From positions 1-64,000 of the forward strand of contig JAEUJN010000017.1 in assembly GCA_016794595.1 (NCBI GenBank): DNA of 64,000 nt, in the 5' to 3' direction. The position numbers were made by a program, and so were the translations under genes. Position 1 is the first letter of the stretch. Each line of letters starts with the position of its first letter. The notes beneath the pieces are model-generated. The model saw only the letters and a list, made by a program, of their open reading frames with translations. It was not told the DNA's origin and made no database searches. This DNA is from Kineosporiaceae bacterium (GTDB lineage: Bacteria > Actinomycetota > Actinomycetes > Actinomycetales > Kineosporiaceae). Of this stretch, positions 1 through 64,000 are shown one piece after another.

Positions 1-616
1 ACAGGCGATGCTGATCGAGCAGGTGGAACGACTCATCGAGCGTTTCTACGCCAAGGTGCAGATCGACCCGGAAACGATCGAGGCGGTCTCGGCGATGATC
101 CATGCCCGGTTCGACGAGATGATGGCCGAAGGAGCCGCCGAACTCGCCGACCTCGCGTCTCGGAGGACCCAGCTCGGAGTCGAGCAGCAGAAGCTGCTCC
201 AGGCTCACTATGCAGGGGCGATCCCGCTCGATCTGCTCAAGCGGGAACAGGACCGGATCACCGCGTCGCTGGAGACCATCGAGTACCGGATCACCGCGCA
301 CCACGGCCACTACGCCGACGCGAGAGAGAACCTCGACGACTCACTGAAACTGCTGTCCAACGCCGCCGACATCTACGAGCACGCCGACGATGCGAACCGT
401 CGGCTCCTCAACCAGGCGCTGTTCAAGACGATCTACATCGACGAGGACAACGACGTGCGCGTCGGCTACCGCAACCCGTACGACGGGCTGAGCATCCCCG
501 GCCTCCATGCCGACGCACTGAGCTGGGCCGCCGAGGCAAAGAAAATGGGCCAGGCTGACCCCGCGACCAAGGGCGGACCCTTGGTCGCGAGTTCAAACCT
601 GACCCGTTTGGGGTGA
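1..616 (+). CDS. Large serine recombinase, C-terminal part (5' end outside window)
   Basis: The frame is open at the left edge, so only about the last 200 residues are seen. They form a charged, helical, coiled-coil-like region: a stretch around QAHYAGAIPLDLLKREQDRI is typical of the segment after the zinc ribbon in large serine recombinases, and YRNPYDGL lies near the end. The catalytic serine domain would be upstream and cannot be checked. The last codons run across the 3' end of the neighbouring tRNA-His gene on the other strand, and the stop TGA lies inside the tRNA. This fits an integrase gene at the border of an element inserted at that tRNA. The family call rests on remembered similarity of the coiled-coil part. 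Confidence 0.75.
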   Translation, partial: QAMLIEQVERLIERFYAKVQIDPETIEAVSAMIHARFDEMMAEGAAELADLASRRTQLGVEQQKLLQAHYAGAIPLDLLKREQDRITASLETIEYRITAHHGHYADARENLDDSLKLLSNAADIYEHADDANRRLLNQALFKTIYIDEDNDVRVGYRNPYDGLSIPGLHADALSWAAEAKKMGQADPATKGGPLVASSNLTRLG

Positions 617-685
617 GTGACGGGACTCGAACCCGCGACCCTCTGGACCACAACCAGATGCTCTACCAGCTGAGCTACACCCACC
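609..685 (-). tRNA. tRNA-His (GTG anticodon)
   Basis: On the minus strand a full cloverleaf can be drawn. The acceptor arms are GTGGGTG and CACTCAC with one G-U pair, the D-arm starts TAGCTCAG, the anticodon loop is TTGTGGT (anticodon GTG) on the stem TCTGG/CCAGA, and the T-loop is TTCGAGT. CCA is encoded. The base before position 1 is G and the discriminator is C, which gives the extra G-1:C73 pair diagnostic of tRNA-His. The recombinase gene on the other strand ends inside its 3' part. Confidence 0.96.
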
Positions 686-730
686 ATGGCCGCTCACCGC
701 GGACCGTGCGGAAGCATACCGCCTGGGACG

Positions 731-1378
731 TCAGGCCGGTGCGCCCCGGTACTTGGCGGCCACCGCCCGCGCGGTGTCGCTGTCCGGTCCCGGCGGGGGC
801 ACGAACAGGGCCTCCCGGTAGTAGCGCAATTCGTTGATGCTGTCCCGGATGTCGGCGAGCGCTCGGTGGCCGCCGTTCTTCTCCGGCGAGGCGAAGTACA
901 CCCGGGGGTACCACCGCCGCGCCAGCTCCTTGATCGAGGAGACGTCGATGATCCGGTAGTGCAGGTGGGCATCCAGCTCGGGCATGTCCCGGGCCAGGAA
1001 GCCCCGGTCGGTGGCCACCGAGTTGCCCGCCAGAGGCGCCTTGCGCGCCTCGGGCACCCAGGCGCGGACATAGTCCATGACCGCGTGCTGAGCGTGGTCG
1101 AGGGTGACCCCCTCGGCGAGCTGGTCCAGCAGCTTGGACGTGGTGTGCATCTGCCGGACGACGTCCTGCATCTGGGCGAGTGCGGCGTCCGGTGGCCGGA
1201 TGACGATGTCGATCCCCTCGCCGAGCACGCTCAGTTCCGAGTCGGTGATCAGGACGGCGACCTCGATCAGAGCGTCGGCCACCAGGTCCAGGCCGGTCAT
1301 CTCGCAGTCGATCCACACGATCCGGTCCTGGGAGCGCTCACCCGGCTTCGGGCTGCTGACTGTGGGCACGGCGGTCAC
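731..1378 (-). CDS. orn: Oligoribonuclease
   Basis: DEDDh 3'-5' exoribonuclease that degrades 2-5 nt RNAs and linear dinucleotides such as pGpG in the cytosol. The first exonuclease motif DCEMTGLD lies at residues 24-31, followed by LIEVAVLITD, the central GNSVATDRGFLARDMPELD and the C-terminal HRALADIRDSI. These supply the acidic residues and the HxxxxxD histidine of the family. I chose the GTG start because it gives 215 residues, close to the usual 180-215, whereas the upstream extension to 251 is low-complexity. It is transcribed divergently from the PrsW gene and is followed by tRNA-His. Confidence 0.95.
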   Translation of the reverse strand: MTAVPTVSSPKPGERSQDRIVWIDCEMTGLDLVADALIEVAVLITDSELSVLGEGIDIVIRPPDAALAQMQDVVRQMHTTSKLLDQLAEGVTLDHAQHAVMDYVRAWVPEARKAPLAGNSVATDRGFLARDMPELDAHLHYRIIDVSSIKELARRWYPRVYFASPEKNGGHRALADIRDSINELRYYREALFVPPPGPDSDTARAVAAKYRGAPA

Positions 1379-1459
1379 TCTACGACGCCACCTGGCCGAT
1401 TCCGTGCGTCGCGGGCGATCATCGGCCGACCCGGCCCCCCACGCGCTGTCGAAGGCGAC

Positions 1460-1465
1460 TAGCCT
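1460..1465 (+). promoter_or_regulatory. Candidate -10 box of a leaderless prsW promoter
   Basis: The hexamer TAGCCT sits exactly 7 nt before the ATG of the PrsW gene. The same hexamer with the same spacing precedes ettA. A TANNNT box 6-8 nt upstream of a start codon is the usual signature of leaderless transcripts in actinobacteria. No convincing -35 element is visible. Confidence 0.5.
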
Positions 1466-1472
1466 CGGCGCG

Positions 1473-2639
1473 ATGGTCATGTCCACGCCTCAGCCCCTGG
1501 GTGGCTCTCCGTATCAGCCGCCGGGCTCGCTGCCGCCGTCGGGCCGGGGGGCGAGTCGCGCCCGCAGCGTCCTGGTGCGCACGGTCGTCGTCCTGCTCAC
1601 CGTGGGCAGTGGGCTGATGACCGTCGCGGCGATCTCGGTGGAGACCGGGTTCACCGGGCTGGTCACCGGGTTGGTCCTGGCCGCCGTCCCCACCTTTCCG
1701 GTGATCGCCACCTTCCTCTGGCTGGATCGCTACGAGGCCGAGCCCGCGCACCTGCTCGCCTTCGCCTTTGCCTGGGGTGCCGGGGTGGCCACCCTGGCCG
1801 CGCTGCTGATCAACACGGCCTCCGTCGACGCGATCACCGCCGCCGGCGGCGACCCCACCCTGGGTGCGGTGTTCGTGGCGCCGCTGACCGAGGAGTTCTT
1901 CAAGGGGCTGGCGGTGCTGCTGATCCTGCTCATCCGCCGCCGCGAGTTCGACGGCATCGTCGACGGCATCGTCTACGCCGGGATGGCGGGTATCGGGTTC
2001 GCGTTCGTGGAGAACATCCTCTACCTGGGCCGGACCCTGGGTGACGGAGGCGCCGCCACCGCGGCCGTGTTCATCCTGCGCTGCGTGGTCTCACCGTTCG
2101 CTCACCCCTTGTTCACCGGCGCCATCGGTGTGGGGCTGGGCATCGCCTCCCGGACCCGCAACGTGCTGGTGGCGATCCTCGCCCCGGTGCTCGGCTTCCT
2201 GGGGGCCGTGCTCTTGCACGGTGCCTGGAACCTCTCGGCGTCCTCGGGTTTCAACGGGTTCCTGACCGGCTACGTGCTGCTCCAGGTCCCGGTCTTCGTC
2301 GCCTTCGGCGCGATGGCGGTCCTCGCCCGCCGCCGTGAGGGACGACTGATCCAGCGGCACCTGACCGTCTATGCCGCGACCGGCTGGCTGAGTGCCGCCG
2401 AGATCCGCATGCTCGGCTCGCTCGTCGAACGCCGGCAGGCGCGCACGTGGGCCCGCGGAGTCGGTGGGTCGCTCGCCGAGCGGGCCATGGACGAGTTTCA
2501 GGACCTTGGCAGCGAGCTGGCGTTCCTGCGCGAGCGCATGGTGCGTGGTGCGGCGGCCGCCGACGCCCGCCACCATGAGTTGGCGATGCTGACCTCGATG
2601 TCCCGTTTGCGTCAGCTCTACAGCAGCCCGCGCCGCTAG
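1473..2639 (+). CDS. PrsW-family intramembrane metalloprotease
   Basis: Polytopic membrane protein of 388 residues. After a Pro/Gly-rich cytosolic head (1-30) come about eight hydrophobic segments. The three family motifs are present: EEFFKG at 140-145, FVEN at 178-181 and a histidine in FAHPLFTG near 211, with a second LLHGAWN histidine further on. In Bacillus, PrsW cleaves anti-sigma factor RsiW inside the membrane; the substrate here is unknown. A hydrophilic tail of roughly 100 residues follows the last membrane segment. The start is the ATG next to the candidate leaderless promoter; a second in-frame ATG lies 6 nt downstream. It is divergent from orn. Confidence 0.85.
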   Translation: MVMSTPQPLGGSPYQPPGSLPPSGRGASRARSVLVRTVVVLLTVGSGLMTVAAISVETGFTGLVTGLVLAAVPTFPVIATFLWLDRYEAEPAHLLAFAFAWGAGVATLAALLINTASVDAITAAGGDPTLGAVFVAPLTEEFFKGLAVLLILLIRRREFDGIVDGIVYAGMAGIGFAFVENILYLGRTLGDGGAATAAVFILRCVVSPFAHPLFTGAIGVGLGIASRTRNVLVAILAPVLGFLGAVLLHGAWNLSASSGFNGFLTGYVLLQVPVFVAFGAMAVLARRREGRLIQRHLTVYAATGWLSAAEIRMLGSLVERRQARTWARGVGGSLAERAMDEFQDLGSELAFLRERMVRGAAAADARHHELAMLTSMSRLRQLYSSPRR

Positions 2640-2659
2640 CCGGCTCGCCGGCAACCCGA

Positions 2660-2735
2660 TGGCAGGCCCGGAGGGACTCGAACCCCCAACCAGCCGGGTA
2701 GAAACCGGATGCTCTGTCCATTGAGCTACGGGCCC
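2660..2735 (-). tRNA. tRNA-Arg (TCT anticodon)
   Basis: The minus strand folds as a 76-nt tRNA. The acceptor arms are GGGCCCG and CGGGCCT (one G-U pair), the D-arm is GCTCAATGGACAGAGC, the anticodon loop TTTCTAC (anticodon TCT, reading AGA/AGG) sits on a CCGG/CCGG stem, the T-loop is TTCGAGT, the discriminator is G, and CCA is encoded. It reads the AGA/AGG arginine codons, rare in such GC-rich genomes. It lies convergent with the PrsW gene. Confidence 0.96.
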
Positions 2736-2904
2736 CTGCGCGTGCTCAGAGTAGCCGTTGGGCGATGGATGGGGTCCGGCTCGGTGCACACGGTGGTTGT
2801 TTTGGCAAGATGTGCCGCTCAGGGCAGGCTGTGGCCCGACCATGGTGTCGGCCGGCTCGAGCGGCGTGACGTTCGAGGGCCGATGGAGGGGACGGGAGGC
2901 AGGG

Positions 2905-4731
2905 GTGGAGCAGCAGGTCGGCGCCGCCCGTTCGGACGTGCCCGGCGTACCGATCGAGGCCGAGAGCGTCGACGGAGCGCTGTTGTCCCTGCCGGGTGAG
3001 CACGAGGAGCCGCTGGACCTGCTCGAGGCCAGCGAGCTGCTGCGTACCGAGCTCGGCGCGCTGCGGCTGCCGCTGACCCTGCCCGGGGTGGACCAGGGAC
3101 GCCGCGAGAGGGACACCCTGATCGCCCAGCTGGACGACTACCTCCTGCCGCGGCTGCGCCGGATGGACGCCCCGGTGTTGGCCGTGGTCGGCGGGTCCAC
3201 CGGCGCCGGCAAGTCGACCCTGGTGAACTCCCTGGTCCGTCGCGAGGTGACCCGATCGGGGGTGCTACGCCCCACCACCCGCTCACCCGTGCTGGTCCAC
3301 CACCCCTACGACTCGGGTGCCTTCCTGTCCCAGCGCATCCTGCCGGGCCTTGCCCGCGTCACCTCGGAAGCTCCCGAGCCCGCCCAGCCGATCGACGTGG
3401 ACGCCCCCCGCGCGACGGCCCTGCGCCTGGTCCCGCACGACGGGATGCCGACCGGGATCGCCATCGTGGACGCCCCGGACATCGACTCCCTGGTCGAGAC
3501 CAACCGTGACCTTGCCAAGCAGCTCCTGGCCGCCGCCGACCTGTGGATCTTCGTGACCACCGCCGCCCGCTACGCCGATGCCGTGCCGTGGGACATGTTG
3601 CGCCAGGCCGTCGACCGAGGGGTCTCGGTGGCCGTCGTCCTGGACCGGGTGCCGCCGCCGGCCATGCAGGAGGTGCGTTCCCACCTGGCGACGCTGCTGC
3701 GAGACCGCGGCCTGGCGACGTCCCCGATGTTCACCATCCCCGAGAGCCCCCGATCGGCCGAGGGCTTCCTGCCCCGGGACGTCGTCCAGCCGCTGGTCTC
3801 GTGGCTGACCCGGCTGGCCAAGGACGCCCGCAGCCGGGACGTCGTCATCCGGCGTACCCTGGTCGGCGCGCTCGACAGCCTGCGGGACCGGATCCCGACG
3901 ATCGCCTCCTGCGCCGATGACCAGGTCGCGGCCGACGAGCGCCTGCGGGACGACCTCGACGAGGTCTATGCGGCCGCCGCGGACACCCTCGAGCACAGCC
4001 TGGGCGACGGCACGGTGGTGCGTGGCGAGGTGCTCGCCCGGTGGCTGGAGCTGATCGGGACCGGCGACCTGTTCAAGAGCATGGACGCCACCGAGCCAGG
4101 GGTACTGGACCGGTTGGCCGGTAGCGGGCCGGGCAAGCCGTTGCAGACCCAGCAGCTCGACGCCGCCATCCAGACCGGGACGGCATCGGTGATCCGGGCT
4201 GTCGCCCAACGGGCAGCGGACGCCGCGGTGGACCGGTGGCGGACCCGACCCGAGGGGGAGGGCCTGCTGGCTGCGGCCGGCGGGGGCTCGATCGGCGAGC
4301 AGCGACTGGCGCCCGACATCGATGCCAGGCTGGCCCGGACCATCCGGGACTGGCAGGCCTCGGTGCTCGAGGACGTCCGCGAGCAGGTGGCCGAGCTGCG
4401 GGCCGGGGCGCGCGCAGCGTCCCTCGGGCCGGAGATGGCTGCCCTGATCGTCATGCTCGGCGCCTACGCCGCCACCACCGGGGGTGAGTCGAGGGGGGAC
4501 ACCGCTGCCGGGGCGGCAGCGGCGGCGCACAGCATCCTCGAAGCGGTGTTCGGCGACCACGCAGCCCAGGCGCTGACCTCCCGGGCGCGGGCGGATCTGG
4601 TGGCCAGATCGGGCACGATCCTGGACGCCGAGCGCGCCAGGATCGAGAGTCTGCTGGACCGGGCCGAGGTCCGCGATGGACGAGGTGAGATGCTCAGGGC
4701 ACTGACCATGGCGATCGAGGAGGCACGCTGA
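2905..4731 (+). CDS. Dynamin-like P-loop GTPase, first of a tandem pair
   Basis: A 608-residue protein with a GTPase domain near the N-terminus: P-loop GGSTGAGKS at 96-104, a switch region with IVDAPDIDS, and a hydrophobic strand WIFVTTAARYAD. No canonical NKxD motif is visible (VVLDRVPPP takes that place). A long helical region follows, and a short hydrophobic stretch AALIVMLGAYA near residue 515 may contact membrane. The GTG start was chosen because GGGAGG lies 5 nt upstream and the upstream codons look non-coding. The next GTPase gene begins 1 nt after the stop, so the two are surely co-transcribed. Paired dynamin-like GTPases act in membrane remodelling in other actinobacteria, but orthology to DynA/DynB is unproven. 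Confidence 0.8.
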   Translation: MEQQVGAARSDVPGVPIEAESVDGALLSLPGEHEEPLDLLEASELLRTELGALRLPLTLPGVDQGRRERDTLIAQLDDYLLPRLRRMDAPVLAVVGGSTGAGKSTLVNSLVRREVTRSGVLRPTTRSPVLVHHPYDSGAFLSQRILPGLARVTSEAPEPAQPIDVDAPRATALRLVPHDGMPTGIAIVDAPDIDSLVETNRDLAKQLLAAADLWIFVTTAARYADAVPWDMLRQAVDRGVSVAVVLDRVPPPAMQEVRSHLATLLRDRGLATSPMFTIPESPRSAEGFLPRDVVQPLVSWLTRLAKDARSRDVVIRRTLVGALDSLRDRIPTIASCADDQVAADERLRDDLDEVYAAAADTLEHSLGDGTVVRGEVLARWLELIGTGDLFKSMDATEPGVLDRLAGSGPGKPLQTQQLDAAIQTGTASVIRAVAQRAADAAVDRWRTRPEGEGLLAAAGGGSIGEQRLAPDIDARLARTIRDWQASVLEDVREQVAELRAGARAASLGPEMAALIVMLGAYAATTGGESRGDTAAGAAAAAHSILEAVFGDHAAQALTSRARADLVARSGTILDAERARIESLLDRAEVRDGRGEMLRALTMAIEEAR

Positions 4732-4732
4732 G

Positions 4733-6367
4733 GTGAGGGTTGCCGCCCGCGTGGGGGTCGCCGGAGTGGGGCCCGACCTGGCGACACGTGCCGAGTGTCT
4801 CGACCAGGCGCTGACCGCCGGTCGCGATCGCCTCGATCCCAAGGCCGCCGCCTACGCCCGCGCCGTGATCGATCGCACCGGGGAACGACTGCGCCTCGGC
4901 CCGCACTTCACCATCGTCGCGCTGGTCGGTGCCACCGGGAGCGGCAAGTCCACGTTGTTCAACGCCCTGGCCGGGATGGACCTGGCCGAGACCGGCGTGC
5001 GCCGCCCCACCACCGGCCGCGCCATGGCCTGCGTCTGGGGTGAGGATCACGCCGAGGCCCTGCTCGACTGGCTCGAGGTGCCGCGTCGTCACCGCACCCG
5101 CCGCGAGACCATCCTGGACGCCGACCGCGAGTCGGAGCTGCGGGGCCTGATCCTGCTCGACATGCCCGACCACGACTCCACCCAGGTCGCCCACCGGCTC
5201 GAGGTGGATCGTCTGGTGGAGCTGGTCGACCTGCTGGTCTGGGTGGTGGACCCGCAGAAGTACGCCGACGAGGCGCTGCACCACGGCTACCTCAAGCGCC
5301 TGCACAACCACGACGGCGTGATGGTCGTGGTGCTCAACCAGATCGACAAGTTGGCTCCGATCGAGGCCGAGACCTGCAAGCGCGACCTGCGCCGTCTGCT
5401 GGACTCCGACGGGTTGGAGTCGGTGCGGCTGCTGGTCACCTCGGCGGCCACCGGATTGGGAGTGGAGGACTTGCGCCGTCTGCTGGCCGAGGTGGTCGAC
5501 GTCCAGGGGGCGGTGGCCGCGCGGGCGGCGGCCGACATGGATCGGGCGGCTCGCCGGCTCATGCAGTCCGTCGCCGACACCGAGCCCGACCCCTCCGACC
5601 TGACCGGTGCCGACGAACTGGTGGGCGCCCTCGCCCAGGCTGCCGGGGTGCCCGTGGTCCTGGACGCGGTGAGCGCGGACTACCGCCGACAGGCGGACCA
5701 GGCACTGGGCTGGCCGTTCCTGCGCTGGTGGGGGCGGTTGCGCCCGGACCCCCTGCGCCGGCTGCAGCTCGACAGCGGGGTCGAGGGAGAGCTGCGCGAG
5801 ATCGCCCGGGCCCGGATGCCCGAGGTGTCCCAGGCGCAGAGGTCGCGGGTCGAGCTCTCCGTGCGCCAGGTGGTCAGCGGTGTGACCGATGTGCTGCCCC
5901 AGCCGTGGGCCGACAGCGTGCGGGAGGTGGCCACCCGCCCGGACGCCGACCTGTCGCAGGCGCTGGACCAGGCCGTTGCCTCGGTGGACCTCGAACTGAC
6001 CGAGCCGACGTGGTGGTCGGCGGTGCGGTGGAGCCAGTTGGCGCTGGCGGCGCTGGCCGTGGTCGGGTTCGGCTGGCTGGCCCTGCTCGGCCTGCTGGCA
6101 TTCCTGTCCGTCGACGTCGGTACCCCCTCTGTCGGTGCCGTCCCGGTGCCGCACCTGCTGCTGGGAGTCGGCCTGGTGGGCGGCCTGCTGCTCACCCTGG
6201 TGGCGCATCGGGTCGCAGTCGCCGGGGCCACCCGTCGACGGATGGCCGTGGCCTCCCAATTGCGCGACGCCGTCCAGGATGCTGCCTGGTCGCATGTGAT
6301 CGCCCCGGTCGCCGAGGTACTCAACGACCACCGGACGGCCCGCGAGGCGCTGCAGCGTTCGGTCTGA
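4733..6367 (+). CDS. Membrane-anchored GTPase (YfjP-like), second of the pair
   Basis: This 544-residue protein has a complete GTPase core: P-loop GATGSGKS at 66-73, switch LLDMPDHDS, base-recognition motif NQID (a variant of NKxD) and the following TSAATG. Two transmembrane helices lie in the C-terminal quarter, around WSQLALAALAVVGFGWLALL and LLLGVGLVGGLLLTLV, with a short basic cytosolic tail. This layout matches the YfjP/EngA-related membrane GTPases often found next to a dynamin-like partner in actinobacteria. The GTG start follows the upstream stop by one base. A hetero-oligomeric complex with the upstream GTPase is an inference from this coupling. Confidence 0.82.
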   Translation: MRVAARVGVAGVGPDLATRAECLDQALTAGRDRLDPKAAAYARAVIDRTGERLRLGPHFTIVALVGATGSGKSTLFNALAGMDLAETGVRRPTTGRAMACVWGEDHAEALLDWLEVPRRHRTRRETILDADRESELRGLILLDMPDHDSTQVAHRLEVDRLVELVDLLVWVVDPQKYADEALHHGYLKRLHNHDGVMVVVLNQIDKLAPIEAETCKRDLRRLLDSDGLESVRLLVTSAATGLGVEDLRRLLAEVVDVQGAVAARAAADMDRAARRLMQSVADTEPDPSDLTGADELVGALAQAAGVPVVLDAVSADYRRQADQALGWPFLRWWGRLRPDPLRRLQLDSGVEGELREIARARMPEVSQAQRSRVELSVRQVVSGVTDVLPQPWADSVREVATRPDADLSQALDQAVASVDLELTEPTWWSAVRWSQLALAALAVVGFGWLALLGLLAFLSVDVGTPSVGAVPVPHLLLGVGLVGGLLLTLVAHRVAVAGATRRRMAVASQLRDAVQDAAWSHVIAPVAEVLNDHRTAREALQRSV

Positions 6368-6407
6368 TTGACCTCGCGTTTACCTGACGTAGACCGAAGG
6401 TGGACGC

Positions 6408-6413
6408 TAGCGT
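6408..6413 (+). promoter_or_regulatory. Candidate -10 box for the multicopper oxidase gene
   Basis: TAGCGT lies 6 nt upstream of the ATG, and a CTGACG hexamer 18 bp further upstream could serve as the -35 element. The spacing suggests a leaderless or nearly leaderless transcript. Confidence 0.4.
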
Positions 6414-6419
6414 CCGGTC

Positions 6420-7703
6420 ATGCGTCATGGCTCACGCCGAGGTCCGTTCGACTCACCGATCGACGTCCACGGAGGCGCTGCCCGGCGCTCGTGGGTTCCC
6501 ATGGCAGCGTCCGCACTGGTCGGAGCGCTCCTGGTGGGCATGGCGTGGGTGGGAACGGCGCAGTTCCGGGACGCCACGTCGTCCCACGCGCCCACCGGTG
6601 GGGTGCCGAGCGGCACCCAGTACTGGACCTCGGTCCAGGGCGGGTATCACCCCACAGGTCGGGTGAGGACGTACTACCTCGGCGCTGTCGAGAGCGAGTG
6701 GGACTACGCCCCCGCGGGTCGGAACCTGATCACCGGCAAGCCGTTCGACGAGGTCGCCGGCGTCTTTCTCGGCCGCGGGAGGACCCGGATCGGGTCCACC
6801 TACGTCAAGTGTCTCTACCGCGCCTTCACCGGCCCCGACTTCTCCCGGCAGGTCGAGCGCCCCGCAGCCGAGGCATATCTGGGGTTCACCGGTCCGGTGA
6901 TCAGGGCCGAGGTCGGCGACACGATCAAGGTGGTCTTCCGCAACACCAACTGCCGGATCCCGGTGTCGGTGCACCCGCACGGCGTCTTCTACCTCAAGGC
7001 GTCCGAGGGTGCGCCGTATGCCGACAACACCTCGGGAACGGACACCCTGGACGACGCCGTGGCGGTGGGAGCCACGCACACCTACACCTGGCTGGTGCCG
7101 GATCGTGCCGGTCCCGGACCTCACGAGGGCAGCTCGGTGATGTGGATGTACCACTCCCACACCGATGAGGTGGCCGACACCTATGCAGGACTCCAGGGGT
7201 TCATGGTGATCACGGCGAAGGGTATGGCGCGGGAGGACGGCAGCCCCCGCGACGTCGATCACGAGGTGTTCGAGCTGTTCGCTGTGATGGACGAGAATCA
7301 GAGCGCCTACCTGAAGACCAACCTCGAGCGGTTGCCCTCGGCACCGGACGGTGCCCTGGCCGAGGACGAGGAGTTCGCCGAGTCCAACCTGATGCACTCG
7401 GTCAACGGTTTCATGTACGGCAACCAGCCCACGGTGACCCTCGCCAAGGGAGCCGCGGTGCGCTGGTACCTGATGAGCATGGGCACCGAGGTGGACCTGC
7501 ACACCCCCCACTGGCACGGCAACACCGCTGTCGCCGATGGCATGCGGGTCGACGTGGTGAGCCTGCTGCCAGCGGAGATGGTGACCGCGGACATGGTCCC
7601 GGACAATGTGGGCACCTGGCTCTTCCACTGTCACGTGAACGACCACCTGACCGCCGGGATGGTCTCGCTGTACCGAGTCGAGGACCGGCCGCCTGTCTCG
7701 TGA
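6420..7703 (+). CDS. Two-domain multicopper oxidase, secreted or membrane-tethered
   Basis: The protein has 427 residues with a signal/anchor helix at about 27-50. Two cupredoxin domains follow. Domain 1 carries HPHG (185-188) and HSH (245-247). Domain 2 carries HTPHWHG (361-367) and HCHVNDHLTAGM (403-414), which supplies the type-1 copper ligands Cys404, His409 and Met414. Domain 1 has no such cysteine. This fits a two-domain, ceruloplasmin-related oxidase with type-1 copper only in domain 2 and trinuclear sites formed between subunits. Such enzymes oxidise phenols or metal ions extracellularly; the substrate here is unknown. It stands alone between the GTPase pair and ssb. Confidence 0.88.
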   Translation: MRHGSRRGPFDSPIDVHGGAARRSWVPMAASALVGALLVGMAWVGTAQFRDATSSHAPTGGVPSGTQYWTSVQGGYHPTGRVRTYYLGAVESEWDYAPAGRNLITGKPFDEVAGVFLGRGRTRIGSTYVKCLYRAFTGPDFSRQVERPAAEAYLGFTGPVIRAEVGDTIKVVFRNTNCRIPVSVHPHGVFYLKASEGAPYADNTSGTDTLDDAVAVGATHTYTWLVPDRAGPGPHEGSSVMWMYHSHTDEVADTYAGLQGFMVITAKGMAREDGSPRDVDHEVFELFAVMDENQSAYLKTNLERLPSAPDGALAEDEEFAESNLMHSVNGFMYGNQPTVTLAKGAAVRWYLMSMGTEVDLHTPHWHGNTAVADGMRVDVVSLLPAEMVTADMVPDNVGTWLFHCHVNDHLTAGMVSLYRVEDRPPVS

Positions 7704-7758
7704 TGTCGGTGGCGAGGCGTCCCCACCCGGGCACCGTCGTCCCGTCGTCCACAGCTCG

Positions 7759-7780
7759 GGCGCCCGACCTCGCGGGCGCC
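7759..7780 (+). terminator. GC-rich hairpin after the multicopper oxidase gene
   Basis: A perfect 8-bp inverted repeat, GGCGCCCG and CGGGCGCC, is separated by a 6-nt loop. It lies in the 138-bp gap between the oxidase and ssb genes. There is no T-run, as is common for terminators in GC-rich actinobacteria, so termination is inferred from position. Confidence 0.45.
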
Positions 7781-7841
7781 GGCGCCTGGTCAGCAGGCTG
7801 GGCTCGGCCCGGCACGGTGCCGGTCCCGAGAGGAGACAGCG

Positions 7842-8336
7842 ATGAGGGACAACCACGTCAGCCTGACCGGGTTCGTCGCCACCGACCCGCACAGCACCCT
7901 GGTCAACGGCGAGAGCATGGTGGCGAGCTTCCGGCTCGGCTCGACCCCCCGGTACGTCGACCGGCGCAGCGGGCAGTGGGTGGACGGCAGGACCACCTGG
8001 GTGACCGTGAAGTGCTGGCGGCAGCTGGCCCGCAACGTGATGGCGTGTGCCACCAAGGGATCGCGGGTGGTGGTGACCGGCAAGCTGATCTCCTCGCAAT
8101 GGACCTCGGACGGCCAGCCGCGCTCCCGGGTGGAGATCGAGGCCGACACGATCGCCGTCGACCTGACGTACGGCACCGTCGACTTCCACAAGGTCAACTG
8201 GTCCGAGCCCACGCAGGCGGTCGAACAGCCGGAGGTCCTCGAATTGTCCGACCAGGTCGAGCGGGAGGCACTGGCCGCCGAACTCGGGGAACTGGGCGAG
8301 GCCTTCGAGGAGGAGCTCGAGCGGGCCGGCGTCTGA
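7842..8336 (+). CDS. ssb: Single-stranded DNA-binding protein paralogue without acidic tip
   Basis: An OB-fold ssDNA-binding protein of 164 residues. The N-terminus MRDNHVSLTGFVATDP and the segments VASFRLGSTPRY, TTWVTVKCWRQLARNV and GSRVVVTGKL are typical SSB strands. The C-terminus is a glutamate-rich helix ending ELERAGV and lacks the DDxPF-type tip through which housekeeping SSB recruits repair and replication proteins. It therefore looks like a secondary SSB, comparable to the tail-less SsbB of Streptomyces. GAGAGGAGA upstream serves as ribosome binding site. The neighbouring genes (copper oxidase, cobD) give no functional hint. Confidence 0.88.
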   Translation: MRDNHVSLTGFVATDPHSTLVNGESMVASFRLGSTPRYVDRRSGQWVDGRTTWVTVKCWRQLARNVMACATKGSRVVVTGKLISSQWTSDGQPRSRVEIEADTIAVDLTYGTVDFHKVNWSEPTQAVEQPEVLELSDQVEREALAAELGELGEAFEEELERAGV

Positions 8337-8374
8337 GGTCCGCCGGATGCCGGCGGGTGAGGCAGGATCATCGG

Positions 8375-9370
8375 GTGCACCTCCTCGCCGCCGGCGCCCT
8401 CGGCCTGGCTCTGGGAACCGCCGCGGATGCCGTGGTGGGCGACCCCCGCCGCGGGCACCCGGTGGCTGGGTTCGGCCGGCTGGCGAGCGCACTGGAACGC
8501 CGGCTGTACGCGGATGACCGCCGGCACGGGGTGGTGTTCACCGCCGTCTGCGTCGGTGGAGCGGTGGGGGTGGGAGCGCTGGCCGGTCACGGCACCCGCT
8601 CCCACCCGGTGGCCCGCTTGCTGGTGACGGCCGTGGCCACCTGGACCGTGGTCGGAGGCAACAGCCTGGCCCGCGAGGGGGCGATCATGGCCGACCTGCT
8701 CGAGAGCGACCGGCTGGTGGGACCGCACGGCGCGCGGGTGCGGTTGAGTCACCTGTGTGCCCGGGAGGCGAGCGAGCTGTCGGCGGAGGAGCTCAGCCGG
8801 GCCACGGTGGAATCGTTGGCGGAGAACCTCTCCGACGCGGTTGTCGCTCCCCTGATGTGGGGCGCCCTGGCCGGCCCGGCGGGGCTGTTGGGGTACCGTG
8901 CGGCGAACACCCTGGACGCCATGGTCGGCTATCGCTCGCCGCGGTACCTGCGGTTCGGTTGGGCCTCGGCTCGATTGGACGACGTGGTGAACCTGGTGCC
9001 GGCCCGACTGTCGGGTGCGCTGGTGGCCCTCTGCTCACCGGTGGCAGGCGGATCGGTCCGCCGGTCGTGGATCACGATGCGCCGGGATGCTGCTCGCCAC
9101 CCCAGCCCGAACGCCGGATTCCCCGAAGCAGCAGTGGCCGGGGCGCTCGGGGTACAGCTGGGGGGAGCCAACACCTACCACGGCCGGATCGAGCATCGGG
9201 CAGTCCTCGGTGGTGGGGGACGTCCGGTCGCCGTTGCGGACATCCGGCGCGCGACCCGCTTGGTGCGTGTGGTCGGATGGGTGGCCGGTGCCCTGGCTGC
9301 TCTGGGGGCGCTGAAGGCCGGGGCTGGGTCGAGGATCCGGAAGAGGAGTCGAGGGAGAACCCGTGGGTGA
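8375..9370 (+). CDS. cobD: Adenosylcobinamide-phosphate synthase CobD/CbiB
   Basis: Integral membrane enzyme that joins adenosylcobyric acid to aminopropanol phosphate (or its precursor) in vitamin B12 synthesis. The 331-residue product shows the family pattern: GDPRRGHPVAGFGRL near the N-terminus, SRATVESLAENLSDAVVAPL in the middle, AANTLDAMVGYRSPRYLRFGWASARLDDVVNLVPARLS, and RDAARHPSPNAGFPEAAVAGALGVQLGG. I chose the GTG that gives the usual start of a hydrophobic helix. It overlaps the cobT start by 8 nt, so cobD, cobT and cysG form one unit. Confidence 0.92.
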   Translation: MHLLAAGALGLALGTAADAVVGDPRRGHPVAGFGRLASALERRLYADDRRHGVVFTAVCVGGAVGVGALAGHGTRSHPVARLLVTAVATWTVVGGNSLAREGAIMADLLESDRLVGPHGARVRLSHLCAREASELSAEELSRATVESLAENLSDAVVAPLMWGALAGPAGLLGYRAANTLDAMVGYRSPRYLRFGWASARLDDVVNLVPARLSGALVALCSPVAGGSVRRSWITMRRDAARHPSPNAGFPEAAVAGALGVQLGGANTYHGRIEHRAVLGGGGRPVAVADIRRATRLVRVVGWVAGALAALGALKAGAGSRIRKRSRGRTRG

Positions 9371-10478
9371 GTTGCCCCAGGATCTGCGCCGGGTCGTGGA
9401 GGCGATCCGCCCCGCAGACCCGGCTGCCCTGTCAGCGGGCCGTGAGCGTCAGCGGTCCCTGACCAAACCCCCCGGTTCGCTGGGGGTCCTGGAGGACGTC
9501 TCGGTGCAGCTGTGCGGGTTGGCGGGAAGCTGCCCGCCCCCGCTGCCGGTACCTGCCGCGATCGCGGTCTTCGCCGGCGATCACGGCGTCCACGCCCAGG
9601 GCGTGACCCCGTGGCCCCAGCAGGTCACGGCGCTGATGGTGGCCAACTTCGCCGCCGGGGGAGCGGCCATCTGTGTCCTGGCCGACCAGGCCGGGGCCGA
9701 GCTGGTGGTGGTGGACATCGGGGTGGCCGGTGATCTGCCGGCAGGCCCTCGGGCCGATCCGACGACCGATCTGCCGACTGGGTCGCCCGTGGTCCTGAAC
9801 CGCCGGGTGAGAGCTGGTACCGCTGACCTGAGCGTCGAGCCGGCGATGAGCCGCGCCGAGGCCCAGCAGGCGCTGCGGGTCGGGGTCGAGGTGGCCGACC
9901 ACCTGATCGACCGCGGGGCCCGGTGCCTGCTGACCGGGGACATGGGCATCGCCAACACCACCGCGTCGGCCGCGCTGATCGCCGCGTTCGCCGGTGCCGA
10001 GCCCGCCGCTGTCACCGGTCGCGGCACCGGGGTGGACGAGGCCACCCACGCGCACAAGATCGAGGTGGTCAGGGCGGGGTTGGCGCTCCACCGGGAGGTG
10101 GTCGGGCGGGTGGGGCGGGACCCGGTCGGGGTCCTGGCTGCCCTGGGTGGGCTGGAACACGCCGGGCTCGCCGGTTTCGTTCTGGCCGCCGCTGCCCGCC
10201 GGGTCCCGGTGATCCTGGACGGCGTGATCGCTGGTGCGGCCGCCCTGGTGGCCCAGGCGCTGGCCCCCGAGGTGGTGGCCGCGTGCATCGCGGGCCATCG
10301 CTCGGCCGAACCCGGCCATCTGGCGGCTCTGACCCAGCTCGGGCTGCGGCCGTTGGTGGACCTCGATCTGCGGCTGGGGGAGGGCAGCGGTGCCGTCCTG
10401 GCCCTGCCCCTGGTGGTCAGCGCGGCGAGGATCCTGCGAGACATGGCGACCTTCGCCGATGCCGGAATCCAGCAATGA
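9363..10478 (+). CDS. cobT: Nicotinate-nucleotide--dimethylbenzimidazole phosphoribosyltransferase
   Basis: Makes alpha-ribazole phosphate, the lower-ligand nucleotide of cobalamin, from nicotinate mononucleotide and 5,6-dimethylbenzimidazole. At 371 residues it is slightly longer than the usual 350. Typical segments are LTKPPGSLGVLEDVSVQLCGLAG, FAGDHGVHAQGVTPWPQQVT, TGDMGIANTTASAAL, GRGTGVDE and the C-terminal LDGVIAGAAALVAQALAPE followed by GHRSAEPGH. The GTG start lies inside cobD, and its TGA overlaps the ATG of cysG (ATGA), so translation is coupled on both sides. No cobU or cobS lies in this cluster; they must be elsewhere or absent. Confidence 0.94.
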   Translation: MGELPQDLRRVVEAIRPADPAALSAGRERQRSLTKPPGSLGVLEDVSVQLCGLAGSCPPPLPVPAAIAVFAGDHGVHAQGVTPWPQQVTALMVANFAAGGAAICVLADQAGAELVVVDIGVAGDLPAGPRADPTTDLPTGSPVVLNRRVRAGTADLSVEPAMSRAEAQQALRVGVEVADHLIDRGARCLLTGDMGIANTTASAALIAAFAGAEPAAVTGRGTGVDEATHAHKIEVVRAGLALHREVVGRVGRDPVGVLAALGGLEHAGLAGFVLAAAARRVPVILDGVIAGAAALVAQALAPEVVAACIAGHRSAEPGHLAALTQLGLRPLVDLDLRLGEGSGAVLALPLVVSAARILRDMATFADAGIQQ

Positions 10479-11695
10479 CGCCGGCCTATCTCGCCGGGCT
10501 GGATCTCAGCGGTCGCCGGGTGGTGGTCGTGGGCGGGGGCGCGGTCGCCCAGCGCCGGGTGCCTCCTCTGCTGGCAGCCGGAGCCGAGGTGATCGTGATC
10601 GCTCCCGAGGTGACTCCCACCCTGGACGGCCTGGCGGGCGATGGGCTGATCTCCCGGCGCCTGAGGCCGTACCGGCCCGGGGACCTGGACGGCGCCTGGT
10701 ACGCGCTGGCCCTCACCGCCGATCCGCAGGTCAACGCCGCAGTGGTCGCCGAGGCGACCCAACGTCGGGTGTTCTGCGTTCGCGCGGACCGGGCCGACCA
10801 GGGCAGCGCCACCACCCCGGCCTCCGGTGCCGTCGGTCCTGTGCAGGTCGCGGTGCTGGGCGGTGCTGACCCGGGACGAGCGGTCGCCGTCCGGGACGGC
10901 ATCGTGGACGCCCTGCAGCAGAACAGGTTCGACACCTCCCCCCGCCGACCACAGCCCTCGGCGGGGTCGGTGATCCCCGGGGTGGCGATCGTCGGGGGTG
11001 GCCCGGGGGACCCCGAGCTGATCACTGTCCGCGGGCGGCGCCTGCTCAGCATGGCCGAGGTGGTGATCGCCGACCGGCTGGCGCCCCAGCAGCTGCTCGC
11101 CGAGGTCGGGCCCCGGGTCGAGGTGATCGACGCCGCCAAGCTGCCTCGCGGCCGAGCCATGGCCCAGGAGGCGATCAACGCCACGATGGTGGACCGGGCG
11201 CTCGCCGGGCGGTTCGTCGTCCGGCTCAAGGGTGGGGATCCGTTCGTGTTCGGCCGGGGGAGCGAGGAGGTCGATGCCTGCGTCGCGGCAGGTGTGCCGG
11301 TGACCGTCGTGCCCGGTGTGACCAGCGCGCTCGCCGTCCCCGCGCTGGCCGGGATTCCGCTGACCCAACGCGGGCTGGCCCACGAGGCGGTGATCGTCTC
11401 CGGGCACCTGGCCCCCGACGACCCCTCCTGCCTGGTCGACTGGCCTGCCCTTGCCCGGTTGCGTGGGACCCTGCTGATCCTGATGGGGATCGAGCAGTTG
11501 CCCGCGATCGTCGCTGCTCTGCAGGCGCACGGGCGGGCCGCCTCGACTCCGGTGGCGATCGTGCAGGACGGGTCCCTGCCCGGGCAGCGGACCGTGCGGG
11601 CACCGCTGGAACGGATCGTCGCCGAGGCCGCCGAGCAGGGCGTGCGTGCCCCGGCCGTGATCGTGGTCGGGGCCGTCGCCGCCATGGGCGGCTGA
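10475..11695 (+). CDS. cysG: Siroheme synthase CysG-type fusion (precorrin-2 dehydrogenase + uroporphyrinogen-III methyltransferase)
   Basis: This 406-residue fusion has two parts. Residues 1-150 form a SirC/Met8-like NAD-dependent precorrin-2 dehydrogenase/chelatase with the Rossmann loop VVVVGGGAVAQRR. Residues from about 165 on form the SAM-dependent uroporphyrinogen-III C-methyltransferase, with VAIVGGGPGDPELITVRG, LKGGDPFVFGRGSEE, VTVVPGVTSA and GIPLTQRGLA. The product feeds both siroheme and, as precorrin-2, the corrinoid pathway, which explains its place behind cobT. It is shorter than enterobacterial CysG (about 457) because the dimerisation/chelatase part is trimmed. Whether the ferrochelatase activity remains cannot be judged from sequence. 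Confidence 0.9.
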   Translation: MTPAYLAGLDLSGRRVVVVGGGAVAQRRVPPLLAAGAEVIVIAPEVTPTLDGLAGDGLISRRLRPYRPGDLDGAWYALALTADPQVNAAVVAEATQRRVFCVRADRADQGSATTPASGAVGPVQVAVLGGADPGRAVAVRDGIVDALQQNRFDTSPRRPQPSAGSVIPGVAIVGGGPGDPELITVRGRRLLSMAEVVIADRLAPQQLLAEVGPRVEVIDAAKLPRGRAMAQEAINATMVDRALAGRFVVRLKGGDPFVFGRGSEEVDACVAAGVPVTVVPGVTSALAVPALAGIPLTQRGLAHEAVIVSGHLAPDDPSCLVDWPALARLRGTLLILMGIEQLPAIVAALQAHGRAASTPVAIVQDGSLPGQRTVRAPLERIVAEAAEQGVRAPAVIVVGAVAAMGG

Positions 11696-11702
11696 TCGGC
11701 AG

Positions 11703-11719
11703 GGCCGCCATGGGCGGCC
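11703..11719. terminator. Hairpin between convergent cysG and alpha-glucosidase genes
   Basis: GGCCGCC-ATG-GGCGGCC forms a 7-bp perfect stem with a 3-nt loop. It lies in the 32-bp space between two convergent genes, so it could serve both directions. A near-copy of the same sequence (GCCGCCATGGGCGGC) occurs 22 bp upstream as the last codons of cysG. Confidence 0.55.
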
Positions 11720-11727
11720 GTCCGGCC

Positions 11728-13581
11728 TCAGGTCGTGAGCAGCCAGACCGCGCTGTCGCCGGGCAGCGTCCGGGCGTCGCCCAGGCCCTCGCTGGCCAGC
11801 ACCACTCGGGCGCCGTCCAGCTCGGCCGGCAGGTCGACCGGCTCGCCCGAGACGTTGACCACGCAGGCGAACCCCGGACGCCGGAAGGCCACCAGGTGCC
11901 GCCCTCCCGGGTGGCCCGTGGTCTCGGTGTCGATCCAGGTCAGCGATCGGCTGCCGGCGCTGTCCCGATCCCCGGCGCCCAGGCACCCGGCCGCCACCAG
12001 TTCGCGGCGCAGGCGCAGAGCCGCCCGGTAGAAGGACAGCATCGAGGCAGGGTCGGCCTGCTGCGCCTGCACCGACAGGCCGTGCTCGCCCGCCCAGGCC
12101 GCCGGCTGCGGCAGCCACCCGGGGGCCTCCCCGAACCCGAGCGAGGCACCGGACTCGGTCCAGGGCAGGGGAACCCGGCACCCGTCCCGCCCGCGCTCAG
12201 TTCCGCCGGAGCGCAGCCAGACCGGGTCCTGTCGCAGCGCGTCGGGCAGCTCCTCGACCTCCTCCAGGCCCAGCTCCTCGCCCTGGTAGAGGTACACCCC
12301 ACCGGGCAGGGCCAGTTCGAGCAGCAGGGCCGCGCGGGCGCGGCGCCGTCCCAGGGTCAGATCGCTCGGTTCCGTGTCGTGTCCGTGCAGCGGGTCGCGG
12401 GCCAGGTGGGCGCCCGCCCGGCCGAGACGGGTGACGTGCCGGGTGATGTCGTGGTTGGACAGCACCCACATCACCGGTGCGCCCACCCGGTCGTGCGCCG
12501 CGAGGCTCGCCGTGGCCGTCCGGCGCAGGGCCGCGGCATCCCAGGGGGCCATCACGAAGTCGAAGTCGAAGGCCGTGTGCAGCTCGTCAGGCCGCAGGTA
12601 GGCGGCCAGCCGCTCGGCCGAGGAGACCCAGGCCTCCGCCACGAAGATGGGAGCCGGCCGGGGCGGCTGGGCTGTGGCGTAGCTGTCGGCCACTGCCCGC
12701 CAGCCGCGGTAGATCTCGTGCACGCCCGGCCGGTCCCAATGCGGGTGATCGGCACGGTCGGTGGCGTCCAGCAGGTGCGGGCCCTCGGGCGCGTCGGGGG
12801 AGTCCTCGGTGGACGGCATGGCGCTGCGCCCGTCGAGATCGGGCAACTCGGGGTCCTTGACCAAGCCGTGCGCCACGTCGATGCGGAAGCCGTCGGCTCC
12901 GCGGTCGAACCAGAACCGAAGGATGTCCTCGAACTCGGCACGCACCTCCGGGTTGTCCCAGGCGAGGTCGGGTTGCTTGGCGTCGAACAGGTGCAGGTAC
13001 CACTGGGCCGGTTCGCCCGGTCGGCGGTCGGGGTCCTCGACCCGTTGCCACGCACTACCGCCGAAGACCGACAACCAGTCGTTGGGCGGTTGGTCGCCGT
13101 CGGGGCCGGCGCCGTCCCGGAAGATGTACCGAGCACGCTCGCGCGAATCGCGGCCGGCGGCGAGCGCCTGGACGAACCACGGGTGCTCGTCCGAGGTGTG
13201 GTTCGGCACGATGTCCAGCAGCACCCGGATGCCCAGGGCGTGGGCCTCGGCGATCAGCGCCTCTGCCTGATCGCGGGTGCCGAAGACGGGTTCGATGTCG
13301 CGGTAGTCGGACACGTCGTAGCCGGCGTCGGCCTGGGGTGAGGGGTACCAGGGGTTGATCCAGACGGCGTCCACCCCGAGCTCGGCCAGGTAGGGCAGCC
13401 GGGAGCGGATGCCGGCGATGTCCCCCATACCGTCGCCGTCGCCGTCGGCGAAGCTACGGATGTACACCTGGTAGGTGACGGCGTGCCGCCACCAGTCGAG
13501 GTCTGCGGCCGAGGTGATCGCCGGGGGGGTTTGGGGAGCGCTCGCGGCAGCCGGCTGCCCAGTGGTGGTGGTGGACGACAC
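11728..13581 (-). CDS. GH13 alpha-glucosidase / oligo-1,6-glucosidase family
   Basis: A 617-residue glycoside hydrolase of family 13. The barrel begins at YQVYIRSFADGDGDGMGDIAGI. Conserved regions follow in order: DIVPNHTS (region I), GFRIDVAHG with the nucleophile Asp (region II), VAEAWV with the acid/base Glu (region III) and SNHDITRH with the stabilising Asp (region IV). The calcium-like motif GDGDGMGDI and the C-terminal beta domain resemble maltase and trehalose-related hydrolases, and it probably cleaves terminal alpha-glucosides in the cytosol. No signal peptide is seen. The GTG start has no Shine-Dalgarno, but TAGAGT lies 8 nt upstream, so the transcript may be leaderless. Confidence 0.88.
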   Translation of the reverse strand: MSSTTTTGQPAAASAPQTPPAITSAADLDWWRHAVTYQVYIRSFADGDGDGMGDIAGIRSRLPYLAELGVDAVWINPWYPSPQADAGYDVSDYRDIEPVFGTRDQAEALIAEAHALGIRVLLDIVPNHTSDEHPWFVQALAAGRDSRERARYIFRDGAGPDGDQPPNDWLSVFGGSAWQRVEDPDRRPGEPAQWYLHLFDAKQPDLAWDNPEVRAEFEDILRFWFDRGADGFRIDVAHGLVKDPELPDLDGRSAMPSTEDSPDAPEGPHLLDATDRADHPHWDRPGVHEIYRGWRAVADSYATAQPPRPAPIFVAEAWVSSAERLAAYLRPDELHTAFDFDFVMAPWDAAALRRTATASLAAHDRVGAPVMWVLSNHDITRHVTRLGRAGAHLARDPLHGHDTEPSDLTLGRRRARAALLLELALPGGVYLYQGEELGLEEVEELPDALRQDPVWLRSGGTERGRDGCRVPLPWTESGASLGFGEAPGWLPQPAAWAGEHGLSVQAQQADPASMLSFYRAALRLRRELVAAGCLGAGDRDSAGSRSLTWIDTETTGHPGGRHLVAFRRPGFACVVNVSGEPVDLPAELDGARVVLASEGLGDARTLPGDSAVWLLTT

Positions 13582-13640
13582 GAGGGAGGACTCTACGGCG
13601 CCGGGGGGTCGTGGGCAGGTCGGGGTCGACGCACGCCGGT

Positions 13641-14075
13641 TCAGGTCGCGACGGACTCCACGGCCGCCCCGAGCCGGGGCAGCGCGGAGGCGACCATTCC
13701 CTGCGCCTTGGGCCGGATCCCGTTGTAGATCGTGGCCAGGGCTGCGTGGTCGGGGTTCGCCGCTCGCTGGTCGGTCACCCCCAGCAGCGCCTCGGCAGCC
13801 TCGGCGCTGCGCGAGGTCAGGTAGGTGCCGAACGGCTGGCCGCTGCGCGCCGTCCAGAACGGGTCGAGCGCCTGGGCGAAGTCGGGGAGCATGTAGTCGA
13901 CCGCCTTGAACACGATGTCGGACTTGATCGCGGTGACCGCCTTGTAGGCCGTCTTCAGGGCGATCCCGCTGATGCCCGACCGCGACTGCACCTCGTCCTG
14001 GACCACTCCGGCGAGGGCCTCGACGGCCCGGGGGCGACGAACGGGGTCGGTCAGCAACGCGGGCAGGGACGTCAT
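13641..14075 (-). CDS. DUF6918 family protein
   Basis: A small soluble helical protein of 144 residues without known activity. Segments such as EVQSRSGISGIALKTAYKAV, LPDFAQALDPFWTA and YNGIRPKAQGMVASALPRLG match the pattern I recall for an actinobacterial family of unknown function (DUF6918). There is no signal peptide, membrane helix or metal motif. AAAGGA upstream of the ATG acts as ribosome binding site. It is divergent from the ABC exporter genes and lies upstream of the glucosidase gene on the same strand, 59 bp apart, so the two could share a transcript. No function is proposed. Confidence 0.7.
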   Translation of the reverse strand: MTSLPALLTDPVRRPRAVEALAGVVQDEVQSRSGISGIALKTAYKAVTAIKSDIVFKAVDYMLPDFAQALDPFWTARSGQPFGTYLTSRSAEAAEALLGVTDQRAANPDHAALATIYNGIRPKAQGMVASALPRLGAAVESVAT

Positions 14076-14227
14076 GAGGCCGGTGTCCTTTGCGATGGGG
14101 GAGTGGAGAATTTGTCCGCAGGCGACCCTAGCGGCGTCCGGCGTACCGGCGGGCGGTAACGTCGCGACCCACGGCGTCCTCGACGCATTCCTGATCGTCG
14201 ATCAGGACCGGACGGCAGGGGGTGGGC

Positions 14228-15190
14228 GTGAGCGACGTGCTGGTGCGGGCGCGGGGCCTGACCAAGCGGTTCGGCGACTTCATCGCGGTGGACGGGATCG
14301 ACGTCGAGGTCCGGCCGGGGGAGGCCTTCGGGTTCCTGGGTCCCAACGGCGCGGGGAAGTCCTCGACCATGAAGATGATCGGCTGCGTCTCGCCCGTGAC
14401 CTCTGGCGAGCTGCAGGTCTTCGGAATGGACCCGGCCACCCACGGGCCCGCGATCCGTGCCCGGCTGGGGGTGTGCCCTCAGGAGGACATGCTCGACGGC
14501 GAACTGACGGTCGAGGAGAACTTGTGGATCTATGGGCGGTACTTCGGGCTGTCCCGTCGTGAGGCCCGGGCTCGGGCCCAGGGACTCTTGGAGTTCGCCC
14601 AGTTGACCGACCGCCGCTCCGACCGGGTGGAGCCGCTGTCCGGCGGGATGAAGCGCCGGCTGACCATCGCCCGCGCCCTGATCAGCGAACCCGATCTGCT
14701 GCTGCTCGACGAACCCACCACCGGGCTCGACCCGCAGGCCCGGCATGTCCTGTGGGACAAGCTGTTCCGGCTCAAGCAGCAGGGAGTGACGCTGATCGTC
14801 ACCACCCACTACATGGACGAGGCCGAGCAGTTGTGCGATCGGCTGGTGGTGATGGACGGCGGCCGGATCGCCGCCCAGGGTTCGCCGCGGGAGCTGATCG
14901 AGCGGCACTGCAGCCGTGAGGTGCTCGAGCTGCGCCTGGACCCGGTCGTCTCGGCTACCGGGACCACCGGGGCTGCGAGGGGGGTGGAACTGCTGGGCGA
15001 GGCGTTCGGCGAACGCCTCGGCGAGCGGGTCGAGGTCCTGCCGGACCGGGTGCTGGTCTACACCGACGACGGGGAGGCGGCCCTGGAAGCGGCGCACGCG
15101 CGCGGCGTCCGGCCGATCTCGTCACTGGTACGGCGCGCGAGCCTGGAGGACGTCTTCCTCACCCTGACCGGCCGCACCCTGGTGGACTGA
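14228..15190 (+). CDS. ABC-2 exporter ATP-binding subunit (NodI/DrrA type)
   Basis: This 320-residue ATPase has Walker A GPNGAGKSS, Q-loop region GVCPQEDMLDGELTVEEN, signature LSGGMKRRLTIA, Walker B LLLLDEPTTGLD and the H-loop TTHYMDEAE. The C-terminal about 90 residues form the extra domain of the NodI/CcmA/DrrA group. It energises the two permease genes immediately downstream, coupled by overlapping TGATG. A second in-frame GTG 6 nt upstream is possible, but AGGGG then abuts the start, so I prefer the downstream GTG. The transported substrate is unknown; relatives export lipids, drugs or oligosaccharides. Confidence 0.88.
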   Translation: MSDVLVRARGLTKRFGDFIAVDGIDVEVRPGEAFGFLGPNGAGKSSTMKMIGCVSPVTSGELQVFGMDPATHGPAIRARLGVCPQEDMLDGELTVEENLWIYGRYFGLSRREARARAQGLLEFAQLTDRRSDRVEPLSGGMKRRLTIARALISEPDLLLLDEPTTGLDPQARHVLWDKLFRLKQQGVTLIVTTHYMDEAEQLCDRLVVMDGGRIAAQGSPRELIERHCSREVLELRLDPVVSATGTTGAARGVELLGEAFGERLGERVEVLPDRVLVYTDDGEAALEAAHARGVRPISSLVRRASLEDVFLTLTGRTLVD

Positions 15191-15954
15191 TGGCCGCCCT
15201 GGCGGTGCTCGACTACTTCTGGGTGGTTTACCGGCGGACCTGGCGGGGCAGCGTCATGGGCCGGTTCGCCTCACCGCTGATGTTCCTCGGCTCGCTGGGC
15301 CTGGGGCTGGGCTCGCTGGTCGACTCGGCCTCCGGCGGGGTGAACGGGGTCTCCTACCTGCACTTCGTGGTGCCGGCGCTGATCGCCACCCAGGCCATGT
15401 GGGTGGCCCTGGGGGAGTCGACCTACCAGGTCATGGCCTACATCAAGTGGAACCGGATGTACCGGGCGATGCTGGCCACGCCGCTCGGGGTCGGTCAGGT
15501 GCTGTTCGGCCACCTGACCGCCGTCGCCGCTCACCTGAGCGTGGCGTCGGTGATCTTCGTCGGGGTGTGCGCCGCGCTGGGCACGCTCTCCGGCTGGGGG
15601 CTGGTGGTCTGCATCCCGCTCGCCGTCCTGACCGGGATGGCCTTCGCGATCCCGCTGTTCGCGGTCACCGCCACCCTGGACAGCGACGAGCCGATGAGCA
15701 TCATCTTCCGGCTGGTGGTCACGCCGCTGATGCTGTTCTCGGGCACCTTCTTCCCGATCGACTCTCTCCCCGTGGCGCTGCAGGGGCTGGCCTGGATCAC
15801 CCCTCTCTGGCACGGCGTCGAACTGTGCCGCGCGGCCGTTCTGGGTGGGGCCGGTCCGGGTCTGGTGGCCGCCCACCTCGCCGTGCTGCTGGCGTACGTC
15901 GCCGTGGGCGCCTGGGCGGCGCGGCGCACGTTCACCCGCCGGCTGGTGCCGTGA
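15190..15954 (+). CDS. ABC-2 exporter permease (NodJ-like), first
   Basis: A 254-residue membrane protein with about six hydrophobic segments and the ABC-2 permease pattern: SPLMFLGSLGLGLGSLVD near the start, FVVPALIATQAMWVAL, and the late LFSGTFFPIDSLPVALQGLAWITPLWHGVEL, a hallmark of the NodJ/DrrB branch. Start and stop overlap its neighbours (TGATG at both ends). It is about 250 residues, like the next gene product, and the two probably form a heterodimer with the upstream ATPase. Confidence 0.87.
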   Translation: MAALAVLDYFWVVYRRTWRGSVMGRFASPLMFLGSLGLGLGSLVDSASGGVNGVSYLHFVVPALIATQAMWVALGESTYQVMAYIKWNRMYRAMLATPLGVGQVLFGHLTAVAAHLSVASVIFVGVCAALGTLSGWGLVVCIPLAVLTGMAFAIPLFAVTATLDSDEPMSIIFRLVVTPLMLFSGTFFPIDSLPVALQGLAWITPLWHGVELCRAAVLGGAGPGLVAAHLAVLLAYVAVGAWAARRTFTRRLVP

Positions 15955-16712
15955 TGCTCGCGGCGCGCGTCATCGAGCGGAACGTGCTCGCCTATCGGCG
16001 GTTGTGGGTGGCGTTCCTGACCGGCTTCGCCGAACCCGTCTTCTACCTGTTCTCCCTCGGTCTGGGCGTGGGGGCGCTGGTGCACTCGGTCACCACCGAT
16101 GCCGGGACGACGGTGGAGTACGCGACCTTCGTCGCCCCGGCTCTGCTGGCCTCCTCGGCGATGAACGGGGCGATCTTCGACTCGACCTACAACGTGTTCT
16201 TCAAGCTGAGGTACGCCCGCACCTACGAGGCGATGCTGGCCACCCCGATCGGCCCGCGGGATCTGGCACTCGGCGAGATCGCCTGGTCGCTGATCCGGGG
16301 AGCGATGTACTCCGCGGCCTTCCTCGCCGTGGCCGTGGCGATCGGCGCGGTCGACTCCTGGTGGGGGCTGCTCGCCCTGCCGGCGGCGGTGTTCATCGCC
16401 CTGGCGTTCTCGGCCGTGGGGATGTTCGCGACCACGTTCATGCGCTCGTTCCTGGACTTCGACTTCATCACCCTGGCGATCCAGCCCATGTTCCTGTTCT
16501 CGGCGACCTTCTTCCCGCTGGGCACCTATCCCGATGCGCTCCGCCTCCTGGTCCAGGCGACCCCGCTCTACCACGGGGTGGCGCTCGAGCGGGGGCTGAT
16601 GCTGGGCGAGGTCGGCTGGGGCCTGCTCGGTCATGTCGCCTACCTGGCGATCCTGGGCATGATCGGCGCGGTCGGGGTCTCTCGCCGGCTGGCCCGGCTG
16701 CTGCTCAGCTGA
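15954..16712 (+). CDS. ABC-2 exporter permease (NodJ-like), second
   Basis: A 252-residue permease homologous to the preceding one. It shows [63 protein letters not shown] and [31 protein letters not shown]. Its ATG overlaps the previous stop. The 3' end overlaps the convergent fumarase gene by 8 nt. Two different permeases instead of one suggest a heterodimeric exporter. Substrate unknown. Confidence 0.87.
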
Positions 16713-18114
16713 CCGGCGGCGTCCGGCCGGTCAGGGCGCGGACGTCGAGGGCTGCGTCCACCTGCTCGGCGCTCAGCTCGCCGCGCTCGAGGAATCCCAG
16801 CGCCACCACCGCCTCGCGCACCGTGACGCCGTGTGCGAGCGCGTGGTGGGCGATCCTGGCCGCGGCCTCGTAGCCGATCAGCCTGTTCAACGGTGTGACC
16901 AGGGACGGCGAGGACTGGGCGTACCGCAGGCAGCGCTCGGCGTCCGCGGTGATCCCGGCGACACACCGATCGGCCAGCAACCGGACGGCAGCGGCCAGGG
17001 TGGTGATCGACTCCAGCAGGGCGTGGGCGGTCACCGGCATCATCACGTTCAACTCGAACGTCCCGCTGGCACCGGCCCAGGTGATGGTCGCGTCGTTGCC
17101 GATCACGCGGGCGCACACCTGCAGCACCGCCTCGGGCACCACCGGGTTCACCTTGCCCGGCATGATCGAGGACCCCGGCTGCAGGTCCGGCAGCCGAAGT
17201 TCCGCCAGGCCGGCCGTCGGGCCGGACCCCATCCACCGGAGGTCGTTGCAGATCTTGGTCAGGCTGACCGCGATCGTGCGGACGGCGCCCGAGGTCTCCA
17301 CGAGGGCGTCCCGGGCGCCCTGGGCCTCGAAGGCGTTGCGGGCCCGGATGACGGGCAGTCCGGTGCTCTCGGCCAGCAGCCCGACCGCCAGGTCGGCGAA
17401 GGCGGGCGGGGTGTTGATCCCCGTGCCCACGGCGGTGCCGCCCAGGGGGACCTCGGCCAGGCGGGGGAGCGCGGCGTCCAGGCGTTCGATGCCACGTCGC
17501 ACCTGGGCTGCATGGCCCCCGAACTCCTGCCCGAGGGTCACGGGGGTGGCGTCCATCAGGTGGGTTCGGCCCGCCTTGACCACGTCGGTGGTGCGCTCGG
17601 CCAGGCGGTCCAGGGCGGCGGCCAGGTGCTCGAGTGCCGGGCGCAATCCGGTCAGGACGGCCTGGGTGGCGGCGAGGTGGATCGCGGTGGGGAAGGTGTC
17701 GTTGCTGGACTGGCTGGCGTTGACGTCGTCGTTCGGGTGCACGGGCCGTCCCAGGCGGTCCGTCGCGAGCCGTGCGATCACCTCGTTGGCGTTCATGTTC
17801 GACGACGTGCCCGAGCCGGTCTGGAACACATCGACCGGGAAGTGCTCGTCGTGGACGCCGTCGGCCACCTCGCGGGCGGCACTGGCGATCGCGGCGGCGG
17901 TCGCGCCGTCCAGCACCGAGAGTTCGCCGTTGGCGGCGGCCGCGGCGGCCTTGACCAGGCCGAGAGCCCAGATCATCGAGCGGGGCAGCCGCGATCCACT
18001 GATCGGGAAGTTCTCCACCGCGCGCTGGGTCTGCGCGCCGTAGAGGGCGGCGGCCGGGACGGCCACCTCGCCCATGCTGTCGTGCTCGATCCGGACCTCG
18101 GGAGACTGGCTCAT
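16705..18114 (-). CDS. fumC: Class II fumarate hydratase
   Basis: Cytosolic tetrameric enzyme of the citric acid cycle that hydrates fumarate to (S)-malate. It has 469 residues, the usual length. The family signature [11 protein letters not shown] is intact, with the earlier [14 protein letters not shown] and [17 protein letters not shown] segments that build the active site together with the catalytic serine of the signature loop. It is divergent from ettA, separated by 87 bp that must hold both promoters, and its end overlaps the exporter permease gene. Confidence 0.96.
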
Positions 18115-18188
18115 GGCTCAGCCTGGCACCCCCGCCGGGTGTGCGCCTTCCGCCTCGACCGCTGTCAGGGGCGACGGCGCTCGGCAGG

Positions 18189-18194
18189 TAGCCT
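18189..18194 (+). promoter_or_regulatory. Candidate -10 box of a leaderless ettA promoter
   Basis: TAGCCT is placed 7 nt before the ATG, the same sequence and spacing as in front of the PrsW gene. No purine-rich Shine-Dalgarno is found in front of this start. Confidence 0.5.
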
Positions 18195-18201
18195 GACGGC
18201 C

Positions 18202-19878
18202 ATGGCGGAGTTTGTGTACACCATGACGAAGGCGCGCAAGGCCGTGGGGGACAAGGTCATCCTCGACGACGTCACGATGGCCTTCTATCCCGGTGCCAAG
18301 ATCGGCATGGTCGGCCCGAACGGGGCGGGCAAGTCCACGATCCTGAAGATGATGGCCGGGCTCGACCAGCCCTCGAACGGTGAGGCCAGGCTCTCGCCCG
18401 GCTACTCCGTCGGCATCCTGCTGCAGGAACCTCCGCTGACCGAGGACAAGACGGTGCTGGGCAACGTCGAGGAGGGCCTCGGCGAGATCAAGGTCAAGCT
18501 CGACCGCTACAACGAGATCGCCGAGAAGATGGCGGTCGATTACTCCGATGAGCTGATGGAGGAGATGGGCCGGCTGCAGGAGGACATCGACCATGCCGAT
18601 GCCTGGGACCTGGACGCCCAGCTCGAGCAGGCGATGGACGCGCTGCGCTGCCCGCCGCCGGACGCCGACGTCCGGGTGCTCTCGGGCGGTGAGCGTCGCC
18701 GGGTCGCGCTGTGCAAGCTGTTGCTCAGCAAGCCCGACCTGCTGCTGCTGGACGAGCCGACCAACCACCTGGATGCCGAGAGCGTGCAGTGGTTGGAACA
18801 GCACCTGGCCGCCTACGCGGGTGCGGTGATCGCGGTCACCCACGACCGGTACTTCCTGGACAACGTCGCGCAGTGGATCGCCGAGGTCGACCGCGGACGC
18901 CTCTACCCCTACGAGGGCAACTACTCCACCTACCTGGAGAAGAAGCAGGAACGGCTCCAGGTGCAGGGCCGCAAGGACGCCAAGCTGGCCAAACGCCTGG
19001 CCGAGGAACTGGCCTGGGTGCGACAGAACGCCAAGGGCCGTCAGACCAAGAGCAAGTCGCGGCTGGCCCGCTACGAGGAGATGGCCGCCGAGGCCGAGCG
19101 GACCCGCAAGCTCGACTTCGAGGAGATCCAGATCCCGCCGGGTCCCCGGCTGGGCAGCATCGTCATCGAGGCCAGCAAGCTGACCAAGGGGTTCGGCGAC
19201 CGGGTCCTGATCGACGGACTGTCGTTCTCGTTGCCGCGCAACGGGATCGTCGGCGTCATCGGACCGAACGGGGTCGGTAAGACCACGCTGTTCAAGACCA
19301 TCGTGGGCCTCGAACCGGTCGACTCGGGGGAGCTGAAGATCGGCGACACGGTCAAGATCTCCTACGTGGACCAGAGCCGGGCGGGGCTCGACCCGAAGAA
19401 GAACGTGTGGGAGACGGTGTCCGACGGGCTGGACCACATCAAGGTCGGCCAGGTCGAGATGCCCTCGCGGGCCTACGTTTCCGCCTTCGGGTTCAAGGGC
19501 CCGGATCAGCAGAAGCCGGCCGGGGTGCTCTCCGGCGGGGAGCGCAACCGGCTCAACCTGGCGCTGACCCTCAAGCAGGGCGGCAACCTGCTGCTGCTCG
19601 ACGAGCCGAGCAACGACCTGGACGTCGAGACACTGGGCTCGCTGGAGAACGCACTGCTCGAGTTCCCCGGCTGTGCCGTGGTGATCTCTCACGACCGCTG
19701 GTTCCTCGACCGGGTGGCGACCCACATCCTGGCGTACGAGGGCACCGAGGAGGACCCGGCGTCCTGGTTCTGGTTCGAGGGCAACTTCGCGGGGTACGAG
19801 GAGAACAAGATCGCCCGACTCGGCCTCGAGGCCGCCCGCCCCCACCGCGTCACCTACCGCAAGCTCACCCGCGACTGA
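18202..19878 (+). CDS. ettA: Energy-dependent translational throttle protein EttA (ABC-F)
   Basis: Soluble ABC-F ATPase of 558 residues with two nucleotide-binding domains: Walker A GPNGAGKST and GPNGVGKTT, signatures LSGGERRRVALCK and LSGGERNRLNLAL, and Walker B LLLLDEPTNHLD and LLLLDEPSNDLD. The linker between them holds a basic segment (KRLAEELAWVRQNAKGRQTKSKSRL) that in EttA reaches the ribosomal P site. The length equals E. coli EttA (about 555). It binds the ribosomal E site and gates the first peptide bond according to the ATP/ADP ratio. The stop codon abuts a 102-bp palindromic repeat. Confidence 0.95.
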   Translation: MAEFVYTMTKARKAVGDKVILDDVTMAFYPGAKIGMVGPNGAGKSTILKMMAGLDQPSNGEARLSPGYSVGILLQEPPLTEDKTVLGNVEEGLGEIKVKLDRYNEIAEKMAVDYSDELMEEMGRLQEDIDHADAWDLDAQLEQAMDALRCPPPDADVRVLSGGERRRVALCKLLLSKPDLLLLDEPTNHLDAESVQWLEQHLAAYAGAVIAVTHDRYFLDNVAQWIAEVDRGRLYPYEGNYSTYLEKKQERLQVQGRKDAKLAKRLAEELAWVRQNAKGRQTKSKSRLARYEEMAAEAERTRKLDFEEIQIPPGPRLGSIVIEASKLTKGFGDRVLIDGLSFSLPRNGIVGVIGPNGVGKTTLFKTIVGLEPVDSGELKIGDTVKISYVDQSRAGLDPKKNVWETVSDGLDHIKVGQVEMPSRAYVSAFGFKGPDQQKPAGVLSGGERNRLNLALTLKQGGNLLLLDEPSNDLDVETLGSLENALLEFPGCAVVISHDRWFLDRVATHILAYEGTEEDPASWFWFEGNFAGYEENKIARLGLEAARPHRVTYRKLTRD

Positions 19879-19980
19879 AACCTGCTCATGCTCCGCGGGT
19901 GACGCCTCATGCTCCCTGCCGGTGGCGATCTGACCCGCTTCTGGTGCATCGAGCTGTCACCTGCGGAGCATGAGCAGGTT
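19879..19980. repeat. 102-bp palindromic repeat, copy 1
   Basis: Starts at the base after the ettA stop. The outer arms AACCTGCTCATGCTCCGC and their reverse complement at the right end pair over about 25 bp with one mismatch. Each arm contains a second, inner CTCATGCTCC-like unit, so the whole element can fold as one long imperfect hairpin. Two further copies of identical length lie in the window. The right end is 8 bp from the stop of the HXXEE gene. It could act as a bidirectional terminator between convergent genes. Confidence 0.85.
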
Positions 19981-19988
19981 GGCGGCCA

Positions 19989-20522
19989 TCATCGCCGGCT
20001 GGTCGGGGCCGGCGCGGTGGGTGTGGCCCGCAGGAGGGCACGGGCCGCCAGATGCGCGGCGGGCAGCAGCGGGCTCAGGGCGAGCGCCCAGCGTGGGTCG
20101 GCGTCGTGCCGCGGGACCCCGGCCCGCCTGAGCGCTCGCCTGGCCCACCACCAGTAGGGCAGCACGATGACGGGCGCCGTGGCCACGCCCGAGGTGTACC
20201 CGCGGACGGCGGCCGCGCTCGCCAGGTGGCTGAGCCCGTGCCACCCGAATCCCTCCAGGGCGAGTTGGAAGAATGCGGAGCGTCCTCGGGTGCGCACGCC
20301 GTCTGCCGCCGCGGCGGCCGTCAGGGCACCGACCAGTCCGATGGCCAGGGTGACCTGCTCCTGGGGCAGTCCGTTGCGCCGGACGTCGTCCGGGATCGGC
20401 AGCCACGCCGGCGCCCGGGCGGCCAGCTGCCGTGAGTTGGCCGACATGGTCAGCAGTTCCTCGAGATCGTGCGCCGTCCAGGCGGCGAACAGTCCCGCCG
20501 AGATCACGGTCGTGGCTCGCAT
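19989..20522 (-). CDS. HXXEE-domain membrane protein
   Basis: A 177-residue protein with about four hydrophobic segments. The N-terminal helix carries HDLEE, the His-x-x-Glu-Glu motif that names this poorly studied family. A later histidine pair appears in GFGWHGLSHLASAA. The start ATG was chosen for the upstream GGGGG ribosome binding site and because it places HDLEE in the first helix, as in relatives. The two histidine/glutamate motifs may bind metal, but no activity is known. The gene lies exactly between two 102-bp palindromic repeats. Confidence 0.65.
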   Translation of the reverse strand: MRATTVISAGLFAAWTAHDLEELLTMSANSRQLAARAPAWLPIPDDVRRNGLPQEQVTLAIGLVGALTAAAAADGVRTRGRSAFFQLALEGFGWHGLSHLASAAAVRGYTSGVATAPVIVLPYWWWARRALRRAGVPRHDADPRWALALSPLLPAAHLAARALLRATPTAPAPTSRR

Positions 20523-20598
20523 GGCATCCCCCTGGTCCCCTCGGGGCGAACCTACCGCGCCGCGCGGCGTCCGCCCTGGGTCGTAACCCCCAACCCCC

Positions 20599-20700
20599 AA
20601 CCCGCTCATGCTCCGCAGGTGACGCATTCCTGCTCCGCCGGTGCGGCGAATCGCCTCGGCCACGGAGTATCGTGCGTCGGCTGCGGAGCATGGGCAGGTT
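20599..20700. repeat. 102-bp palindromic repeat, copy 2
   Basis: Same length and ends as copy 1: the left arm AACCCGCTCATGCTCCGCAG pairs with the right arm that ends in AGCATGGGCAGGTT. Inner arms are more diverged but still partly complementary (GACGCA...TGCTCCG against CGGAGTATCGTGCGTC). It is preceded by a C-rich run, (AACCCCC)2AACCC, and followed by a G-rich run. It sits between the HXXEE and paaG promoters, 12 bp from the putative -35 box of paaG. Confidence 0.82.
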
Positions 20701-20712
20701 GGGCGGGGGCGG

Positions 20713-20762
20713 TTGACAATGGTTCGCCCGGATCGCGAAGATTAACCAACCATTCGGTTGGG
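20713..20762 (+). promoter_or_regulatory. paaG promoter with PaaR-type operator
   Basis: TTGACA at the left end can be the -35 box, with a weak GAAGAT 18 bp downstream. Directly after it lies the inverted repeat CCAACC-ATTC-GGTTGG, which fits the pattern ACCG-N2-CG-N2-CGGT seen at five other promoters here, with two deviations. A repressor bound there would cover the transcription start. Confidence 0.55.
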
Positions 20763-20795
20763 AAATTGGCCCGGCGCGTCACCACGGGAGGAAGC

Positions 20796-21584
20796 GTGCA
20801 GTCCCTGCTCCGCACCGACGACGGGCCGGTCGCGACGATCACCCTCAATGCCCCGGACCGGGCGAACGCCCTGACCACCGAACTCAAGGACGCCCTGCGC
20901 GACGCGTTGCTGGACGTCGCCGGCGATCCCGCCGTCCGGGCCGTGGTGCTCACCGGCGCGGGCAAGGCCTTCTGCGTCGGGCAGGACCTGGCCGAGCACG
21001 CCGAGGCGCTCGACCAGGGCGGGGTGGACGCCGCCTTCGCCACCGTGGAGGCGCACTACAACCCGATCACCACGGCGCTGGCCACGATGCCCAAGCCCGT
21101 GGTGGCCGCCGTCAACGGGACCTGTGTCGGTGCTGGTCTGGGTTTCGCGCTGGCGTGCGACGTCCGGATCGCGGCGGACACGGCCCGGTTCGGGACGGCG
21201 TTCACCGCGATCGGGCTCACGTGTGACTCGGGGCTGTCCGCGTCGCTGGCCCGAGCGGTGGGGGTGGCCCGCGCCAGCGAGCTGGTGCTGCTGGCCGAGC
21301 CCTTCACCGCCGAGCAAGCACTGGCCTGGGGGGTCGTCGGGCGCGTCGTCCCGGCGGCCGAACTCGGCGAGAGCGCGGCTCGGCTCGCCGCTCGCCTGGC
21401 GGCCGGACCCACCCTGGCCTACGCCGAGGCGAAACGGGCGATGCGGCAGGCGTGGCGCGCCGGCCTGGCCGATGTGCTCGCCGCCGAGGGTGAGGGGCAG
21501 CGACGCCTGGGCGCGACCGCCGACCATCAGGGCGCCGTGAGGGCCTTCCTGGCCAAGACCAGGCCGGTGTTCGAGGCCCGCTAG
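20796..21584 (+). CDS. paaG: Enoyl-CoA hydratase/isomerase, PaaG-like ring-1,2-epoxyphenylacetyl-CoA isomerase
   Basis: Crotonase-fold protein of 262 residues, the same length as E. coli PaaG, which isomerises the ring epoxide of phenylacetyl-CoA to oxepin-CoA. Shared features are FCVGQDLAEHAEAL, an oxyanion-hole region with MPKPVVAAVNGTCVGAGLGFALACDVRIA, an Asp in IGLTCDSGLSASL at the catalytic position, and the C-terminal DHQGAVRAFLAKTRPVF. The start is a GTG behind GGGAGGA. It heads a plus-strand unit with paaI and paaR and faces the paaN end of the main operon. The family contains many similar hydratases, so the exact substrate rests on context. Confidence 0.78.
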   Translation: MQSLLRTDDGPVATITLNAPDRANALTTELKDALRDALLDVAGDPAVRAVVLTGAGKAFCVGQDLAEHAEALDQGGVDAAFATVEAHYNPITTALATMPKPVVAAVNGTCVGAGLGFALACDVRIAADTARFGTAFTAIGLTCDSGLSASLARAVGVARASELVLLAEPFTAEQALAWGVVGRVVPAAELGESAARLAARLAAGPTLAYAEAKRAMRQAWRAGLADVLAAEGEGQRRLGATADHQGAVRAFLAKTRPVFEAR

Positions 21585-21663
21585 GCGACCGACGATCGAT
21601 CTCGCGGACGGCCGGCCACGACCGTGGCCGGGATGGTGACGCCAACGGTAGGGAGCGTGGGCC

Positions 21664-22068
21664 ATGGACGAGCGCAACGCCGCGCATCGGATGCTCGAGG
21701 ACGACATCGCTGCCAAGGTGCTCGGAATCCGGTTGCAGCACGCGGCCGGGGGAGAAGCGACGCTGACCATGACGGTCACTGCCGAGATGGTCAACGGCCA
21801 CTACCTCGCCCATGGCGGCTACCTGTTCGCGTTCGCCGACACCGCCTTTGCCGCAGCGTGCAACAGCCACGGTCCGGTCACCGTCGCGTCGGGCGCGGAG
21901 GTGTCATTCATCACACCGGCCCACGTCGGTGACGAACTGACAGCGGTTGCCACGGAACGTGTGCGCTACGGGCGCAACGGGATCTATGACGTCACGGTGT
22001 ACCGCAATGGACATCCAGATGACGTGGTGCTCGAGTTCCGTGGGCGTAGCCGAACGATCGAACGGTAG
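21664..22068 (+). CDS. paaI: PaaI-type hotdog thioesterase
   Basis: A 134-residue hotdog-fold protein. It hydrolyses hydroxyphenylacetyl-CoA and related dead-end CoA esters, so that CoA is not trapped when the pathway stalls. The family pattern is clear: NGHYLAHGGYLFAFADTAFAAACNS with the catalytic Asp after the HGG turn, and VASGAEVSFITPAHVGDELTA. GGGAGC before the ATG gives a ribosome binding site. It lies between paaG and the TetR gene, 79 bp after paaG. Confidence 0.88.
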   Translation: MDERNAAHRMLEDDIAAKVLGIRLQHAAGGEATLTMTVTAEMVNGHYLAHGGYLFAFADTAFAAACNSHGPVTVASGAEVSFITPAHVGDELTAVATERVRYGRNGIYDVTVYRNGHPDDVVLEFRGRSRTIER

Positions 22069-22090
22069 GGAGGTGGGGGATACTCCGGCC

Positions 22091-22699
22091 ATGGCAGCGA
22101 CATCCCCTCCCAGCGCCCGACCACGTCGGGGGCGACCGGGACATCACCTGGAGTCTGTGCTCAGTGGTGCCGTCCGGGTGTTCAACGAGCGTGGCTACGA
22201 CGGCACGAGCATGGAGGACCTGTCCCGCGAACTCGGCATCACCAAGTCGGCCATCTATCACCACGTGGTCGGCAAGGAGGAACTGCTACGGCTCGGGGTC
22301 GATCGCGCCCTGGACGGTCTGTTCGCCGTGATGGAGGAGGTCAAGGCGGCCGAGGGGACGGCACTGCACCGGCTCGAGCTGCTGGTGCACAACAGTGTCC
22401 TGCTGCTCATCGATGAGCTGCCGTTCGTCACCCTGCTGCTGCGGGTGCGGGGCAACACCAAGATCGAGCGCAAGGCCCTGGCTCGCCGCCGCGAGTTCGA
22501 CTCCCTGGTCACCGAGATGGTCGAGCAGGCCCGCGACGAAGGGCACCTGCGGGCGGATGTCGTCCCCGCGATCACTGCTCGCCTGCTGTTCGGCATGGTG
22601 AACTCGGTCGTCGAGTGGTACCGGCCCCGGCGCGGCGACGATCCGCAGGACCTGGCCGACATCATCGTTGCCGTCGCCTTCGACGGCCTGCGCTGTTGA
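22091..22699 (+). CDS. paaR: TetR-family regulator, probable PaaR
   Basis: A 202-residue TetR-type protein. The N-terminal helix-turn-helix is AVRVFNERGYDGTSMEDLSRELGITKSAIYHHVVGKEELL at about 28-68. The rest is a helical ligand and dimer domain with the conserved LLLRVRGN segment. It is the only transcription factor in this window and sits inside the phenylacetate cluster. In other actinobacteria PaaR represses paa genes and is released by phenylacetyl-CoA. A GTG 18 nt upstream is in frame, but ATG is preferred. It ends 18 bp from the convergent paaN end. Confidence 0.82.
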   Translation: MAATSPPSARPRRGRPGHHLESVLSGAVRVFNERGYDGTSMEDLSRELGITKSAIYHHVVGKEELLRLGVDRALDGLFAVMEEVKAAEGTALHRLELLVHNSVLLLIDELPFVTLLLRVRGNTKIERKALARRREFDSLVTEMVEQARDEGHLRADVVPAITARLLFGMVNSVVEWYRPRRGDDPQDLADIIVAVAFDGLRC

Positions 22700-22717
22700 G
22701 GCCGGTACCACCCGAGA

Positions 22718-24397
22718 TCAGACCGCTGCGACGTGCCGGCGGCTCTGAAGGGTCGTGAACCGTCCGGTGACGTAGGCCGGATCGGACAGGGCCGCCGTGG
22801 CGGCCGGGCTGGCAGGGCTGCCGTGGAAGTCGCTGAATGCCGTGGTCTGGTTGACGAACACCGCCGGACTCGTGAGGTTCTCCGACAGGTGAACGCCGAC
22901 GTCCAGGGCGGCGTCCCGGGCGGCCTCGAGCACGTCGGGGTCGGTCGAGTGCACCATGGCGGTGAGCGCGCCGTGCTCGCCCACGGTGCGGCGCAACACC
23001 TCGAGGCTCTCCTTGGTGGACTCGGTCTCGATCACGAACGAGATCGGCCCGAACCACTCGCGGGTGTAGACCTCCTCGCCGGACGCCGCGAGCGCCACCA
23101 CCAGCGGCGTGCGCACCACCGCCTCGGGGTGCTGCGGGTTCTCGACCGCGGACGACGGGTGCACCACCGAGCCGGTGGCGGCGGCCTGCTCCAGCCGGTC
23201 GGTCACGGCGGTGCTGGTGATGGCGCCGAGGATGCCGGCCGCCCGCTTGGGGTCACCGAGCAGGCCGTCCAGGGCGGCGGACAGGTCCTGGGCGAACTGC
23301 TCGGGGGTCTTGACCCCCTGGTCCGTGGTCATGCCGGTGCGGGCGATGAGCAGGTTCTGCGGCGTGGTGCACATCTGACCGCTGTACAGCGACAGCGAGA
23401 ACGCCAGGTTGGACAGCAGGCCCTTGTAGTTGTCGGTGGAGTCGAGCACGACAGTGTTCAGGCCCGCCTTCTCGGCGTAGACCACGGCCTGGCGGGCGTT
23501 GGCCTCCAGCCAGTCGCCGAACGACGTCGACCCGGTGTAGTCGATGATCCGCACGTCGGGGTGGCGGGCCAGGTCACCGGCGTTGGGGCTGCCCGGCTTC
23601 TCGGGCACGAGCAGCACCACGTTCGGGTCGAAGCCCGCCTCGGCGAGCACCTCGCGGGCGATCCGCACGGTGACCGCCAGCGGCAGGATCGCCTTCGGGT
23701 GCGGCTTGACCAGCACGGGGTTGCCGGTGACCAGGCTGGCGAACAGGCCGGGGTAGCTGTTCCAGGTCGGGAAGGTCACGCACGCGATCACCAGGGCGAC
23801 GCCGCGCCCGACCGGGGTGAACGTCTTCTCCATGGTGATCGGGTCACCCTTGCGCTGCGGCTTGCTCCAGATCGCCGAGGCCGGGTGGTGCTTCTGCTCG
23901 GCCCAGGCGTAGGCGACGGCCTCCAGGCCACGGTCCTGCGCGTGCGGGCCACCGGCCTGGAAGGCCATGGCGAAGGCCTGCCCGGTGGTGTGCTGCACGG
24001 CCTGGGCGATCTCGAAGCTGGCCGCGTTGAGCCGGGCGAGGATCTCGGCCGCGACCCCGGCCCGGGTGTCCGCCGACGCCCGGCGCCAGGCCCGGCCGGC
24101 GGTCTTGGCGATGGCGACCGCCTCGTCCGGGGCGAGGTAGGGGTAGCTGATGCCCAGCTCGAGGCCGTACGGCGAGACCTCTCCGGCCGCAACGGGTTCA
24201 CCGGGTTGCCCCAGGTCGAATGGCTTGCCCACCAGGGCCTGGAACGCCTCCGATCCCGTGGCCATGCCGTCCTCGCCGTAGGCGGGATCGTTCGGCATCT
24301 CGGGGTAGGCCGACCAACTGGCTCGCTCGGTGGTGGCGCGAACGGCACGTTCCAGCAGCTCGCGGTGACGGGTGAAGAAGTCAGGGGACTCGGACAT
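22718..24397 (-). CDS. paaN: PaaN aldehyde dehydrogenase of phenylacetate degradation
   Basis: An aldehyde dehydrogenase-superfamily protein of 559 residues. Visible are the NAD-binding part with TFPTWNSYPGLFASLVTGNPVLVKPHPKA, the glycine turn YTGSTSFGDWLEANA and the active-site cysteine in LYSGQMCTTPQNLLIA. PaaN-type proteins of actinobacteria are thought to oxidise the semialdehyde formed when oxepin-CoA is opened; unlike E. coli PaaZ they have no fused MaoC hydratase domain. The ATG with GAGGAG 5 nt upstream is the start. It is the last gene of the paaABCDE operon, 52 bp after the hydratase-GNAT fusion. Confidence 0.9.
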   Translation of the reverse strand: MSESPDFFTRHRELLERAVRATTERASWSAYPEMPNDPAYGEDGMATGSEAFQALVGKPFDLGQPGEPVAAGEVSPYGLELGISYPYLAPDEAVAIAKTAGRAWRRASADTRAGVAAEILARLNAASFEIAQAVQHTTGQAFAMAFQAGGPHAQDRGLEAVAYAWAEQKHHPASAIWSKPQRKGDPITMEKTFTPVGRGVALVIACVTFPTWNSYPGLFASLVTGNPVLVKPHPKAILPLAVTVRIAREVLAEAGFDPNVVLLVPEKPGSPNAGDLARHPDVRIIDYTGSTSFGDWLEANARQAVVYAEKAGLNTVVLDSTDNYKGLLSNLAFSLSLYSGQMCTTPQNLLIARTGMTTDQGVKTPEQFAQDLSAALDGLLGDPKRAAGILGAITSTAVTDRLEQAAATGSVVHPSSAVENPQHPEAVVRTPLVVALAASGEEVYTREWFGPISFVIETESTKESLEVLRRTVGEHGALTAMVHSTDPDVLEAARDAALDVGVHLSENLTSPAVFVNQTTAFSDFHGSPASPAATAALSDPAYVTGRFTTLQSRRHVAAV

Positions 24398-24449
24398 GTC
24401 GCTCCTCGGGACGGTGCGCTCGGTACGGCCGGGAAAAGGGTGGTCAGGG

Positions 24450-25790
24450 TCAGGCGGGCCGGGATGCCGCCGATCGCGCGGAGGGCTCGGCAGCCGGGTG
24501 CTGGGCGACCGGCTCCAGGGCACCGGACTGCTCCAGGACGACGTACCGCTTGCGGTCATGGGTCACCGTGGTCACCGGGGTGAAGCCGGACTGCTCCGCC
24601 ACCCGCAGCCCGACGGTGTTCCATTCCGGCACGGTGGTGCGCAGTCGTCGGTCGGCGGCGACGGTGCGGGCGTACTCGATGGCGGCACGTCCGAGAGCGG
24701 CGCCCCACCCCTTGCCGGACAGCTGAGGCCGGATGCCGATCGCCACGTCGAGAACGACCGGCGTCCCGGCGGCACCGGGCACCCGTGCTGCCTCGCCCAG
24801 GCAGCAGTACCCGAGCAGGCTGCCGGCGCCGTCCACGACGGCCCGGTAGCCCTCGTCGGGAGGGAAGGGCTGCATGGCGTCGTAGACCTGCCATGCTCCC
24901 GGCTGCGGTGAGGCGGCCAGGTCCAGGCCGTCCTCGATCGTGAGCTGGCGCAGGTGGAACGGCGGGACGGGCTGTCTGGCCCCGCCGGCCGGAGCCGCAC
25001 CGTTCGTGGTCACCTGAGGGGAGGTGGCTTCGGTCGCGGGAACCTGGTGGGCGCTCGCGGTCCGTTGGGCGAGGAAGCGACCCATGCGTTCCCGCTTGTC
25101 CTGGCTCTCGAACAGCAGGGCTTGGGCAGCCAGGTCGAATCCCGTCGTGGCCGGCCGGTGCGCTCGCAGTGCCAGTTTGGTCAGTTCCAGCGCCCGCCAG
25201 GAGCGAGCTGCAATGGTCTCGGCCAACGTCAGGCCGGCGTCCAGCAGCTCCTCGGGGGGGTGCACGGCATCGGCCAAGCCCACCTCGACCGCCTCAGCGG
25301 CCGGCAGGGTCTGCCCGGTGTAGAGCATCCTGCGGGCCACCGGCAGGCCGGCTGCCTGAGCCAGCCTCCAGTTTCCCCCGGCTCCGGCCAGGATGCCCAA
25401 CCCCAACTCGGGCTGGCCGAACCGGGCCCGGGTGCTGACCAGGCGAAGGTCGCAGGCCAGGGCCAGCTCACAGCCCCCGCCCAGGGCCGGGCCGTCCACC
25501 AGCGCGATCGTCGGCCAGCGGTGGGCCTCCAGCCGATCGAACAGGCCGGCGTTGATCGCGCGGAGCGCCGCATCGGCGTCCCGCTCGATCAGCTCGGCGA
25601 TGTCCGCGCCGGCGGCGAAGATCCCCGGCGTGGTGGAGTGCACGATCACCACGCAGGGTTCCCGGGATGCCTCGGTCAGCGCCCGGTCGAACTCGCTGAC
25701 CAGGGCTTCGTCCAGGGCGTTGTGCTTGTCCGGTCGGTGCAGGCCGATCAGCAGCGCCGAACCGCGACGCGAGGTGCGCACGAGGGCCAT
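24450..25790 (-). CDS. Enoyl-CoA hydratase fused to a GNAT N-acetyltransferase
   Basis: A single uninterrupted 446-codon frame encodes two domains. Residues 1-250 are a crotonase: GIFAAGADIAEL builds the oxyanion hole, and both catalytic glutamates are present, Glu108 in GGGCELALACD and Glu128 in FGQPELGLG, as in true enoyl-CoA hydratases. A Thr/Pro/Ala-rich linker (250-275) leads to a GNAT domain (about 278-420) with the acetyl-CoA loop RPQLSGKGWGAALG at 354-367. The hydratase part could do the PaaF step, hydration of the dehydroadipyl-CoA intermediate. The acetyltransferase role is unknown. It lies between paaE and paaN in the operon. Confidence 0.85.
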   Translation of the reverse strand: MALVRTSRRGSALLIGLHRPDKHNALDEALVSEFDRALTEASREPCVVIVHSTTPGIFAAGADIAELIERDADAALRAINAGLFDRLEAHRWPTIALVDGPALGGGCELALACDLRLVSTRARFGQPELGLGILAGAGGNWRLAQAAGLPVARRMLYTGQTLPAAEAVEVGLADAVHPPEELLDAGLTLAETIAARSWRALELTKLALRAHRPATTGFDLAAQALLFESQDKRERMGRFLAQRTASAHQVPATEATSPQVTTNGAAPAGGARQPVPPFHLRQLTIEDGLDLAASPQPGAWQVYDAMQPFPPDEGYRAVVDGAGSLLGYCCLGEAARVPGAAGTPVVLDVAIGIRPQLSGKGWGAALGRAAIEYARTVAADRRLRTTVPEWNTVGLRVAEQSGFTPVTTVTHDRKRYVVLEQSGALEPVAQHPAAEPSARSAASRPA

Positions 25791-25847
25791 CTGAGTGGTG
25801 TCCTTAGGTCGGGGTGGGTCGGGGTGGGTCAGGCTGAACGGCGCGGG

Positions 25848-26990
25848 TCACTGGTCGAAGTCGAGGGTCACCTGGTCGGTGACCGGATGCGCCTGGCAGG
25901 TGAGCACGAAGCCGGCGGCCACCTCGTTCGGCTCGAGGGCGAAGTTGGAGTCCATCCGCACCTCGCCCTGGGTCACCTTGGCGCGGCAGGTGCCGCAGAC
26001 CGCGTTCTTGCACGCGTACGGGGCATCCCGGCGGTAGCGCAGGGTGGCGTCGAGCACCGAGGCTCCCTCGGCCGGCAGCAGGAAGCTCTGCGAACGCCCG
26101 TCGAGGATGACGGTGACGTGCGAGCCGGTGGACTCCTCCGCCTCCGCCCCGAGGGGGGAGAACACCGCACCGGACGCCGCGCGATCGGCGGGGGGGCCGA
26201 CGTGGAAGAGCTCGCGGTGGATGGCGTCCTCGGCGACACCGGACTCCAGCAGCACCCGGCGGGTCAGGTCGGTCAACGGCAGCGGCCCGCACAGGTACCA
26301 GGCATCGATCCGGTCGACGAGCACCAGCTGGGACATGATCTGCCGCAAGCGGTCCTCGTCGAGCCGGCCGGAGAGCAGATCGACGTCGGTCTTCTCCTCG
26401 TCCAGCACGTGGATCAGGTTGAACCGCTGCGGGAACCGGTTCTTCAGGTCCTCGAGCTCCTCCAGGAACATGATGTTCAGCGTGCTCTTGTTGAGATAGA
26501 CCAGGGTGGCGGTGCTCTCGGGCTCCACCTCGAGCGCGCTGGTCAGGATGCTCAGGATCGGGGTGATCCCCGACCCGGCGGCCAGCGCCGCGTAGTGCCG
26601 CCGGCGCGTCGGGTCCGGGTCGACGACGAAGCCGCCGCTCGGGGTCATCACGTCGAGCGAGTCCCCGGGAAGGAGCTTGCGGGTGGCATAGCCCGAGAAT
26701 GCCCCGCCGGGAAGGCGTTTCACCCCGATGCGCAGGGTGCCCGTGCTCGGTGCCGAGCAGATCGAGTAGTTGCGCCGGACGTCGTCACCCACCACCTCGG
26801 CCCGCACCGACACGTGCTGGCCGGGCCGGAACCGGAACTCCTCGCGCAACTCGGGCGGGACATCGAAGGTGATCGAGACGGCGTCGTCGGTGAGCCGCTC
26901 GATGGCGGCCACCCTCAGGGAGTGGAAGACGGAGTGCCGGCGCGGTGAGCCGGCCGGGGGAGCGGCAGCGGACGCAGAGGTGTCAGTCAT
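25848..26990 (-). CDS. paaE: Phenylacetyl-CoA epoxidase reductase subunit
   Basis: Passes electrons from NAD(P)H through FAD and a [2Fe-2S] cluster to the diiron site of PaaA. The 380-residue product has the ferredoxin reductase part first (FRPGQHVSVRAEV, RNYSICSAPS for FAD, AAGSGITPILSIL for the nucleotide) and a C-terminal plant-type ferredoxin domain with CKNAVCGTC plus a distal Cys in FVLTCQAHP. The start overlaps the paaD stop (TGATG). It is the fifth gene of paaABCDE. Confidence 0.95.
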   Translation of the reverse strand: MTDTSASAAAPPAGSPRRHSVFHSLRVAAIERLTDDAVSITFDVPPELREEFRFRPGQHVSVRAEVVGDDVRRNYSICSAPSTGTLRIGVKRLPGGAFSGYATRKLLPGDSLDVMTPSGGFVVDPDPTRRRHYAALAAGSGITPILSILTSALEVEPESTATLVYLNKSTLNIMFLEELEDLKNRFPQRFNLIHVLDEEKTDVDLLSGRLDEDRLRQIMSQLVLVDRIDAWYLCGPLPLTDLTRRVLLESGVAEDAIHRELFHVGPPADRAASGAVFSPLGAEAEESTGSHVTVILDGRSQSFLLPAEGASVLDATLRYRRDAPYACKNAVCGTCRAKVTQGEVRMDSNFALEPNEVAAGFVLTCQAHPVTDQVTLDFDQ

Positions 26991-27499
26991 CAGATCGCCT
27001 TGAAGGAGTCGAAGGGTTCGGCACAGGACTGGCAGGTCAGCAGGGCCTTGCAGGGGGTGGAACCGAAACGGGTCACCTCACGGGTGTCCGCGGAACCGCA
27101 GCGCGGGCACCGGGGTACCACCGGGAGGGGGATCGCGCCGTCCCGGGCGGGCCGCGCCGGGCCGGGCGGGACCACGGGGCCGGGAGGGGCAATCCCGTAC
27201 TCGCGCAGCTTGGTCCGACCCTCCTCACTGATCCAGTCGGTGGTCCACGCGGGGCTCAGCACCGTGTGCACCTCGACGCGCGGCGCCCCGGCCGCCCGGA
27301 CTGCAGCCGCGACGTCCTGGGCGATGACCGCAGTGGCCGGGCAGCCCACGTAGGTGGGGGTCACGTCGACGTGCACCGTGCCCGCCTGGTCCAGGCGCAG
27401 GTCACGGACCACCCCGAGGTCGCCCAGCGTGATCACCGGGATCTCCGGGTCGGGAACCTCGCGGGCTGCCGCGAGCAGCGTCGCGGTGTCGACGGTCAC
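26990..27499 (-). CDS. paaD: Phenylacetate degradation protein PaaD (MIP18-like, Zn ribbon)
   Basis: A 169-residue protein of the DUF59/MIP18 group needed for assembly or maturation of the epoxidase metal site. The N-terminal part has VPDPEIPVITLGDLGVV and TPTYVGCPAT with the conserved cysteine. The C-terminus is a zinc-ribbon-like CPRCGS...CQSCAE. A GTG start 16 nt after the paaC stop gives the usual length. The upstream codons of the longer open frame overlap paaC and are rejected. Confidence 0.92.
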   Translation of the reverse strand: MTVDTATLLAAAREVPDPEIPVITLGDLGVVRDLRLDQAGTVHVDVTPTYVGCPATAVIAQDVAAAVRAAGAPRVEVHTVLSPAWTTDWISEEGRTKLREYGIAPPGPVVPPGPARPARDGAIPLPVVPRCPRCGSADTREVTRFGSTPCKALLTCQSCAEPFDSFKAI

Positions 27500-27515
27500 G
27501 ATCCCACCCCCGCCG

Positions 27516-28301
27516 TCACCAGGAGGCGCCCGGGTGGGAGCGGTGCAGGTGCTGCATCGGGGCCAGCAGGTGGCCCAGGTGCTCGGTGTGCAGCCCGCTG
27601 CGCCCGCCCCGCGAGCGCCACCTCGGTGTGGGTCGGGTGAGGGTTGCCTCGGCGAGAACGCCGTCCACGAAGCGGGCCCAGTGCGGCTCGAGGCCGGCCG
27701 GGTCCGCCGCCACACTGGGCAGGCTCAGGCTCACCTCGTCCGGCTCGAACAGCTCGGGGACGCCGGGCCAGACCGCCTCCAGTCCGGCCTGCATGCGCCG
27801 GTGAGACTCCTCGGTGCCGTCACCCAGCCGCACCACCCAGGTGCGGGCGTGCTCGCGGTGGTAGCTGACCTCCTTGAACGCCTTGCCGGCGAGCGCTGCC
27901 AGGGCCTCGTCCCCCGAGTCCTGCAGCGCGCGATACAGCTCGTACTGATAGGAGGCGAACACCAGCTGGCGCGCCATCGTCACCGCGAAGTCACCGTTGG
28001 GCTGTTCGACCAGGTGCACGTTGCGGAACTGGTTGTCATCGCGCCAGAAGGCAAGGTCGTCCTCGGTGTGGCCGGCCCCCTCCAGTTCGCCTGCGTAGCT
28101 GAGCAGGATGCGCGCCTGACCGATCAGGTCCAGGGAGATGTTCGCCAGCGCGAGGTCCTCTTCGAGCTGAGGGGCATCGGCGATCCACTCGCCCAGTCGC
28201 TGCCCGAGGATCAACGCGTCGTCGCCGAGGGCGAGGGCGTACTTGGCCGTTGCCGGGAGCGCTGCGATGCTCAGGGCGCTGGTCACCGCGGGTGGGCTCA
28301 C
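27516..28301 (-). CDS. paaC: Phenylacetyl-CoA epoxidase structural subunit PaaC
   Basis: A 261-residue ferritin-like subunit that forms the core (AC)2 complex with PaaA but has lost the diiron-site ligands. Typical stretches are ALGDDALILGQRLGEW, ALANISLDLIGQARILLSYAGELEG and FKEVSYHREHARTWVVRLGDGTEES. The GTG start overlaps the stop of paaB (GTGA). Together with PaaA, B and E it forms the monooxygenase that epoxidises the ring of phenylacetyl-CoA. Confidence 0.95.
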   Translation of the reverse strand: MSPPAVTSALSIAALPATAKYALALGDDALILGQRLGEWIADAPQLEEDLALANISLDLIGQARILLSYAGELEGAGHTEDDLAFWRDDNQFRNVHLVEQPNGDFAVTMARQLVFASYQYELYRALQDSGDEALAALAGKAFKEVSYHREHARTWVVRLGDGTEESHRRMQAGLEAVWPGVPELFEPDEVSLSLPSVAADPAGLEPHWARFVDGVLAEATLTRPTPRWRSRGGRSGLHTEHLGHLLAPMQHLHRSHPGASW

Positions 28302-28632
28302 AGGTGCTCGACCCCCTCGGGAATGTCGTAGAACGTCGGGTGCCGGTAGGCCTTGTCCAGCGCCGGGTCGAAGAACGAGTCCTTCTCCTGCGGGCTGCTG
28401 GCCACGATCGCGGACGACGGCACGACCCAGATCGAGACCCCCTCACTCCGGCGGGTGTAGATGTCGCGGGCGTTCTGCAGCGCCAGCGCGGCGTCCGGGG
28501 CGTGCAGACTGCCGACGTGCTGGTGAGCGAGGCCTCGGCGGGCGCGCACGAACACCTCCCACAGTGGCCAGCCACGCCGGTCGGAGCCGTTGCCCGCGGC
28601 GGGGTTCGGAGCGGGGTTCTGCGGGGTCTGGG

Positions 28633-28636
<4 letters not shown>
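28298..28636 (-). CDS. paaB: Phenylacetyl-CoA epoxidase subunit PaaB
   Basis: A small 112-residue subunit that bridges the PaaAC heterodimers. After a Pro/Asn-rich head the conserved core runs [41 protein letters not shown] and [12 protein letters not shown]. Its ATG overlaps the paaA stop (ATGA) and its stop overlaps the paaC start, so the three subunits are translationally coupled. Confidence 0.95.
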
Positions 28637-29625
<989 letters not shown>

Positions 29626-29634
29626 GCAGCCTCC

Positions 29635-29682
29635 AATTAACGAACGTTCAGTCAGTTTCCAGTCTGGGACGGGTGAAGTCAA
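29635..29682 (-). promoter_or_regulatory. paaA promoter with PaaR-type operator
   Basis: Read on the minus strand, TTGACT and GAAACT are spaced by 17 bp and form a plausible -35/-10 pair. Immediately downstream lies a 22-bp partial palindrome with ACTG-AA-CG-TT-CGTT at its centre and ACT/AAT flanks, covering the likely start site. This is close to the PaaR operator consensus that I remember from Corynebacterium (not verifiable here). The paaA ribosome binding site follows within 10 bp. Confidence 0.65.
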
Positions 29683-29743
29683 CGCCTTCGACGGGCGGTC
29701 TGGGGACAGTTCACGTGGTCGACATGCATTCCGGCGCAGCGAT

Positions 29744-30943
29744 TCACGCCTGCTCGAGCAGCAGCGCGATCCCCTGCCCGACCCCGACGCACATCGTCGC
29801 CACCGCCCGTCGCGCACCACGGTCGTTCAGTTCGATCGCCGCGGACAGGGCGAGCCGGGCGCCACTCATGCCCAACGGGTGGCCCAGCGCGATCGCCCCC
29901 CCGTGGGGATTGACATGGTCGGGATCATCGCCCAGCCCCAGCCCGCGCAGTACCGCCAGCGACTGGGAGGCGAACGCCTCGTTGAGCTCGATCACATCGA
30001 TGTCGCCGATGGACAACCCGTTGCGCTGCAACAGCTTGCGCGTGGCCGGCTCCGGTCCGATGCCCATGATGCGTGGGGTGACACCGACCGCGGCCAGGCC
30101 GGTGACCCGCGCCAGGGGGGTCAGACCGTACTGCTCGACCGCCCGTCCCGAGGCGACCAACAGGGCCGCTGCCCCGTCGTTCACCCCGGAGGCGTTGCCC
30201 GCGGTCACGGTGCCGCCGGGAAACAGCGGCCGCAGGGCCGCCAGGCTGTCGGCGGTCGTCGGGCGTGGGTGCTCGTCAACCTCGACGATCAATGGCTCGC
30301 CGCGGCGTCGGGGGACCGGCACGGGGGTGATCTCGCGCCCGAGCCGCCCGCTCAGGATCGCCGCCGCGGCCCGGGTCTGTGATCGCAGGGCGAAGGCGTC
30401 CTGATCCGTGCGACTGACGCCGAACTCCCGGGCCACGTTCTCGGCCGTCTCCGGCATGGAGTCGGTCCCGAACTGCTCGCGCATCGCCGGGTTGACGAAG
30501 CGCCAACCGATCGTGGTGTCGTGGATCTCGGTGCTCCGGCTGTAGGCCGAGCCGGCCTTGGGGACCACGAACGGGGCCCGGCTCATGCTCTCCGTGCCGC
30601 CGGCGATCACCAGGTCGGCGTCGCCGGCTCGGATCGCTCGGGCGGCCATCCCGACGGCGTCCAGGCCGGACCCGCACAGCCGGTTCAGCGTTCCCCCGGG
30701 GGCCTGTACCGGCAGTCCGGCCAGCAGGGTCGCCATCCGCGCGACGTTGCGATTGTCCTCCCCGGCCTGGTTGGCGCACCCGAGCAGGACGTCGTCCAGC
30801 GCCCCCCAGTCGACCCCCGGAAGGCGTTCGGTGAGGGCGGCGATCACGTGAGCAGCCAGATCATCGGGACGTACCGGGGCCAGCGATCCGCCGTAGCGTC
30901 CGATCGGGGTGCGGGTTCCGTCGACCAGATAGGCATCGATCAT
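29744..30943 (-). CDS. Thiolase, probable 3-oxoadipyl-CoA/3-oxo-5,6-dehydrosuberyl-CoA thiolase (PaaJ/PcaF type)
   Basis: A 399-residue thiolase with the acyl-enzyme Cys in [18 protein letters not shown], the [12 protein letters not shown] loop, [32 protein letters not shown] and the second Cys in [10 protein letters not shown]. The phenylacetate pathway needs this activity twice, at the C8 and C6 levels. It precedes paaA on the same strand but with a separate promoter between, and follows the dehydrogenase gene by 85 bp, so it probably shares that gene's transcript. Confidence 0.88.
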
Positions 30944-31028
30944 GGGGGTCTCGCTCTCTCGTCGCACTGCTCGGTGCTGCTGGGTGCTGCTGGGTGCTGG
31001 TCGGTGGCCCGCGGGACGGGCCGGGGGC

Positions 31029-32597
31029 TCAGAGGGTGCGCAGGGGCCGGCCGGTGAGTGCGGCGCGGCGCAGGGTCGAGCAGGCCCGGTAGCGGCCGTC
31101 CCCGTGATGGGCGCCCACGGTGTCCAGCAGCTCGACCAGGCGCCGGGCGCCGATCGCATCGCCCCAGGTCAGGGGACCTTGGGGATGGTTGGCCCCCAAC
31201 TCCATCGCGGCATCGACGGCGGCTGCGTCGGCGACGCCTCGTCCGGCGACGTCCGCCGCCTCGTTCACCAGCATCGCTGCGGTGCGGGCGACGAGGAGCC
31301 CGGGGACGTCGTCCAGCACCGTGACCTCGGCCCCACAGGCTTGCAGCATCCCGATCGCCTCGGCGAGGGCAGCCGGTGGGCAGCCGTCCGAGGCGGCCAC
31401 GGCCCAGCGCGCGGTCGTGGCCGGATCGCGGGCAAGGTCGAGGACGACGGTCGGCCGGCCCCGTTCGACTGCCTCCTGGGTGGCGGTGCGACCGGAGGTC
31501 GGCACCAGCAGCACCTGGTCCATGCGGGCCACGGCCCCTGCCGGGCTCGGCGCCGTGGCGGCCGGCCCGGCTGTGGCCGAGCCCGCAGGGCTGTCGGTCG
31601 CCCGGCGTACCGCGATCCCCGTGCCGGCCAGGCGCTCCCACAGAGGTTCCCACGGACCCCAGTCGCCCTCGACGATCACCTCGGCAGGGGCGGGTGACGC
31701 CGCGGCGGTCGCCGGGCTCGGCGGGGGCGATCCGTCGTGGACGTAGAACCCGCGCCCGCTCTTGCGGCCCAACCGGCCGGCGTCCACCAGTTGGCGCTGG
31801 GCCAGCGAGGGCGCATAGCGCGGATCGTGGCCGAAGGCCTCCCAGACGCTGCGGTTGGCCGCCTGGTTGACGTCTTGGCCGATCAGGTCGGTCAGTTCGA
31901 GTGGACCCATCCGGAACCCACCGGACTCGCGCATCACGGCGTCCAGGGTTGCCGGGTCGCCCGCGCGTTCCTCGAGGGCCCGCAGCGCCTCACCGTAGAA
32001 CGGTCGCGCCACCCGGTTGACCACGAACCCCGGGGTCGAGGCGACCTGAATCGGCACCTTTCCCCAGGCCCGGGCCGTTCCTGCCACCCACTCGGCCACC
32101 CGGGGGTCGGTGTCCAGCCCCGAGATCACCTCGACCAGCCGCATCACCTGGGCGGGATTGAAGAAGTGCATTCCGACCAGGCGGCCCGGCCGGCGCAGTG
32201 GTGCGGCGATGGCCGAGACGGACAGGGACGAGGTGTTGGTCGCCAGCACGCAGTCCTGGCTCACGATCGACTCCAGCGTCGCGAACAGGCTGTTCTTGAC
32301 CTCCAGGGACTCCGCGGCGGCCTCGATCACCAGCGAGGCCCCGGCCAGGGCGGTGAGGTCGTCGGCGGCGGTCAGGCGACTGCCGGCGGCCAAGGCGACC
32401 GGCTCCTCGAGCCGGCCACGGGCGGCCAGACGGTCCAGCTGCCCCCGCACTGCCCGCACCGCGTCGTCGGCACGACCGGGGACGGCATCGACCATCACCA
32501 CCGGGTGGCCGGCCAGCGTCGCGGTCTGGGCGATGCCCGAGCCCATGGTGCCGACCCCCACGACACCGACCGTCCCACCGGGTTGCAGCTGGGTCAT
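31029..32597 (-). CDS. paaH: 3-hydroxyacyl-CoA dehydrogenase, PaaH type
   Basis: A 522-residue NAD-dependent dehydrogenase. The first half is the classical enzyme: Rossmann loop GVGTMGSGIAQ near residue 15, ATNTSSLSV, the HFFNPAQVMRLVEV histidine motif, and a C-terminal domain with TPGFVVNRV. A second, degenerate Rossmann-like part and another 3HCDH C-terminal domain (VPGLLVARTAAMLVNEAADV, GANHPQGPLTWGD) follow, as in PaaH of E. coli. It oxidises 3-hydroxyadipyl-CoA. The upstream divergent region carries two PaaR-type sites. Confidence 0.92.
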   Translation of the reverse strand: MTQLQPGGTVGVVGVGTMGSGIAQTATLAGHPVVMVDAVPGRADDAVRAVRGQLDRLAARGRLEEPVALAAGSRLTAADDLTALAGASLVIEAAAESLEVKNSLFATLESIVSQDCVLATNTSSLSVSAIAAPLRRPGRLVGMHFFNPAQVMRLVEVISGLDTDPRVAEWVAGTARAWGKVPIQVASTPGFVVNRVARPFYGEALRALEERAGDPATLDAVMRESGGFRMGPLELTDLIGQDVNQAANRSVWEAFGHDPRYAPSLAQRQLVDAGRLGRKSGRGFYVHDGSPPPSPATAAASPAPAEVIVEGDWGPWEPLWERLAGTGIAVRRATDSPAGSATAGPAATAPSPAGAVARMDQVLLVPTSGRTATQEAVERGRPTVVLDLARDPATTARWAVAASDGCPPAALAEAIGMLQACGAEVTVLDDVPGLLVARTAAMLVNEAADVAGRGVADAAAVDAAMELGANHPQGPLTWGDAIGARRLVELLDTVGAHHGDGRYRACSTLRRAALTGRPLRTL

Positions 32598-32627
32598 GCT
32601 CTCCCCTTCGTCCTGGCAGGCTCGATG

Positions 32628-32641
32628 ACCGAACGTTCAGC
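32628..32641 (-). promoter_or_regulatory. PaaR-type operator in front of paaH
   Basis: ACCG-AA-CG-TT-CAGC lies 31 bp upstream of the paaH ATG. It is one of six related sites in the window and keeps the central CG and left ACCG exactly. A second site in the same 195-bp divergent region serves the opposite gene. Confidence 0.55.
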
Positions 32642-32685
32642 CGGAGCTGCCGTCCGGATCTCGCCAAGCTCACCGGGTTCACGCC

Positions 32686-32744
32686 TTGACAGCCGGAGCC
32701 GGGCGGCGCAGATTGCTAACCATATAACCGAACGAACAGTCAGT
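32686..32744 (+). promoter_or_regulatory. Promoter and PaaR-type operator of the diiron oxygenase operon
   Basis: TTGACA and, 17 bp on, CAGATT form a candidate promoter. Ten bases later comes the site TAACCG-AA-CG-AA-CAGT-C-AGT, which has the highest match to the pattern ACCG-N2-CG-N2-CGGT-N-AGT in this window (one deviation). Position relative to the -10 box equals that at paaG and paaA. Confidence 0.65.
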
Positions 32745-32792
32745 AAACGGCCTGGGTTCGGCTGGTCCGTGCCACGACGAGGAGAAGCAGCC

Positions 32793-33821
32793 GTGTCGGC
32801 TCATCACGAGAAGATCGCGCATCTGCAGGAGTACCCGCCGCAGACCCCGCAGCCCAACATCTACCCGTTGGGCTGGCCGGCCGGGCCGGGCAAGCTGGAG
32901 GAGATCTGGGCATCGGCGCAGAAGGAGCTCTGGGACCCCGCGAAGCTGGCCTGGACCACCTTCAACCCGGCCAAGTACACCTGGGAGCAACGCGAGGCGA
33001 TCGGGTACTGGTGGACCTTGCTGTCGGTCTTCGACGCCTCGGCGCCCCCGGTGTTCGCGACTGCCTTCGTCAAGACCTACGAGAACCACGAGGACGACGT
33101 GGTGCGGCGCTGCTTCCTCAGCGTCACCCGGGACGAGCAGGTGCACGAGCAGATGTGCCGGCTGTCCGTGGCTGCGGTCCTCGAGCACGAGGACCCGCTC
33201 ACGTACCAGCCGCGCACCGAACTCGGACTGAGGCTCCAGAAGAACGTGCGCTGGCTGTTCTACAACGGTGGCCGCTACTGGGAGGCCTACAAGCACGCCG
33301 TGCCGAACTATGACCTGGCGGTGCTGTTCTCCTCGTTCCTGATGGGCGAGATCGCCGCCGCGACCATCTTCCATCAGATGGCCGCACGCTGCACCGAGCC
33401 CGTCTTCCAGGAGGCATTCCGCCGTATCGGGCGGGACGAGGGACGCCACATGGGGATCTGCATGGCGTTGATGGAGCGCGACTACCCACGACTCGACGTG
33501 TCCCGACATGCGCTGATCACCAAGCAGATCCGGGCCGGGTACCTGTTCCTGTCGGCGGTGCTGTTCGAGCCACCGGCCGAGTTCTGGGATCTGCCGGAGG
33601 ATTTCATCGGCACCCAGCGCGAGGCCGAGCAGATCGCCCGTCAGGCCGGTTTCGCCATCCCCGATTACGAGGAGAAGCGAGAGAACTGGCGCCGGGCGAT
33701 GCTCAATCTGAAGGGCGTTCTCGACCGCTACGGCATCCCGTTCCCGGCGATCCCCGAGGTGGGCATCACGGGCGAGGAGGTCACCGACGTCGACCTGAAG
33801 GACGTCGTCCCGGTGTTCTGA
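32793..33821 (+). CDS. R2-like/ferritin-fold diiron protein, putative oxygenase component
   Basis: A 342-residue protein that I do not recognise by name. The ligand pattern of the ribonucleotide reductase R2 / R2-like oxidase superfamily is visible: a carboxylate in helix B (Asp81 in SVFDASAPP), ExxH in helix C (Glu115-His118, RDEQVH), Glu186 in helix E (LMGEIAAATIF) and ExxH in helix F (Glu216-His219, RDEGRH). The head is Pro-rich (PPQTPQPNIYPLGWP), then ELWDPAKLAW. The next gene encodes a ferredoxin-reductase, so a two-component oxygenase is likely. The GTG start follows GAGGAG. A PaaR-type promoter precedes it. The substrate is unknown; an aromatic or acyl-CoA compound is an inference. Confidence 0.72.
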   Translation: MSAHHEKIAHLQEYPPQTPQPNIYPLGWPAGPGKLEEIWASAQKELWDPAKLAWTTFNPAKYTWEQREAIGYWWTLLSVFDASAPPVFATAFVKTYENHEDDVVRRCFLSVTRDEQVHEQMCRLSVAAVLEHEDPLTYQPRTELGLRLQKNVRWLFYNGGRYWEAYKHAVPNYDLAVLFSSFLMGEIAAATIFHQMAARCTEPVFQEAFRRIGRDEGRHMGICMALMERDYPRLDVSRHALITKQIRAGYLFLSAVLFEPPAEFWDLPEDFIGTQREAEQIARQAGFAIPDYEEKRENWRRAMLNLKGVLDRYGIPFPAIPEVGITGEEVTDVDLKDVVPVF

Positions 33822-33869
33822 GGCCACCACGCCGATCGCGCTGCACCGCCGGCACGGAAAGGGCCTCAC

Positions 33870-34913
33870 ATGGGCCGGATCAGGCTGCACCCCTCGTCCC
33901 ACCTGGTGCCCTGCGAGGCGGGGGACACCGTGCTCGAGGCGCTCGAACGTGCCGGATACGCCCTGCCCAACAACTGTCGGGCGGGGGCGTGCGGAGAGTG
34001 CCGGGTGCGGGTGCGCTCGGGGACCTTCGACCAGGGATTCGTCCTGGACATGGCCTTGTCCTCCGAGGATCGCCGGGCCGGTTTCGGGCTGATGTGCATG
34101 GCCAAGCTCACCGGGGAGGAGATCGAGATCGAGTGGGGCACGGTGGATGCCCGCCCCACCATGTTCCCGACCCGGGAGAACCTGCCGTTCGTGCTGGTCG
34201 ACTCGGTGGCCCGCACCCCGAGGATCAGGGAACTCGTGCTGCGTCCGCTGGCCGAACCGCTGAGATTCTGGCCCGGCCAGTACGTGCGCCTGGGTGATCC
34301 GGAGGCCGGCGTGCCGCGCCGCTCGTACTCCCTGGCCACGGCTGCCCACCCGGACGGCGAGCTGCGCCTGCACGTGACCCGGGTCGACGGCGGGCGAACG
34401 AGCGCCTGGCTGCACGCGCTGGCGCCCGGCGTGACCTTGGAGCTCTCGGGCCCGCACGGCGGCTTCGTCGGCGATCCGTCAGTGGCGACCCCGGTGCTGT
34501 GCCTGGCGGCCGGATCGGGCCTGGCGCCGATCCGTTCCCTGACCGAGGCCGCGCTGCGTCGGGGTTTCGCCCCGGAGGTGACGCTCGTCTTCTCGGCGCG
34601 GGCCGAGGAGGATCTCTACGAGCGTGGACTGCTCCGCTACTGGCAGGCGCGCCACGCCACCTTCCACTACGTGCCCACCCTGACCCGCGAGCGGGTTCCC
34701 GGGATCAGGTTCGGGCACATCCCCGACGTCCTGCCCGGACTGCTGCCCTCGCTGGCCGGCCACAGTGTCTTCATCGCCGGCAGACAGGATTTCGTCGATG
34801 CCTGCCGTGCCGTGGTGGAAGGGTTGGGGGCCAAGCCGCACCTGGTTCACGTCGAGGGGTTCCACGCGCAACCCGATGACCCGCTGGGCGATCACGGCCA
34901 ACCGGTGACCTGA
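33870..34913 (+). CDS. Ferredoxin-NAD(P)H reductase, electron donor of a diiron oxygenase
   Basis: A 347-residue reductase built like BenC, XylA or PaaE relatives but with the plant-type ferredoxin domain first (Cys36, Cys41, Cys44 and Cys76 in NNCRAGACGEC...LMCMA). The FAD domain follows (FWPGQYVRLGD, RRSYSLATA) and then the NAD domain (CLAAGSGLAPIRSL, VFIAGRQDFVDACRAVVEG). It lies 48 bp after the diiron protein gene and 11 bp before the acyltransferase gene. It most likely feeds electrons to the diiron protein. Confidence 0.88.
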   Translation: MGRIRLHPSSHLVPCEAGDTVLEALERAGYALPNNCRAGACGECRVRVRSGTFDQGFVLDMALSSEDRRAGFGLMCMAKLTGEEIEIEWGTVDARPTMFPTRENLPFVLVDSVARTPRIRELVLRPLAEPLRFWPGQYVRLGDPEAGVPRRSYSLATAAHPDGELRLHVTRVDGGRTSAWLHALAPGVTLELSGPHGGFVGDPSVATPVLCLAAGSGLAPIRSLTEAALRRGFAPEVTLVFSARAEEDLYERGLLRYWQARHATFHYVPTLTRERVPGIRFGHIPDVLPGLLPSLAGHSVFIAGRQDFVDACRAVVEGLGAKPHLVHVEGFHAQPDDPLGDHGQPVT

Positions 34914-34924
34914 GGGAGGGGACG

Positions 34925-36355
34925 ATGACAGCGCGGCAACTCAGCGGGCTGGACGCCGAGTTCCTGGCCATGGAGTCGAGTGAGGTCTGCGGTCACTTCG
35001 GCACGGTCACCGTGCTGGAGGGTGCAGAGGGCCTCGACCTTCCCGCCCTGCGCGAGCACATCGGTGCGCGACTGCACCGGGTACCCGTGCTGCGCCAGCG
35101 CGTCATGAACGTTGTCCTCGGCCTGGACCAGCCCTACTGGGTGGACGACTCCGACTTCGACATCGATCACCATGTGCACGAAGTGCTGTTGCCCGCCTCC
35201 GATGGTCTGGACGGGGTGGCCGCACGGATCGATGCCCTGCACGCCGAGCACCTGGATCGGGCGCTGCCCCTGTGGCAGGTCTACCTGTTCCGCGATCCGG
35301 ACGGTGGCCGGGCGGCGGTCTACTTCAAGATTCACCACGCGGTGATGGACGGCGTCGGCGGCAGCGCGCTGATCGCCGCCGTGTTCGAGGACGCCGCCGA
35401 TCCGCTCGGCTCGGAGCCGGTCGTCCCGGCCTGGGATCCGGAGCCGGTACCGAGCCATGTGGACCTGATCAGCCGCAGCGCCTGGTCGATGGCCCGCACC
35501 GGATTGCGCAGCATGCGGCTCAGCGCCCAGATGATGGTGCGCGCTCCTGCCGTGGCTCAGGCCGTGGTGCGCCGGTTGCCCTCGAGCGGCTCGTCGGCGG
35601 TGGCGGCCGATGCCGGCGTGCTGCCGCTGCGGGCCCCTCGGACTCCGTTCAATGCCCGGATCACCGGCCACCGCCAGTGTGAGCTCAGAACCCTGCCGCT
35701 GGAGGAGATCAAGCAGGTCTGCCGGGCGGTTGCCCCCCTCGTCGGTGCGGTGACCGTCAATGACGTCGTCATGACACTGTGCGCGGGGGCCCTTCGTCGC
35801 TGGTTGATCGAGCACGGTGCCCTGCCCGAACAGCCGCTGCTCGCGGCCGTGCCGGTCTCGGAACGCACCGACGCCGACCACCAGGCCTTCGGCAACCGGC
35901 TCGCACTGGTCCGGGGGCCGCTGCCCACCCCGGAGGCGGACCCGATCGAACGGCTGCGCGCCGTGCACGAGGGAATGGCCACGGCTCTGCGCCGGCACGA
36001 CAACCTGACCCGCGGGCTGGTCTCCGACGCAGCGGAGTACGCCCCTCCGCTGGTGGCCCGAGCTGGGTGGTGGGTCGCAGCCCGGGCCATGGCGCGAGTG
36101 AACGCGTTCAACGTGATGGTGGCCAACGTGCGCGGGCCCTCGGGTCCGATGGTCCTGGCCGGGGCGCGCGTGGTCGGCCACCATCCGGTGTCGGTCCTGG
36201 TCCACGGGCAGGGGCTGAACATCAGTGTCTTCGGCTTCGACGACCGGCTCTGCTGGGGGCTGCTCGCCGACCCGGCCCTGGTGCCCGACCTGCCTCACCT
36301 GGCCGATCTGGTGTCCGAGGAGTTGATCCTCCTGCGGGCGGCGTCCGCCGGGTGA
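34925..36355 (+). CDS. Wax ester synthase / diacylglycerol acyltransferase (WS/DGAT)
   Basis: A bifunctional acyltransferase of 476 residues using acyl-CoA to esterify fatty alcohols or diacylglycerol for storage lipid. The catalytic motif HHAVMDG lies at 137-143. The N-terminal LSGLDAEFLAMES and the later NDVVMTLCAGALRRWL and NAFNVMVANVRGPSGPM are family segments. It is peripheral to the membrane, with no transmembrane helix. GAGGGGACG before the ATG is the ribosome binding site. Its position in the same operon as the diiron protein and reductase suggests that their product is acyl-CoA or alcohol related, or that all are induced together for carbon storage. Confidence 0.9.
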   Translation: MTARQLSGLDAEFLAMESSEVCGHFGTVTVLEGAEGLDLPALREHIGARLHRVPVLRQRVMNVVLGLDQPYWVDDSDFDIDHHVHEVLLPASDGLDGVAARIDALHAEHLDRALPLWQVYLFRDPDGGRAAVYFKIHHAVMDGVGGSALIAAVFEDAADPLGSEPVVPAWDPEPVPSHVDLISRSAWSMARTGLRSMRLSAQMMVRAPAVAQAVVRRLPSSGSSAVAADAGVLPLRAPRTPFNARITGHRQCELRTLPLEEIKQVCRAVAPLVGAVTVNDVVMTLCAGALRRWLIEHGALPEQPLLAAVPVSERTDADHQAFGNRLALVRGPLPTPEADPIERLRAVHEGMATALRRHDNLTRGLVSDAAEYAPPLVARAGWWVAARAMARVNAFNVMVANVRGPSGPMVLAGARVVGHHPVSVLVHGQGLNISVFGFDDRLCWGLLADPALVPDLPHLADLVSEELILLRAASAG

Positions 36356-36675
36356 GCTCGCGGAGAATTGGTTCACGATTGGACATAGACAACAGAACGT
36401 TCGGTCGAGAATACTGGCCCGAACCCGGGTAGGAGACGTCCTACCGGCTCTGTCGCGATGCCTGATGTACCGACCATCGTCCACCCGCACCGGCTTCGAG
36501 TGCTGCGGTCACAGTTCGGAATCACGGCTGTTCAGAACCCCATAGGTGAACCCACCGAGCCGTGCCCGCGATCGTCCCTGAGCGATCGCGCGGCCCGTGC
36601 CTCCCGACCCCTGACCGACTGCTCCGGCCGGGTTGATCCCGGACACCGGTCGTCGGCGGAAAGGACGACACGTCC
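36356..36675 (+). promoter_or_regulatory. 320-bp intergenic leader with PaaR-type operator and a perfect hairpin
   Basis: No gene is seen. At 36392-36405 lies ACAG-AA-CG-TT-CGGT, a PaaR-type site with one deviation. At 36567-36590 an 8-bp perfect inverted repeat, CGCGATCG and CGATCGCG, spaced by 8 nt, may be a transcript hairpin or another operator. The purine-rich GGAAAGGA before the DUF485 start is its ribosome binding site. The distance from operator to gene implies a long 5' leader. Confidence 0.5.
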
Positions 36676-37098
36676 ATGGCCACTCTCGATGATGCGAACC
36701 GGCCGGTGCTCCAGCGCGCCCACACGGACATGGTCCGAGCCCGTCACCGGCTCGTCATTCCCATGGTCGTCGGCACCCTGGCCTTCTTCTTCCTGCAGCA
36801 GGTGCTGACGAACTTCACCTCCGTGCTGGACGGCCTGGTCTTCGACGGCATGACCTGGGCCTACGTCTATGCCTTCGCCCAGTTCTTCTTCGTCGTCATC
36901 CTGACGACGATCTACCGCCGCCGCATGCAGCAACTCGAGGCCCAGTTCCCGAGTGCGGCAGTCGCGGGGGCGGCCGCCGCGGCCCACTACGACGACTGGA
37001 CGACCATGGAGACCCACCAGACGGCCGCCGAGGGTGATGGCGACGAGCAGTTCGAGCATGTGCAGGGCACCCGGCTGGACGAGGAGGACGGGCGATGA
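36676..37098 (+). CDS. DUF485 membrane protein, symporter partner
   Basis: A 140-residue protein with two transmembrane helices (RLVIPMVVGTLAFFFLQQVL and WAYVYAFAQFFFVVILTTIY) and a hydrophilic acidic tail. This two-helix DUF485 layout, like YjcH of E. coli, almost always stands directly upstream of a sodium/acetate-type symporter gene, and here the two genes overlap by 4 nt. The role is probably as a small auxiliary subunit of the symporter. The ribosome binding site GGAAAGGA lies about 10 nt from the ATG. Confidence 0.88.
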   Translation: MATLDDANRPVLQRAHTDMVRARHRLVIPMVVGTLAFFFLQQVLTNFTSVLDGLVFDGMTWAYVYAFAQFFFVVILTTIYRRRMQQLEAQFPSAAVAGAAAAAHYDDWTTMETHQTAAEGDGDEQFEHVQGTRLDEEDGR

Positions 37099-38651
37099 AC
37101 ACCGAGTCCGCGGTCCTCTTCCTGGCCCTGGTCGCTGTCACCCTGTACATCACCTACTGGGCCGGCAAGCGCAACAAGAGCGTCGAGACCCACCTGGTGG
37201 CCAAGGGTGCCATCGCCGGCCGGCAGAACGGCGTCGCGATCGCCGGTGACTTCATCTCGGCCGCAACGTTCCTGGGCACCACCGGCGCGATCGCGCTCGG
37301 CGGGTTCAACGGCTTCTATCTCGCGGTGTACATCCCGATCTCCTACCTGCTCTGCCTCCTGCTGGTGGCCGAGCCACTGCGCAACCTGGGCCACTTCACC
37401 CTGGGCGACGTGCTCGCGTCCCGCTTCCACGGGGACGGCGTGCGCGCCGCGATCGCCACCGCCTCGGTCGTGGTCTCGCTGCTGTACATCGTCGCCCAGT
37501 TCGTGGGTGCGGCGTTGCTGGTGCAGCTGCTGTTCGGGGTGAAGTACTGGCAGGCGGCAGGAGCCATCGGCCTGCTCACCCTGATCTACACCTTGTTCGG
37601 CGGCATGATCGCCACCACCTACATCCAGATCGTCAAGACGGCGATCCTGCTGTTCTGCGGTGCTCTGCTGCTGGTGCTGGTGCTGGCGAAGTTCGGCTGG
37701 AACCCGCTCACGATCTTCCAGGAGGCGGGCGAGGCCACCAAGGACGCCGCGCTGAAGCCGGTCCGCAAGGGAACGGCCGCCCAGTGGGAGCAGTTCTCGC
37801 TGATCTTCGGCGTCACCCTCGGCGTCCTGGGTCTGCCCCACGTCATGATCCGGTTCCTCACCGTGCGGGACGGTGCGGCGGCTCGCACCTCGGCGGTCAC
37901 CGCAATCTGGATCTTCGCGGTCTTCCTGATCACCCTGCCGTTCGTCTCCTACGGCGCCATGCTGCTGGTGGGCAAGGAGGCGATCGTCAAGGCGAGCAAG
38001 GGTGGCAACCTGGCCATGCCGCAGCTGGCCGAGACGCTGGGTGGTGACCTGTTGCTGGCGTTCGTCTCCGCGGTGGCCTTCGCGACCATCCTGGCGGCGC
38101 TGTCCGGCCTGGTGATCGCGACCACCGGTGCGGTCTCGCACGACATCTACGGCAAGCTGCTGCGCAAGGGCCACGTGGACCACACCAGGCAGCTGACCGT
38201 GGCCAGGGCGACGACCGTGATCAGCGTGGCGATCTCGATGCTGATCGCGCTCGCCGCGCAGAAGCAGAACGTGGCCTTCCTGGCCACGCTCGCGATCGCG
38301 GTGGCGGCGAGCGCAAACTTGCCGGCGCTGCTGTTCACCATCTACTGGCGCAAGGCGACCGCGGCCGGGATCACCGCGGGCATGGTGGCGGGGCTGGTCA
38401 CCGCGGTGGTGATCATCCTGCTCAGCCCGACGTTCCACGGCTCGGCCGAGGGGGCACTGCTGCCGATCAGCAGTCCGGGCATCATCTCGGTGCCGGTCGG
38501 TTTCCTGGTGATGTACCTGGTCTCGCTGGCCACTCAGCCCAAGGGTGAGGCGCTGGCCGCCGCGAACAGGCTCTTCGACCGGATCCAGGTGCAGGCGGTC
38601 ACCGGGATCGACCCGGCCAAGACCGTGGACCTGGCCGGGCAAGGGCGCTAG
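37095..38651 (+). CDS. Sodium:solute symporter (ActP/MctC-like monocarboxylate carrier)
   Basis: A 518-residue SSS-family carrier with about 13 membrane helices. Typical features are AGRQNGVAIAGDFISAATFLGTTGAIAL near the N-terminus, VAEPLRNLGHFTLGDVLASRF, FSLIFGVTLGVLGLPHVMIRFLTVRDGAAAR, and SGLVIATTGAVSHDIYGKLL. Relatives import acetate, propionate or pyruvate, and the phenylacetate permease PaaL of Pseudomonas is also of this family. With a PaaR-type site in the leader and the paa genes nearby, phenylacetate is a reasonable candidate substrate, though acetate is equally compatible with the sequence. Confidence 0.88.
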   Translation: MNTESAVLFLALVAVTLYITYWAGKRNKSVETHLVAKGAIAGRQNGVAIAGDFISAATFLGTTGAIALGGFNGFYLAVYIPISYLLCLLLVAEPLRNLGHFTLGDVLASRFHGDGVRAAIATASVVVSLLYIVAQFVGAALLVQLLFGVKYWQAAGAIGLLTLIYTLFGGMIATTYIQIVKTAILLFCGALLLVLVLAKFGWNPLTIFQEAGEATKDAALKPVRKGTAAQWEQFSLIFGVTLGVLGLPHVMIRFLTVRDGAAARTSAVTAIWIFAVFLITLPFVSYGAMLLVGKEAIVKASKGGNLAMPQLAETLGGDLLLAFVSAVAFATILAALSGLVIATTGAVSHDIYGKLLRKGHVDHTRQLTVARATTVISVAISMLIALAAQKQNVAFLATLAIAVAASANLPALLFTIYWRKATAAGITAGMVAGLVTAVVIILLSPTFHGSAEGALLPISSPGIISVPVGFLVMYLVSLATQPKGEALAAANRLFDRIQVQAVTGIDPAKTVDLAGQGR

Positions 38652-38693
38652 GCGATCGTCTGACCCGGGGCCTGACCCGGGGGAGGGGCAGAC

Positions 38694-38734
38694 GGCGTCC
38701 GGTTCTGGCCTGCGCTCGGCCTGAACCGGACGCC
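38694..38734 (+). terminator. Strong hairpin after the symporter operon
   Basis: A 12-bp perfect stem (GGCGTCCGGTTC and GAACCGGACGCC) encloses a loop that itself contains GGCC/GGCC. It lies between the symporter stop and the MFS gene on the same strand. No T-run follows, but stem strength and place support termination. Confidence 0.65.
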
Positions 38735-38772
38735 GCACTGTCCGTGGGCAGCGACCCAGCCGGAGGAGCCTC

Positions 38773-40065
38773 GTGAGATCCCCACCAACCCCACCCGACG
38801 TCGTCCGCGTCCCGACCGCCGTGGGCTGGCTGTCAGCGCGCGTGCACTACGCCTGGGTGATCGCGGTTCTGGGGCTGGCCACGGTGTTCGCCTGCCTGGG
38901 GATCGCCCGGTTCTCACTCGGCATGCTGCTGCCCTCGATGCGTGCTGACCTCGGGCTGGCGTACACCGTGCTCGGCTGGATCAGCACGGCGAACTTCGTC
39001 GGATACCTGACGGGAGCCGTCGGCGCGGGCCCGGTTGTGGCCCGGATCGGTGCCCGCACCACGGTTCTCGCTGCCCTGGTGACGATCGCGGTCAGTCTGG
39101 GGGTGGTGGCCGTGGCCGGCGGGGCCTCGGTGATCCTGCCTGCCTACCTGATCACCGGTGTCGGCAGCGGAATGGCCAACGTCGCCGTGATGGGCCTGGT
39201 GCCCCACTGGTTCCACCGGACGACCCGGGGCCGGGCCTCGGGGATCATGGTCATCGGCAGCGGGTTCGCCCTGATGGGCAGCGGGGTGCTGGTTCCCGAG
39301 ATCACTGCCCGGTGGGGTCCTCCCGGATGGCGCCTCGGCTGGGCGATCCTGGCGGCGGTGGTGCTCGCCGTCGCCGTCCTCGAGGGTCTGTTCCTGCGCA
39401 ATCGCCCTGCTGAGCTGGGCCTGGCGCCGTACGGCGAGCAGTCCCCGGCGGTGCGGATGTCCGGAGCTGGCGAGCGGGCCTCGGGCCGTTCGCCGGCCGG
39501 TCCGGCTCGCGTCCTGGCTCACCTCGGCGCGCTCTACCTCGTGTTCGGGTTCACCTACGTCGTCTATGTGACCTTCATTGTCGAGACGCTGGTGCAGCGC
39601 GGCTTCAGCGAGCGCGCTGCGGGGTGGTTCTGGTTCGCGGTCGGGGCGCTCAGCATCCTGTCGGGGCCGGTCTTCGGGGCGTTGTCCGACCGCGCCGGAC
39701 GACGGGTCGGGCTGGCGGCGGTGTTCGCCCTGCACGGCACGTCCTACCTGTTGATCGGGCTGGCGCTCGATCCGGTGGGCGCGATCCTGGCATCGGTGCT
39801 GCTCTTCGGCGTCAGTGCCTGGAGCATCCCGGGCATCATGGGAGCAGCGGTCGGCGACTACCTGGGGCCGGTCCAGGCCGTGACCGCCTTCGGCCGCCTC
39901 ACCGTTGCCTTCGGCGCCGGACAGGCGCTCGGCCCCGTCGTGGCCGGGGCGATGGCCGAGGCCAGCGGGGGGTTCTCGTCGGCGTTCCTGCTCACGGCCG
40001 GCCTCGCTGCCGGTGCCGCCCTGGTGTCATTGGCCCTGCGCCCGCCCGCCGAGCGGGACGGCTGA
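38773..40065 (+). CDS. MFS transporter
   Basis: A 430-residue major facilitator protein with 12 predicted helices in two halves joined by a hydrophilic loop around residues 215-250. Visible are the first helix YAWVIAVLGLATVFACLGIARFSLGMLLPSM, VVARIGARTTVLAAL (motif A-like), and SDRAGRRVGLAAVFALHG between helices 8 and 9. It resembles the YbfB/OFA-like carriers of organic acids, but the substrate cannot be read from sequence. The GTG start stands behind GGAGGAG. It is separated from the symporter by a terminator and is convergent with the depolymerase gene. Confidence 0.85.
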   Translation: MRSPPTPPDVVRVPTAVGWLSARVHYAWVIAVLGLATVFACLGIARFSLGMLLPSMRADLGLAYTVLGWISTANFVGYLTGAVGAGPVVARIGARTTVLAALVTIAVSLGVVAVAGGASVILPAYLITGVGSGMANVAVMGLVPHWFHRTTRGRASGIMVIGSGFALMGSGVLVPEITARWGPPGWRLGWAILAAVVLAVAVLEGLFLRNRPAELGLAPYGEQSPAVRMSGAGERASGRSPAGPARVLAHLGALYLVFGFTYVVYVTFIVETLVQRGFSERAAGWFWFAVGALSILSGPVFGALSDRAGRRVGLAAVFALHGTSYLLIGLALDPVGAILASVLLFGVSAWSIPGIMGAAVGDYLGPVQAVTAFGRLTVAFGAGQALGPVVAGAMAEASGGFSSAFLLTAGLAAGAALVSLALRPPAERDG

Positions 40066-40101
40066 ATCCTCCGGGCTGCAGGCCGCGGGACACGCCGCTG
40101 C

Positions 40102-40998
40102 TCAGCCCGGCCGGCGCAGACCGCGGCGCCATCCCGCAGGAGCCGCAGGGCGTTCGTCATCCTCACCGCGAAGGAACCGAGTGACCACCGGGCCGACGCG
40201 CTCGGGACTGTCCAGCAGCGCCATGTGGCCACCCCCTTCGACGACGTGCAGCCGGGCCTTGGGGATGAGGGCCTTCATCACCTTGTGGTTGACCAGAGGG
40301 GTGACCGGGTCGTCGTCGCCGGCAACGATCAGCGTCGGCTGCCGGATCGCCCACAGCCACGGCAGGCTCGACCATCCCCAGAGCGGGACCATCCGGAACA
40401 CTGCGTGACGCATGCTCGGGGGGCGGCTCACGTGCAGCTGCGCCATGAGTTCGGGCTCCTCGCGCAGCCGTCCGCCGAACATGTCACCGGCGACCCGCTC
40501 CATGCGCGGTGAGCGATAGCTGGACGGCTGGATGAAGTGATAGAAGGCCTTGAGGTTGCCCGGAACGGCTCCTCCCCCGTAGGAGGTGGAGACCAGCACG
40601 AGCCGGTCCACGTGCCGGGGGTGCATGAACGCCATCTGCTGGGCGACGGCCCCGCCGAAGGAAGCGCCCAGGACGTGGGCCTTCTGGATTCCCATCAGAT
40701 CGAGCACCATGGTGCCGAGTTCGGCCAGGGTGAACATGTTCATCGGTACCCGGGGCAACTGCGACTTGCCGATGCCCGGCGGGTCGAAGGCGATGGTCCG
40801 GAAGCCCTTCAAGTAGGGCAGCAGGGTCTCCCAGAGGTCGACCTCACCGAAGATGCCCGAGTAGAGCAGCAGGGGCGGGCCCTCGCCCCAGACCTGGACG
40901 TGCAGGTTCAGGCCGCGCAGGTGGATCTGCTGGTGGGTGACCTCGGCCTTCGAGATCCCCGACAGCAGGCTCATGATGTCATCCGAGGACATGTCCAC
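40102..40998 (-). CDS. phaZ: Intracellular poly(3-hydroxyalkanoate) depolymerase (alpha/beta hydrolase)
   Basis: A 298-residue alpha/beta hydrolase. The nucleophile elbow is GASFGG (Ser113), the acid lies in AGDDDPVTPL (about 228-230) and the histidine in GGGHMALLDSP (His258). The spacing and segments such as FRTIAFDPPGIGKS, QPTLIVAGDDDP and PSSYRSPRMERVAGDMFGGRLREEPELM resemble PhaZ of Pseudomonas, which mobilises medium-chain PHA granules. The gene is divergent from the acyl-CoA ligase/PHA synthase genes with a PaaR-type site between. Start is GTG or the ATG 6 nt downstream. Confidence 0.8.
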   Translation of the reverse strand: MDMSSDDIMSLLSGISKAEVTHQQIHLRGLNLHVQVWGEGPPLLLYSGIFGEVDLWETLLPYLKGFRTIAFDPPGIGKSQLPRVPMNMFTLAELGTMVLDLMGIQKAHVLGASFGGAVAQQMAFMHPRHVDRLVLVSTSYGGGAVPGNLKAFYHFIQPSSYRSPRMERVAGDMFGGRLREEPELMAQLHVSRPPSMRHAVFRMVPLWGWSSLPWLWAIRQPTLIVAGDDDPVTPLVNHKVMKALIPKARLHVVEGGGHMALLDSPERVGPVVTRFLRGEDDERPAAPAGWRRGLRRPG

Positions 40999-41043
40999 AG
41001 CTCCTTCACCGATTGTCGCAAATCGGTGCCACGGGTCTATACA

Positions 41044-41060
41044 GCCGAACGAACGGTCGG
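41044..41060. promoter_or_regulatory. PaaR-type operator in the phaZ / PHA operon divergent region
   Basis: GCCG-AA-CG-AA-CGGT-C-GGT keeps the central CG and right CGGT of the shared pattern. It is 46 bp from the phaZ start and 170 bp from the first ligase start, so it could repress both directions. The rest of the 230-bp region shows no gene. Confidence 0.55.
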
Positions 41061-41228
41061 TTACATTCTGCTCCCAGGGTGGTTGTGCGGCAAGGCATCA
41101 GCGCCCTCGGTTCGCTCACAGCGACCAAGGGTCTGCGGTCCGACACGATGCGTCCGTACGCCGTCCACGGTGGCACGTCACCAGGCTCTTCAGCAGGCCC
41201 GGCTCATCGACCCACGGAGGCGCACCGC

Positions 41229-42743
41229 ATGTACACGTTTGCCGCTCCTCTCGACCGTGCCGAACGCCTGAATCCCACCGGTCGCGCCCTGGTCTTCGAG
41301 GGCCTCGAGCGCACCTACGCCGAGCTCGCCGGGCGCTGTCGCCGGCTCGGCGGCGCGCTGCGCGCGCTGGGGTTGGACAAGGGCGATCGCGTGGGCATGG
41401 TCGGGCCGAATTCCGACCGGTACCTCGAGCTGTACCTGGGGGTGCCGTCCGCCGGCTTCGTGTTCGTCCCGGTGAACTCGCGTCTGGCGCCGGCGGAGAT
41501 CACCGCGGTGCTGGCGGACGCCGGCGTCCGGGTGATGTTCATGGACGGCGACTTCCCGGTGCCCGAGTGCGTCGAGCGGGTGATCCGGATCCCCGAGGAG
41601 TACGAGGAGTTCCTGGCCACGGGCGAGGAGATCGAACTGGGGGAGGGGGTGGTCGAGGACGACCTGGCCGCGCTGTTCTACACCTCCGGGACCACCGGCC
41701 TGCCCAAGGGGGCGATGCACACCCATCGCAGCCTGATCTCCAGTGGCCTGCACCTGATGGCCACCTGGCCGTTCGACGTCCAGACCCGGTGGATGATCGC
41801 CTCACCGCTGTTCCACACCGGGGGAACCCTGGCCGTCTTCTCCACCCTCTGGCACGGCGGGCAGCACGTACTCATGCCCAGCTTCGACGCCCGCAAGGCC
41901 GTCCAGCTGATCCAGGACGAGAAGGTCACCCACACCCTGCTGGTGCCCACCATGCTGGCCGCGGCCACCAAGGAACAGCTCGCCAACCCCCGCGACGTCA
42001 GCTCGCTGCGCTATCTCAGCCACGGTGCCTCGCCGATCTCGGCCGAGACCCTCCACCGGGCTCGCCAGGCATTCCCGGACGCCGAGCTGATGCACATCTA
42101 CGGCACCACCGAGACCACGCCGATCACGACCCTGCTCACCCACGAGGAGCGGCTGCTGGACACCCACCTGGTGGGCACCTGCGGCCAACCGGCAGTCGGC
42201 GTCCAGGTACGGGTGTTCGACACCGTGACCGGCAAGGAGTGCCAGCCCTCCGATGTCGGCGAGTTGATGGTGCGCAGTTCCAGTGTGATGCAGGGGTACT
42301 GGAACAAGCCGGCGGAGACCGATCACGCCTTCCTCGACGGCTGGTACCGCACCGGAGACCTGGGGTACCGCGACGAGGCGGCCAACATCTTCCTGGTCGA
42401 CCGGGCCAAGGACATGATCGTCACCGGGGGCGAGAACGTTTACTCGGTCGAGGTGGAGAACGCCCTGGCCTCCCACGCCGCCGTGGACGAGGTGGCCGTG
42501 TTCGGCATCCCGGACGCCAAGTGGGGCGAGGCCGTCCACGCCGTGGTCGTGCTGTCGCAGGAGGGCATCACGCCCGAGGAGCTCATCGAGCACTGCCGCG
42601 CGCGAATCGCCGGGTTCAAGGTGCCCAAGTCGATCGATGTCCGCCAGGCGGCGCTGCCGAAGTCGGCGGCCGGGAAGATCCTCAAACGTGATCTGCGCGA
42701 GCCCTTCTGGGCGGGCCAAGCGGTCCAGGTGTCGGGGAGTTGA
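41229..42743 (+). CDS. Acyl-CoA ligase (class I adenylate-forming), first of two
   Basis: A 504-residue ATP-dependent CoA ligase. Motifs are YTSGTTGLPKGAMHTH (P-loop-like), YGTTETTP, GWYRTGDLGYRDE and the C-terminal hinge DRAKDMIVTGGENVYSVEVEN with the catalytic lysine in PKSAAGKILKRDLRE. It activates a carboxylic acid to acyl-CoA; chain length or aromatic preference cannot be inferred reliably. No PaaK-type phenylacetate-CoA ligase is in the window, so this PaaR-associated ligase is a candidate for that step. GGAGG lies 9 nt before the ATG. The second ligase follows after 2 nt. Confidence 0.85.
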   Translation: MYTFAAPLDRAERLNPTGRALVFEGLERTYAELAGRCRRLGGALRALGLDKGDRVGMVGPNSDRYLELYLGVPSAGFVFVPVNSRLAPAEITAVLADAGVRVMFMDGDFPVPECVERVIRIPEEYEEFLATGEEIELGEGVVEDDLAALFYTSGTTGLPKGAMHTHRSLISSGLHLMATWPFDVQTRWMIASPLFHTGGTLAVFSTLWHGGQHVLMPSFDARKAVQLIQDEKVTHTLLVPTMLAAATKEQLANPRDVSSLRYLSHGASPISAETLHRARQAFPDAELMHIYGTTETTPITTLLTHEERLLDTHLVGTCGQPAVGVQVRVFDTVTGKECQPSDVGELMVRSSSVMQGYWNKPAETDHAFLDGWYRTGDLGYRDEAANIFLVDRAKDMIVTGGENVYSVEVENALASHAAVDEVAVFGIPDAKWGEAVHAVVVLSQEGITPEELIEHCRARIAGFKVPKSIDVRQAALPKSAAGKILKRDLREPFWAGQAVQVSGS

Positions 42744-42745
42744 TC

Positions 42746-44377
42746 ATGCTGAGCACCATGCCGGACTTCCCGTTGACCATCCGGCACATCCTCGAACACG
42801 GGCGTGACACCTACCCGGACAGCGTGGTGGTGACCGCCACCCGGGACTCGGTGCGGTCGATCGACTTCGGGAGCCTGGCGGCACGCGCCGCCCAGTTGGC
42901 CAACGGCCTGGCCGGCCTGGGGATCGGCCCCGGCGATCGGGTGGGGACCTTCGCCTGGAACGCACAGGAGCACCAGGAGGCCTACCTGGCGGTGCCGTGT
43001 TCGGGAGCGGTGCTGCACACGGTCAACATCCGCCTCGACCCGGAGCACATCGCCTACATCATCAACCACGCCGAGGACCGGGCCCTGCTGGTCGACGCCA
43101 GCCTGGCCTCGGCCATCGCACCGGCCCTGCCCAAGCTCACCACCGTCGAGCACCTGATCGTCTTCGGGGACGGCGATCGCGCGGGGTTGCCGGGGGCCAT
43201 CGAGTACGAGGACCTGATCGACGGCAGGCCCACCACCTTCGACTGGCCGGACCTGCCCGAGTCGGCAGCAGCCGCGATGTGTTACACCAGCGGGACGACC
43301 GGCCCGCCCAAGGGCGTGGTGTACAGCCATCGCTCCACGTTCCTGCACAGCATGGGCGTCTCCTCGGGGGAGGCACTGGGGCTGAACCAGCACGACCGCA
43401 TCCTGCCCGTGGTGCCGATGTTCCACGGCAACGCCTGGGGTCTGCCCTACGCCTGCTGGATGGTGGGGGCCGACCTGATCCTCCCCGGTGCCTTCGCGAG
43501 CCCGCCCCGGCTGGCCGCGCTGATCGCCGGGGAGAGGGTCACCATGGCCGCCGCCGTCCCCACGGTGTGGTGGGACATGCTCGGACTGGGACGGGACGCG
43601 CTCGAGCTGTCCTCCCTGCGCATGATCATGTGTGGTGGCGCGGCGGTGCCCCGGGCGTTGATCGAGGCCTACCAGGAGGAACTCGGCGTCCGGCTGGTGC
43701 AGGGCTGGGGGCTCACCGAGACCAGTCCGGTCGCCTCGCTGGCCTTCGCGCCCAAGAACGTCCCCTCGGACCGGGCGATGGACCTGCGGGCGACTGCCGG
43801 CCAGGTGCTCGGCGGGGTCGAGGTGCGCATCACCGGTCCGGACGGCGAGGTGCTGCCCCGCGACGGGGCGGCGGTCGGCGAGATCGAGGTCCGAGGGCCC
43901 TGGGTGACCCAGGCCTACTACCTGGACCCGACGCCGGACAAGTTCCACGACGGCTGGCTGCGCACCGGGGACGTCGGCTCGATCGACGCCCGGGGATTCG
44001 TGCGGATCAGCGACCGGGCCAAGGACGTCGTGAAGTCGGGTGGCGAGTGGATCTCGTCCCTGGAGCTCGAGGCGGCCTTGCTGGAACACCCCGCCGTCCG
44101 CGAGGTCGCGGTGATCGCTGCCCCCGACCAGCGCTGGGGAGAGCGTCCGCTGGCCTGCGTGGTGACCACCCGGGGAGCCAGCGTCAGCCCCGAGGAACTG
44201 CGCGAGTTCCTCACCGGCAAGGTGGCCCGGTGGTGGCTGCCCGAGCACTGGACCTTCATCGACGAGGTGCCGCGCACCAGCGTCGGCAAGTACGACAAGA
44301 AGCTGCTGCGATCGCGCCTCGCCGACGGCGAGCTCGACGTCCGTGCGGGAGGGCCGGCACCGGGCCGCGGAGGCTGA
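42746..44377 (+). CDS. Medium/long-chain fatty-acid-CoA ligase (AlkK-like), second of two
   Basis: A 543-residue adenylate-forming enzyme with CYTSGTTGPPKGVVYSH, GWGLTETSPVASL, GWLRTGDVGSID and the hinge DRAKDVVKSGGEWISSLELE followed by the catalytic lysine in PRTSVGKYDKKLLR. The SGGEWISS hinge is characteristic of the AlkK/medium-chain group. The product could supply acyl-CoA for beta-oxidation and PHA synthesis. I chose ATG (GGGGAG 7 nt upstream) over a TTG that overlaps the previous stop. Confidence 0.87.
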   Translation: MLSTMPDFPLTIRHILEHGRDTYPDSVVVTATRDSVRSIDFGSLAARAAQLANGLAGLGIGPGDRVGTFAWNAQEHQEAYLAVPCSGAVLHTVNIRLDPEHIAYIINHAEDRALLVDASLASAIAPALPKLTTVEHLIVFGDGDRAGLPGAIEYEDLIDGRPTTFDWPDLPESAAAAMCYTSGTTGPPKGVVYSHRSTFLHSMGVSSGEALGLNQHDRILPVVPMFHGNAWGLPYACWMVGADLILPGAFASPPRLAALIAGERVTMAAAVPTVWWDMLGLGRDALELSSLRMIMCGGAAVPRALIEAYQEELGVRLVQGWGLTETSPVASLAFAPKNVPSDRAMDLRATAGQVLGGVEVRITGPDGEVLPRDGAAVGEIEVRGPWVTQAYYLDPTPDKFHDGWLRTGDVGSIDARGFVRISDRAKDVVKSGGEWISSLELEAALLEHPAVREVAVIAAPDQRWGERPLACVVTTRGASVSPEELREFLTGKVARWWLPEHWTFIDEVPRTSVGKYDKKLLRSRLADGELDVRAGGPAPGRGG

Positions 44378-44425
44378 CCACCCCTGACCCCGAAACGTGG
44401 AACCACCTGTCACCGAACCGCCGAA

Positions 44426-44443
44426 CGGACGCCGAGGCGTCCG
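44426..44443 (+). other. Perfect hairpin upstream of the thiolase gene
   Basis: CGGACGCC-GA-GGCGTCCG is an 8-bp inverted repeat with a 2-nt spacer in the 95-bp gap between the second ligase and the thiolase. It could attenuate readthrough or be a processing site. Confidence 0.35.
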
Positions 44444-44472
44444 GACCTACTCGAACAGACCGGGAGCGCACT

Positions 44473-45639
44473 ATGCCAGAAGCTGTGGTCGTCGCCATTG
44501 GCCGGACGCCGATCGGCCGAGCCATGAGGGGTTCGCTGATCGACGAGCGCCCCGACAACCTCGGCGCGCTGGTCGTCGACGAGGTGCTGGGGCGCGTGCC
44601 CCAACTCGACCGCACCACGGTGGACGACGTGATCGCCGGGTGCGCGTTGCCCGGCGGGGAGCAGGCCCACAACATGGGCCGCATCGTCAGTCTGCTGGCC
44701 GGGGTGAACGCGCCGGGGACAACCGTCAACCGGTACTGCTCCTCCTCGCTGCAGGCCGTCCGGATGGCCTTCCACGCCATCAAGGCCGGCGAGGGTGACG
44801 CGTTCGTCTGTGTGGGCATCGAGTCGACCACCCACTCACCGCTCGGTGTCTACGCCGACCAGCCCGAGACCCAGAACCCCCGCCTGTTCAAGGGCAACCG
44901 CGAGGGACTGCCGAACGCCTACATGCCCATGGGCCTGACCGCCGAGCGGGTGGCCGACGAGCACAACGTCAGCCGCGAGGACATGGACCGGCTCGCCGTC
45001 CAGAGCCACTCACGCGCCGTCGCCGCCCAGAAGGCCGGCCACTTCGAGAACGAGATCATCCCGGTGCCGCTGTCCGGCGGGCGCCTGGCCGACCTCGACG
45101 ACAGCCCCCGGCCGGAGACCACGATGGAGTCCCTGGCCGGCCTGCGCGCGGTGTTCCGCCGCGACGGCAAGGTCACTGCCGGCAACTCCTGCCCGCTCAA
45201 CGACGGTGCCGCAGCAGCGGTGATCATGTCGGACACCCGGGCCGCGGAACTCGGCATCACCCCGATCGCCAGGATCATCTCGACGGGGGTCAGCGCGCTC
45301 GAGCCGGAGCTCATGGGCCTGGGCCCGATCGACTCCTCGAAGCAGGCGCTCACCCGGGCCGGGATGAGCATCGACGACGTCGACATCGTCGAGATCAACG
45401 AGGCGTTCGCCGCCCAGGTGATCCCCTCGGCGCTCGGCATCGGGGTGGACCCGTTCAGCGAGAAGCTCAACCCGCTCGGTGGGGCGATCGCCCTCGGCCA
45501 CCCGTTCGGCATGACCGGCGTGCGGATCCTGACCACCCTGCTCAACGGGCTGAAGGTCAAGGACGCCTCCGTCGGCCTGGAGACCATGTGCGTCGGCGGG
45601 GGCCAGGGCATGGCGATCGTCGTGGAGCGGATGGCCTGA
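44473..45639 (+). CDS. Acetyl-CoA acyltransferase (thiolase)
   Basis: A 388-residue thiolase with the nucleophile Cys in TVNRYCSSSLQAVRMAF, the substrate loop [55 protein letters not shown] and the general-base Cys in ETMCVGGGQG. The CSSS variant and the length fit FadA-like acyltransferases of fatty acid oxidation more than a dedicated PhaA. It stands directly before the PHA synthase (ATG overlaps TGA), so it may work in the condensing direction to acetoacetyl-CoA. Confidence 0.87.
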   Translation: MPEAVVVAIGRTPIGRAMRGSLIDERPDNLGALVVDEVLGRVPQLDRTTVDDVIAGCALPGGEQAHNMGRIVSLLAGVNAPGTTVNRYCSSSLQAVRMAFHAIKAGEGDAFVCVGIESTTHSPLGVYADQPETQNPRLFKGNREGLPNAYMPMGLTAERVADEHNVSREDMDRLAVQSHSRAVAAQKAGHFENEIIPVPLSGGRLADLDDSPRPETTMESLAGLRAVFRRDGKVTAGNSCPLNDGAAAAVIMSDTRAAELGITPIARIISTGVSALEPELMGLGPIDSSKQALTRAGMSIDDVDIVEINEAFAAQVIPSALGIGVDPFSEKLNPLGGAIALGHPFGMTGVRILTTLLNGLKVKDASVGLETMCVGGGQGMAIVVERMA

Positions 45640-47405
45640 TGGCGACCTCCCGTGGGTCGGACTCCTCGGGGGAGGAACCGGCGCCGCCGTCGTCGCCTGC
45701 CTCCCTCGAGGAGCCGGCCCACGTGGCGGACGACGAGCACGCGGCGACCCATCTGGCCGGTGGCGCAGGGGCTGTGGTGGGCCCGAGCCCCTTCGTGGGC
45801 TTCGGGTTGCGTGACGCGGTCACCGGGCTGGGAGCGCTCGGGCGGCGTGCCGTGGGCAACCCCAAGGCCTTGGTCGCCGGCGTGCCGCGTGCCGCGTGGC
45901 ACCTGGCCCGGATCGGCACGGGGCGCTCCCCGGTCGCTCCCGACCCCGGGGACAAGCGGTTCCGTGACCCGGTGTGGCAGACGAACCCGCTGTTCCGTGC
46001 CCTGATGCAGGGCTACCTGTTCCTCGGTCGTGAGGCCGACGTGGTGGTCGAGCACCTCGGGCTGGACCCCAAGGACGTGGAGCGAGTCGAGTTCGTCACC
46101 CACCTGATTCGCGAGGGGCTGGCACCGACGAACAACCTGTTGACCAATCCGGTTGCCCTGCGCGAGCTCCGCAGGACCCGGGGTCGCAGCATCGTGCGCG
46201 GTGCGGGCCACCTGGTGCACGACATCCGGCGCAATCACGCGATGCCCTCACAGGTGAACCGCACCCCGTTCCGGGTGGGGGAGAACCTGGCCGTGACTCC
46301 CGGGGCGGTGATCCACCGCACCGAGATGATGGAGGTGATCCAGTACACCCCGCAGCGATCGCGGGTCTACTCGCGGCCGATGCTCGTCATCCCGCCCCAG
46401 GTGAACAAGTACTACGCGCTGGACCTGGCGCCCGGGCGCAGCATGTACGAGTACCTGCTGCAGCACGGTGTCCAGGTCTACGGCATCAGCTGGCGCAACC
46501 CGACGAAGGAGCAGCGGGAGTGGGGGTTCGACGCGTACGCGGCAGCGGCGCTCGAGGCGCTGGACGTCGTCCGCGCCGTCTCGCGCAGCGAGGACGTCAA
46601 CGTCATGGGTGGCTGCGCGGGCGGGATGATGGTCTCGATCCTGGCCGCGATCCTGGCTTCGCGTGAGGATCGGCGGATCCATTCCGTGACCACCCTGGTC
46701 ACGTTGCTGGACAGCAAGGTCGACGCCGAGATCCTGCTGTTCGCCTCCCCGCGAACGGTGGCTGCAGCCAAGCGGATGTCCGCCAAGCAGGGGGTGCTCG
46801 ACGGCTGGAGGATGGCCCAGGTCTTCGCCTGGCTGCGCCCCAACGAGCTGATCTGGAACTACTGGGTCAACAACTACCTGCTCGGCAAGGAGCCACCGGC
46901 CTTCGACATCCTGGCCTGGAACGCCGACACCACCCGGCTGCCGGCGCGGCTGCACCACGAACTGCTCGAGATCGTCACCGAGAACCAGCTGGCCAGCCCT
47001 GGACGGCTGCGCATCCTCGACACCCCGGTGGACGTCGGTGCGATCGACGTCGACACCTTCGTGGTCGGGGGGCTGACCGACCACATCACGCCGTGGGCCG
47101 GCTGCTACCGCACGACCCAGATGGTGGGTGGGGCCAGCGAGTTCGTGCTCTGCTCCAGCGGGCACGTGCAGAGCCTGGTGGCGGCGCCCACCCACCGGGG
47201 GCTCGCCTACTACGTCAACCCGGTGACGCCGGCCGACCCCGACGCCTGGTTCGCCGGGGCACAGAGACACGAGGGCACCTGGTGGCAGCACTGGGTGCAG
47301 TGGCTCGGCCACCGTTCCGGCCCGCTGCGCAGGGCCCCGGCCAAGCTCGGGAACGCCGCCCACCCCGTGATCGAGAAGGCACCGGGAACCTATGTCCGCC
47401 AATGA
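45639..47405 (+). CDS. phaC: Poly(3-hydroxyalkanoate) synthase
   Basis: A 588-residue single-subunit PHA synthase that polymerises (R)-3-hydroxyacyl-CoA at the granule surface. The lipase-like box is GGCAGG (Cys326 as nucleophile), and the other triad residues are probably Asp481 in GGLTDHITPW and His509 in SSGHVQS. The N-terminal part contains DPVWQTNPLFRALMQGYL and NRTPFRVGENLAVTPGAVIHR, typical of class I/II. Length suggests class I or II, not the two-subunit III/IV. No phasin or PhaR gene is nearby. Its ATG overlaps the thiolase stop. Confidence 0.92.
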   Translation: MATSRGSDSSGEEPAPPSSPASLEEPAHVADDEHAATHLAGGAGAVVGPSPFVGFGLRDAVTGLGALGRRAVGNPKALVAGVPRAAWHLARIGTGRSPVAPDPGDKRFRDPVWQTNPLFRALMQGYLFLGREADVVVEHLGLDPKDVERVEFVTHLIREGLAPTNNLLTNPVALRELRRTRGRSIVRGAGHLVHDIRRNHAMPSQVNRTPFRVGENLAVTPGAVIHRTEMMEVIQYTPQRSRVYSRPMLVIPPQVNKYYALDLAPGRSMYEYLLQHGVQVYGISWRNPTKEQREWGFDAYAAAALEALDVVRAVSRSEDVNVMGGCAGGMMVSILAAILASREDRRIHSVTTLVTLLDSKVDAEILLFASPRTVAAAKRMSAKQGVLDGWRMAQVFAWLRPNELIWNYWVNNYLLGKEPPAFDILAWNADTTRLPARLHHELLEIVTENQLASPGRLRILDTPVDVGAIDVDTFVVGGLTDHITPWAGCYRTTQMVGGASEFVLCSSGHVQSLVAAPTHRGLAYYVNPVTPADPDAWFAGAQRHEGTWWQHWVQWLGHRSGPLRRAPAKLGNAAHPVIEKAPGTYVRQ

Positions 47406-47489
47406 GTTTCACGATTGCTCACCAGACCGTTCACCCGATCCCCACCGGATCTGCGAGACCGCCACCGCGCGGAAGAAGAGGAGTTCCCG

Positions 47490-48239
47490 ATGAGCACGAC
47501 ACAGACCCGAGTTGCCCTGGTGACCGGCGGGACGCGGGGGATCGGTGCCTCCATCTCGCAGGTGCTCGCCGCCGGCGGAGCCAAGGTGGTGGCGGTGTAC
47601 AACAGCCATGCCGAGTCGGCCGAGGACTACGCCAAGAAGGCCGCAGCCGACGGACTCGACATCGAGGTCCGGCATGCCAATGTGGCCAACCCGACCGACT
47701 GCCAGAGCGTCGTCGAGGCGGTGATCCGCGATCACGGGCGGTTGGACCACCTGGTGAACAACGCCGGGATCGTCCGGGACCGCACCGCGATCAAGATGCA
47801 GCTGCTCGACTGGGACCAGGTGATCAAGACCAACCTGTACGGGCCGTTCTTCCTGGCCAAGGCGGCCCTGCCGCACTTCATCGAGCAGGGTTTCGGGCGC
47901 ATCGTCAACATCAGTTCGTTCGTGGGTGAGACCGGTCGGATCGGCCAGTCGAACTACGCCGCGTCCAAGGCGGGCCTGTTCGGTCTGACCAAGACGCTGG
48001 CCCTGGAGACCGCAGGAAAGGGGATCACGGTGAACTGCGTCATCCCGGGGGCGATCGAGACCGAGATGTCCCGCAAGCTGCCGGCGGAGATCCTGCAGAC
48101 GGTCATCGACATGGTGCCGATGAAGAAGATGGGCTCGCCGGAGGACATCGCCGAGGCCGTCCAGTTCCTGTGCTCGGACAAGGCCGGCTACATCACCGGT
48201 GCCCTGATCCCGGTTACCGGCGGTCTGCTGATGATGTGA
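47490..48239 (+). CDS. phaB: Acetoacetyl-CoA reductase / 3-oxoacyl reductase (SDR)
   Basis: A 249-residue short-chain dehydrogenase. The NADPH motif is TGGTRGIG, followed by [14 protein letters not shown] and the catalytic YAASK, with the PGAIETEM loop. AAGAGGAG precedes the ATG. In this setting it should reduce acetoacetyl-CoA to (R)-3-hydroxybutyryl-CoA for PHA synthase; a FabG role in fatty acid synthesis cannot be excluded by sequence. Its 3' end overlaps the convergent tesB gene by 26 nt. Confidence 0.86.
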   Translation: MSTTQTRVALVTGGTRGIGASISQVLAAGGAKVVAVYNSHAESAEDYAKKAAADGLDIEVRHANVANPTDCQSVVEAVIRDHGRLDHLVNNAGIVRDRTAIKMQLLDWDQVIKTNLYGPFFLAKAALPHFIEQGFGRIVNISSFVGETGRIGQSNYAASKAGLFGLTKTLALETAGKGITVNCVIPGAIETEMSRKLPAEILQTVIDMVPMKKMGSPEDIAEAVQFLCSDKAGYITGALIPVTGGLLMM

Positions 48240-49167
48240 GGCGGAGCATGCCCTCCTGGGCGGCCGAGGCGACCAGCACGCCGTCCCGGGTGTGGAAGCG
48301 GCTGGTACCCAGCGCCCGGGCTCCCTGGGCGCTGGGGCTGGTGACGTCGACCAGCAGCCACTCGTCGGCCCGGGCGGGGCGATGGAACCACATGGCGTGG
48401 TCGAGGCTGGCCACCCGCAGGCCCGGCAGCGCGAACATCACCCCGTGCCGGCGCAGCACCGGCTCCAACTGGGAGTAGTCGCTGGCGTAGGCGAGCACGG
48501 CGGCGTGCATCGCCGGAGTGTCGACGGCGGCAGGTAACGGCCCCGTCGTGCGCATCCAGAGCTGCTGCCTGGCAACCCGGTCCGGCGACGGCTCGACGTA
48601 CGGCGGTGGCGTCACATGCCGTAGTTCCACCGGCCGCTGGCGCAACCATCGGCGCGCCCCCTCACTGGTCAGGTGCGCATAGCGCTGGGCCAGTGGCAGG
48701 AGCGACTCGGGTGGTGGGACGTCGTCCGGCGCGGGTTCGGCGTGCTCGAGCCCCTCGCCCGGCATCTGGAACGAGGCCGCCAGGGTCAGGATGGCCCGGC
48801 CGAACTGCAGGGCCAGCACGCGCCGTGCCGAGAACGACTGCCCGTCCCGCAACCGTTCGACGCAGAAGGTGATCGGCTCGGTGTCGTCACCCGCGCGCAG
48901 GAAGTAGGCGTGCATCGAGTGGACCGGCCGCCGCTCGCCGTCCGGGTCGACCGTGCGCTGGGCGGCCACCAGTGCCTGCGCCAGCACCTGGCCGCCGTAC
49001 ACGCGTCCCCAGGGCTGGGGCTGGCTCTGCCCGATGAAGGAATCAGGGCCGGACGCCGGGTCTGCCCGGAGGTCGAGGATGCCCAACAGGTCCTCGAGGG
49101 TGCCCGCGGGAGCGGCGTCGTCCGCACCTGCCCGATCAGAGGGCATCTGATGGTCCTGCTCGCTCAC
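48214..49167 (-). CDS. tesB: Acyl-CoA thioesterase II (TesB)
   Basis: A double-hotdog thioesterase of 317 residues that hydrolyses medium and long acyl-CoA esters. Family segments are FIGQSQPQPWGRVYGGQVLAQALVAAQRTV, VHSMHAYFLRAGDDTEPI, RLRDGQSFSARRVLALQ and, in the C-terminal half, the catalytic Asp in SLDHAMWFHRP. The GTG start has AGGAGG 5 nt upstream. Longer upstream frames reach into a palindromic repeat and are rejected. The 3' end overlaps phaB. Confidence 0.9.
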   Translation of the reverse strand: MSEQDHQMPSDRAGADDAAPAGTLEDLLGILDLRADPASGPDSFIGQSQPQPWGRVYGGQVLAQALVAAQRTVDPDGERRPVHSMHAYFLRAGDDTEPITFCVERLRDGQSFSARRVLALQFGRAILTLAASFQMPGEGLEHAEPAPDDVPPPESLLPLAQRYAHLTSEGARRWLRQRPVELRHVTPPPYVEPSPDRVARQQLWMRTTGPLPAAVDTPAMHAAVLAYASDYSQLEPVLRRHGVMFALPGLRVASLDHAMWFHRPARADEWLLVDVTSPSAQGARALGTSRFHTRDGVLVASAAQEGMLRLTSSADRR

Positions 49168-49277
49168 GCCGCCTCCTGACACCGCCGCGCCCGTGCGCTG
49201 GCTGTGGCCATCATGCGCCGTCCCGGGCGGGTCGCCGAACGGCCTGCCGGTTCTGTGGAGCAACTCACCCCGTCCCC

Positions 49278-49379
49278 AACCTGCTCATGCTCCGCGGGTG
49301 ACCGCCTCATGCCCCGCGGGGACCTCGATCTCCGTCGGCAGGGGAGCATGACCGGTCACCCGCGGAGCATGAGCGGGTT
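49278..49379. repeat. 102-bp palindromic repeat, copy 3
   Basis: Outer arms pair over 27 bp with a single mismatch (AACCTGCTCATGCTCCGCGG on the left, its complement ending in CGGGTT on the right). Inner arms GTGACCGCCTCATGC and GCATGACCGGTCAC are also complementary, so nearly the whole element folds as one hairpin. It is flanked by a C-rich left side and a G-rich right side. It lies between the 3' end of the 748-residue subunit gene and the tesB start. Confidence 0.87.
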
Positions 49380-49406
49380 GGGTGGGGGGTGGGGGGTGGG
49401 GGTGGG
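49375..49406 (+). other. G-quadruplex-prone tract
   Basis: Six runs of 3-6 G separated by single T or TT follow the right end of repeat copy 3 and abut the stop of the operon's last gene. Four or more G-runs this close can form a G-quadruplex in the plus strand, which is the template strand of the minus-strand operon. The C-rich complement would be in the mRNA. Confidence 0.6.
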
Positions 49407-51653
49407 TCAGGTGAAGGGTTCGGCGCGTTTGATCAGGTCCTCGAGGCCGGGCTCGGCCGGGTTGCGCGGCTTGCCCGGGTGGATGATCGCCACCTGGCAG
49501 TTCTCCGCCGCCTGCACCAGCTCGGCGAAGGTGCCGGCGTCGGCGTCGGCGATGTAGGCCTGCCGGTTCTCGTTGTAGGCGAACATCCTGTCGTTGACCA
49601 GCGTGCACTCGTTGCAGGTCGAGCAGCGGGCGGTCTCGATCCAGGGCTGGTAGGGGTCGCGGGCGACCGGCTCGTCCTCCTCCTCGCCCAGGTCGAGCAG
49701 GTCCGCCACGGCGGGTGCCGCCGCCGGGGCTCCGGTCGCCGGTCCCGCCTGGCCCGTGCCGGACGTCAACCCCAGGGACGCGGCCTTGGCCGCCGCGATC
49801 AGCTCGGCCCGCTCGGCCTCCCACTGCGCCCGTTCGTGGGCCAGCTCCCGGGCGGCGTAGGAGTTGTGGATCCCGCCCCGCTCCTGCAACCGGCGCCACT
49901 TGCCCAGGATGTGACCGACCAGCCGCAGCAGTGGCCGGTCGACCAGCACCCGGTGCAGGCCGTCCTCGGCGTCGACCATGAGCAGGTAGGGCAGTTCGTC
50001 CGTCCACGCGTCACTGCCCTTGGCCAGGTGTTCGGCGAACGGGACGACGGTGCCCCCGAAGTCGTCGCCGGCCAGTGCCAGGTGGTGCAGGAACCGGGCG
50101 TCACCGGCGAAGAAGTCGGCGGCGGTGAACGCCAGCTCGACCTCGCGGTGCTGCAGGGACTCGTCGGCGTAGCGCAGCGGGCGCACCGGCCAGTCCTCGT
50201 CCACCCGGGGATTGACGTGCAGGGTGAACCGATCGGCCCAGGTCGGGCCGGCCGACGGGTCGTAGCAGTACGCCGGGAACACCCGGGCCTCCGTCGCCGC
50301 GGCCGCCGCGATGAACGGCGGCAGATCGGCGACCCACTGCCCGGCCCCGGTGTACACCGCGAACAGCGCCGATCGGGGCGCGGCGCACCCTCGGACCAGC
50401 TGGTCCATGGCGACCGCCAGGGCGGAGGCCGGAACCTGCAGGATGAACGCCTCGCCGTCGCCGAGCGCGGCGCCGGTGAGGGTCCGCGGCGAGAGGCCCC
50501 CGGCGCCCCCGGCCATGGCGTGCGGCACCAGGTCGTTGACGCAGACCACCGCGTTGATCGGCAGGTGGTCCGACAGCGCCTCCAGCAGCTCGATGGTGTC
50601 CGCCGGGGAGAGCTGCTCCAGGTCGCAGTGCACCAGGTACTCGGGGAACATCTCGAGCGTCGCGGCGTCCAGGTCGGCCACGCTCCAGCTCTCGAACAGC
50701 GCGTCGTGTGCCTGCTCGCGGTAGCGGCCGTCGATCTCGAGCTCGGCGATCACCAGCGCCTTGGCCAGCTCGGTGGTCGCGGTGAAGCGCTCGTGGTAGG
50801 CAGCGATGGCCGCGGCCGGGGCGTCGTAGACGAACTCGTACCCCTCCCGTCCGGCCGGGGGCATGAACTGCTGGCTCTCGAGCACCTCCAGCAGGCGGCG
50901 CACCCGCTCGCGCCGGGCGTCGCTGAGCAGGAAGGCGGGCCGGTTGTCGGTGAGCAACCGGGCCAGCGCCGTCACGTCGAGCTCGCCGGCGAACACCGGC
51001 CCGATCGAGTGGGCGATCCGGTCCGGGGTCAGCCCGGCCGCCGAGTTGGCCTGCTCGGCGGCCAGGATGTCGGCCAGCCCGTGACGCAGCCGCTCCAGCC
51101 GGGCCGCCAGCCGCTGCACCCGGGCTGCCTGGACCACCGACCACACGTGGGTCACGATCCGGCGGGCGCTGTCGGTGGTGCAGGCGACGAGCTCGCCGTC
51201 GACGTCCCGGGCGGCGGTGAGCCGTTCGAGGTGCGGGGCACACGTGGGGTCCTCGGCGGTCATCGTGGCCACCGCCTGGGACCAGGCCTCGGACAGCCGG
51301 ACCACCTGCTGCTCCGCCCGCGCGCGCAGGTGTTGCTCGAGCACCAACCCCAGCTGGCGGACCCGATCGGCATCCTCCCCGGTGGCCCGGGCCTCGAGCA
51401 GGTCGTCGATCAGCCCGGACAGCGGGCGCAGCGGCGCCTCGGGGTCGGCGAGCAGGATCAGCGGATAGTCGTGGCGCAGTTCCTCCGGGCGCCGGTAGGC
51501 GGCCAGTGGTGCCGCTCGCAACCCCAGGCCCGCGACGTCCGCGAGCTGGGTGTCCGCCGTCCGGCCGGTGAGGTAGAAGGAGGCCCGGTCCTGCTGCAGG
51601 TTCGGACGGCGCCGGCGCGCCTCGGCCTTGAGCGCCTCGAGGATCTCGCTCAT
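49407..51653 (-). CDS. Third subunit of a 2-oxoacid:ferredoxin oxidoreductase, with C-terminal 4Fe-4S ferredoxin-like domain
   Basis: A 748-residue soluble protein that I do not recognise as a named family. The first 600 residues are mostly helical and show no known catalytic motif (the start is MSEILEALKAEARRRRPNLQ). A Pro/Ala-rich linker near 630-650 leads to a C-terminal cluster site with Cys677, Cys680, Cys683 and Cys719 (CSTCNEC and ENCQVAIIHPG), the pattern of a single [4Fe-4S] ferredoxin-like domain. The ATG overlaps the stop of the beta-subunit gene (ATGA), so it is made with the oxidoreductase and probably links it to its electron acceptor or to a scaffold. Confidence 0.7.
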   Translation of the reverse strand: MSEILEALKAEARRRRPNLQQDRASFYLTGRTADTQLADVAGLGLRAAPLAAYRRPEELRHDYPLILLADPEAPLRPLSGLIDDLLEARATGEDADRVRQLGLVLEQHLRARAEQQVVRLSEAWSQAVATMTAEDPTCAPHLERLTAARDVDGELVACTTDSARRIVTHVWSVVQAARVQRLAARLERLRHGLADILAAEQANSAAGLTPDRIAHSIGPVFAGELDVTALARLLTDNRPAFLLSDARRERVRRLLEVLESQQFMPPAGREGYEFVYDAPAAAIAAYHERFTATTELAKALVIAELEIDGRYREQAHDALFESWSVADLDAATLEMFPEYLVHCDLEQLSPADTIELLEALSDHLPINAVVCVNDLVPHAMAGGAGGLSPRTLTGAALGDGEAFILQVPASALAVAMDQLVRGCAAPRSALFAVYTGAGQWVADLPPFIAAAAATEARVFPAYCYDPSAGPTWADRFTLHVNPRVDEDWPVRPLRYADESLQHREVELAFTAADFFAGDARFLHHLALAGDDFGGTVVPFAEHLAKGSDAWTDELPYLLMVDAEDGLHRVLVDRPLLRLVGHILGKWRRLQERGGIHNSYAARELAHERAQWEAERAELIAAAKAASLGLTSGTGQAGPATGAPAAAPAVADLLDLGEEEDEPVARDPYQPWIETARCSTCNECTLVNDRMFAYNENRQAYIADADAGTFAELVQAAENCQVAIIHPGKPRNPAEPGLEDLIKRAEPFT

Positions 51654-52651
51654 GCCGACCCCGCCCGGGCGCCGACGGCGAACTTGTCGAACTCGGCGTC
51701 CAGCAGCCGGCGGACCGACTCGGCCGAGTGCACCACGTTCTCGCGCAGGATCTGGTCGTGCCGGGGCACGCTCGGGTCGTGGTAGAGGATCCCGATCGGG
51801 AGCGGGTCGATCGAGGAGGCGACCTCGCGGGCTCGGTGGATGTCGGATGGATCGTGCTCGAGGGTGTTGCGGTAGAGCATCTTCAGCGACGGGCTGATCG
51901 ACAGCGCGTTCTCGTGGTGCAGCAGCTGGACCCGGCCCGGGTCGTGCAGCCACGGGTCGAGCAGGGAGGGCATCCATTCCGGGCAGCGCTGGATGATCCG
52001 CACGAAGGCCAGCCCGTCGTGGTGGAACGCCGCCTGCACGATGTCGTAGAGCACCTCGGGGATCCAGTCGGCGGCCTGGGCGACGAACGAGACGTTCTGG
52101 ACGCCGAGGGTCACCGTCAGCGGGTTCATGGCCTCGAGCCGCGAACCGCGCGGAGTGGTGTTGGAGACGGTGTTGGCCGGGGAGGTGGGGGAGGCCTGCT
52201 TCTTGGTCAGGCCGTAGATCTGATTGTCGTGGACCATCACGACCATCTTCATGTTGTAACGGATGGCGTGGATCCAGTGCGCGGCCCCGATGCTGAAGCA
52301 GTCGCCGTCCCCGGTGTTGACGAACACGTGCAGATCGGGACGGGCCAGCCGGACCCCCTCGGCCACGGGCAGGGCGCGGCCGTGGATGCCGTGGAAACCG
52401 TAGGTGTTCATGTAGTGCGGCAGCCGGCTGGAGCAGCCGATCCCGGAGACGAAGACGGTCTTCTCCGGCCGCAGGCCCTCGTCCCGCAGGAGCCTCTGCA
52501 GGGCGGCCAGGACCGCGTTGTCCCCGCAGCCGGCGCACCAGCGGGGCACCGCCTTCTGGAAGCCCTCGATCTCGACGCGCTCGTCGTACAGCCGCAGCAG
52601 GGACTCGGCGGCGCTGGCGGGGGCGTGGCCGTTGGCCATCCGTTCGATCAT
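51650..52651 (-). CDS. korB: 2-oxoacid:ferredoxin oxidoreductase beta subunit (KorB-like)
   Basis: A 333-residue thiamine diphosphate-binding subunit. Cluster ligands Cys39, Cys42 and Cys73 appear in RWCAGCGDN and SGIGCSSR, with a later Cys in IIQRCPEW. The ThDP/Mg motif starts at GDGDCFSIG (114-122), and VMVHDNQIYGLTKKQASPTS is typical of 2-oxoglutarate-type beta subunits. With the alpha subunit it decarboxylates a 2-oxoacid to acyl-CoA and reduces ferredoxin. Start and stop overlap the neighbours by 4 nt. Confidence 0.92.
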   Translation of the reverse strand: MIERMANGHAPASAAESLLRLYDERVEIEGFQKAVPRWCAGCGDNAVLAALQRLLRDEGLRPEKTVFVSGIGCSSRLPHYMNTYGFHGIHGRALPVAEGVRLARPDLHVFVNTGDGDCFSIGAAHWIHAIRYNMKMVVMVHDNQIYGLTKKQASPTSPANTVSNTTPRGSRLEAMNPLTVTLGVQNVSFVAQAADWIPEVLYDIVQAAFHHDGLAFVRIIQRCPEWMPSLLDPWLHDPGRVQLLHHENALSISPSLKMLYRNTLEHDPSDIHRAREVASSIDPLPIGILYHDPSVPRHDQILRENVVHSAESVRRLLDAEFDKFAVGARAGSA

Positions 52652-54546
52652 CGCTGCTCCAGCTTGTTCAGGATGGCGCGCTCCACCGTTCCGGGCTTGA
52701 TCGGGCTACCGCCCACCTCGCTCCAGGAATCCACGTCGATCAGGTAGCGCGAGCGCAGGAGGGTGGCGAGCGCCGAGTACCGGCGATTCGACTCATCGAT
52801 CAGGGCGTCGTCCGGGTCGTCGCTCCAGTTGCCCTCGACGGTCATCACCTTCTCGAACCGCTGCATGATCTCCTTCAGGCCGCCGGGCAACGGATTGACG
52901 AAGCGCAGGTGCAGGGAGGAGACACGTCGCCCCTCGGCGCGGACCCGTTCGGCTGCCTCCTCGATGGCGCCCTTGGTGCTGCCCCAGCCGATCACCAGCA
53001 ACTCCCCGGAGTCCTCGCCCACCACGGTCGGGGTGATCAGGCTCTTCTGCAGCGCAGCGAGCTTGAGGCTGCGGGCCTGGATCCCCTGCGCGTTGGAGTC
53101 GGGGTCATAGGCGATGCCGGCCTCCGGGTCGTGGGCCAGGCCGGTCAGGGTGTACATGCCGCCCGGCTGGCCGGGGACGAAGCGCCGGGCGAGCCCGGTG
53201 GTGGCATCCCAGGCGTACGGGGCAAGACCCTCGGGTACCTGGCTCTGATCGATCGGCGGAGCCAGCCAGGCGGGGTCGAACCGGGGGCGGGGGAAAGGCT
53301 GCTGGGCCGTGGCCAGGCTCGCATCCGACAGGACGACGACCACCATGTTGAAGGTCTCGGCGATCCGTCGCGCCGCGATGACCGAGTAGAAGCAGTCCTC
53401 GATCGAGCTCGGGGCGATCACCACCTTGGGTGCATCTCCGTGGCTGCCGAAGATGGTGGTCATCAGGTCACCCTGCTCGACCTTGGTGGGCTGGCCCGTG
53501 CTCGGACCACCTCGCTGGACATTCACCACGACCAGCGGGATCTCGCCCATCACCGCCAGCCCGATGCCCTCCTGCTTGAGCGAGTACCCGGGCCCCGAGG
53601 TGATCGTCACCGCGCACTTGCCGGCGTAGGAGGCACCGATGGCGAAGGTGCAGGCGGCGATCTCGTCCTCCGCCTGGTGCACCATGCCACCGACCTTGGC
53701 GAAGATCTCCGAGAGATAGTGCGAGGCCGAGGTGGCCGGGGTGATCGGGTACATGGCGCAGATCTCCATGCCCGAGGCCACCACCCCCAGCGCCAGGGCG
53801 GTGTTGCCGTTGACCACGATCTGGTCCTCGGCGGTCAGGGTGGCCGGCATGTCGTAGGCGAAGCCGAGATTGGCCTGCGCCCAGGCGTACCCGGCCTCGA
53901 GCAGCCGGGTGTTGACCTCGATCAGTTGCCGGGTCTTCTTGCGGAAGGTCAGGGCAACCTGGTCGCGGGCCAGGTCCAGGTCGAAGCGGTAGATGGCGGC
54001 CAGCATGCCCAGGGCGAACATGTTCTTGCCGCGTCGCGCGTCCCGCACGATTGTGCGGCACTCGCGCTCCATCGGGATCTCGATCACCTGGTACCCGGCG
54101 TTGACCAGGGCGTCGTGGGTCTCGGTGTAGGACGCCACCACGCCGGGGTCGCGGTGATCTCGCCACATGTTCTCCAGCAGGATCGTGCAGCCGGGGCGCA
54201 GCTCGTTCATCCGCACCCGCCCCAGCAGCACCTGCTCGTTGAAGGCCACCACGAGGTCCGCCGCGTCACCGCCGTTGGTGATCCGGCCCGACCCGAGGCG
54301 CACCCGGTTGCCGCTGGCCCCGGCGACGCTGCGCGAGGGCGGCTGGATCTCGGCCGGGATGATCTCCACCGTCCAGATGCCGTGGCCTGACCGGGCGGCG
54401 ATGGCCCCGAAGGACTGCCCGCACCGCTGGGCCCCTTCCCCGGAGTCGCTGATGATCTCCACGACGTGCTCGGTGATCCGGGTGAGCCGGGGCCCGGTGG
54501 TGGAGGTGGACCCTGCCCCGGACTCGGCGGAGGCGGTGGTACTCAT
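52648..54546 (-). CDS. korA: 2-oxoacid:ferredoxin oxidoreductase gamma-alpha fusion subunit (KorA-like)
   Basis: A 632-residue fusion. Residues 20-205 are the gamma domain that binds CoA (GEGAQRCGQSFGAIAARSG, DLVVAFNEQV). From about 240 on is the alpha domain with the pyrimidine-binding YPITPATSASHYLSEI (266-281) and AVTITSGPGYSLKQEGIGLA. Fused gamma-alpha is the arrangement of actinobacterial and betaproteobacterial 2-oxoglutarate enzymes. Substrate choice between 2-oxoglutarate, pyruvate and branched acids is not settled by sequence. Both ends overlap neighbouring genes by 4 nt. Confidence 0.92.
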   Translation of the reverse strand: MSTTASAESGAGSTSTTGPRLTRITEHVVEIISDSGEGAQRCGQSFGAIAARSGHGIWTVEIIPAEIQPPSRSVAGASGNRVRLGSGRITNGGDAADLVVAFNEQVLLGRVRMNELRPGCTILLENMWRDHRDPGVVASYTETHDALVNAGYQVIEIPMERECRTIVRDARRGKNMFALGMLAAIYRFDLDLARDQVALTFRKKTRQLIEVNTRLLEAGYAWAQANLGFAYDMPATLTAEDQIVVNGNTALALGVVASGMEICAMYPITPATSASHYLSEIFAKVGGMVHQAEDEIAACTFAIGASYAGKCAVTITSGPGYSLKQEGIGLAVMGEIPLVVVNVQRGGPSTGQPTKVEQGDLMTTIFGSHGDAPKVVIAPSSIEDCFYSVIAARRIAETFNMVVVVLSDASLATAQQPFPRPRFDPAWLAPPIDQSQVPEGLAPYAWDATTGLARRFVPGQPGGMYTLTGLAHDPEAGIAYDPDSNAQGIQARSLKLAALQKSLITPTVVGEDSGELLVIGWGSTKGAIEEAAERVRAEGRRVSSLHLRFVNPLPGGLKEIMQRFEKVMTVEGNWSDDPDDALIDESNRRYSALATLLRSRYLIDVDSWSEVGGSPIKPGTVERAILNKLEQR

Positions 54547-56102
54547 GGGGCGGACGTCCTCTCGGTGGTGCCGGTGGCCTCGTCTCCGGGCAGAGGATCC
54601 GCGGGAACGGTGGCCAGGCGCAACGGCGCGAAGTTGCGCTCGGCGGCCGGCATCCCGAAGACGGGCTCGCCCCCCTCGCGGTAGCGGCGCCCGGGGTCGC
54701 GGATCGCCAGGTACCGGGTGATCGCAGCCGCCGCACGGCGTCCGGCGCCCATCGCCTCGATCACCGTGGCGGCCCCGGTGACGATGTCGCCGCCGGCGTA
54801 GACCCCGGCGATGGAGGTGGCCAGGTCCTGGTCGACCTCGAGGTAGCCCCGCCGGTTCAGGGACAGGCGTGAGGTCTGGCCGATGATCGGGTTGGCGTTG
54901 GTGCCGATCGCGAACACCACCTGGTCGCAGGCGAACTCGAACTCGCTGCCGGGCACCGGCGCCGGGCGGCGCCGTCCGGAGTCGTCGGCCTCGCCGAGCT
55001 CCATCTGCACGCAGCGCATTCCGCGGACGCCGCCGCGGCCGTCGTCCAGGATCGCGACCGGGTTGGTCAGCCAGTGGAACTGGACTCCCTCCTGCTCGGC
55101 GTGGTGCACCTCTTCGACGCGGGCCGGCGCCTCGTCCCGCGAGCGGCGGTAGATGCAGTGCACGTTCTCGGCGCCGAGCCGCAGGCACATCCGCATGGCG
55201 TCCATGGCCGTGTTGCCCGCCCCGACCACCGCGACGTGGCGGCCGAGCGGGATGGGGGTGTCGTAGGTGGGAAAGTCCCGCGCGTGCATCAGGTTGGCCC
55301 GGGTCAGCAGCTCGTTGGCCGACAGGACGCCGTTGAGGGAGTCCCCCGGGATGCCCAGCATGGTGGGGTACCCGGCGCCGGTGCCGATGAAGACGGCGTC
55401 GAAGCCGAGTTCGGTGACCATGTCCTCGATCGTGAACAGCCTGCCGACCACCGTGTTGGTGATGAAGGTGACGCCCAGCTGCTGCAGATTGGCGATCTCG
55501 GCGTCGATCACGGCGTTGGGCAGGCGGAAGTCGGGGATCCCGTACCGCAGGACGCCGCCGGGCAGGTGCAGCGCCTCGAAGACGGTCACGTCGCAGCCGG
55601 CCTTGGCCAGGTCGGCGGCGCACGCCATTCCGGCCGGTCCCGACCCGACGATGGCCACCCGGTGGTCGGTCGGGGTGATGTGCGGCGGACGTGCCCAGTT
55701 CTGGGTGATCGCCAGGTCACCGATGAACCGCTCGAGCCGTCCGATCGCCACCGGCTCGAGGGTGTCGGCGACCGTGCACACGCCCTCGCACTGGTTCTCC
55801 TGGGGACAGACCCGGCCGCAGACCGCGGGCAGCAGGTTGGACGCGGCGATGGTGTCGTAGGCGCCGCGATAGTCGCCCTCGTTCACCTTGCGGATGAACC
55901 CGGGGATGTCGATCGAGACCGGGCACCCGGCGATGCAGACCGGATCGGCGCAGTCCAGACAGCGTTGCGCCTCGCGGATCGCCTCGGTCTCGTTGTAGCC
56001 GAGACTGACCTCGGTGAAGTTGCGGGCCCGCTCGGCCGGGTCCTGCTCCCGGACGGGCGTGCGCTCCTGCGGGATGGTGCGGATGGTCCGCTTGGCCGGC
56101 AC
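54543..56102 (-). CDS. GltD/NfnB-type NADPH oxidoreductase with two 4Fe-4S clusters
   Basis: A 519-residue flavoprotein of the glutamate synthase small-subunit family. The N-terminal domain binds two [4Fe-4S] clusters through eight cysteines (Cys48, 51, 56, 60, 95, 99, 105, 109). FAD and NADPH loops follow (VAIVGSGPAGMACAADL, VAVVGAGNTAMDAMR), and the C-terminal FAD segment has GVYAGGDIVTGAATVIEAMGAGR. With the preceding gene it forms the pair found in NfnAB, the electron-bifurcating NADH-dependent reduced ferredoxin:NADP+ oxidoreductase. No glutamate synthase large subunit is present. GTG start 2 nt after the previous stop. Confidence 0.88.
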   Translation of the reverse strand: MPAKRTIRTIPQERTPVREQDPAERARNFTEVSLGYNETEAIREAQRCLDCADPVCIAGCPVSIDIPGFIRKVNEGDYRGAYDTIAASNLLPAVCGRVCPQENQCEGVCTVADTLEPVAIGRLERFIGDLAITQNWARPPHITPTDHRVAIVGSGPAGMACAADLAKAGCDVTVFEALHLPGGVLRYGIPDFRLPNAVIDAEIANLQQLGVTFITNTVVGRLFTIEDMVTELGFDAVFIGTGAGYPTMLGIPGDSLNGVLSANELLTRANLMHARDFPTYDTPIPLGRHVAVVGAGNTAMDAMRMCLRLGAENVHCIYRRSRDEAPARVEEVHHAEQEGVQFHWLTNPVAILDDGRGGVRGMRCVQMELGEADDSGRRRPAPVPGSEFEFACDQVVFAIGTNANPIIGQTSRLSLNRRGYLEVDQDLATSIAGVYAGGDIVTGAATVIEAMGAGRRAAAAITRYLAIRDPGRRYREGGEPVFGMPAAERNFAPLRLATVPADPLPGDEATGTTERTSAP

Positions 56103-56104
56103 GG

Positions 56105-57058
56105 TCAGGCCCGCCCGTCGTCGGTGGGCAGGGTCGTGACCAAGACCTCGGAGGCGGCAGTCTCGGCCCGGTGGCAGGACTGCTCCCACGCCTGGACCGC
56201 CTGGGTCTCGTCACCGCGATAGCTGCCGAGCCGGTTCATCAGGTCCTCGAAGTCGACCTGGTGAGCGTCGAAGTCGGGACCGTCGACGCAGGCGAACCGG
56301 ATGCCGTCCTTCAGCCGCACCCGGCAGCCGCCGCACATCCCGGTGCCGTCGACCATGATCGGGTTCAGGCTCACGCTGGTCCGGACGCCGCGTGGCCGGG
56401 TGACCTCGGCGCACGCGCCCATCATCACCGGCGGGCCGATGGCCACCACCTCGTCGACGTCGTCGTAGCTGTCCAGCGCCAGGGTCAACCCGTCGGTGAC
56501 CCGGCCCTGGATCCCGGCGGATCCGTCATCGGTGCACAGGATCAGGTCGTCACAGACATCGCGGAACTTCTCCTCCCAGAAGACCAGGTCGGCCGACCGG
56601 AACCCCAGGACGGCGATCACCCGCGTGCCGTTCTCGTGGAAGGCCCTGGCCTGCGGGAAGACCGGGGCCACCCCGAGGCCTCCGCCGACGCAGACCACCG
56701 TGCGCAGCGGGTGGATCGAGCTCGGGACGCCGAGCGGGCCGGCGATCCCGTACAGGGTGGTGCCGACCTGCGCGTCGCGTTGCAGCTCGCGGGTCGACTT
56801 GCCCACCGCCTGGATGACCAGGGTGATCGTGCCGGCGTCGGCGTCGAAATCGGCCAGGGTCAGCGGGATCCGTTCACCCTCGGGGTGGGACATCACGATC
56901 ACGAACTGTCCGGGTCGCGCCGCCCGGGCCATCAGCGGGTGGCGCACCTCGAGCGTGTAGGTGAGGTCGGAGAAATCCTCTCGGCCCACGATCTCGAAGG
57001 AGCTGGTCGATAGCCCGCGGGCGCGAGAACCGACCGGTTGGCGGGACGCAGGTTGCAT
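56105..57058 (-). CDS. NfnA/SudB-type FAD/NAD-binding [2Fe-2S] subunit
   Basis: A 317-residue ferredoxin-NADP reductase-like protein of the DHOD electron-transfer/NfnA family. FAD part: ARPGQFVIVMSHPEGERIPLTLAD. NAD part: VCVGGGLGVAPVFPQARAF. The C-terminal [2Fe-2S] motif DGTGMCGGCRVRL with a distal Cys in RFACVDGPDFD (Cys242, 245, 257) matches the cluster that in NfnA uses three Cys and an acidic ligand. It is the first gene of the five-gene operon leading through the GltD-like subunit to korAB. AAGGGGG precedes the ATG. Confidence 0.87.
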   Translation of the reverse strand: MQPASRQPVGSRARGLSTSSFEIVGREDFSDLTYTLEVRHPLMARAARPGQFVIVMSHPEGERIPLTLADFDADAGTITLVIQAVGKSTRELQRDAQVGTTLYGIAGPLGVPSSIHPLRTVVCVGGGLGVAPVFPQARAFHENGTRVIAVLGFRSADLVFWEEKFRDVCDDLILCTDDGSAGIQGRVTDGLTLALDSYDDVDEVVAIGPPVMMGACAEVTRPRGVRTSVSLNPIMVDGTGMCGGCRVRLKDGIRFACVDGPDFDAHQVDFEDLMNRLGSYRGDETQAVQAWEQSCHRAETAASEVLVTTLPTDDGRA

Positions 57059-57352
57059 GAAGGCCCCCTTGAGCCGAGCACACCGTTGTGTTCAGGCCCC
57101 ACGGCAGGCCGCCGCGCCGCGCTGATCGCGCGGCCGGTGTCGCCTCGGGGGGCGATCCCATTGAACATCGAACTCTCGCCGCAGAGCCGCCGATCGGTCC
57201 CGTCGATGTCGGTCCAGCGGGGGGAGTTGTGCGACGGACGGCCCCACCGGTCCCGAATTCCGCATGATCCCCAGCCATCGCCGACGAGCCGGCGGTGCAG
57301 TGACAGACTCGAGGGGATCCGTCACCCGACCAGACCTCAGCGGGAGGACCAC

Positions 57353-58501
57353 GTGCGCCGCACGATCTTCACCGACGAGCACGAGGCGTTGCGGGCCTCG
57401 GCTCGCGAGTTCCTCGATCGCAGCGTTCGCCCTCGTCACGAGGAGTTCATCGCCGCCCGGGCCATCCCCCGGGACGTCTGGCTGGAGGCGGGCCGCCAGG
57501 GGTTCCTGGGCCTACAGGTCCCCGAGGAGTACGGCGGGGGCGGGGTGGCGCACGACTACCGGTTCACGGCGGTGTGGGCCGAGGAACTGTCCGCGGTCTC
57601 TGCCGCCTTCAGTTCCTGCCTGGGGATCCACTGCGACGTGAACGCTCCCTACCTGGTCGAGCTGACCACCCCGGAGCAGAAGCAGCGCTGGCTGCCGCGG
57701 TTCTGCACCGGTGAACTGGTCACCGCCATGGGCATGACCGAGCCGGGTGGCGGCTCGGACCTCGCGGCGCTGCGCACGAGCGCCGTCCGGGACGGTGACT
57801 GCTGGGTGCTCAACGGCTCGAAGACGTTCATCACCAACGGGTACGGCGCCGACCTGGTGATCGTGGCCGCCCGGACCGATCCGGCCAAGGGGGCCAAGGG
57901 CATCTCGCTGTTCGGCGTCGAGACCGGGATGGCCGGCTTCACCCGCGGCCGCAAGCTGGACAAGGTCGGTCAGGACGAGTCGGACACTGCCGAGCTGTTC
58001 TTCGACGACGTCAGGGTGCCCGCGACCCACCTGATCGGCACCCAGGACCGGGGCTTCATCCACATGATGGAGCGCCTCTCCCAGGAGCGGCTGGGTGCGG
58101 CCGTGTCCAACATCGCCCACGTCGCGACGATCCTGAACGAGACCATCGAGTACACCAAGCAGCGCAAGGCCTTCGGTCAGGCGATCGGCACCTTCCAGCA
58201 CAACAAGTTCAAGATCGCCGAGCTGGTGACCACCGTCGAGGTCACCCAGGCGTTCGTCGACCAGTGCGTCATGGCCCACGTCGCCGGCGAGCTGACCGCG
58301 GTGGACGCAGCGAAGGCCAAGTGGTGGACCGCCCAGGTACAGAACGACGTCCTGGACGTCTGCGTCCAGCTGCACGGCGGCTACGGCTTCATGAACGAGT
58401 ACCGGGTCGCCCGAGCCTGGCGTGATGCCCGGGTGACCTCGATCTGGGCCGGCTCCAACGAGATCATGAAGGAGCTCATCGGCCGGGACCTGGGCCTGTG
58501 A
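57353..58501 (+). CDS. Acyl-CoA dehydrogenase
   Basis: A 382-residue FAD-dependent dehydrogenase. Visible are the first signature [21 protein letters not shown], the middle beta domain with [56 protein letters not shown] and the second signature [38 protein letters not shown]. It introduces the 2,3 double bond in an acyl-CoA; the substrate is not clear, though the sequence resembles the medium/long-chain group. The GTG start has GGGAGGA 5 nt upstream. The 294-bp region divergent from the Nfn operon shows no gene. Confidence 0.9.
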
Positions 58502-59304
58502 ACGCCCCGGAACTCGCCCCGGGGTCGGGTCGGCGGTTCGCCGGGCGGGTTGCCCTGGTCACCGGGGCCAGCCGGGGGATCGGGCTGGCCATCGCCGCCC
58601 GCCTGGTGGCCGAGGGCGCGCGGGTGGCCGTCACGGCGCGCGGGGACCAGGCGCTGACCGAGGCCGTGGCGGCACTGGGTGGCCGGGAGCACGCCATCGC
58701 GGTCGCCGGGCGGGCGGACGACGCGGCGCACCGCCAGGAGGCCGTCGCCGCGGCGGTGCAGGCCTTCGGCGGGATCGACGTGCTGGTCAACAACGCCGGG
58801 ATCAACCCGGTCGCCGGGCCGCTGATCGCCACCCCGCAGGAGGCCCTGGCCAAGACCTTCGCGGTCAACGTCGGGGCGGCCGTGGCCTGGACGGGGGCGG
58901 CGGTCGAGGCCGGCCTGGGACGCCGGGCCGGGGCGGCGGTGGTCAACGTCGCCTCGATCGCCGGGCTCCTGCCCGCGCCCCCGATCGGTGCCTACGGGGC
59001 GAGCAAGGCCGCCCTGCTGCACGTCACCGCCCAGCTGGCGGTGGAGCTCGCCCCGGCGGTACGGGTCAACGCGGTCGCTCCGGCGGTGGTCAAGACCGAT
59101 TTCGCCCGCCTGCTCTACCAGGGCCGGGAGGCCGCGGTGGCCGCCGGGTACCCGCTCGCGCGCCTCGGGGTGCCGGACGACGTGGCGTCCGCGGTAGCGT
59201 TCCTGGCCTCGGACGATGCGTCGTGGATCACCGGTCAGACGCTCGTGGTGGACGGTGGCGTGACCATGACCGGTGGGCTGACAGGAGGTCAGGCGAGCGA
59301 ATGA
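58498..59304 (+). CDS. Short-chain dehydrogenase/reductase
   Basis: A 268-residue SDR with [15 protein letters not shown], the catalytic YGASK and a C-terminal [15 protein letters not shown]. It overlaps the acyl-CoA dehydrogenase gene (GTGA) and the following gene (ATGA), so all three are co-translated. In a beta-oxidation-like unit it may serve as a 3-hydroxyacyl-CoA dehydrogenase or act on another hydroxy compound. No specific substrate is indicated. Confidence 0.86.
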
Positions 59305-60308
59305 GCAGCATCGCGACGTCCATGCAGGCCTGGCGGGTGCCGGCGGCGGGCGAGCCCGAGCAGGTGATGGCCCTGCAGGAGCTGCCGGTTCCGCAGCCGG
59401 GTCCGGGGCAGGTCCTGGTCGAGGTCTGGGCAGGAGCGCTCAACTTCGCCGACGTCCTGCTGGTCCGGGGTCAGTACCAGGAGCGGCCGGCGCTGCCGTT
59501 CACCCCGGGCCTGGAGCTGTGCGGGGTGATCGTCGCCACCGGGGCCGGCGTCTCCCCGCATCGGGTGGGAGAGCGGGTGATCGGCACGGTGACCCTCGGG
59601 CACGGCGCCCTGGCCCGGTACGCCGTCTGCGCCGCCTCCGACGTCTTCGAGGCTCCGCCCGGCCTGGACGACGTGCACGCCGGCGCGCTGCACATCGCCT
59701 ACCAGACCGCATGGTTCGGGCTCTATCGCCGGGCGTCCCTGCGGGTGGGGGAGCACGTGCTGGTCCACGCCGCGGCCGGGGGAGTGGGCAGTGCCGCCGT
59801 CCAGCTCGCCGTGGCGGCCGGCGCCAAGGTGATCGGCGTGGTCGGCTCTCCGGCCAAGGCAGAGGCCGCACGACGGCTCGGGTGTCACCACGTCGTCGAC
59901 CGCAGCACGACCGATGTCCGCGAGGCGGTCCTGCACGCCACCGGCGGGCGCGGCGTCGAGGTGGTCTTCGACCCGGTGGGCGGTGAGGCGTTCGAGGTGT
60001 CGAGCCGGGTGATCGCCTTCGAGGGCCGCATCGTGCTGGTCGGGTTCGCCGGCGGGAGCATCCCCACCCCCGGGCTCAACCACGCCCTGGTCAAGAACTA
60101 CTCGATCCTCGGCCTGCACTGGGGGCTGTACCGCACCCGGTCCCCGGAACTGGTGGCCCGCTGCCATGCCGACCTGTCCAGGCTGGCCTCGGCCCGCGCC
60201 GTCCTGCCCCTGGTCTCCGAGCAGTTGCGCCTGGCGGACGCCGTTGACGGGCTGCGACGCCTCGGCGAGGGATCAACCATCGGGCGGCTGGTCGTCGTTC
60301 AGGGGTGA
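59301..60308 (+). CDS. Medium-chain NADPH:quinone reductase-like oxidoreductase
   Basis: A 335-residue MDR-superfamily protein without zinc ligands. It shows [34 protein letters not shown], the nucleotide loop [26 protein letters not shown] and [30 protein letters not shown]. Such enzymes reduce quinones or alpha,beta-unsaturated carbonyl or enoyl-CoA compounds with NADPH. Its ATG overlaps the SDR stop, so it is the last gene of the acyl-CoA dehydrogenase unit. It ends convergent with the STAS gene, with 142 bp between and no further feature seen there. Confidence 0.86.
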
Positions 60309-60450
60309 GGTGACAGCGCCGGAGGCGACGGCGGTGAAGACCCCTCCCCCTCACCGACGTCCCGCCCTCCGACCCCGTGGGTGAATTCGCTGTGGGTGGA
60401 CGCTTCGTTACAGACCGGAGGTCACCGACCGCCGATCGGGTCAGAGCGGT

Positions 60451-60912
60451 TCAGCGGAGGGGCTCGGCGGGGGGTCGTGGATGATCGGTGTGGCCGCCGT
60501 CCCCGGTGCGGGCGGCGGTCAGCGCCCGCTCGACGGTGTCGTGGAGCGGGAAGGCATGGTGCAGACCGGTGATGGTGAGCACCTCCCTGACCGGGCCTCG
60601 GCAACCGGCCAGGTGCATCGCGCCGCCGGTGGCCCTCAGGCGGCGCAGGCCCCCGATCGGCACCCCCAGCCCGGAGGAGTCCAGGAAGGTCAGCTCGGTC
60701 ATGTCGATCACCACCCGGGCGTGCGGATGGTGCTCGGCCAGGTGGGCCAGCGTCCGGCGGACCGGCGGGCCGGTGTAGAGGTCGAGTTCGCCGCGCAGGG
60801 TCACCACATGACAGCCCTGCTCCTCGCGGGCGCTCACCACCTCGGTGGTCCGCCGCAGCCCGCCGGCCAGGCGGCCCAGCCCCAGCCGTCCCACGTCGTG
60901 GTGCTCGTTCAC
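60451..60912 (-). CDS. STAS-domain anti-sigma factor antagonist
   Basis: A 153-residue protein with one STAS domain. The strand REEQGCHVVTLRGELDLYTGPPVRRTL leads to the phosphorylation motif LTFLDSSGLGVPIGG, whose serine is controlled by an anti-sigma kinase in the SpoIIAA/RsbV family. The tail is Pro/His-rich. The GTG start follows GAGGGGG by 6 nt. No kinase or phosphatase gene is adjacent. It lies 35 nt after the truncated haemoglobin gene on the same strand, so the two may be co-transcribed. Confidence 0.88.
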   Translation of the reverse strand: MNEHHDVGRLGLGRLAGGLRRTTEVVSAREEQGCHVVTLRGELDLYTGPPVRRTLAHLAEHHPHARVVIDMTELTFLDSSGLGVPIGGLRRLRATGGAMHLAGCRGPVREVLTITGLHHAFPLHDTVERALTAARTGDGGHTDHPRPPAEPLR

Positions 60913-60947
60913 CTCAAACCCCCTCGCAGCCGGGCATTCCCGTGTGC

Positions 60948-61340
60948 TCAGCCCTCGCGTTGGTTGACCAGACTGATCGCTGCCCGCTCGAGGTAGTCCC
61001 ACAGTACGGCGGCGTGCGCCGGCGGCAGCCGCAGATCCTCGACCGCCACCCGCATGTGGGCCAGCCACCGATCGCGGGCTGCCGGCCCGACCGGGAAGGG
61101 GGCGTGGCGCATCCGCAGCCGGGGATGTCCCCGCTGGTCGCTGTAGGTCGTGGGGCCGCCCCAGTACTGCTCCAGGAACATCCGCAGCCGGTCCTTGGCC
61201 GGTTGCAGGTCCTCGGCCGGGTACATCGGGCGCAGCAGGTCGTCATCCGCCACGCCCGCGTAGAAGGCGTCCACCAGGCGGACGAAGGTCGCGTGCCCGC
61301 CGATCAGCTCGTAGAAGCTGGTTGCTTCCTGGGGTTCCAC
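60948..61340 (-). CDS. glbO: Group II truncated haemoglobin (GlbO)
   Basis: A 130-residue 2-on-2 globin. The order [68 protein letters not shown] and [10 protein letters not shown] is nearly that of M. tuberculosis GlbO. The proximal histidine lies in GHPRLRMRH, with the conserved Tyr and Trp of group II in the FY and W positions. It binds O2 and may deliver it to membrane oxidases or detoxify NO. The gene lies 5 nt after the mscS stop, in an operon of the peptidase, mscS and glbO. Confidence 0.94.
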
Positions 61341-61345
61341 GCTTC

Positions 61346-62287
61346 CTATTCTGTGTCAGCGGGCGGCTGCCGGGCGCCCCGGGGGGGTGTCCAGTGGGGC
61401 ACGGTCGGTGCCAGGGCGATCCCGGCAGTGTCCAGCCGGGACTTGATCCGCCGGCGCAACTCGCGCAGGAGGTCGGTCTGTGCGCCGCTCTGAGTGCGCG
61501 CCTCCAGGCGGATCACCACCGCCTCGGCGGTCAGCTGCTCAACCCCGACCACGACCGGCGGGTCGAGCACCCGGTCCCGGAAGGCGTCGTCCTCGGCGAG
61601 GTCACGAGCGACCTCGAGCACCAGACGCTCGGCCTGCTCGACGTCCCCGCCGTAGGCCAGGGCGATGTCCAGGGAGGCGTTGGACCACCCCTGGCTGGCG
61701 TTCCCCACGCGCAGCACCTCGCCGTTGCGCACGTACCAGACCACGCCGTCGTGCCCGCGGATCCGGGTCACCCGCAGCCCGACCGCCTCCACCTCACCCT
61801 TGACCCCGCCGAGGTCGACGTCGTCCCCGACCCCGTACTGGTCCTCGACGATCATGAACAGACCGCTGATCACATCCTTGACCAGCGACTGGGCGCCGAA
61901 CCCCACGGCCACGCCGACGATCCCGGCGCTGGCCAGCAACGGGGCGACCGGGATCGACAGCACGTCCATCACGGTCAGCAGGACGACAACCCCCACCACC
62001 GCGCTGGACAGGCTCTTGAGCACCGAGGCCGTGGTTCGAGCCCGTTGCTCGCGTCGCTCGGTCAACAGCGGGGCGGCCACCAGGCGTGCCGGCGCCGCGA
62101 TCCGGCGATCCTCCAGCCGGGCGAGTTCGCGGGTTCCGGCGGCGATCCCGCGGGCAACCCGGTCGATCAGCCGGTGGGTCAGCAACCGGACCAGCAGCCC
62201 GACCAGCACGATCGCCGCGATCTCCAGCGGCGGGCCGAACAGCGGCTCGGCCCAGGTGCCCGTCCACGGTTGGTGCAGCGGGGTCAT
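61346..62287 (-). CDS. MscS-family mechanosensitive channel
   Basis: A 313-residue small-conductance channel. An N-terminal helix ([21 protein letters not shown]) is followed by two more, the last being the pore helix with [36 protein letters not shown], a family hallmark. The cytosolic beta domain follows ([40 protein letters not shown]). It releases solutes on hypo-osmotic shock. The ATG overlaps the stop of the peptidase gene (TGATG). Confidence 0.92.
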
Positions 62288-64000
62288 CACGCCGTCCCCG
62301 GGGTGAGCCCGGTGTGGTGGGCGAGGAAGGCCATGGTCTCGGCGCTGAGCGCCACCGAGCGGGAGAGCGCGCGGGCGCCGTGGCCGACGTCCTTCTCGGC
62401 CCGCAGCAGGACGGGGGCCGTCCCCGGGTGGCCGGACGTCGCGTGCTGGAGGGCGGCGCAGAGCTTGCGGGCGTGCATCGGGTCGACACGGGTGTCGCCG
62501 TCGAAGACGGTGAACAGCACAGCCGGGTACCGGGTGCCGGGCCGGACGTGGTGGTAGGGCGAGTAGCCGAGCAGCCAGGCGAGCTGTTCGGGGACGTCGG
62601 CCGAGCCGTACTCGACGTTCCACGTCGAGCCCAGGCCGAACTGCTCGTAGCGCACCATGTCGAGCAGCGGGGCCGAGCAGACCACGGCCCGGTACAGGTC
62701 CGGACGGCGGGTGAGCGCCGCGCCGACCAGCAGGCCACCGTTCGAACCCCCACTGATCGCCAGCAGCTCCGGGGTGGTCAGCCCGGCGGCGATCAGGTGC
62801 TCGGCGGCGGCCTCGAAATCCTCGAAGACGTGATGCTTGGCGCCGAGCATGCCCGCCCGGTGCCAGGCCTCGCCCTCCTCGGCGCCGCCCCGCAGGCTGG
62901 CGATGGCGTAGACGCCCCCGGCCTCCACCCAGGCCAGGATGGCCGCCGAGTACGCCGGGGTGAGGCTGACCCCGAACCCGCCATAGCCGTAGAGGATCGT
63001 GGGCGCCGGGTGCAGGGCGACGTCCCGCGGAGGGTGCCGGCGGATCACGAACAGCCGTACCGGGGTGCCGTCCGCCGAGTGGCAGGTGACCTGCTCGGTA
63101 CGGATCTGCCCACCTATGGGGGTGGGCGATCCACCGGGGATCGGGCCGGTGGACGGGCCGGTGGTCGGGCCGGTGGGCAGGCCCGTGGGCAGGGCTCCGG
63201 GGGGAGCCGCGAACAGCGAGACCTCGCCGGTGCGGGCGTCGTAGCAGTGGATGTGCTGCGGGGTGACGTGGTCGCTGTAGCCGAACCAGATCAGGGGGCC
63301 GCCGTCCGGGCGCTCGACCAGGCCGCCGAGGCTGCCCAGTCCGGGCAGGTCCACCCGTCCGGCTGGTCCCTCCAGCGGCTCACCGGTCACCCGGTGCACG
63401 GTCAGCTCGCTGACCGCGTGCCGCGTCCACGAGGCGAGCAGCAGGGGCTCGGTGAGCTGCTCGCCGTCCGCGATCGCCACGTCGGCCAGCACCCGCTGCT
63501 CCTGCTCGGAGCCGGCCAGCAGGGTCTGCCAGGTGTGGGGTGCGGGGTCTCGGGGGTCGGTGACCGCGAACCGCCCGCGCGGGTTGTCCAGGTCGGTCGA
63601 GACGTACAGCCGGCCGTCGCGCCCGAGGTGGACGCCGGTCTGGGCGTCCAGGCCGACCGTGACGGGTACCCACCGCGGGTCGGTGAGGGCCGGGTCGAAC
63701 CCCTCCTGGGCGGACGCCGAGCCGGCGACCGAGATGTCGGCGATCCACAGGTCGTTGCGCGGCTCGGTGCCGGTCGAGACCGAGACGGTCAGCCAGCCGC
63801 CGTCCCGCGAGACGCCGACCCCGTAGTAGCTGCGCAGGTCCTGGCCGGCACCGAAGATCTCCACGTCCTCGGCCGGGTCGCTGCCGAGGCGGTGCAGGTA
63901 GACCCGGCGGTGGTACTGGCGCTCGTCCTCGGGCACGAGGTCCGGGGCGAGCCGGCGCACGTAGTAGTAGGCACGCCCGCCGGGCAGGAAGGCCACCGGG
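62287..64000 (-). CDS. Prolyl oligopeptidase family serine peptidase (5' end outside window)
   Basis: The frame is open at the right edge, so the N-terminus is missing and about 570 residues are visible. The first part is beta-propeller-like (SRDGGWLTVSVSTGTEPRNDLWIADIS, HLGRDGRLYVSTDLDNPRGRF). The C-terminal catalytic domain starts at YGYGGFGVSLTPAYS and carries ISGGSNGGLL (Ser), FDGDTRVDPMHARKL (Asp) and DVGHGA (His). A Thr/Gly/Pro linker encoded by 12-bp tandem repeats interrupts the propeller side. Such enzymes cleave short proline-containing peptides in the cytosol. Confidence 0.92.
   Translation of the reverse strand, partial: PVAFLPGGRAYYYVRRLAPDLVPEDERQYHRRVYLHRLGSDPAEDVEIFGAGQDLRSYYGVGVSRDGGWLTVSVSTGTEPRNDLWIADISVAGSASAQEGFDPALTDPRWVPVTVGLDAQTGVHLGRDGRLYVSTDLDNPRGRFAVTDPRDPAPHTWQTLLAGSEQEQRVLADVAIADGEQLTEPLLLASWTRHAVSELTVHRVTGEPLEGPAGRVDLPGLGSLGGLVERPDGGPLIWFGYSDHVTPQHIHCYDARTGEVSLFAAPPGALPTGLPTGPTTGPSTGPIPGGSPTPIGGQIRTEQVTCHSADGTPVRLFVIRRHPPRDVALHPAPTILYGYGGFGVSLTPAYSAAILAWVEAGGVYAIASLRGGAEEGEAWHRAGMLGAKHHVFEDFEAAAEHLIAAGLTTPELLAISGGSNGGLLVGAALTRRPDLYRAVVCSAPLLDMVRYEQFGLGSTWNVEYGSADVPEQLAWLLGYSPYHHVRPGTRYPAVLFTVFDGDTRVDPMHARKLCAALQHATSGHPGTAPVLLRAEKDVGHGARALSRSVALSAETMAFLAHHTGLTPGTA
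63141..63200 (+). repeat. 12-bp tandem repeat within the prolyl oligopeptidase gene
   Basis: About five 12-bp units occur in a row: TCGGGCCGGTGG, ACGGGCCGGTGG, TCGGGCCGGTGG, GCAGGCCCGTGG and a diverged fifth. Read on the gene strand they encode four-residue units of the type TGP plus one (LPTGPTTGPSTGP). The unit length keeps the reading frame, so copy-number changes would only alter the linker length. Confidence 0.75.

Follow-up and report, generated by a model that had tools for sequence, protein, structure and literature searches.

A two-gene R2-like diiron oxygenase probably serves as a phenylacetyl-CoA 1,2-epoxidase in place of PaaABCE in many bacteria, and beside PaaABCE in an actinobacterium

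We propose that an R2-like diiron protein and the reductase encoded next to it form a two-component phenylacetyl-CoA 1,2-epoxidase. Judging from the genomes compared, this pair most likely replaces PaaABCE in many bacteria, and it is kept beside PaaABCE in the actinobacterium (a member of the Kineosporiaceae) from which the DNA analyzed here comes (64,000 nucleotides, hereafter the window). Phenylacetate is a central hub of bacterial aromatic degradation. To our knowledge, its epoxidase has been treated as unique, with ring oxygenation assumed to depend in every case on the PaaABCDE complex of five parts. Our proposal comes from comparative genomics. It builds directly on the metal ligands, the predicted fold, the conserved pairing, the linkage to paa genes, and a distribution in which the pair and PaaA cover for each other; what we infer is the reaction, which substrate is used in the window organism, and why both systems were kept.

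In the window, three plus-strand genes (diiron protein, reductase, and WS/DGAT) are divergent to a minus-strand paa operon. The features are:

22718 to 24559, minus strand: PaaN, ring-opening aldehyde dehydrogenase (TIGR02288)
28633 to 29820, minus strand: PaaA, canonical epoxidase catalytic subunit (TIGR02156, over cut-off)
29744 to 31159, minus strand: 3-oxoadipyl-CoA thiolase, PaaJ/PcaF (TIGR02430, over cut-off)
31029 to 32597, minus strand: 3-hydroxyacyl-CoA dehydrogenase (PaaH family), the divergent neighbor (PRK08268, over cut-off)
32598 to 32792, no strand: divergent promoter region common to paaH and the diiron gene, with TetR/PaaR-like sites at 32628 and 32727
32793 to 33821, plus strand: R2-like diiron oxygenase component, proposed phenylacetyl-CoA 1,2-epoxidase (open reading frame of 342 amino acids, GTG start)
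33033 to 33035, plus strand: codon of Asp81, the first metal ligand (invariant in 36 homologs)
33135 to 33146, plus strand: ligand pair E115-x-x-H118 (invariant), with Cys122 four residues past His118
33348 to 33350, plus strand: codon of Glu186, metal ligand (invariant in 36 homologs)
33438 to 33449, plus strand: ligand pair E216-x-x-H219 (invariant in 36 homologs)
33870 to 34913, plus strand: NAD(P)H reductase, 347 amino acids (Pfam: N-terminal Fer2, FAD_binding_6, NAD_binding_1)
34925 to 36355, plus strand: WS/DGAT acyltransferase, 476 amino acids (TIGR02946 over cut-off, HHxxxDG), outside the conserved module

The original prediction, made from this DNA alone, had described these three reading frames correctly, with gaps of 48 bp (diiron gene to reductase) and 11 bp (reductase to WS/DGAT). 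It was also right that the second gene is a ferredoxin reductase (Pfam gives the order Fer2-FAD-NAD) and that the third is a true WS/DGAT. An AGGAG lies upstream of the diiron gene's GTG start. From the promoter, the paa operon runs paaH, pcaF-type thiolase, paaA, paaC, paaE, and, farthest away, paaN (paaC and paaE were assigned by reading the translations). The PaaH-family neighbor scores below the cut-off of the PaaH model TIGR02279 (NCBIfam).

What the original prediction did not reach, and what we consider the main point, is that the pair stands in for PaaABCE in many genomes. We searched for PaaA (TIGR02156) in 47 genomes that carry the pair (the window's and 46 others). PaaA is missing from 16 of the 46 others, and at least nine of these are named isolates (Brachymonas denitrificans, D. 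denitrificans, D. hortensis, Azonexus hydrophilus, Azospirillum halopraeferens, Castellaniella sp. S9, Alcaligenaceae strain CGII-56, and two Sedimenticola hydrogenitrophicus strains). Each of the 16 carries paa genes next to the pair (paaX at the minimum), as against 11 of the 31 PaaA holders, a count that takes in the window and Vitreoscilla (P = 9e-6, which is only indicative because the genomes share ancestry). With 16 more from the family of Dechloromonas denitrificans, there are 32 genomes with the diiron gene and without PaaA. PaaC was found in none of the 32, PaaG scores over its cut-off in 31, and a PaaK-type ligase is matched in 31 (28 over the cut-off, the other three at 608–614 bits versus 646). 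PaaG isomerizes ring-1,2-epoxyphenylacetyl-CoA to oxepin-CoA, and because its known substrate is the ring-epoxide, an epoxidase must exist in the PaaA-less genomes. The pair is the sole epoxidase candidate in the PaaA-less clusters. For example, the Brachymonas denitrificans cluster encodes PaaJ/PcaF, PaaK, PaaI, PaaH, PaaG, PaaN, and PaaX (all over equivalog-level cut-offs), and no oxygenase gene other than the pair was found in it. We also considered BoxB as the general missing epoxidase and rejected it, as only 4 of the 32 genomes hold BoxB.

The distribution within the Dechloromonas denitrificans family points the same way. Among 220 genomes, 59 encode a PaaN_2 of the phenylacetate type that scores over 885 bits, a line that was drawn after the data were seen; 23 of these have PaaA only, 19 have the diiron gene only, 17 have both, and none has neither (P = 7e-6, again indicative only). 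With the line at 850 bits, there are three genomes with neither; we read two of them, and both carry another PaaA-like gene in the epoxidase slot. At the cut-off of the PaaN_2 family itself (578.75 bits), 83 genomes qualify and 21 of them have neither; these 21 presumably hold PaaN relatives from other pathways. On the diiron tree, the absence of PaaA requires at least nine changes, and a tree-based pair test was not significant, with too few independent cases.

A third occupant of the epoxidase slot is a 259-amino-acid PF05138 protein (86 bits, 23–26% identical to PaaA). It lies at 6611–7390 of locus L074 (genome G302), L075 (G330) has the same layout, and G232 has it by coordinates. The gene is divergent to paaN and is followed by paaG, paaI, paaJ, and paaK, and these genomes have neither PaaA over the cut-off nor the diiron pair.

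The two genes of the pair belong together. We found the diiron gene at 61 loci from genome contigs (62–75% identity), mostly in Alpha-, Beta-, and Gammaproteobacteria, and at five more on plasmid-collection records. The reductase adjoins it in 64 of 64 loci (L002–L065), and pairwise distances of the two proteins co-vary (r = 0.90 without the outgroup). In all three of these proteobacterial classes, the pair occurs in or beside phenylacetate clusters. The usual order in Betaproteobacteria is paaJ-K-I-H-G-N, then, divergently, diiron gene–reductase, paaX, and a branched-chain-type ABC transporter. On Vitreoscilla pVF1, the pair is inside a paa cluster that includes paaABCDE. More distant homologs (47–64%) from Variovorax and Actinomycetota adjoin genes of arylacetyl-CoA type. 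In particular, Variovorax plasmids L064 and L065 (12001–13000 and flanks) carry a relative of the pair at 48% identity among genes for IOR, an FAD oxidase, an ABC transporter, a thiolase, a CoA ligase, and MaoC/ECH proteins, and the L064 cluster also has PaaN. Perhaps this cluster serves an arylpyruvate/aryllactate route that has an arylacetyl-CoA oxygenase of its own. In Oceanospirillaceae, the pair is an isolated unit at a distance from paa genes, and PaaA was found elsewhere in every such genome searched (loci L014, L018, L020–L024, L026–L032, L034, L036, L056, L057, and L059).

The diiron protein itself fits an oxygenase. An alignment of 36 homologs down to 47% identity shows no variation at any of the ligands named in the original prediction (D81, E115, H118, E186, E216, and H219). 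The structural comparison that it had called for also gave an R2-like fold: a model built from 32 homologs (pLDDT 82, pTM 0.82) matches R2lox (3ee4/7qbp) with Z of 19.5 over 258 residues at 3.2 Å, RNR R2 with Z of about 18, and VlmB with Z of 18.1. Foldseek agrees, with modest scores. (PaaA and BoxB are not among the best 50 structural matches listed, which has no bearing either way.) Because the ligands are invariant and the predicted fold is R2-like, the diiron site is more than a chance arrangement. In most subclasses of RNR R2, the radical tyrosine lies four residues after the first ligand histidine, and soluble methane monooxygenase has a cysteine at that position. Here, Cys122 is invariant in the 36 homologs at H118+4 and the radical tyrosine is absent there, which favors a role in oxygenation over radical storage. 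Marks of R2lox are Glu as the first ligand and a Tyr-Val cross-link, and the first ligand of the diiron protein is the invariant Asp81. Together, the carboxylate/His ligand set and the co-encoded flavin/[2Fe-2S] reductase are those expected of a two-component diiron oxygenase.

No family in Pfam, NCBIfam, or the PDB names the diiron protein (profile and sequence searches), so the earlier statement that it matches no named enzyme holds. Searches of PDB sequences with the single sequence or a profile gave nothing significant. In Pfam, there is a weak Rubrerythrin match, just at threshold, and an AurF (PF11583) match of 17.0 bits, below the gathering threshold of 29.6 (relatives score 20.5–25.4). 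NCBIfam gave no match of any meaning. The RNR-R2 families of Pfam do not match it. Nor do the PaaA/PaaC models TIGR02156, TIGR02158, and PF05138 (Pfam, NCBIfam) or the BoxB model TIGR03225 (NCBIfam) at E ≤ 1. A two-component oxygenase distinct from PaaABCE, as originally predicted, is supported.

Regulation may also tie the pair to the pathway. In many diiron-only genomes, the diiron gene is divergent to paaN at 360–534 bp. The paaN–diiron intergenic regions of 17 loci contain 55 YGATAC...GTATCR sites (6 expected from shuffles); the words YGATAC and GTATCR occur upstream of both genes, and in many loci they are paired 34 bp apart. As paaX is close by, paaN and the diiron gene are likely under common repression. 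In the window, a TetR/PaaR-like site (ACCGAACGaacAGTCAGT) does lie upstream of the diiron gene at 32727, but it is not the best PaaR-type site as had been claimed: by a simple half-site score within the window, those at 29639, 32628, and 36392 rank higher. TetR operator-like sites of the type GAACGTTC are found at 29639, 32628, 32727, 36392, and 41044, preceding the paaA region, paaH and the diiron gene, and genes downstream, which suggests a single PaaR-type regulon. The two sites between paaH and the diiron gene are putatively PaaR's.

The window's pair was likely gained by transfer from Proteobacteria, as the diiron sequence is placed within Proteobacteria on the tree (support 95, on a long branch). 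The gene is present in 1 of 13 genomes of the window's family (the window's own), and we judged transfer from this count and the tree. A sample of 396 genomes from the phylum gave one other clear case (two matches in Actinomycetota, at E near 1e-4, were left out as too weak), and an order-wide census of 250 genomes gave six clear matches, too thin for use. The diiron gene has a GC content of 0.659 versus 0.71 and a normal third codon position, so that base composition alone is uninformative as a sign of recent transfer. PaaK was not found in the window genome at E ≤ 1e-100. Because this genome also has PaaABCE, with PaaA and its operon alongside the pair, the argument from PaaA-less genomes does not require the pair here, and it would be an additional epoxidase. 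That both systems are kept would make sense if the pair differs in oxygen affinity or acts on a related substrate.

The window has two other gene sets of note. Polyhydroxyalkanoate genes lie near the paa locus at 44477–48239 (for a thiolase, a PHA synthase resembling those of class II, and acetoacetyl-CoA reductase). At 49407–57058, the translations read as a 2-oxoacid:ferredoxin oxidoreductase-like set with NfnAB/GltD-like partners. As the Variovorax relatives of the pair are also near an indolepyruvate-type oxidoreductase, this set could be a source of arylacetyl-CoA or of reduced ferredoxin.

In the mechanism that we propose, the reductase would pass electrons from NAD(P)H via FAD and [2Fe-2S] to the diiron protein, which would activate O2 and set one oxygen atom across C1–C2 of the ring in phenylacetyl-CoA. 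The ring-1,2-epoxyphenylacetyl-CoA so formed would go to PaaG, and the resulting oxepin-CoA to PaaZ/PaaN and beta-oxidation. The pair would be functionally equivalent to PaaABCE while belonging to an unrelated enzyme family, and would replace it in many genomes. This actinobacterium would have acquired the pair from Proteobacteria, in a position divergent to the paa operon, and retained it as a second epoxidase, perhaps one suited to another oxygen level or to a related arylacetyl-CoA.

Some observations count against an epoxidase. N-oxygenases and radical generators, too, are found among R2-fold proteins, and in Oceanospirillaceae and some others the pair is away from paa genes while PaaA is in the genome. 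The pair might instead oxidize a different arylacetyl-CoA (such as hydroxy- or indole-acetyl-CoA) that feeds the paa enzymes, as an accessory side-entry. This would fit its coexistence with PaaABCE in the window and in 19 of the 40 genomes of one family that carry the pair, and also the indolepyruvate-type oxidoreductase and FAD oxidase beside the Variovorax relatives (47–49%). But the PaaA-less genomes hold equivalog-level PaaK and PaaG, which are specific for phenylacetate and its ring-epoxide, in clusters without any other epoxidase candidate, and so we consider a side-entry role unlikely.

Two further ideas seem far less probable. A system for scavenging oxygen or peroxide or for handling iron, placed with paa genes to deal with reactive species from oxygenase metabolism, would agree with the Rubrerythrin match and with the stand-alone copies in Oceanospirillaceae. 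It would leave unexplained the complete paa clusters without PaaA or PaaC but with PaaG, and the absence of genomes with neither PaaA nor the diiron gene (0 of 59), and we give it very little credence. The original prediction had the substrate as aromatic or acyl, with a product ending in storage lipid. The aromatic part stands, with phenylacetyl-CoA as the supported substrate. As to the rest, a hydroxylase or desaturase of acyl or aromatic substrates, with a product that becomes wax ester or triacylglycerol, would account for the 11-bp gap to the WS/DGAT gene and for the polyhydroxyalkanoate genes nearby. However, WS/DGAT accompanies the pair only in the window and in 0 of 64 other loci, many of which have paa genes there; because this link is not conserved, we dropped the storage-lipid idea, which we regard as highly improbable.

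If the pair is an epoxidase, we lean toward a broader view: the epoxidase slot of the phenylacetate pathway is swappable, PaaABCE having lost its place several times to the R2-fold pair and, in some genomes, to a diverged PaaA-like protein, so that PaaA and PaaC are not universal markers. The pair is then possibly the first known R2-fold enzyme to epoxidize a benzene ring. A 2026 survey found PaaA and PaaC in every kept proteome with a phenylacetate-CoA ligase (PMC13186573). As it kept only ligases co-located with PaaABCDE (PMC13186573), a two-gene route would be missed. The universality of the two markers becomes directly testable. If true, a two-gene replacement changes how the pathway is detected in genomes, adds another chemistry to the R2 fold, and offers a simpler dearomatizing epoxidase for biocatalysis. 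The pair is not described in the literature that we searched (subscription papers and preprints were outside its scope).

Among known systems, AurF/CmlI/VlmB-type N-oxygenases (PF11583) share weak profile similarity with the diiron protein (17–25 bits) and the fold of VlmB, but it scores below their gathering threshold, belongs to a catabolic CoA pathway, and has its own reductase. R2lox and RNR R2 share the predicted fold and the ligand order D/E, ExxH, E, ExxH, but identity in the structural alignments is 7–15% and only the pair has a dedicated reductase. BoxAB, the benzoyl-CoA epoxidase (TIGR03225/TIGR03224), also combines a single diiron protein with a reductase and acts on an aromatic CoA thioester, but BoxB is longer (a 471-position model) and its profile does not match the diiron protein. 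Finally, PaaABC(D)E (TIGR02156/02158, PF05138) shares the proposed reaction, substrate, and pathway position, and likewise combines a diiron protein with a flavin/iron-sulfur reductase. In contrast to that multi-subunit complex, the pair has one oxygenase gene, its diiron protein has no detectable sequence relation to PaaA or PaaC, and its reductase carries Fer2 at the N terminus.
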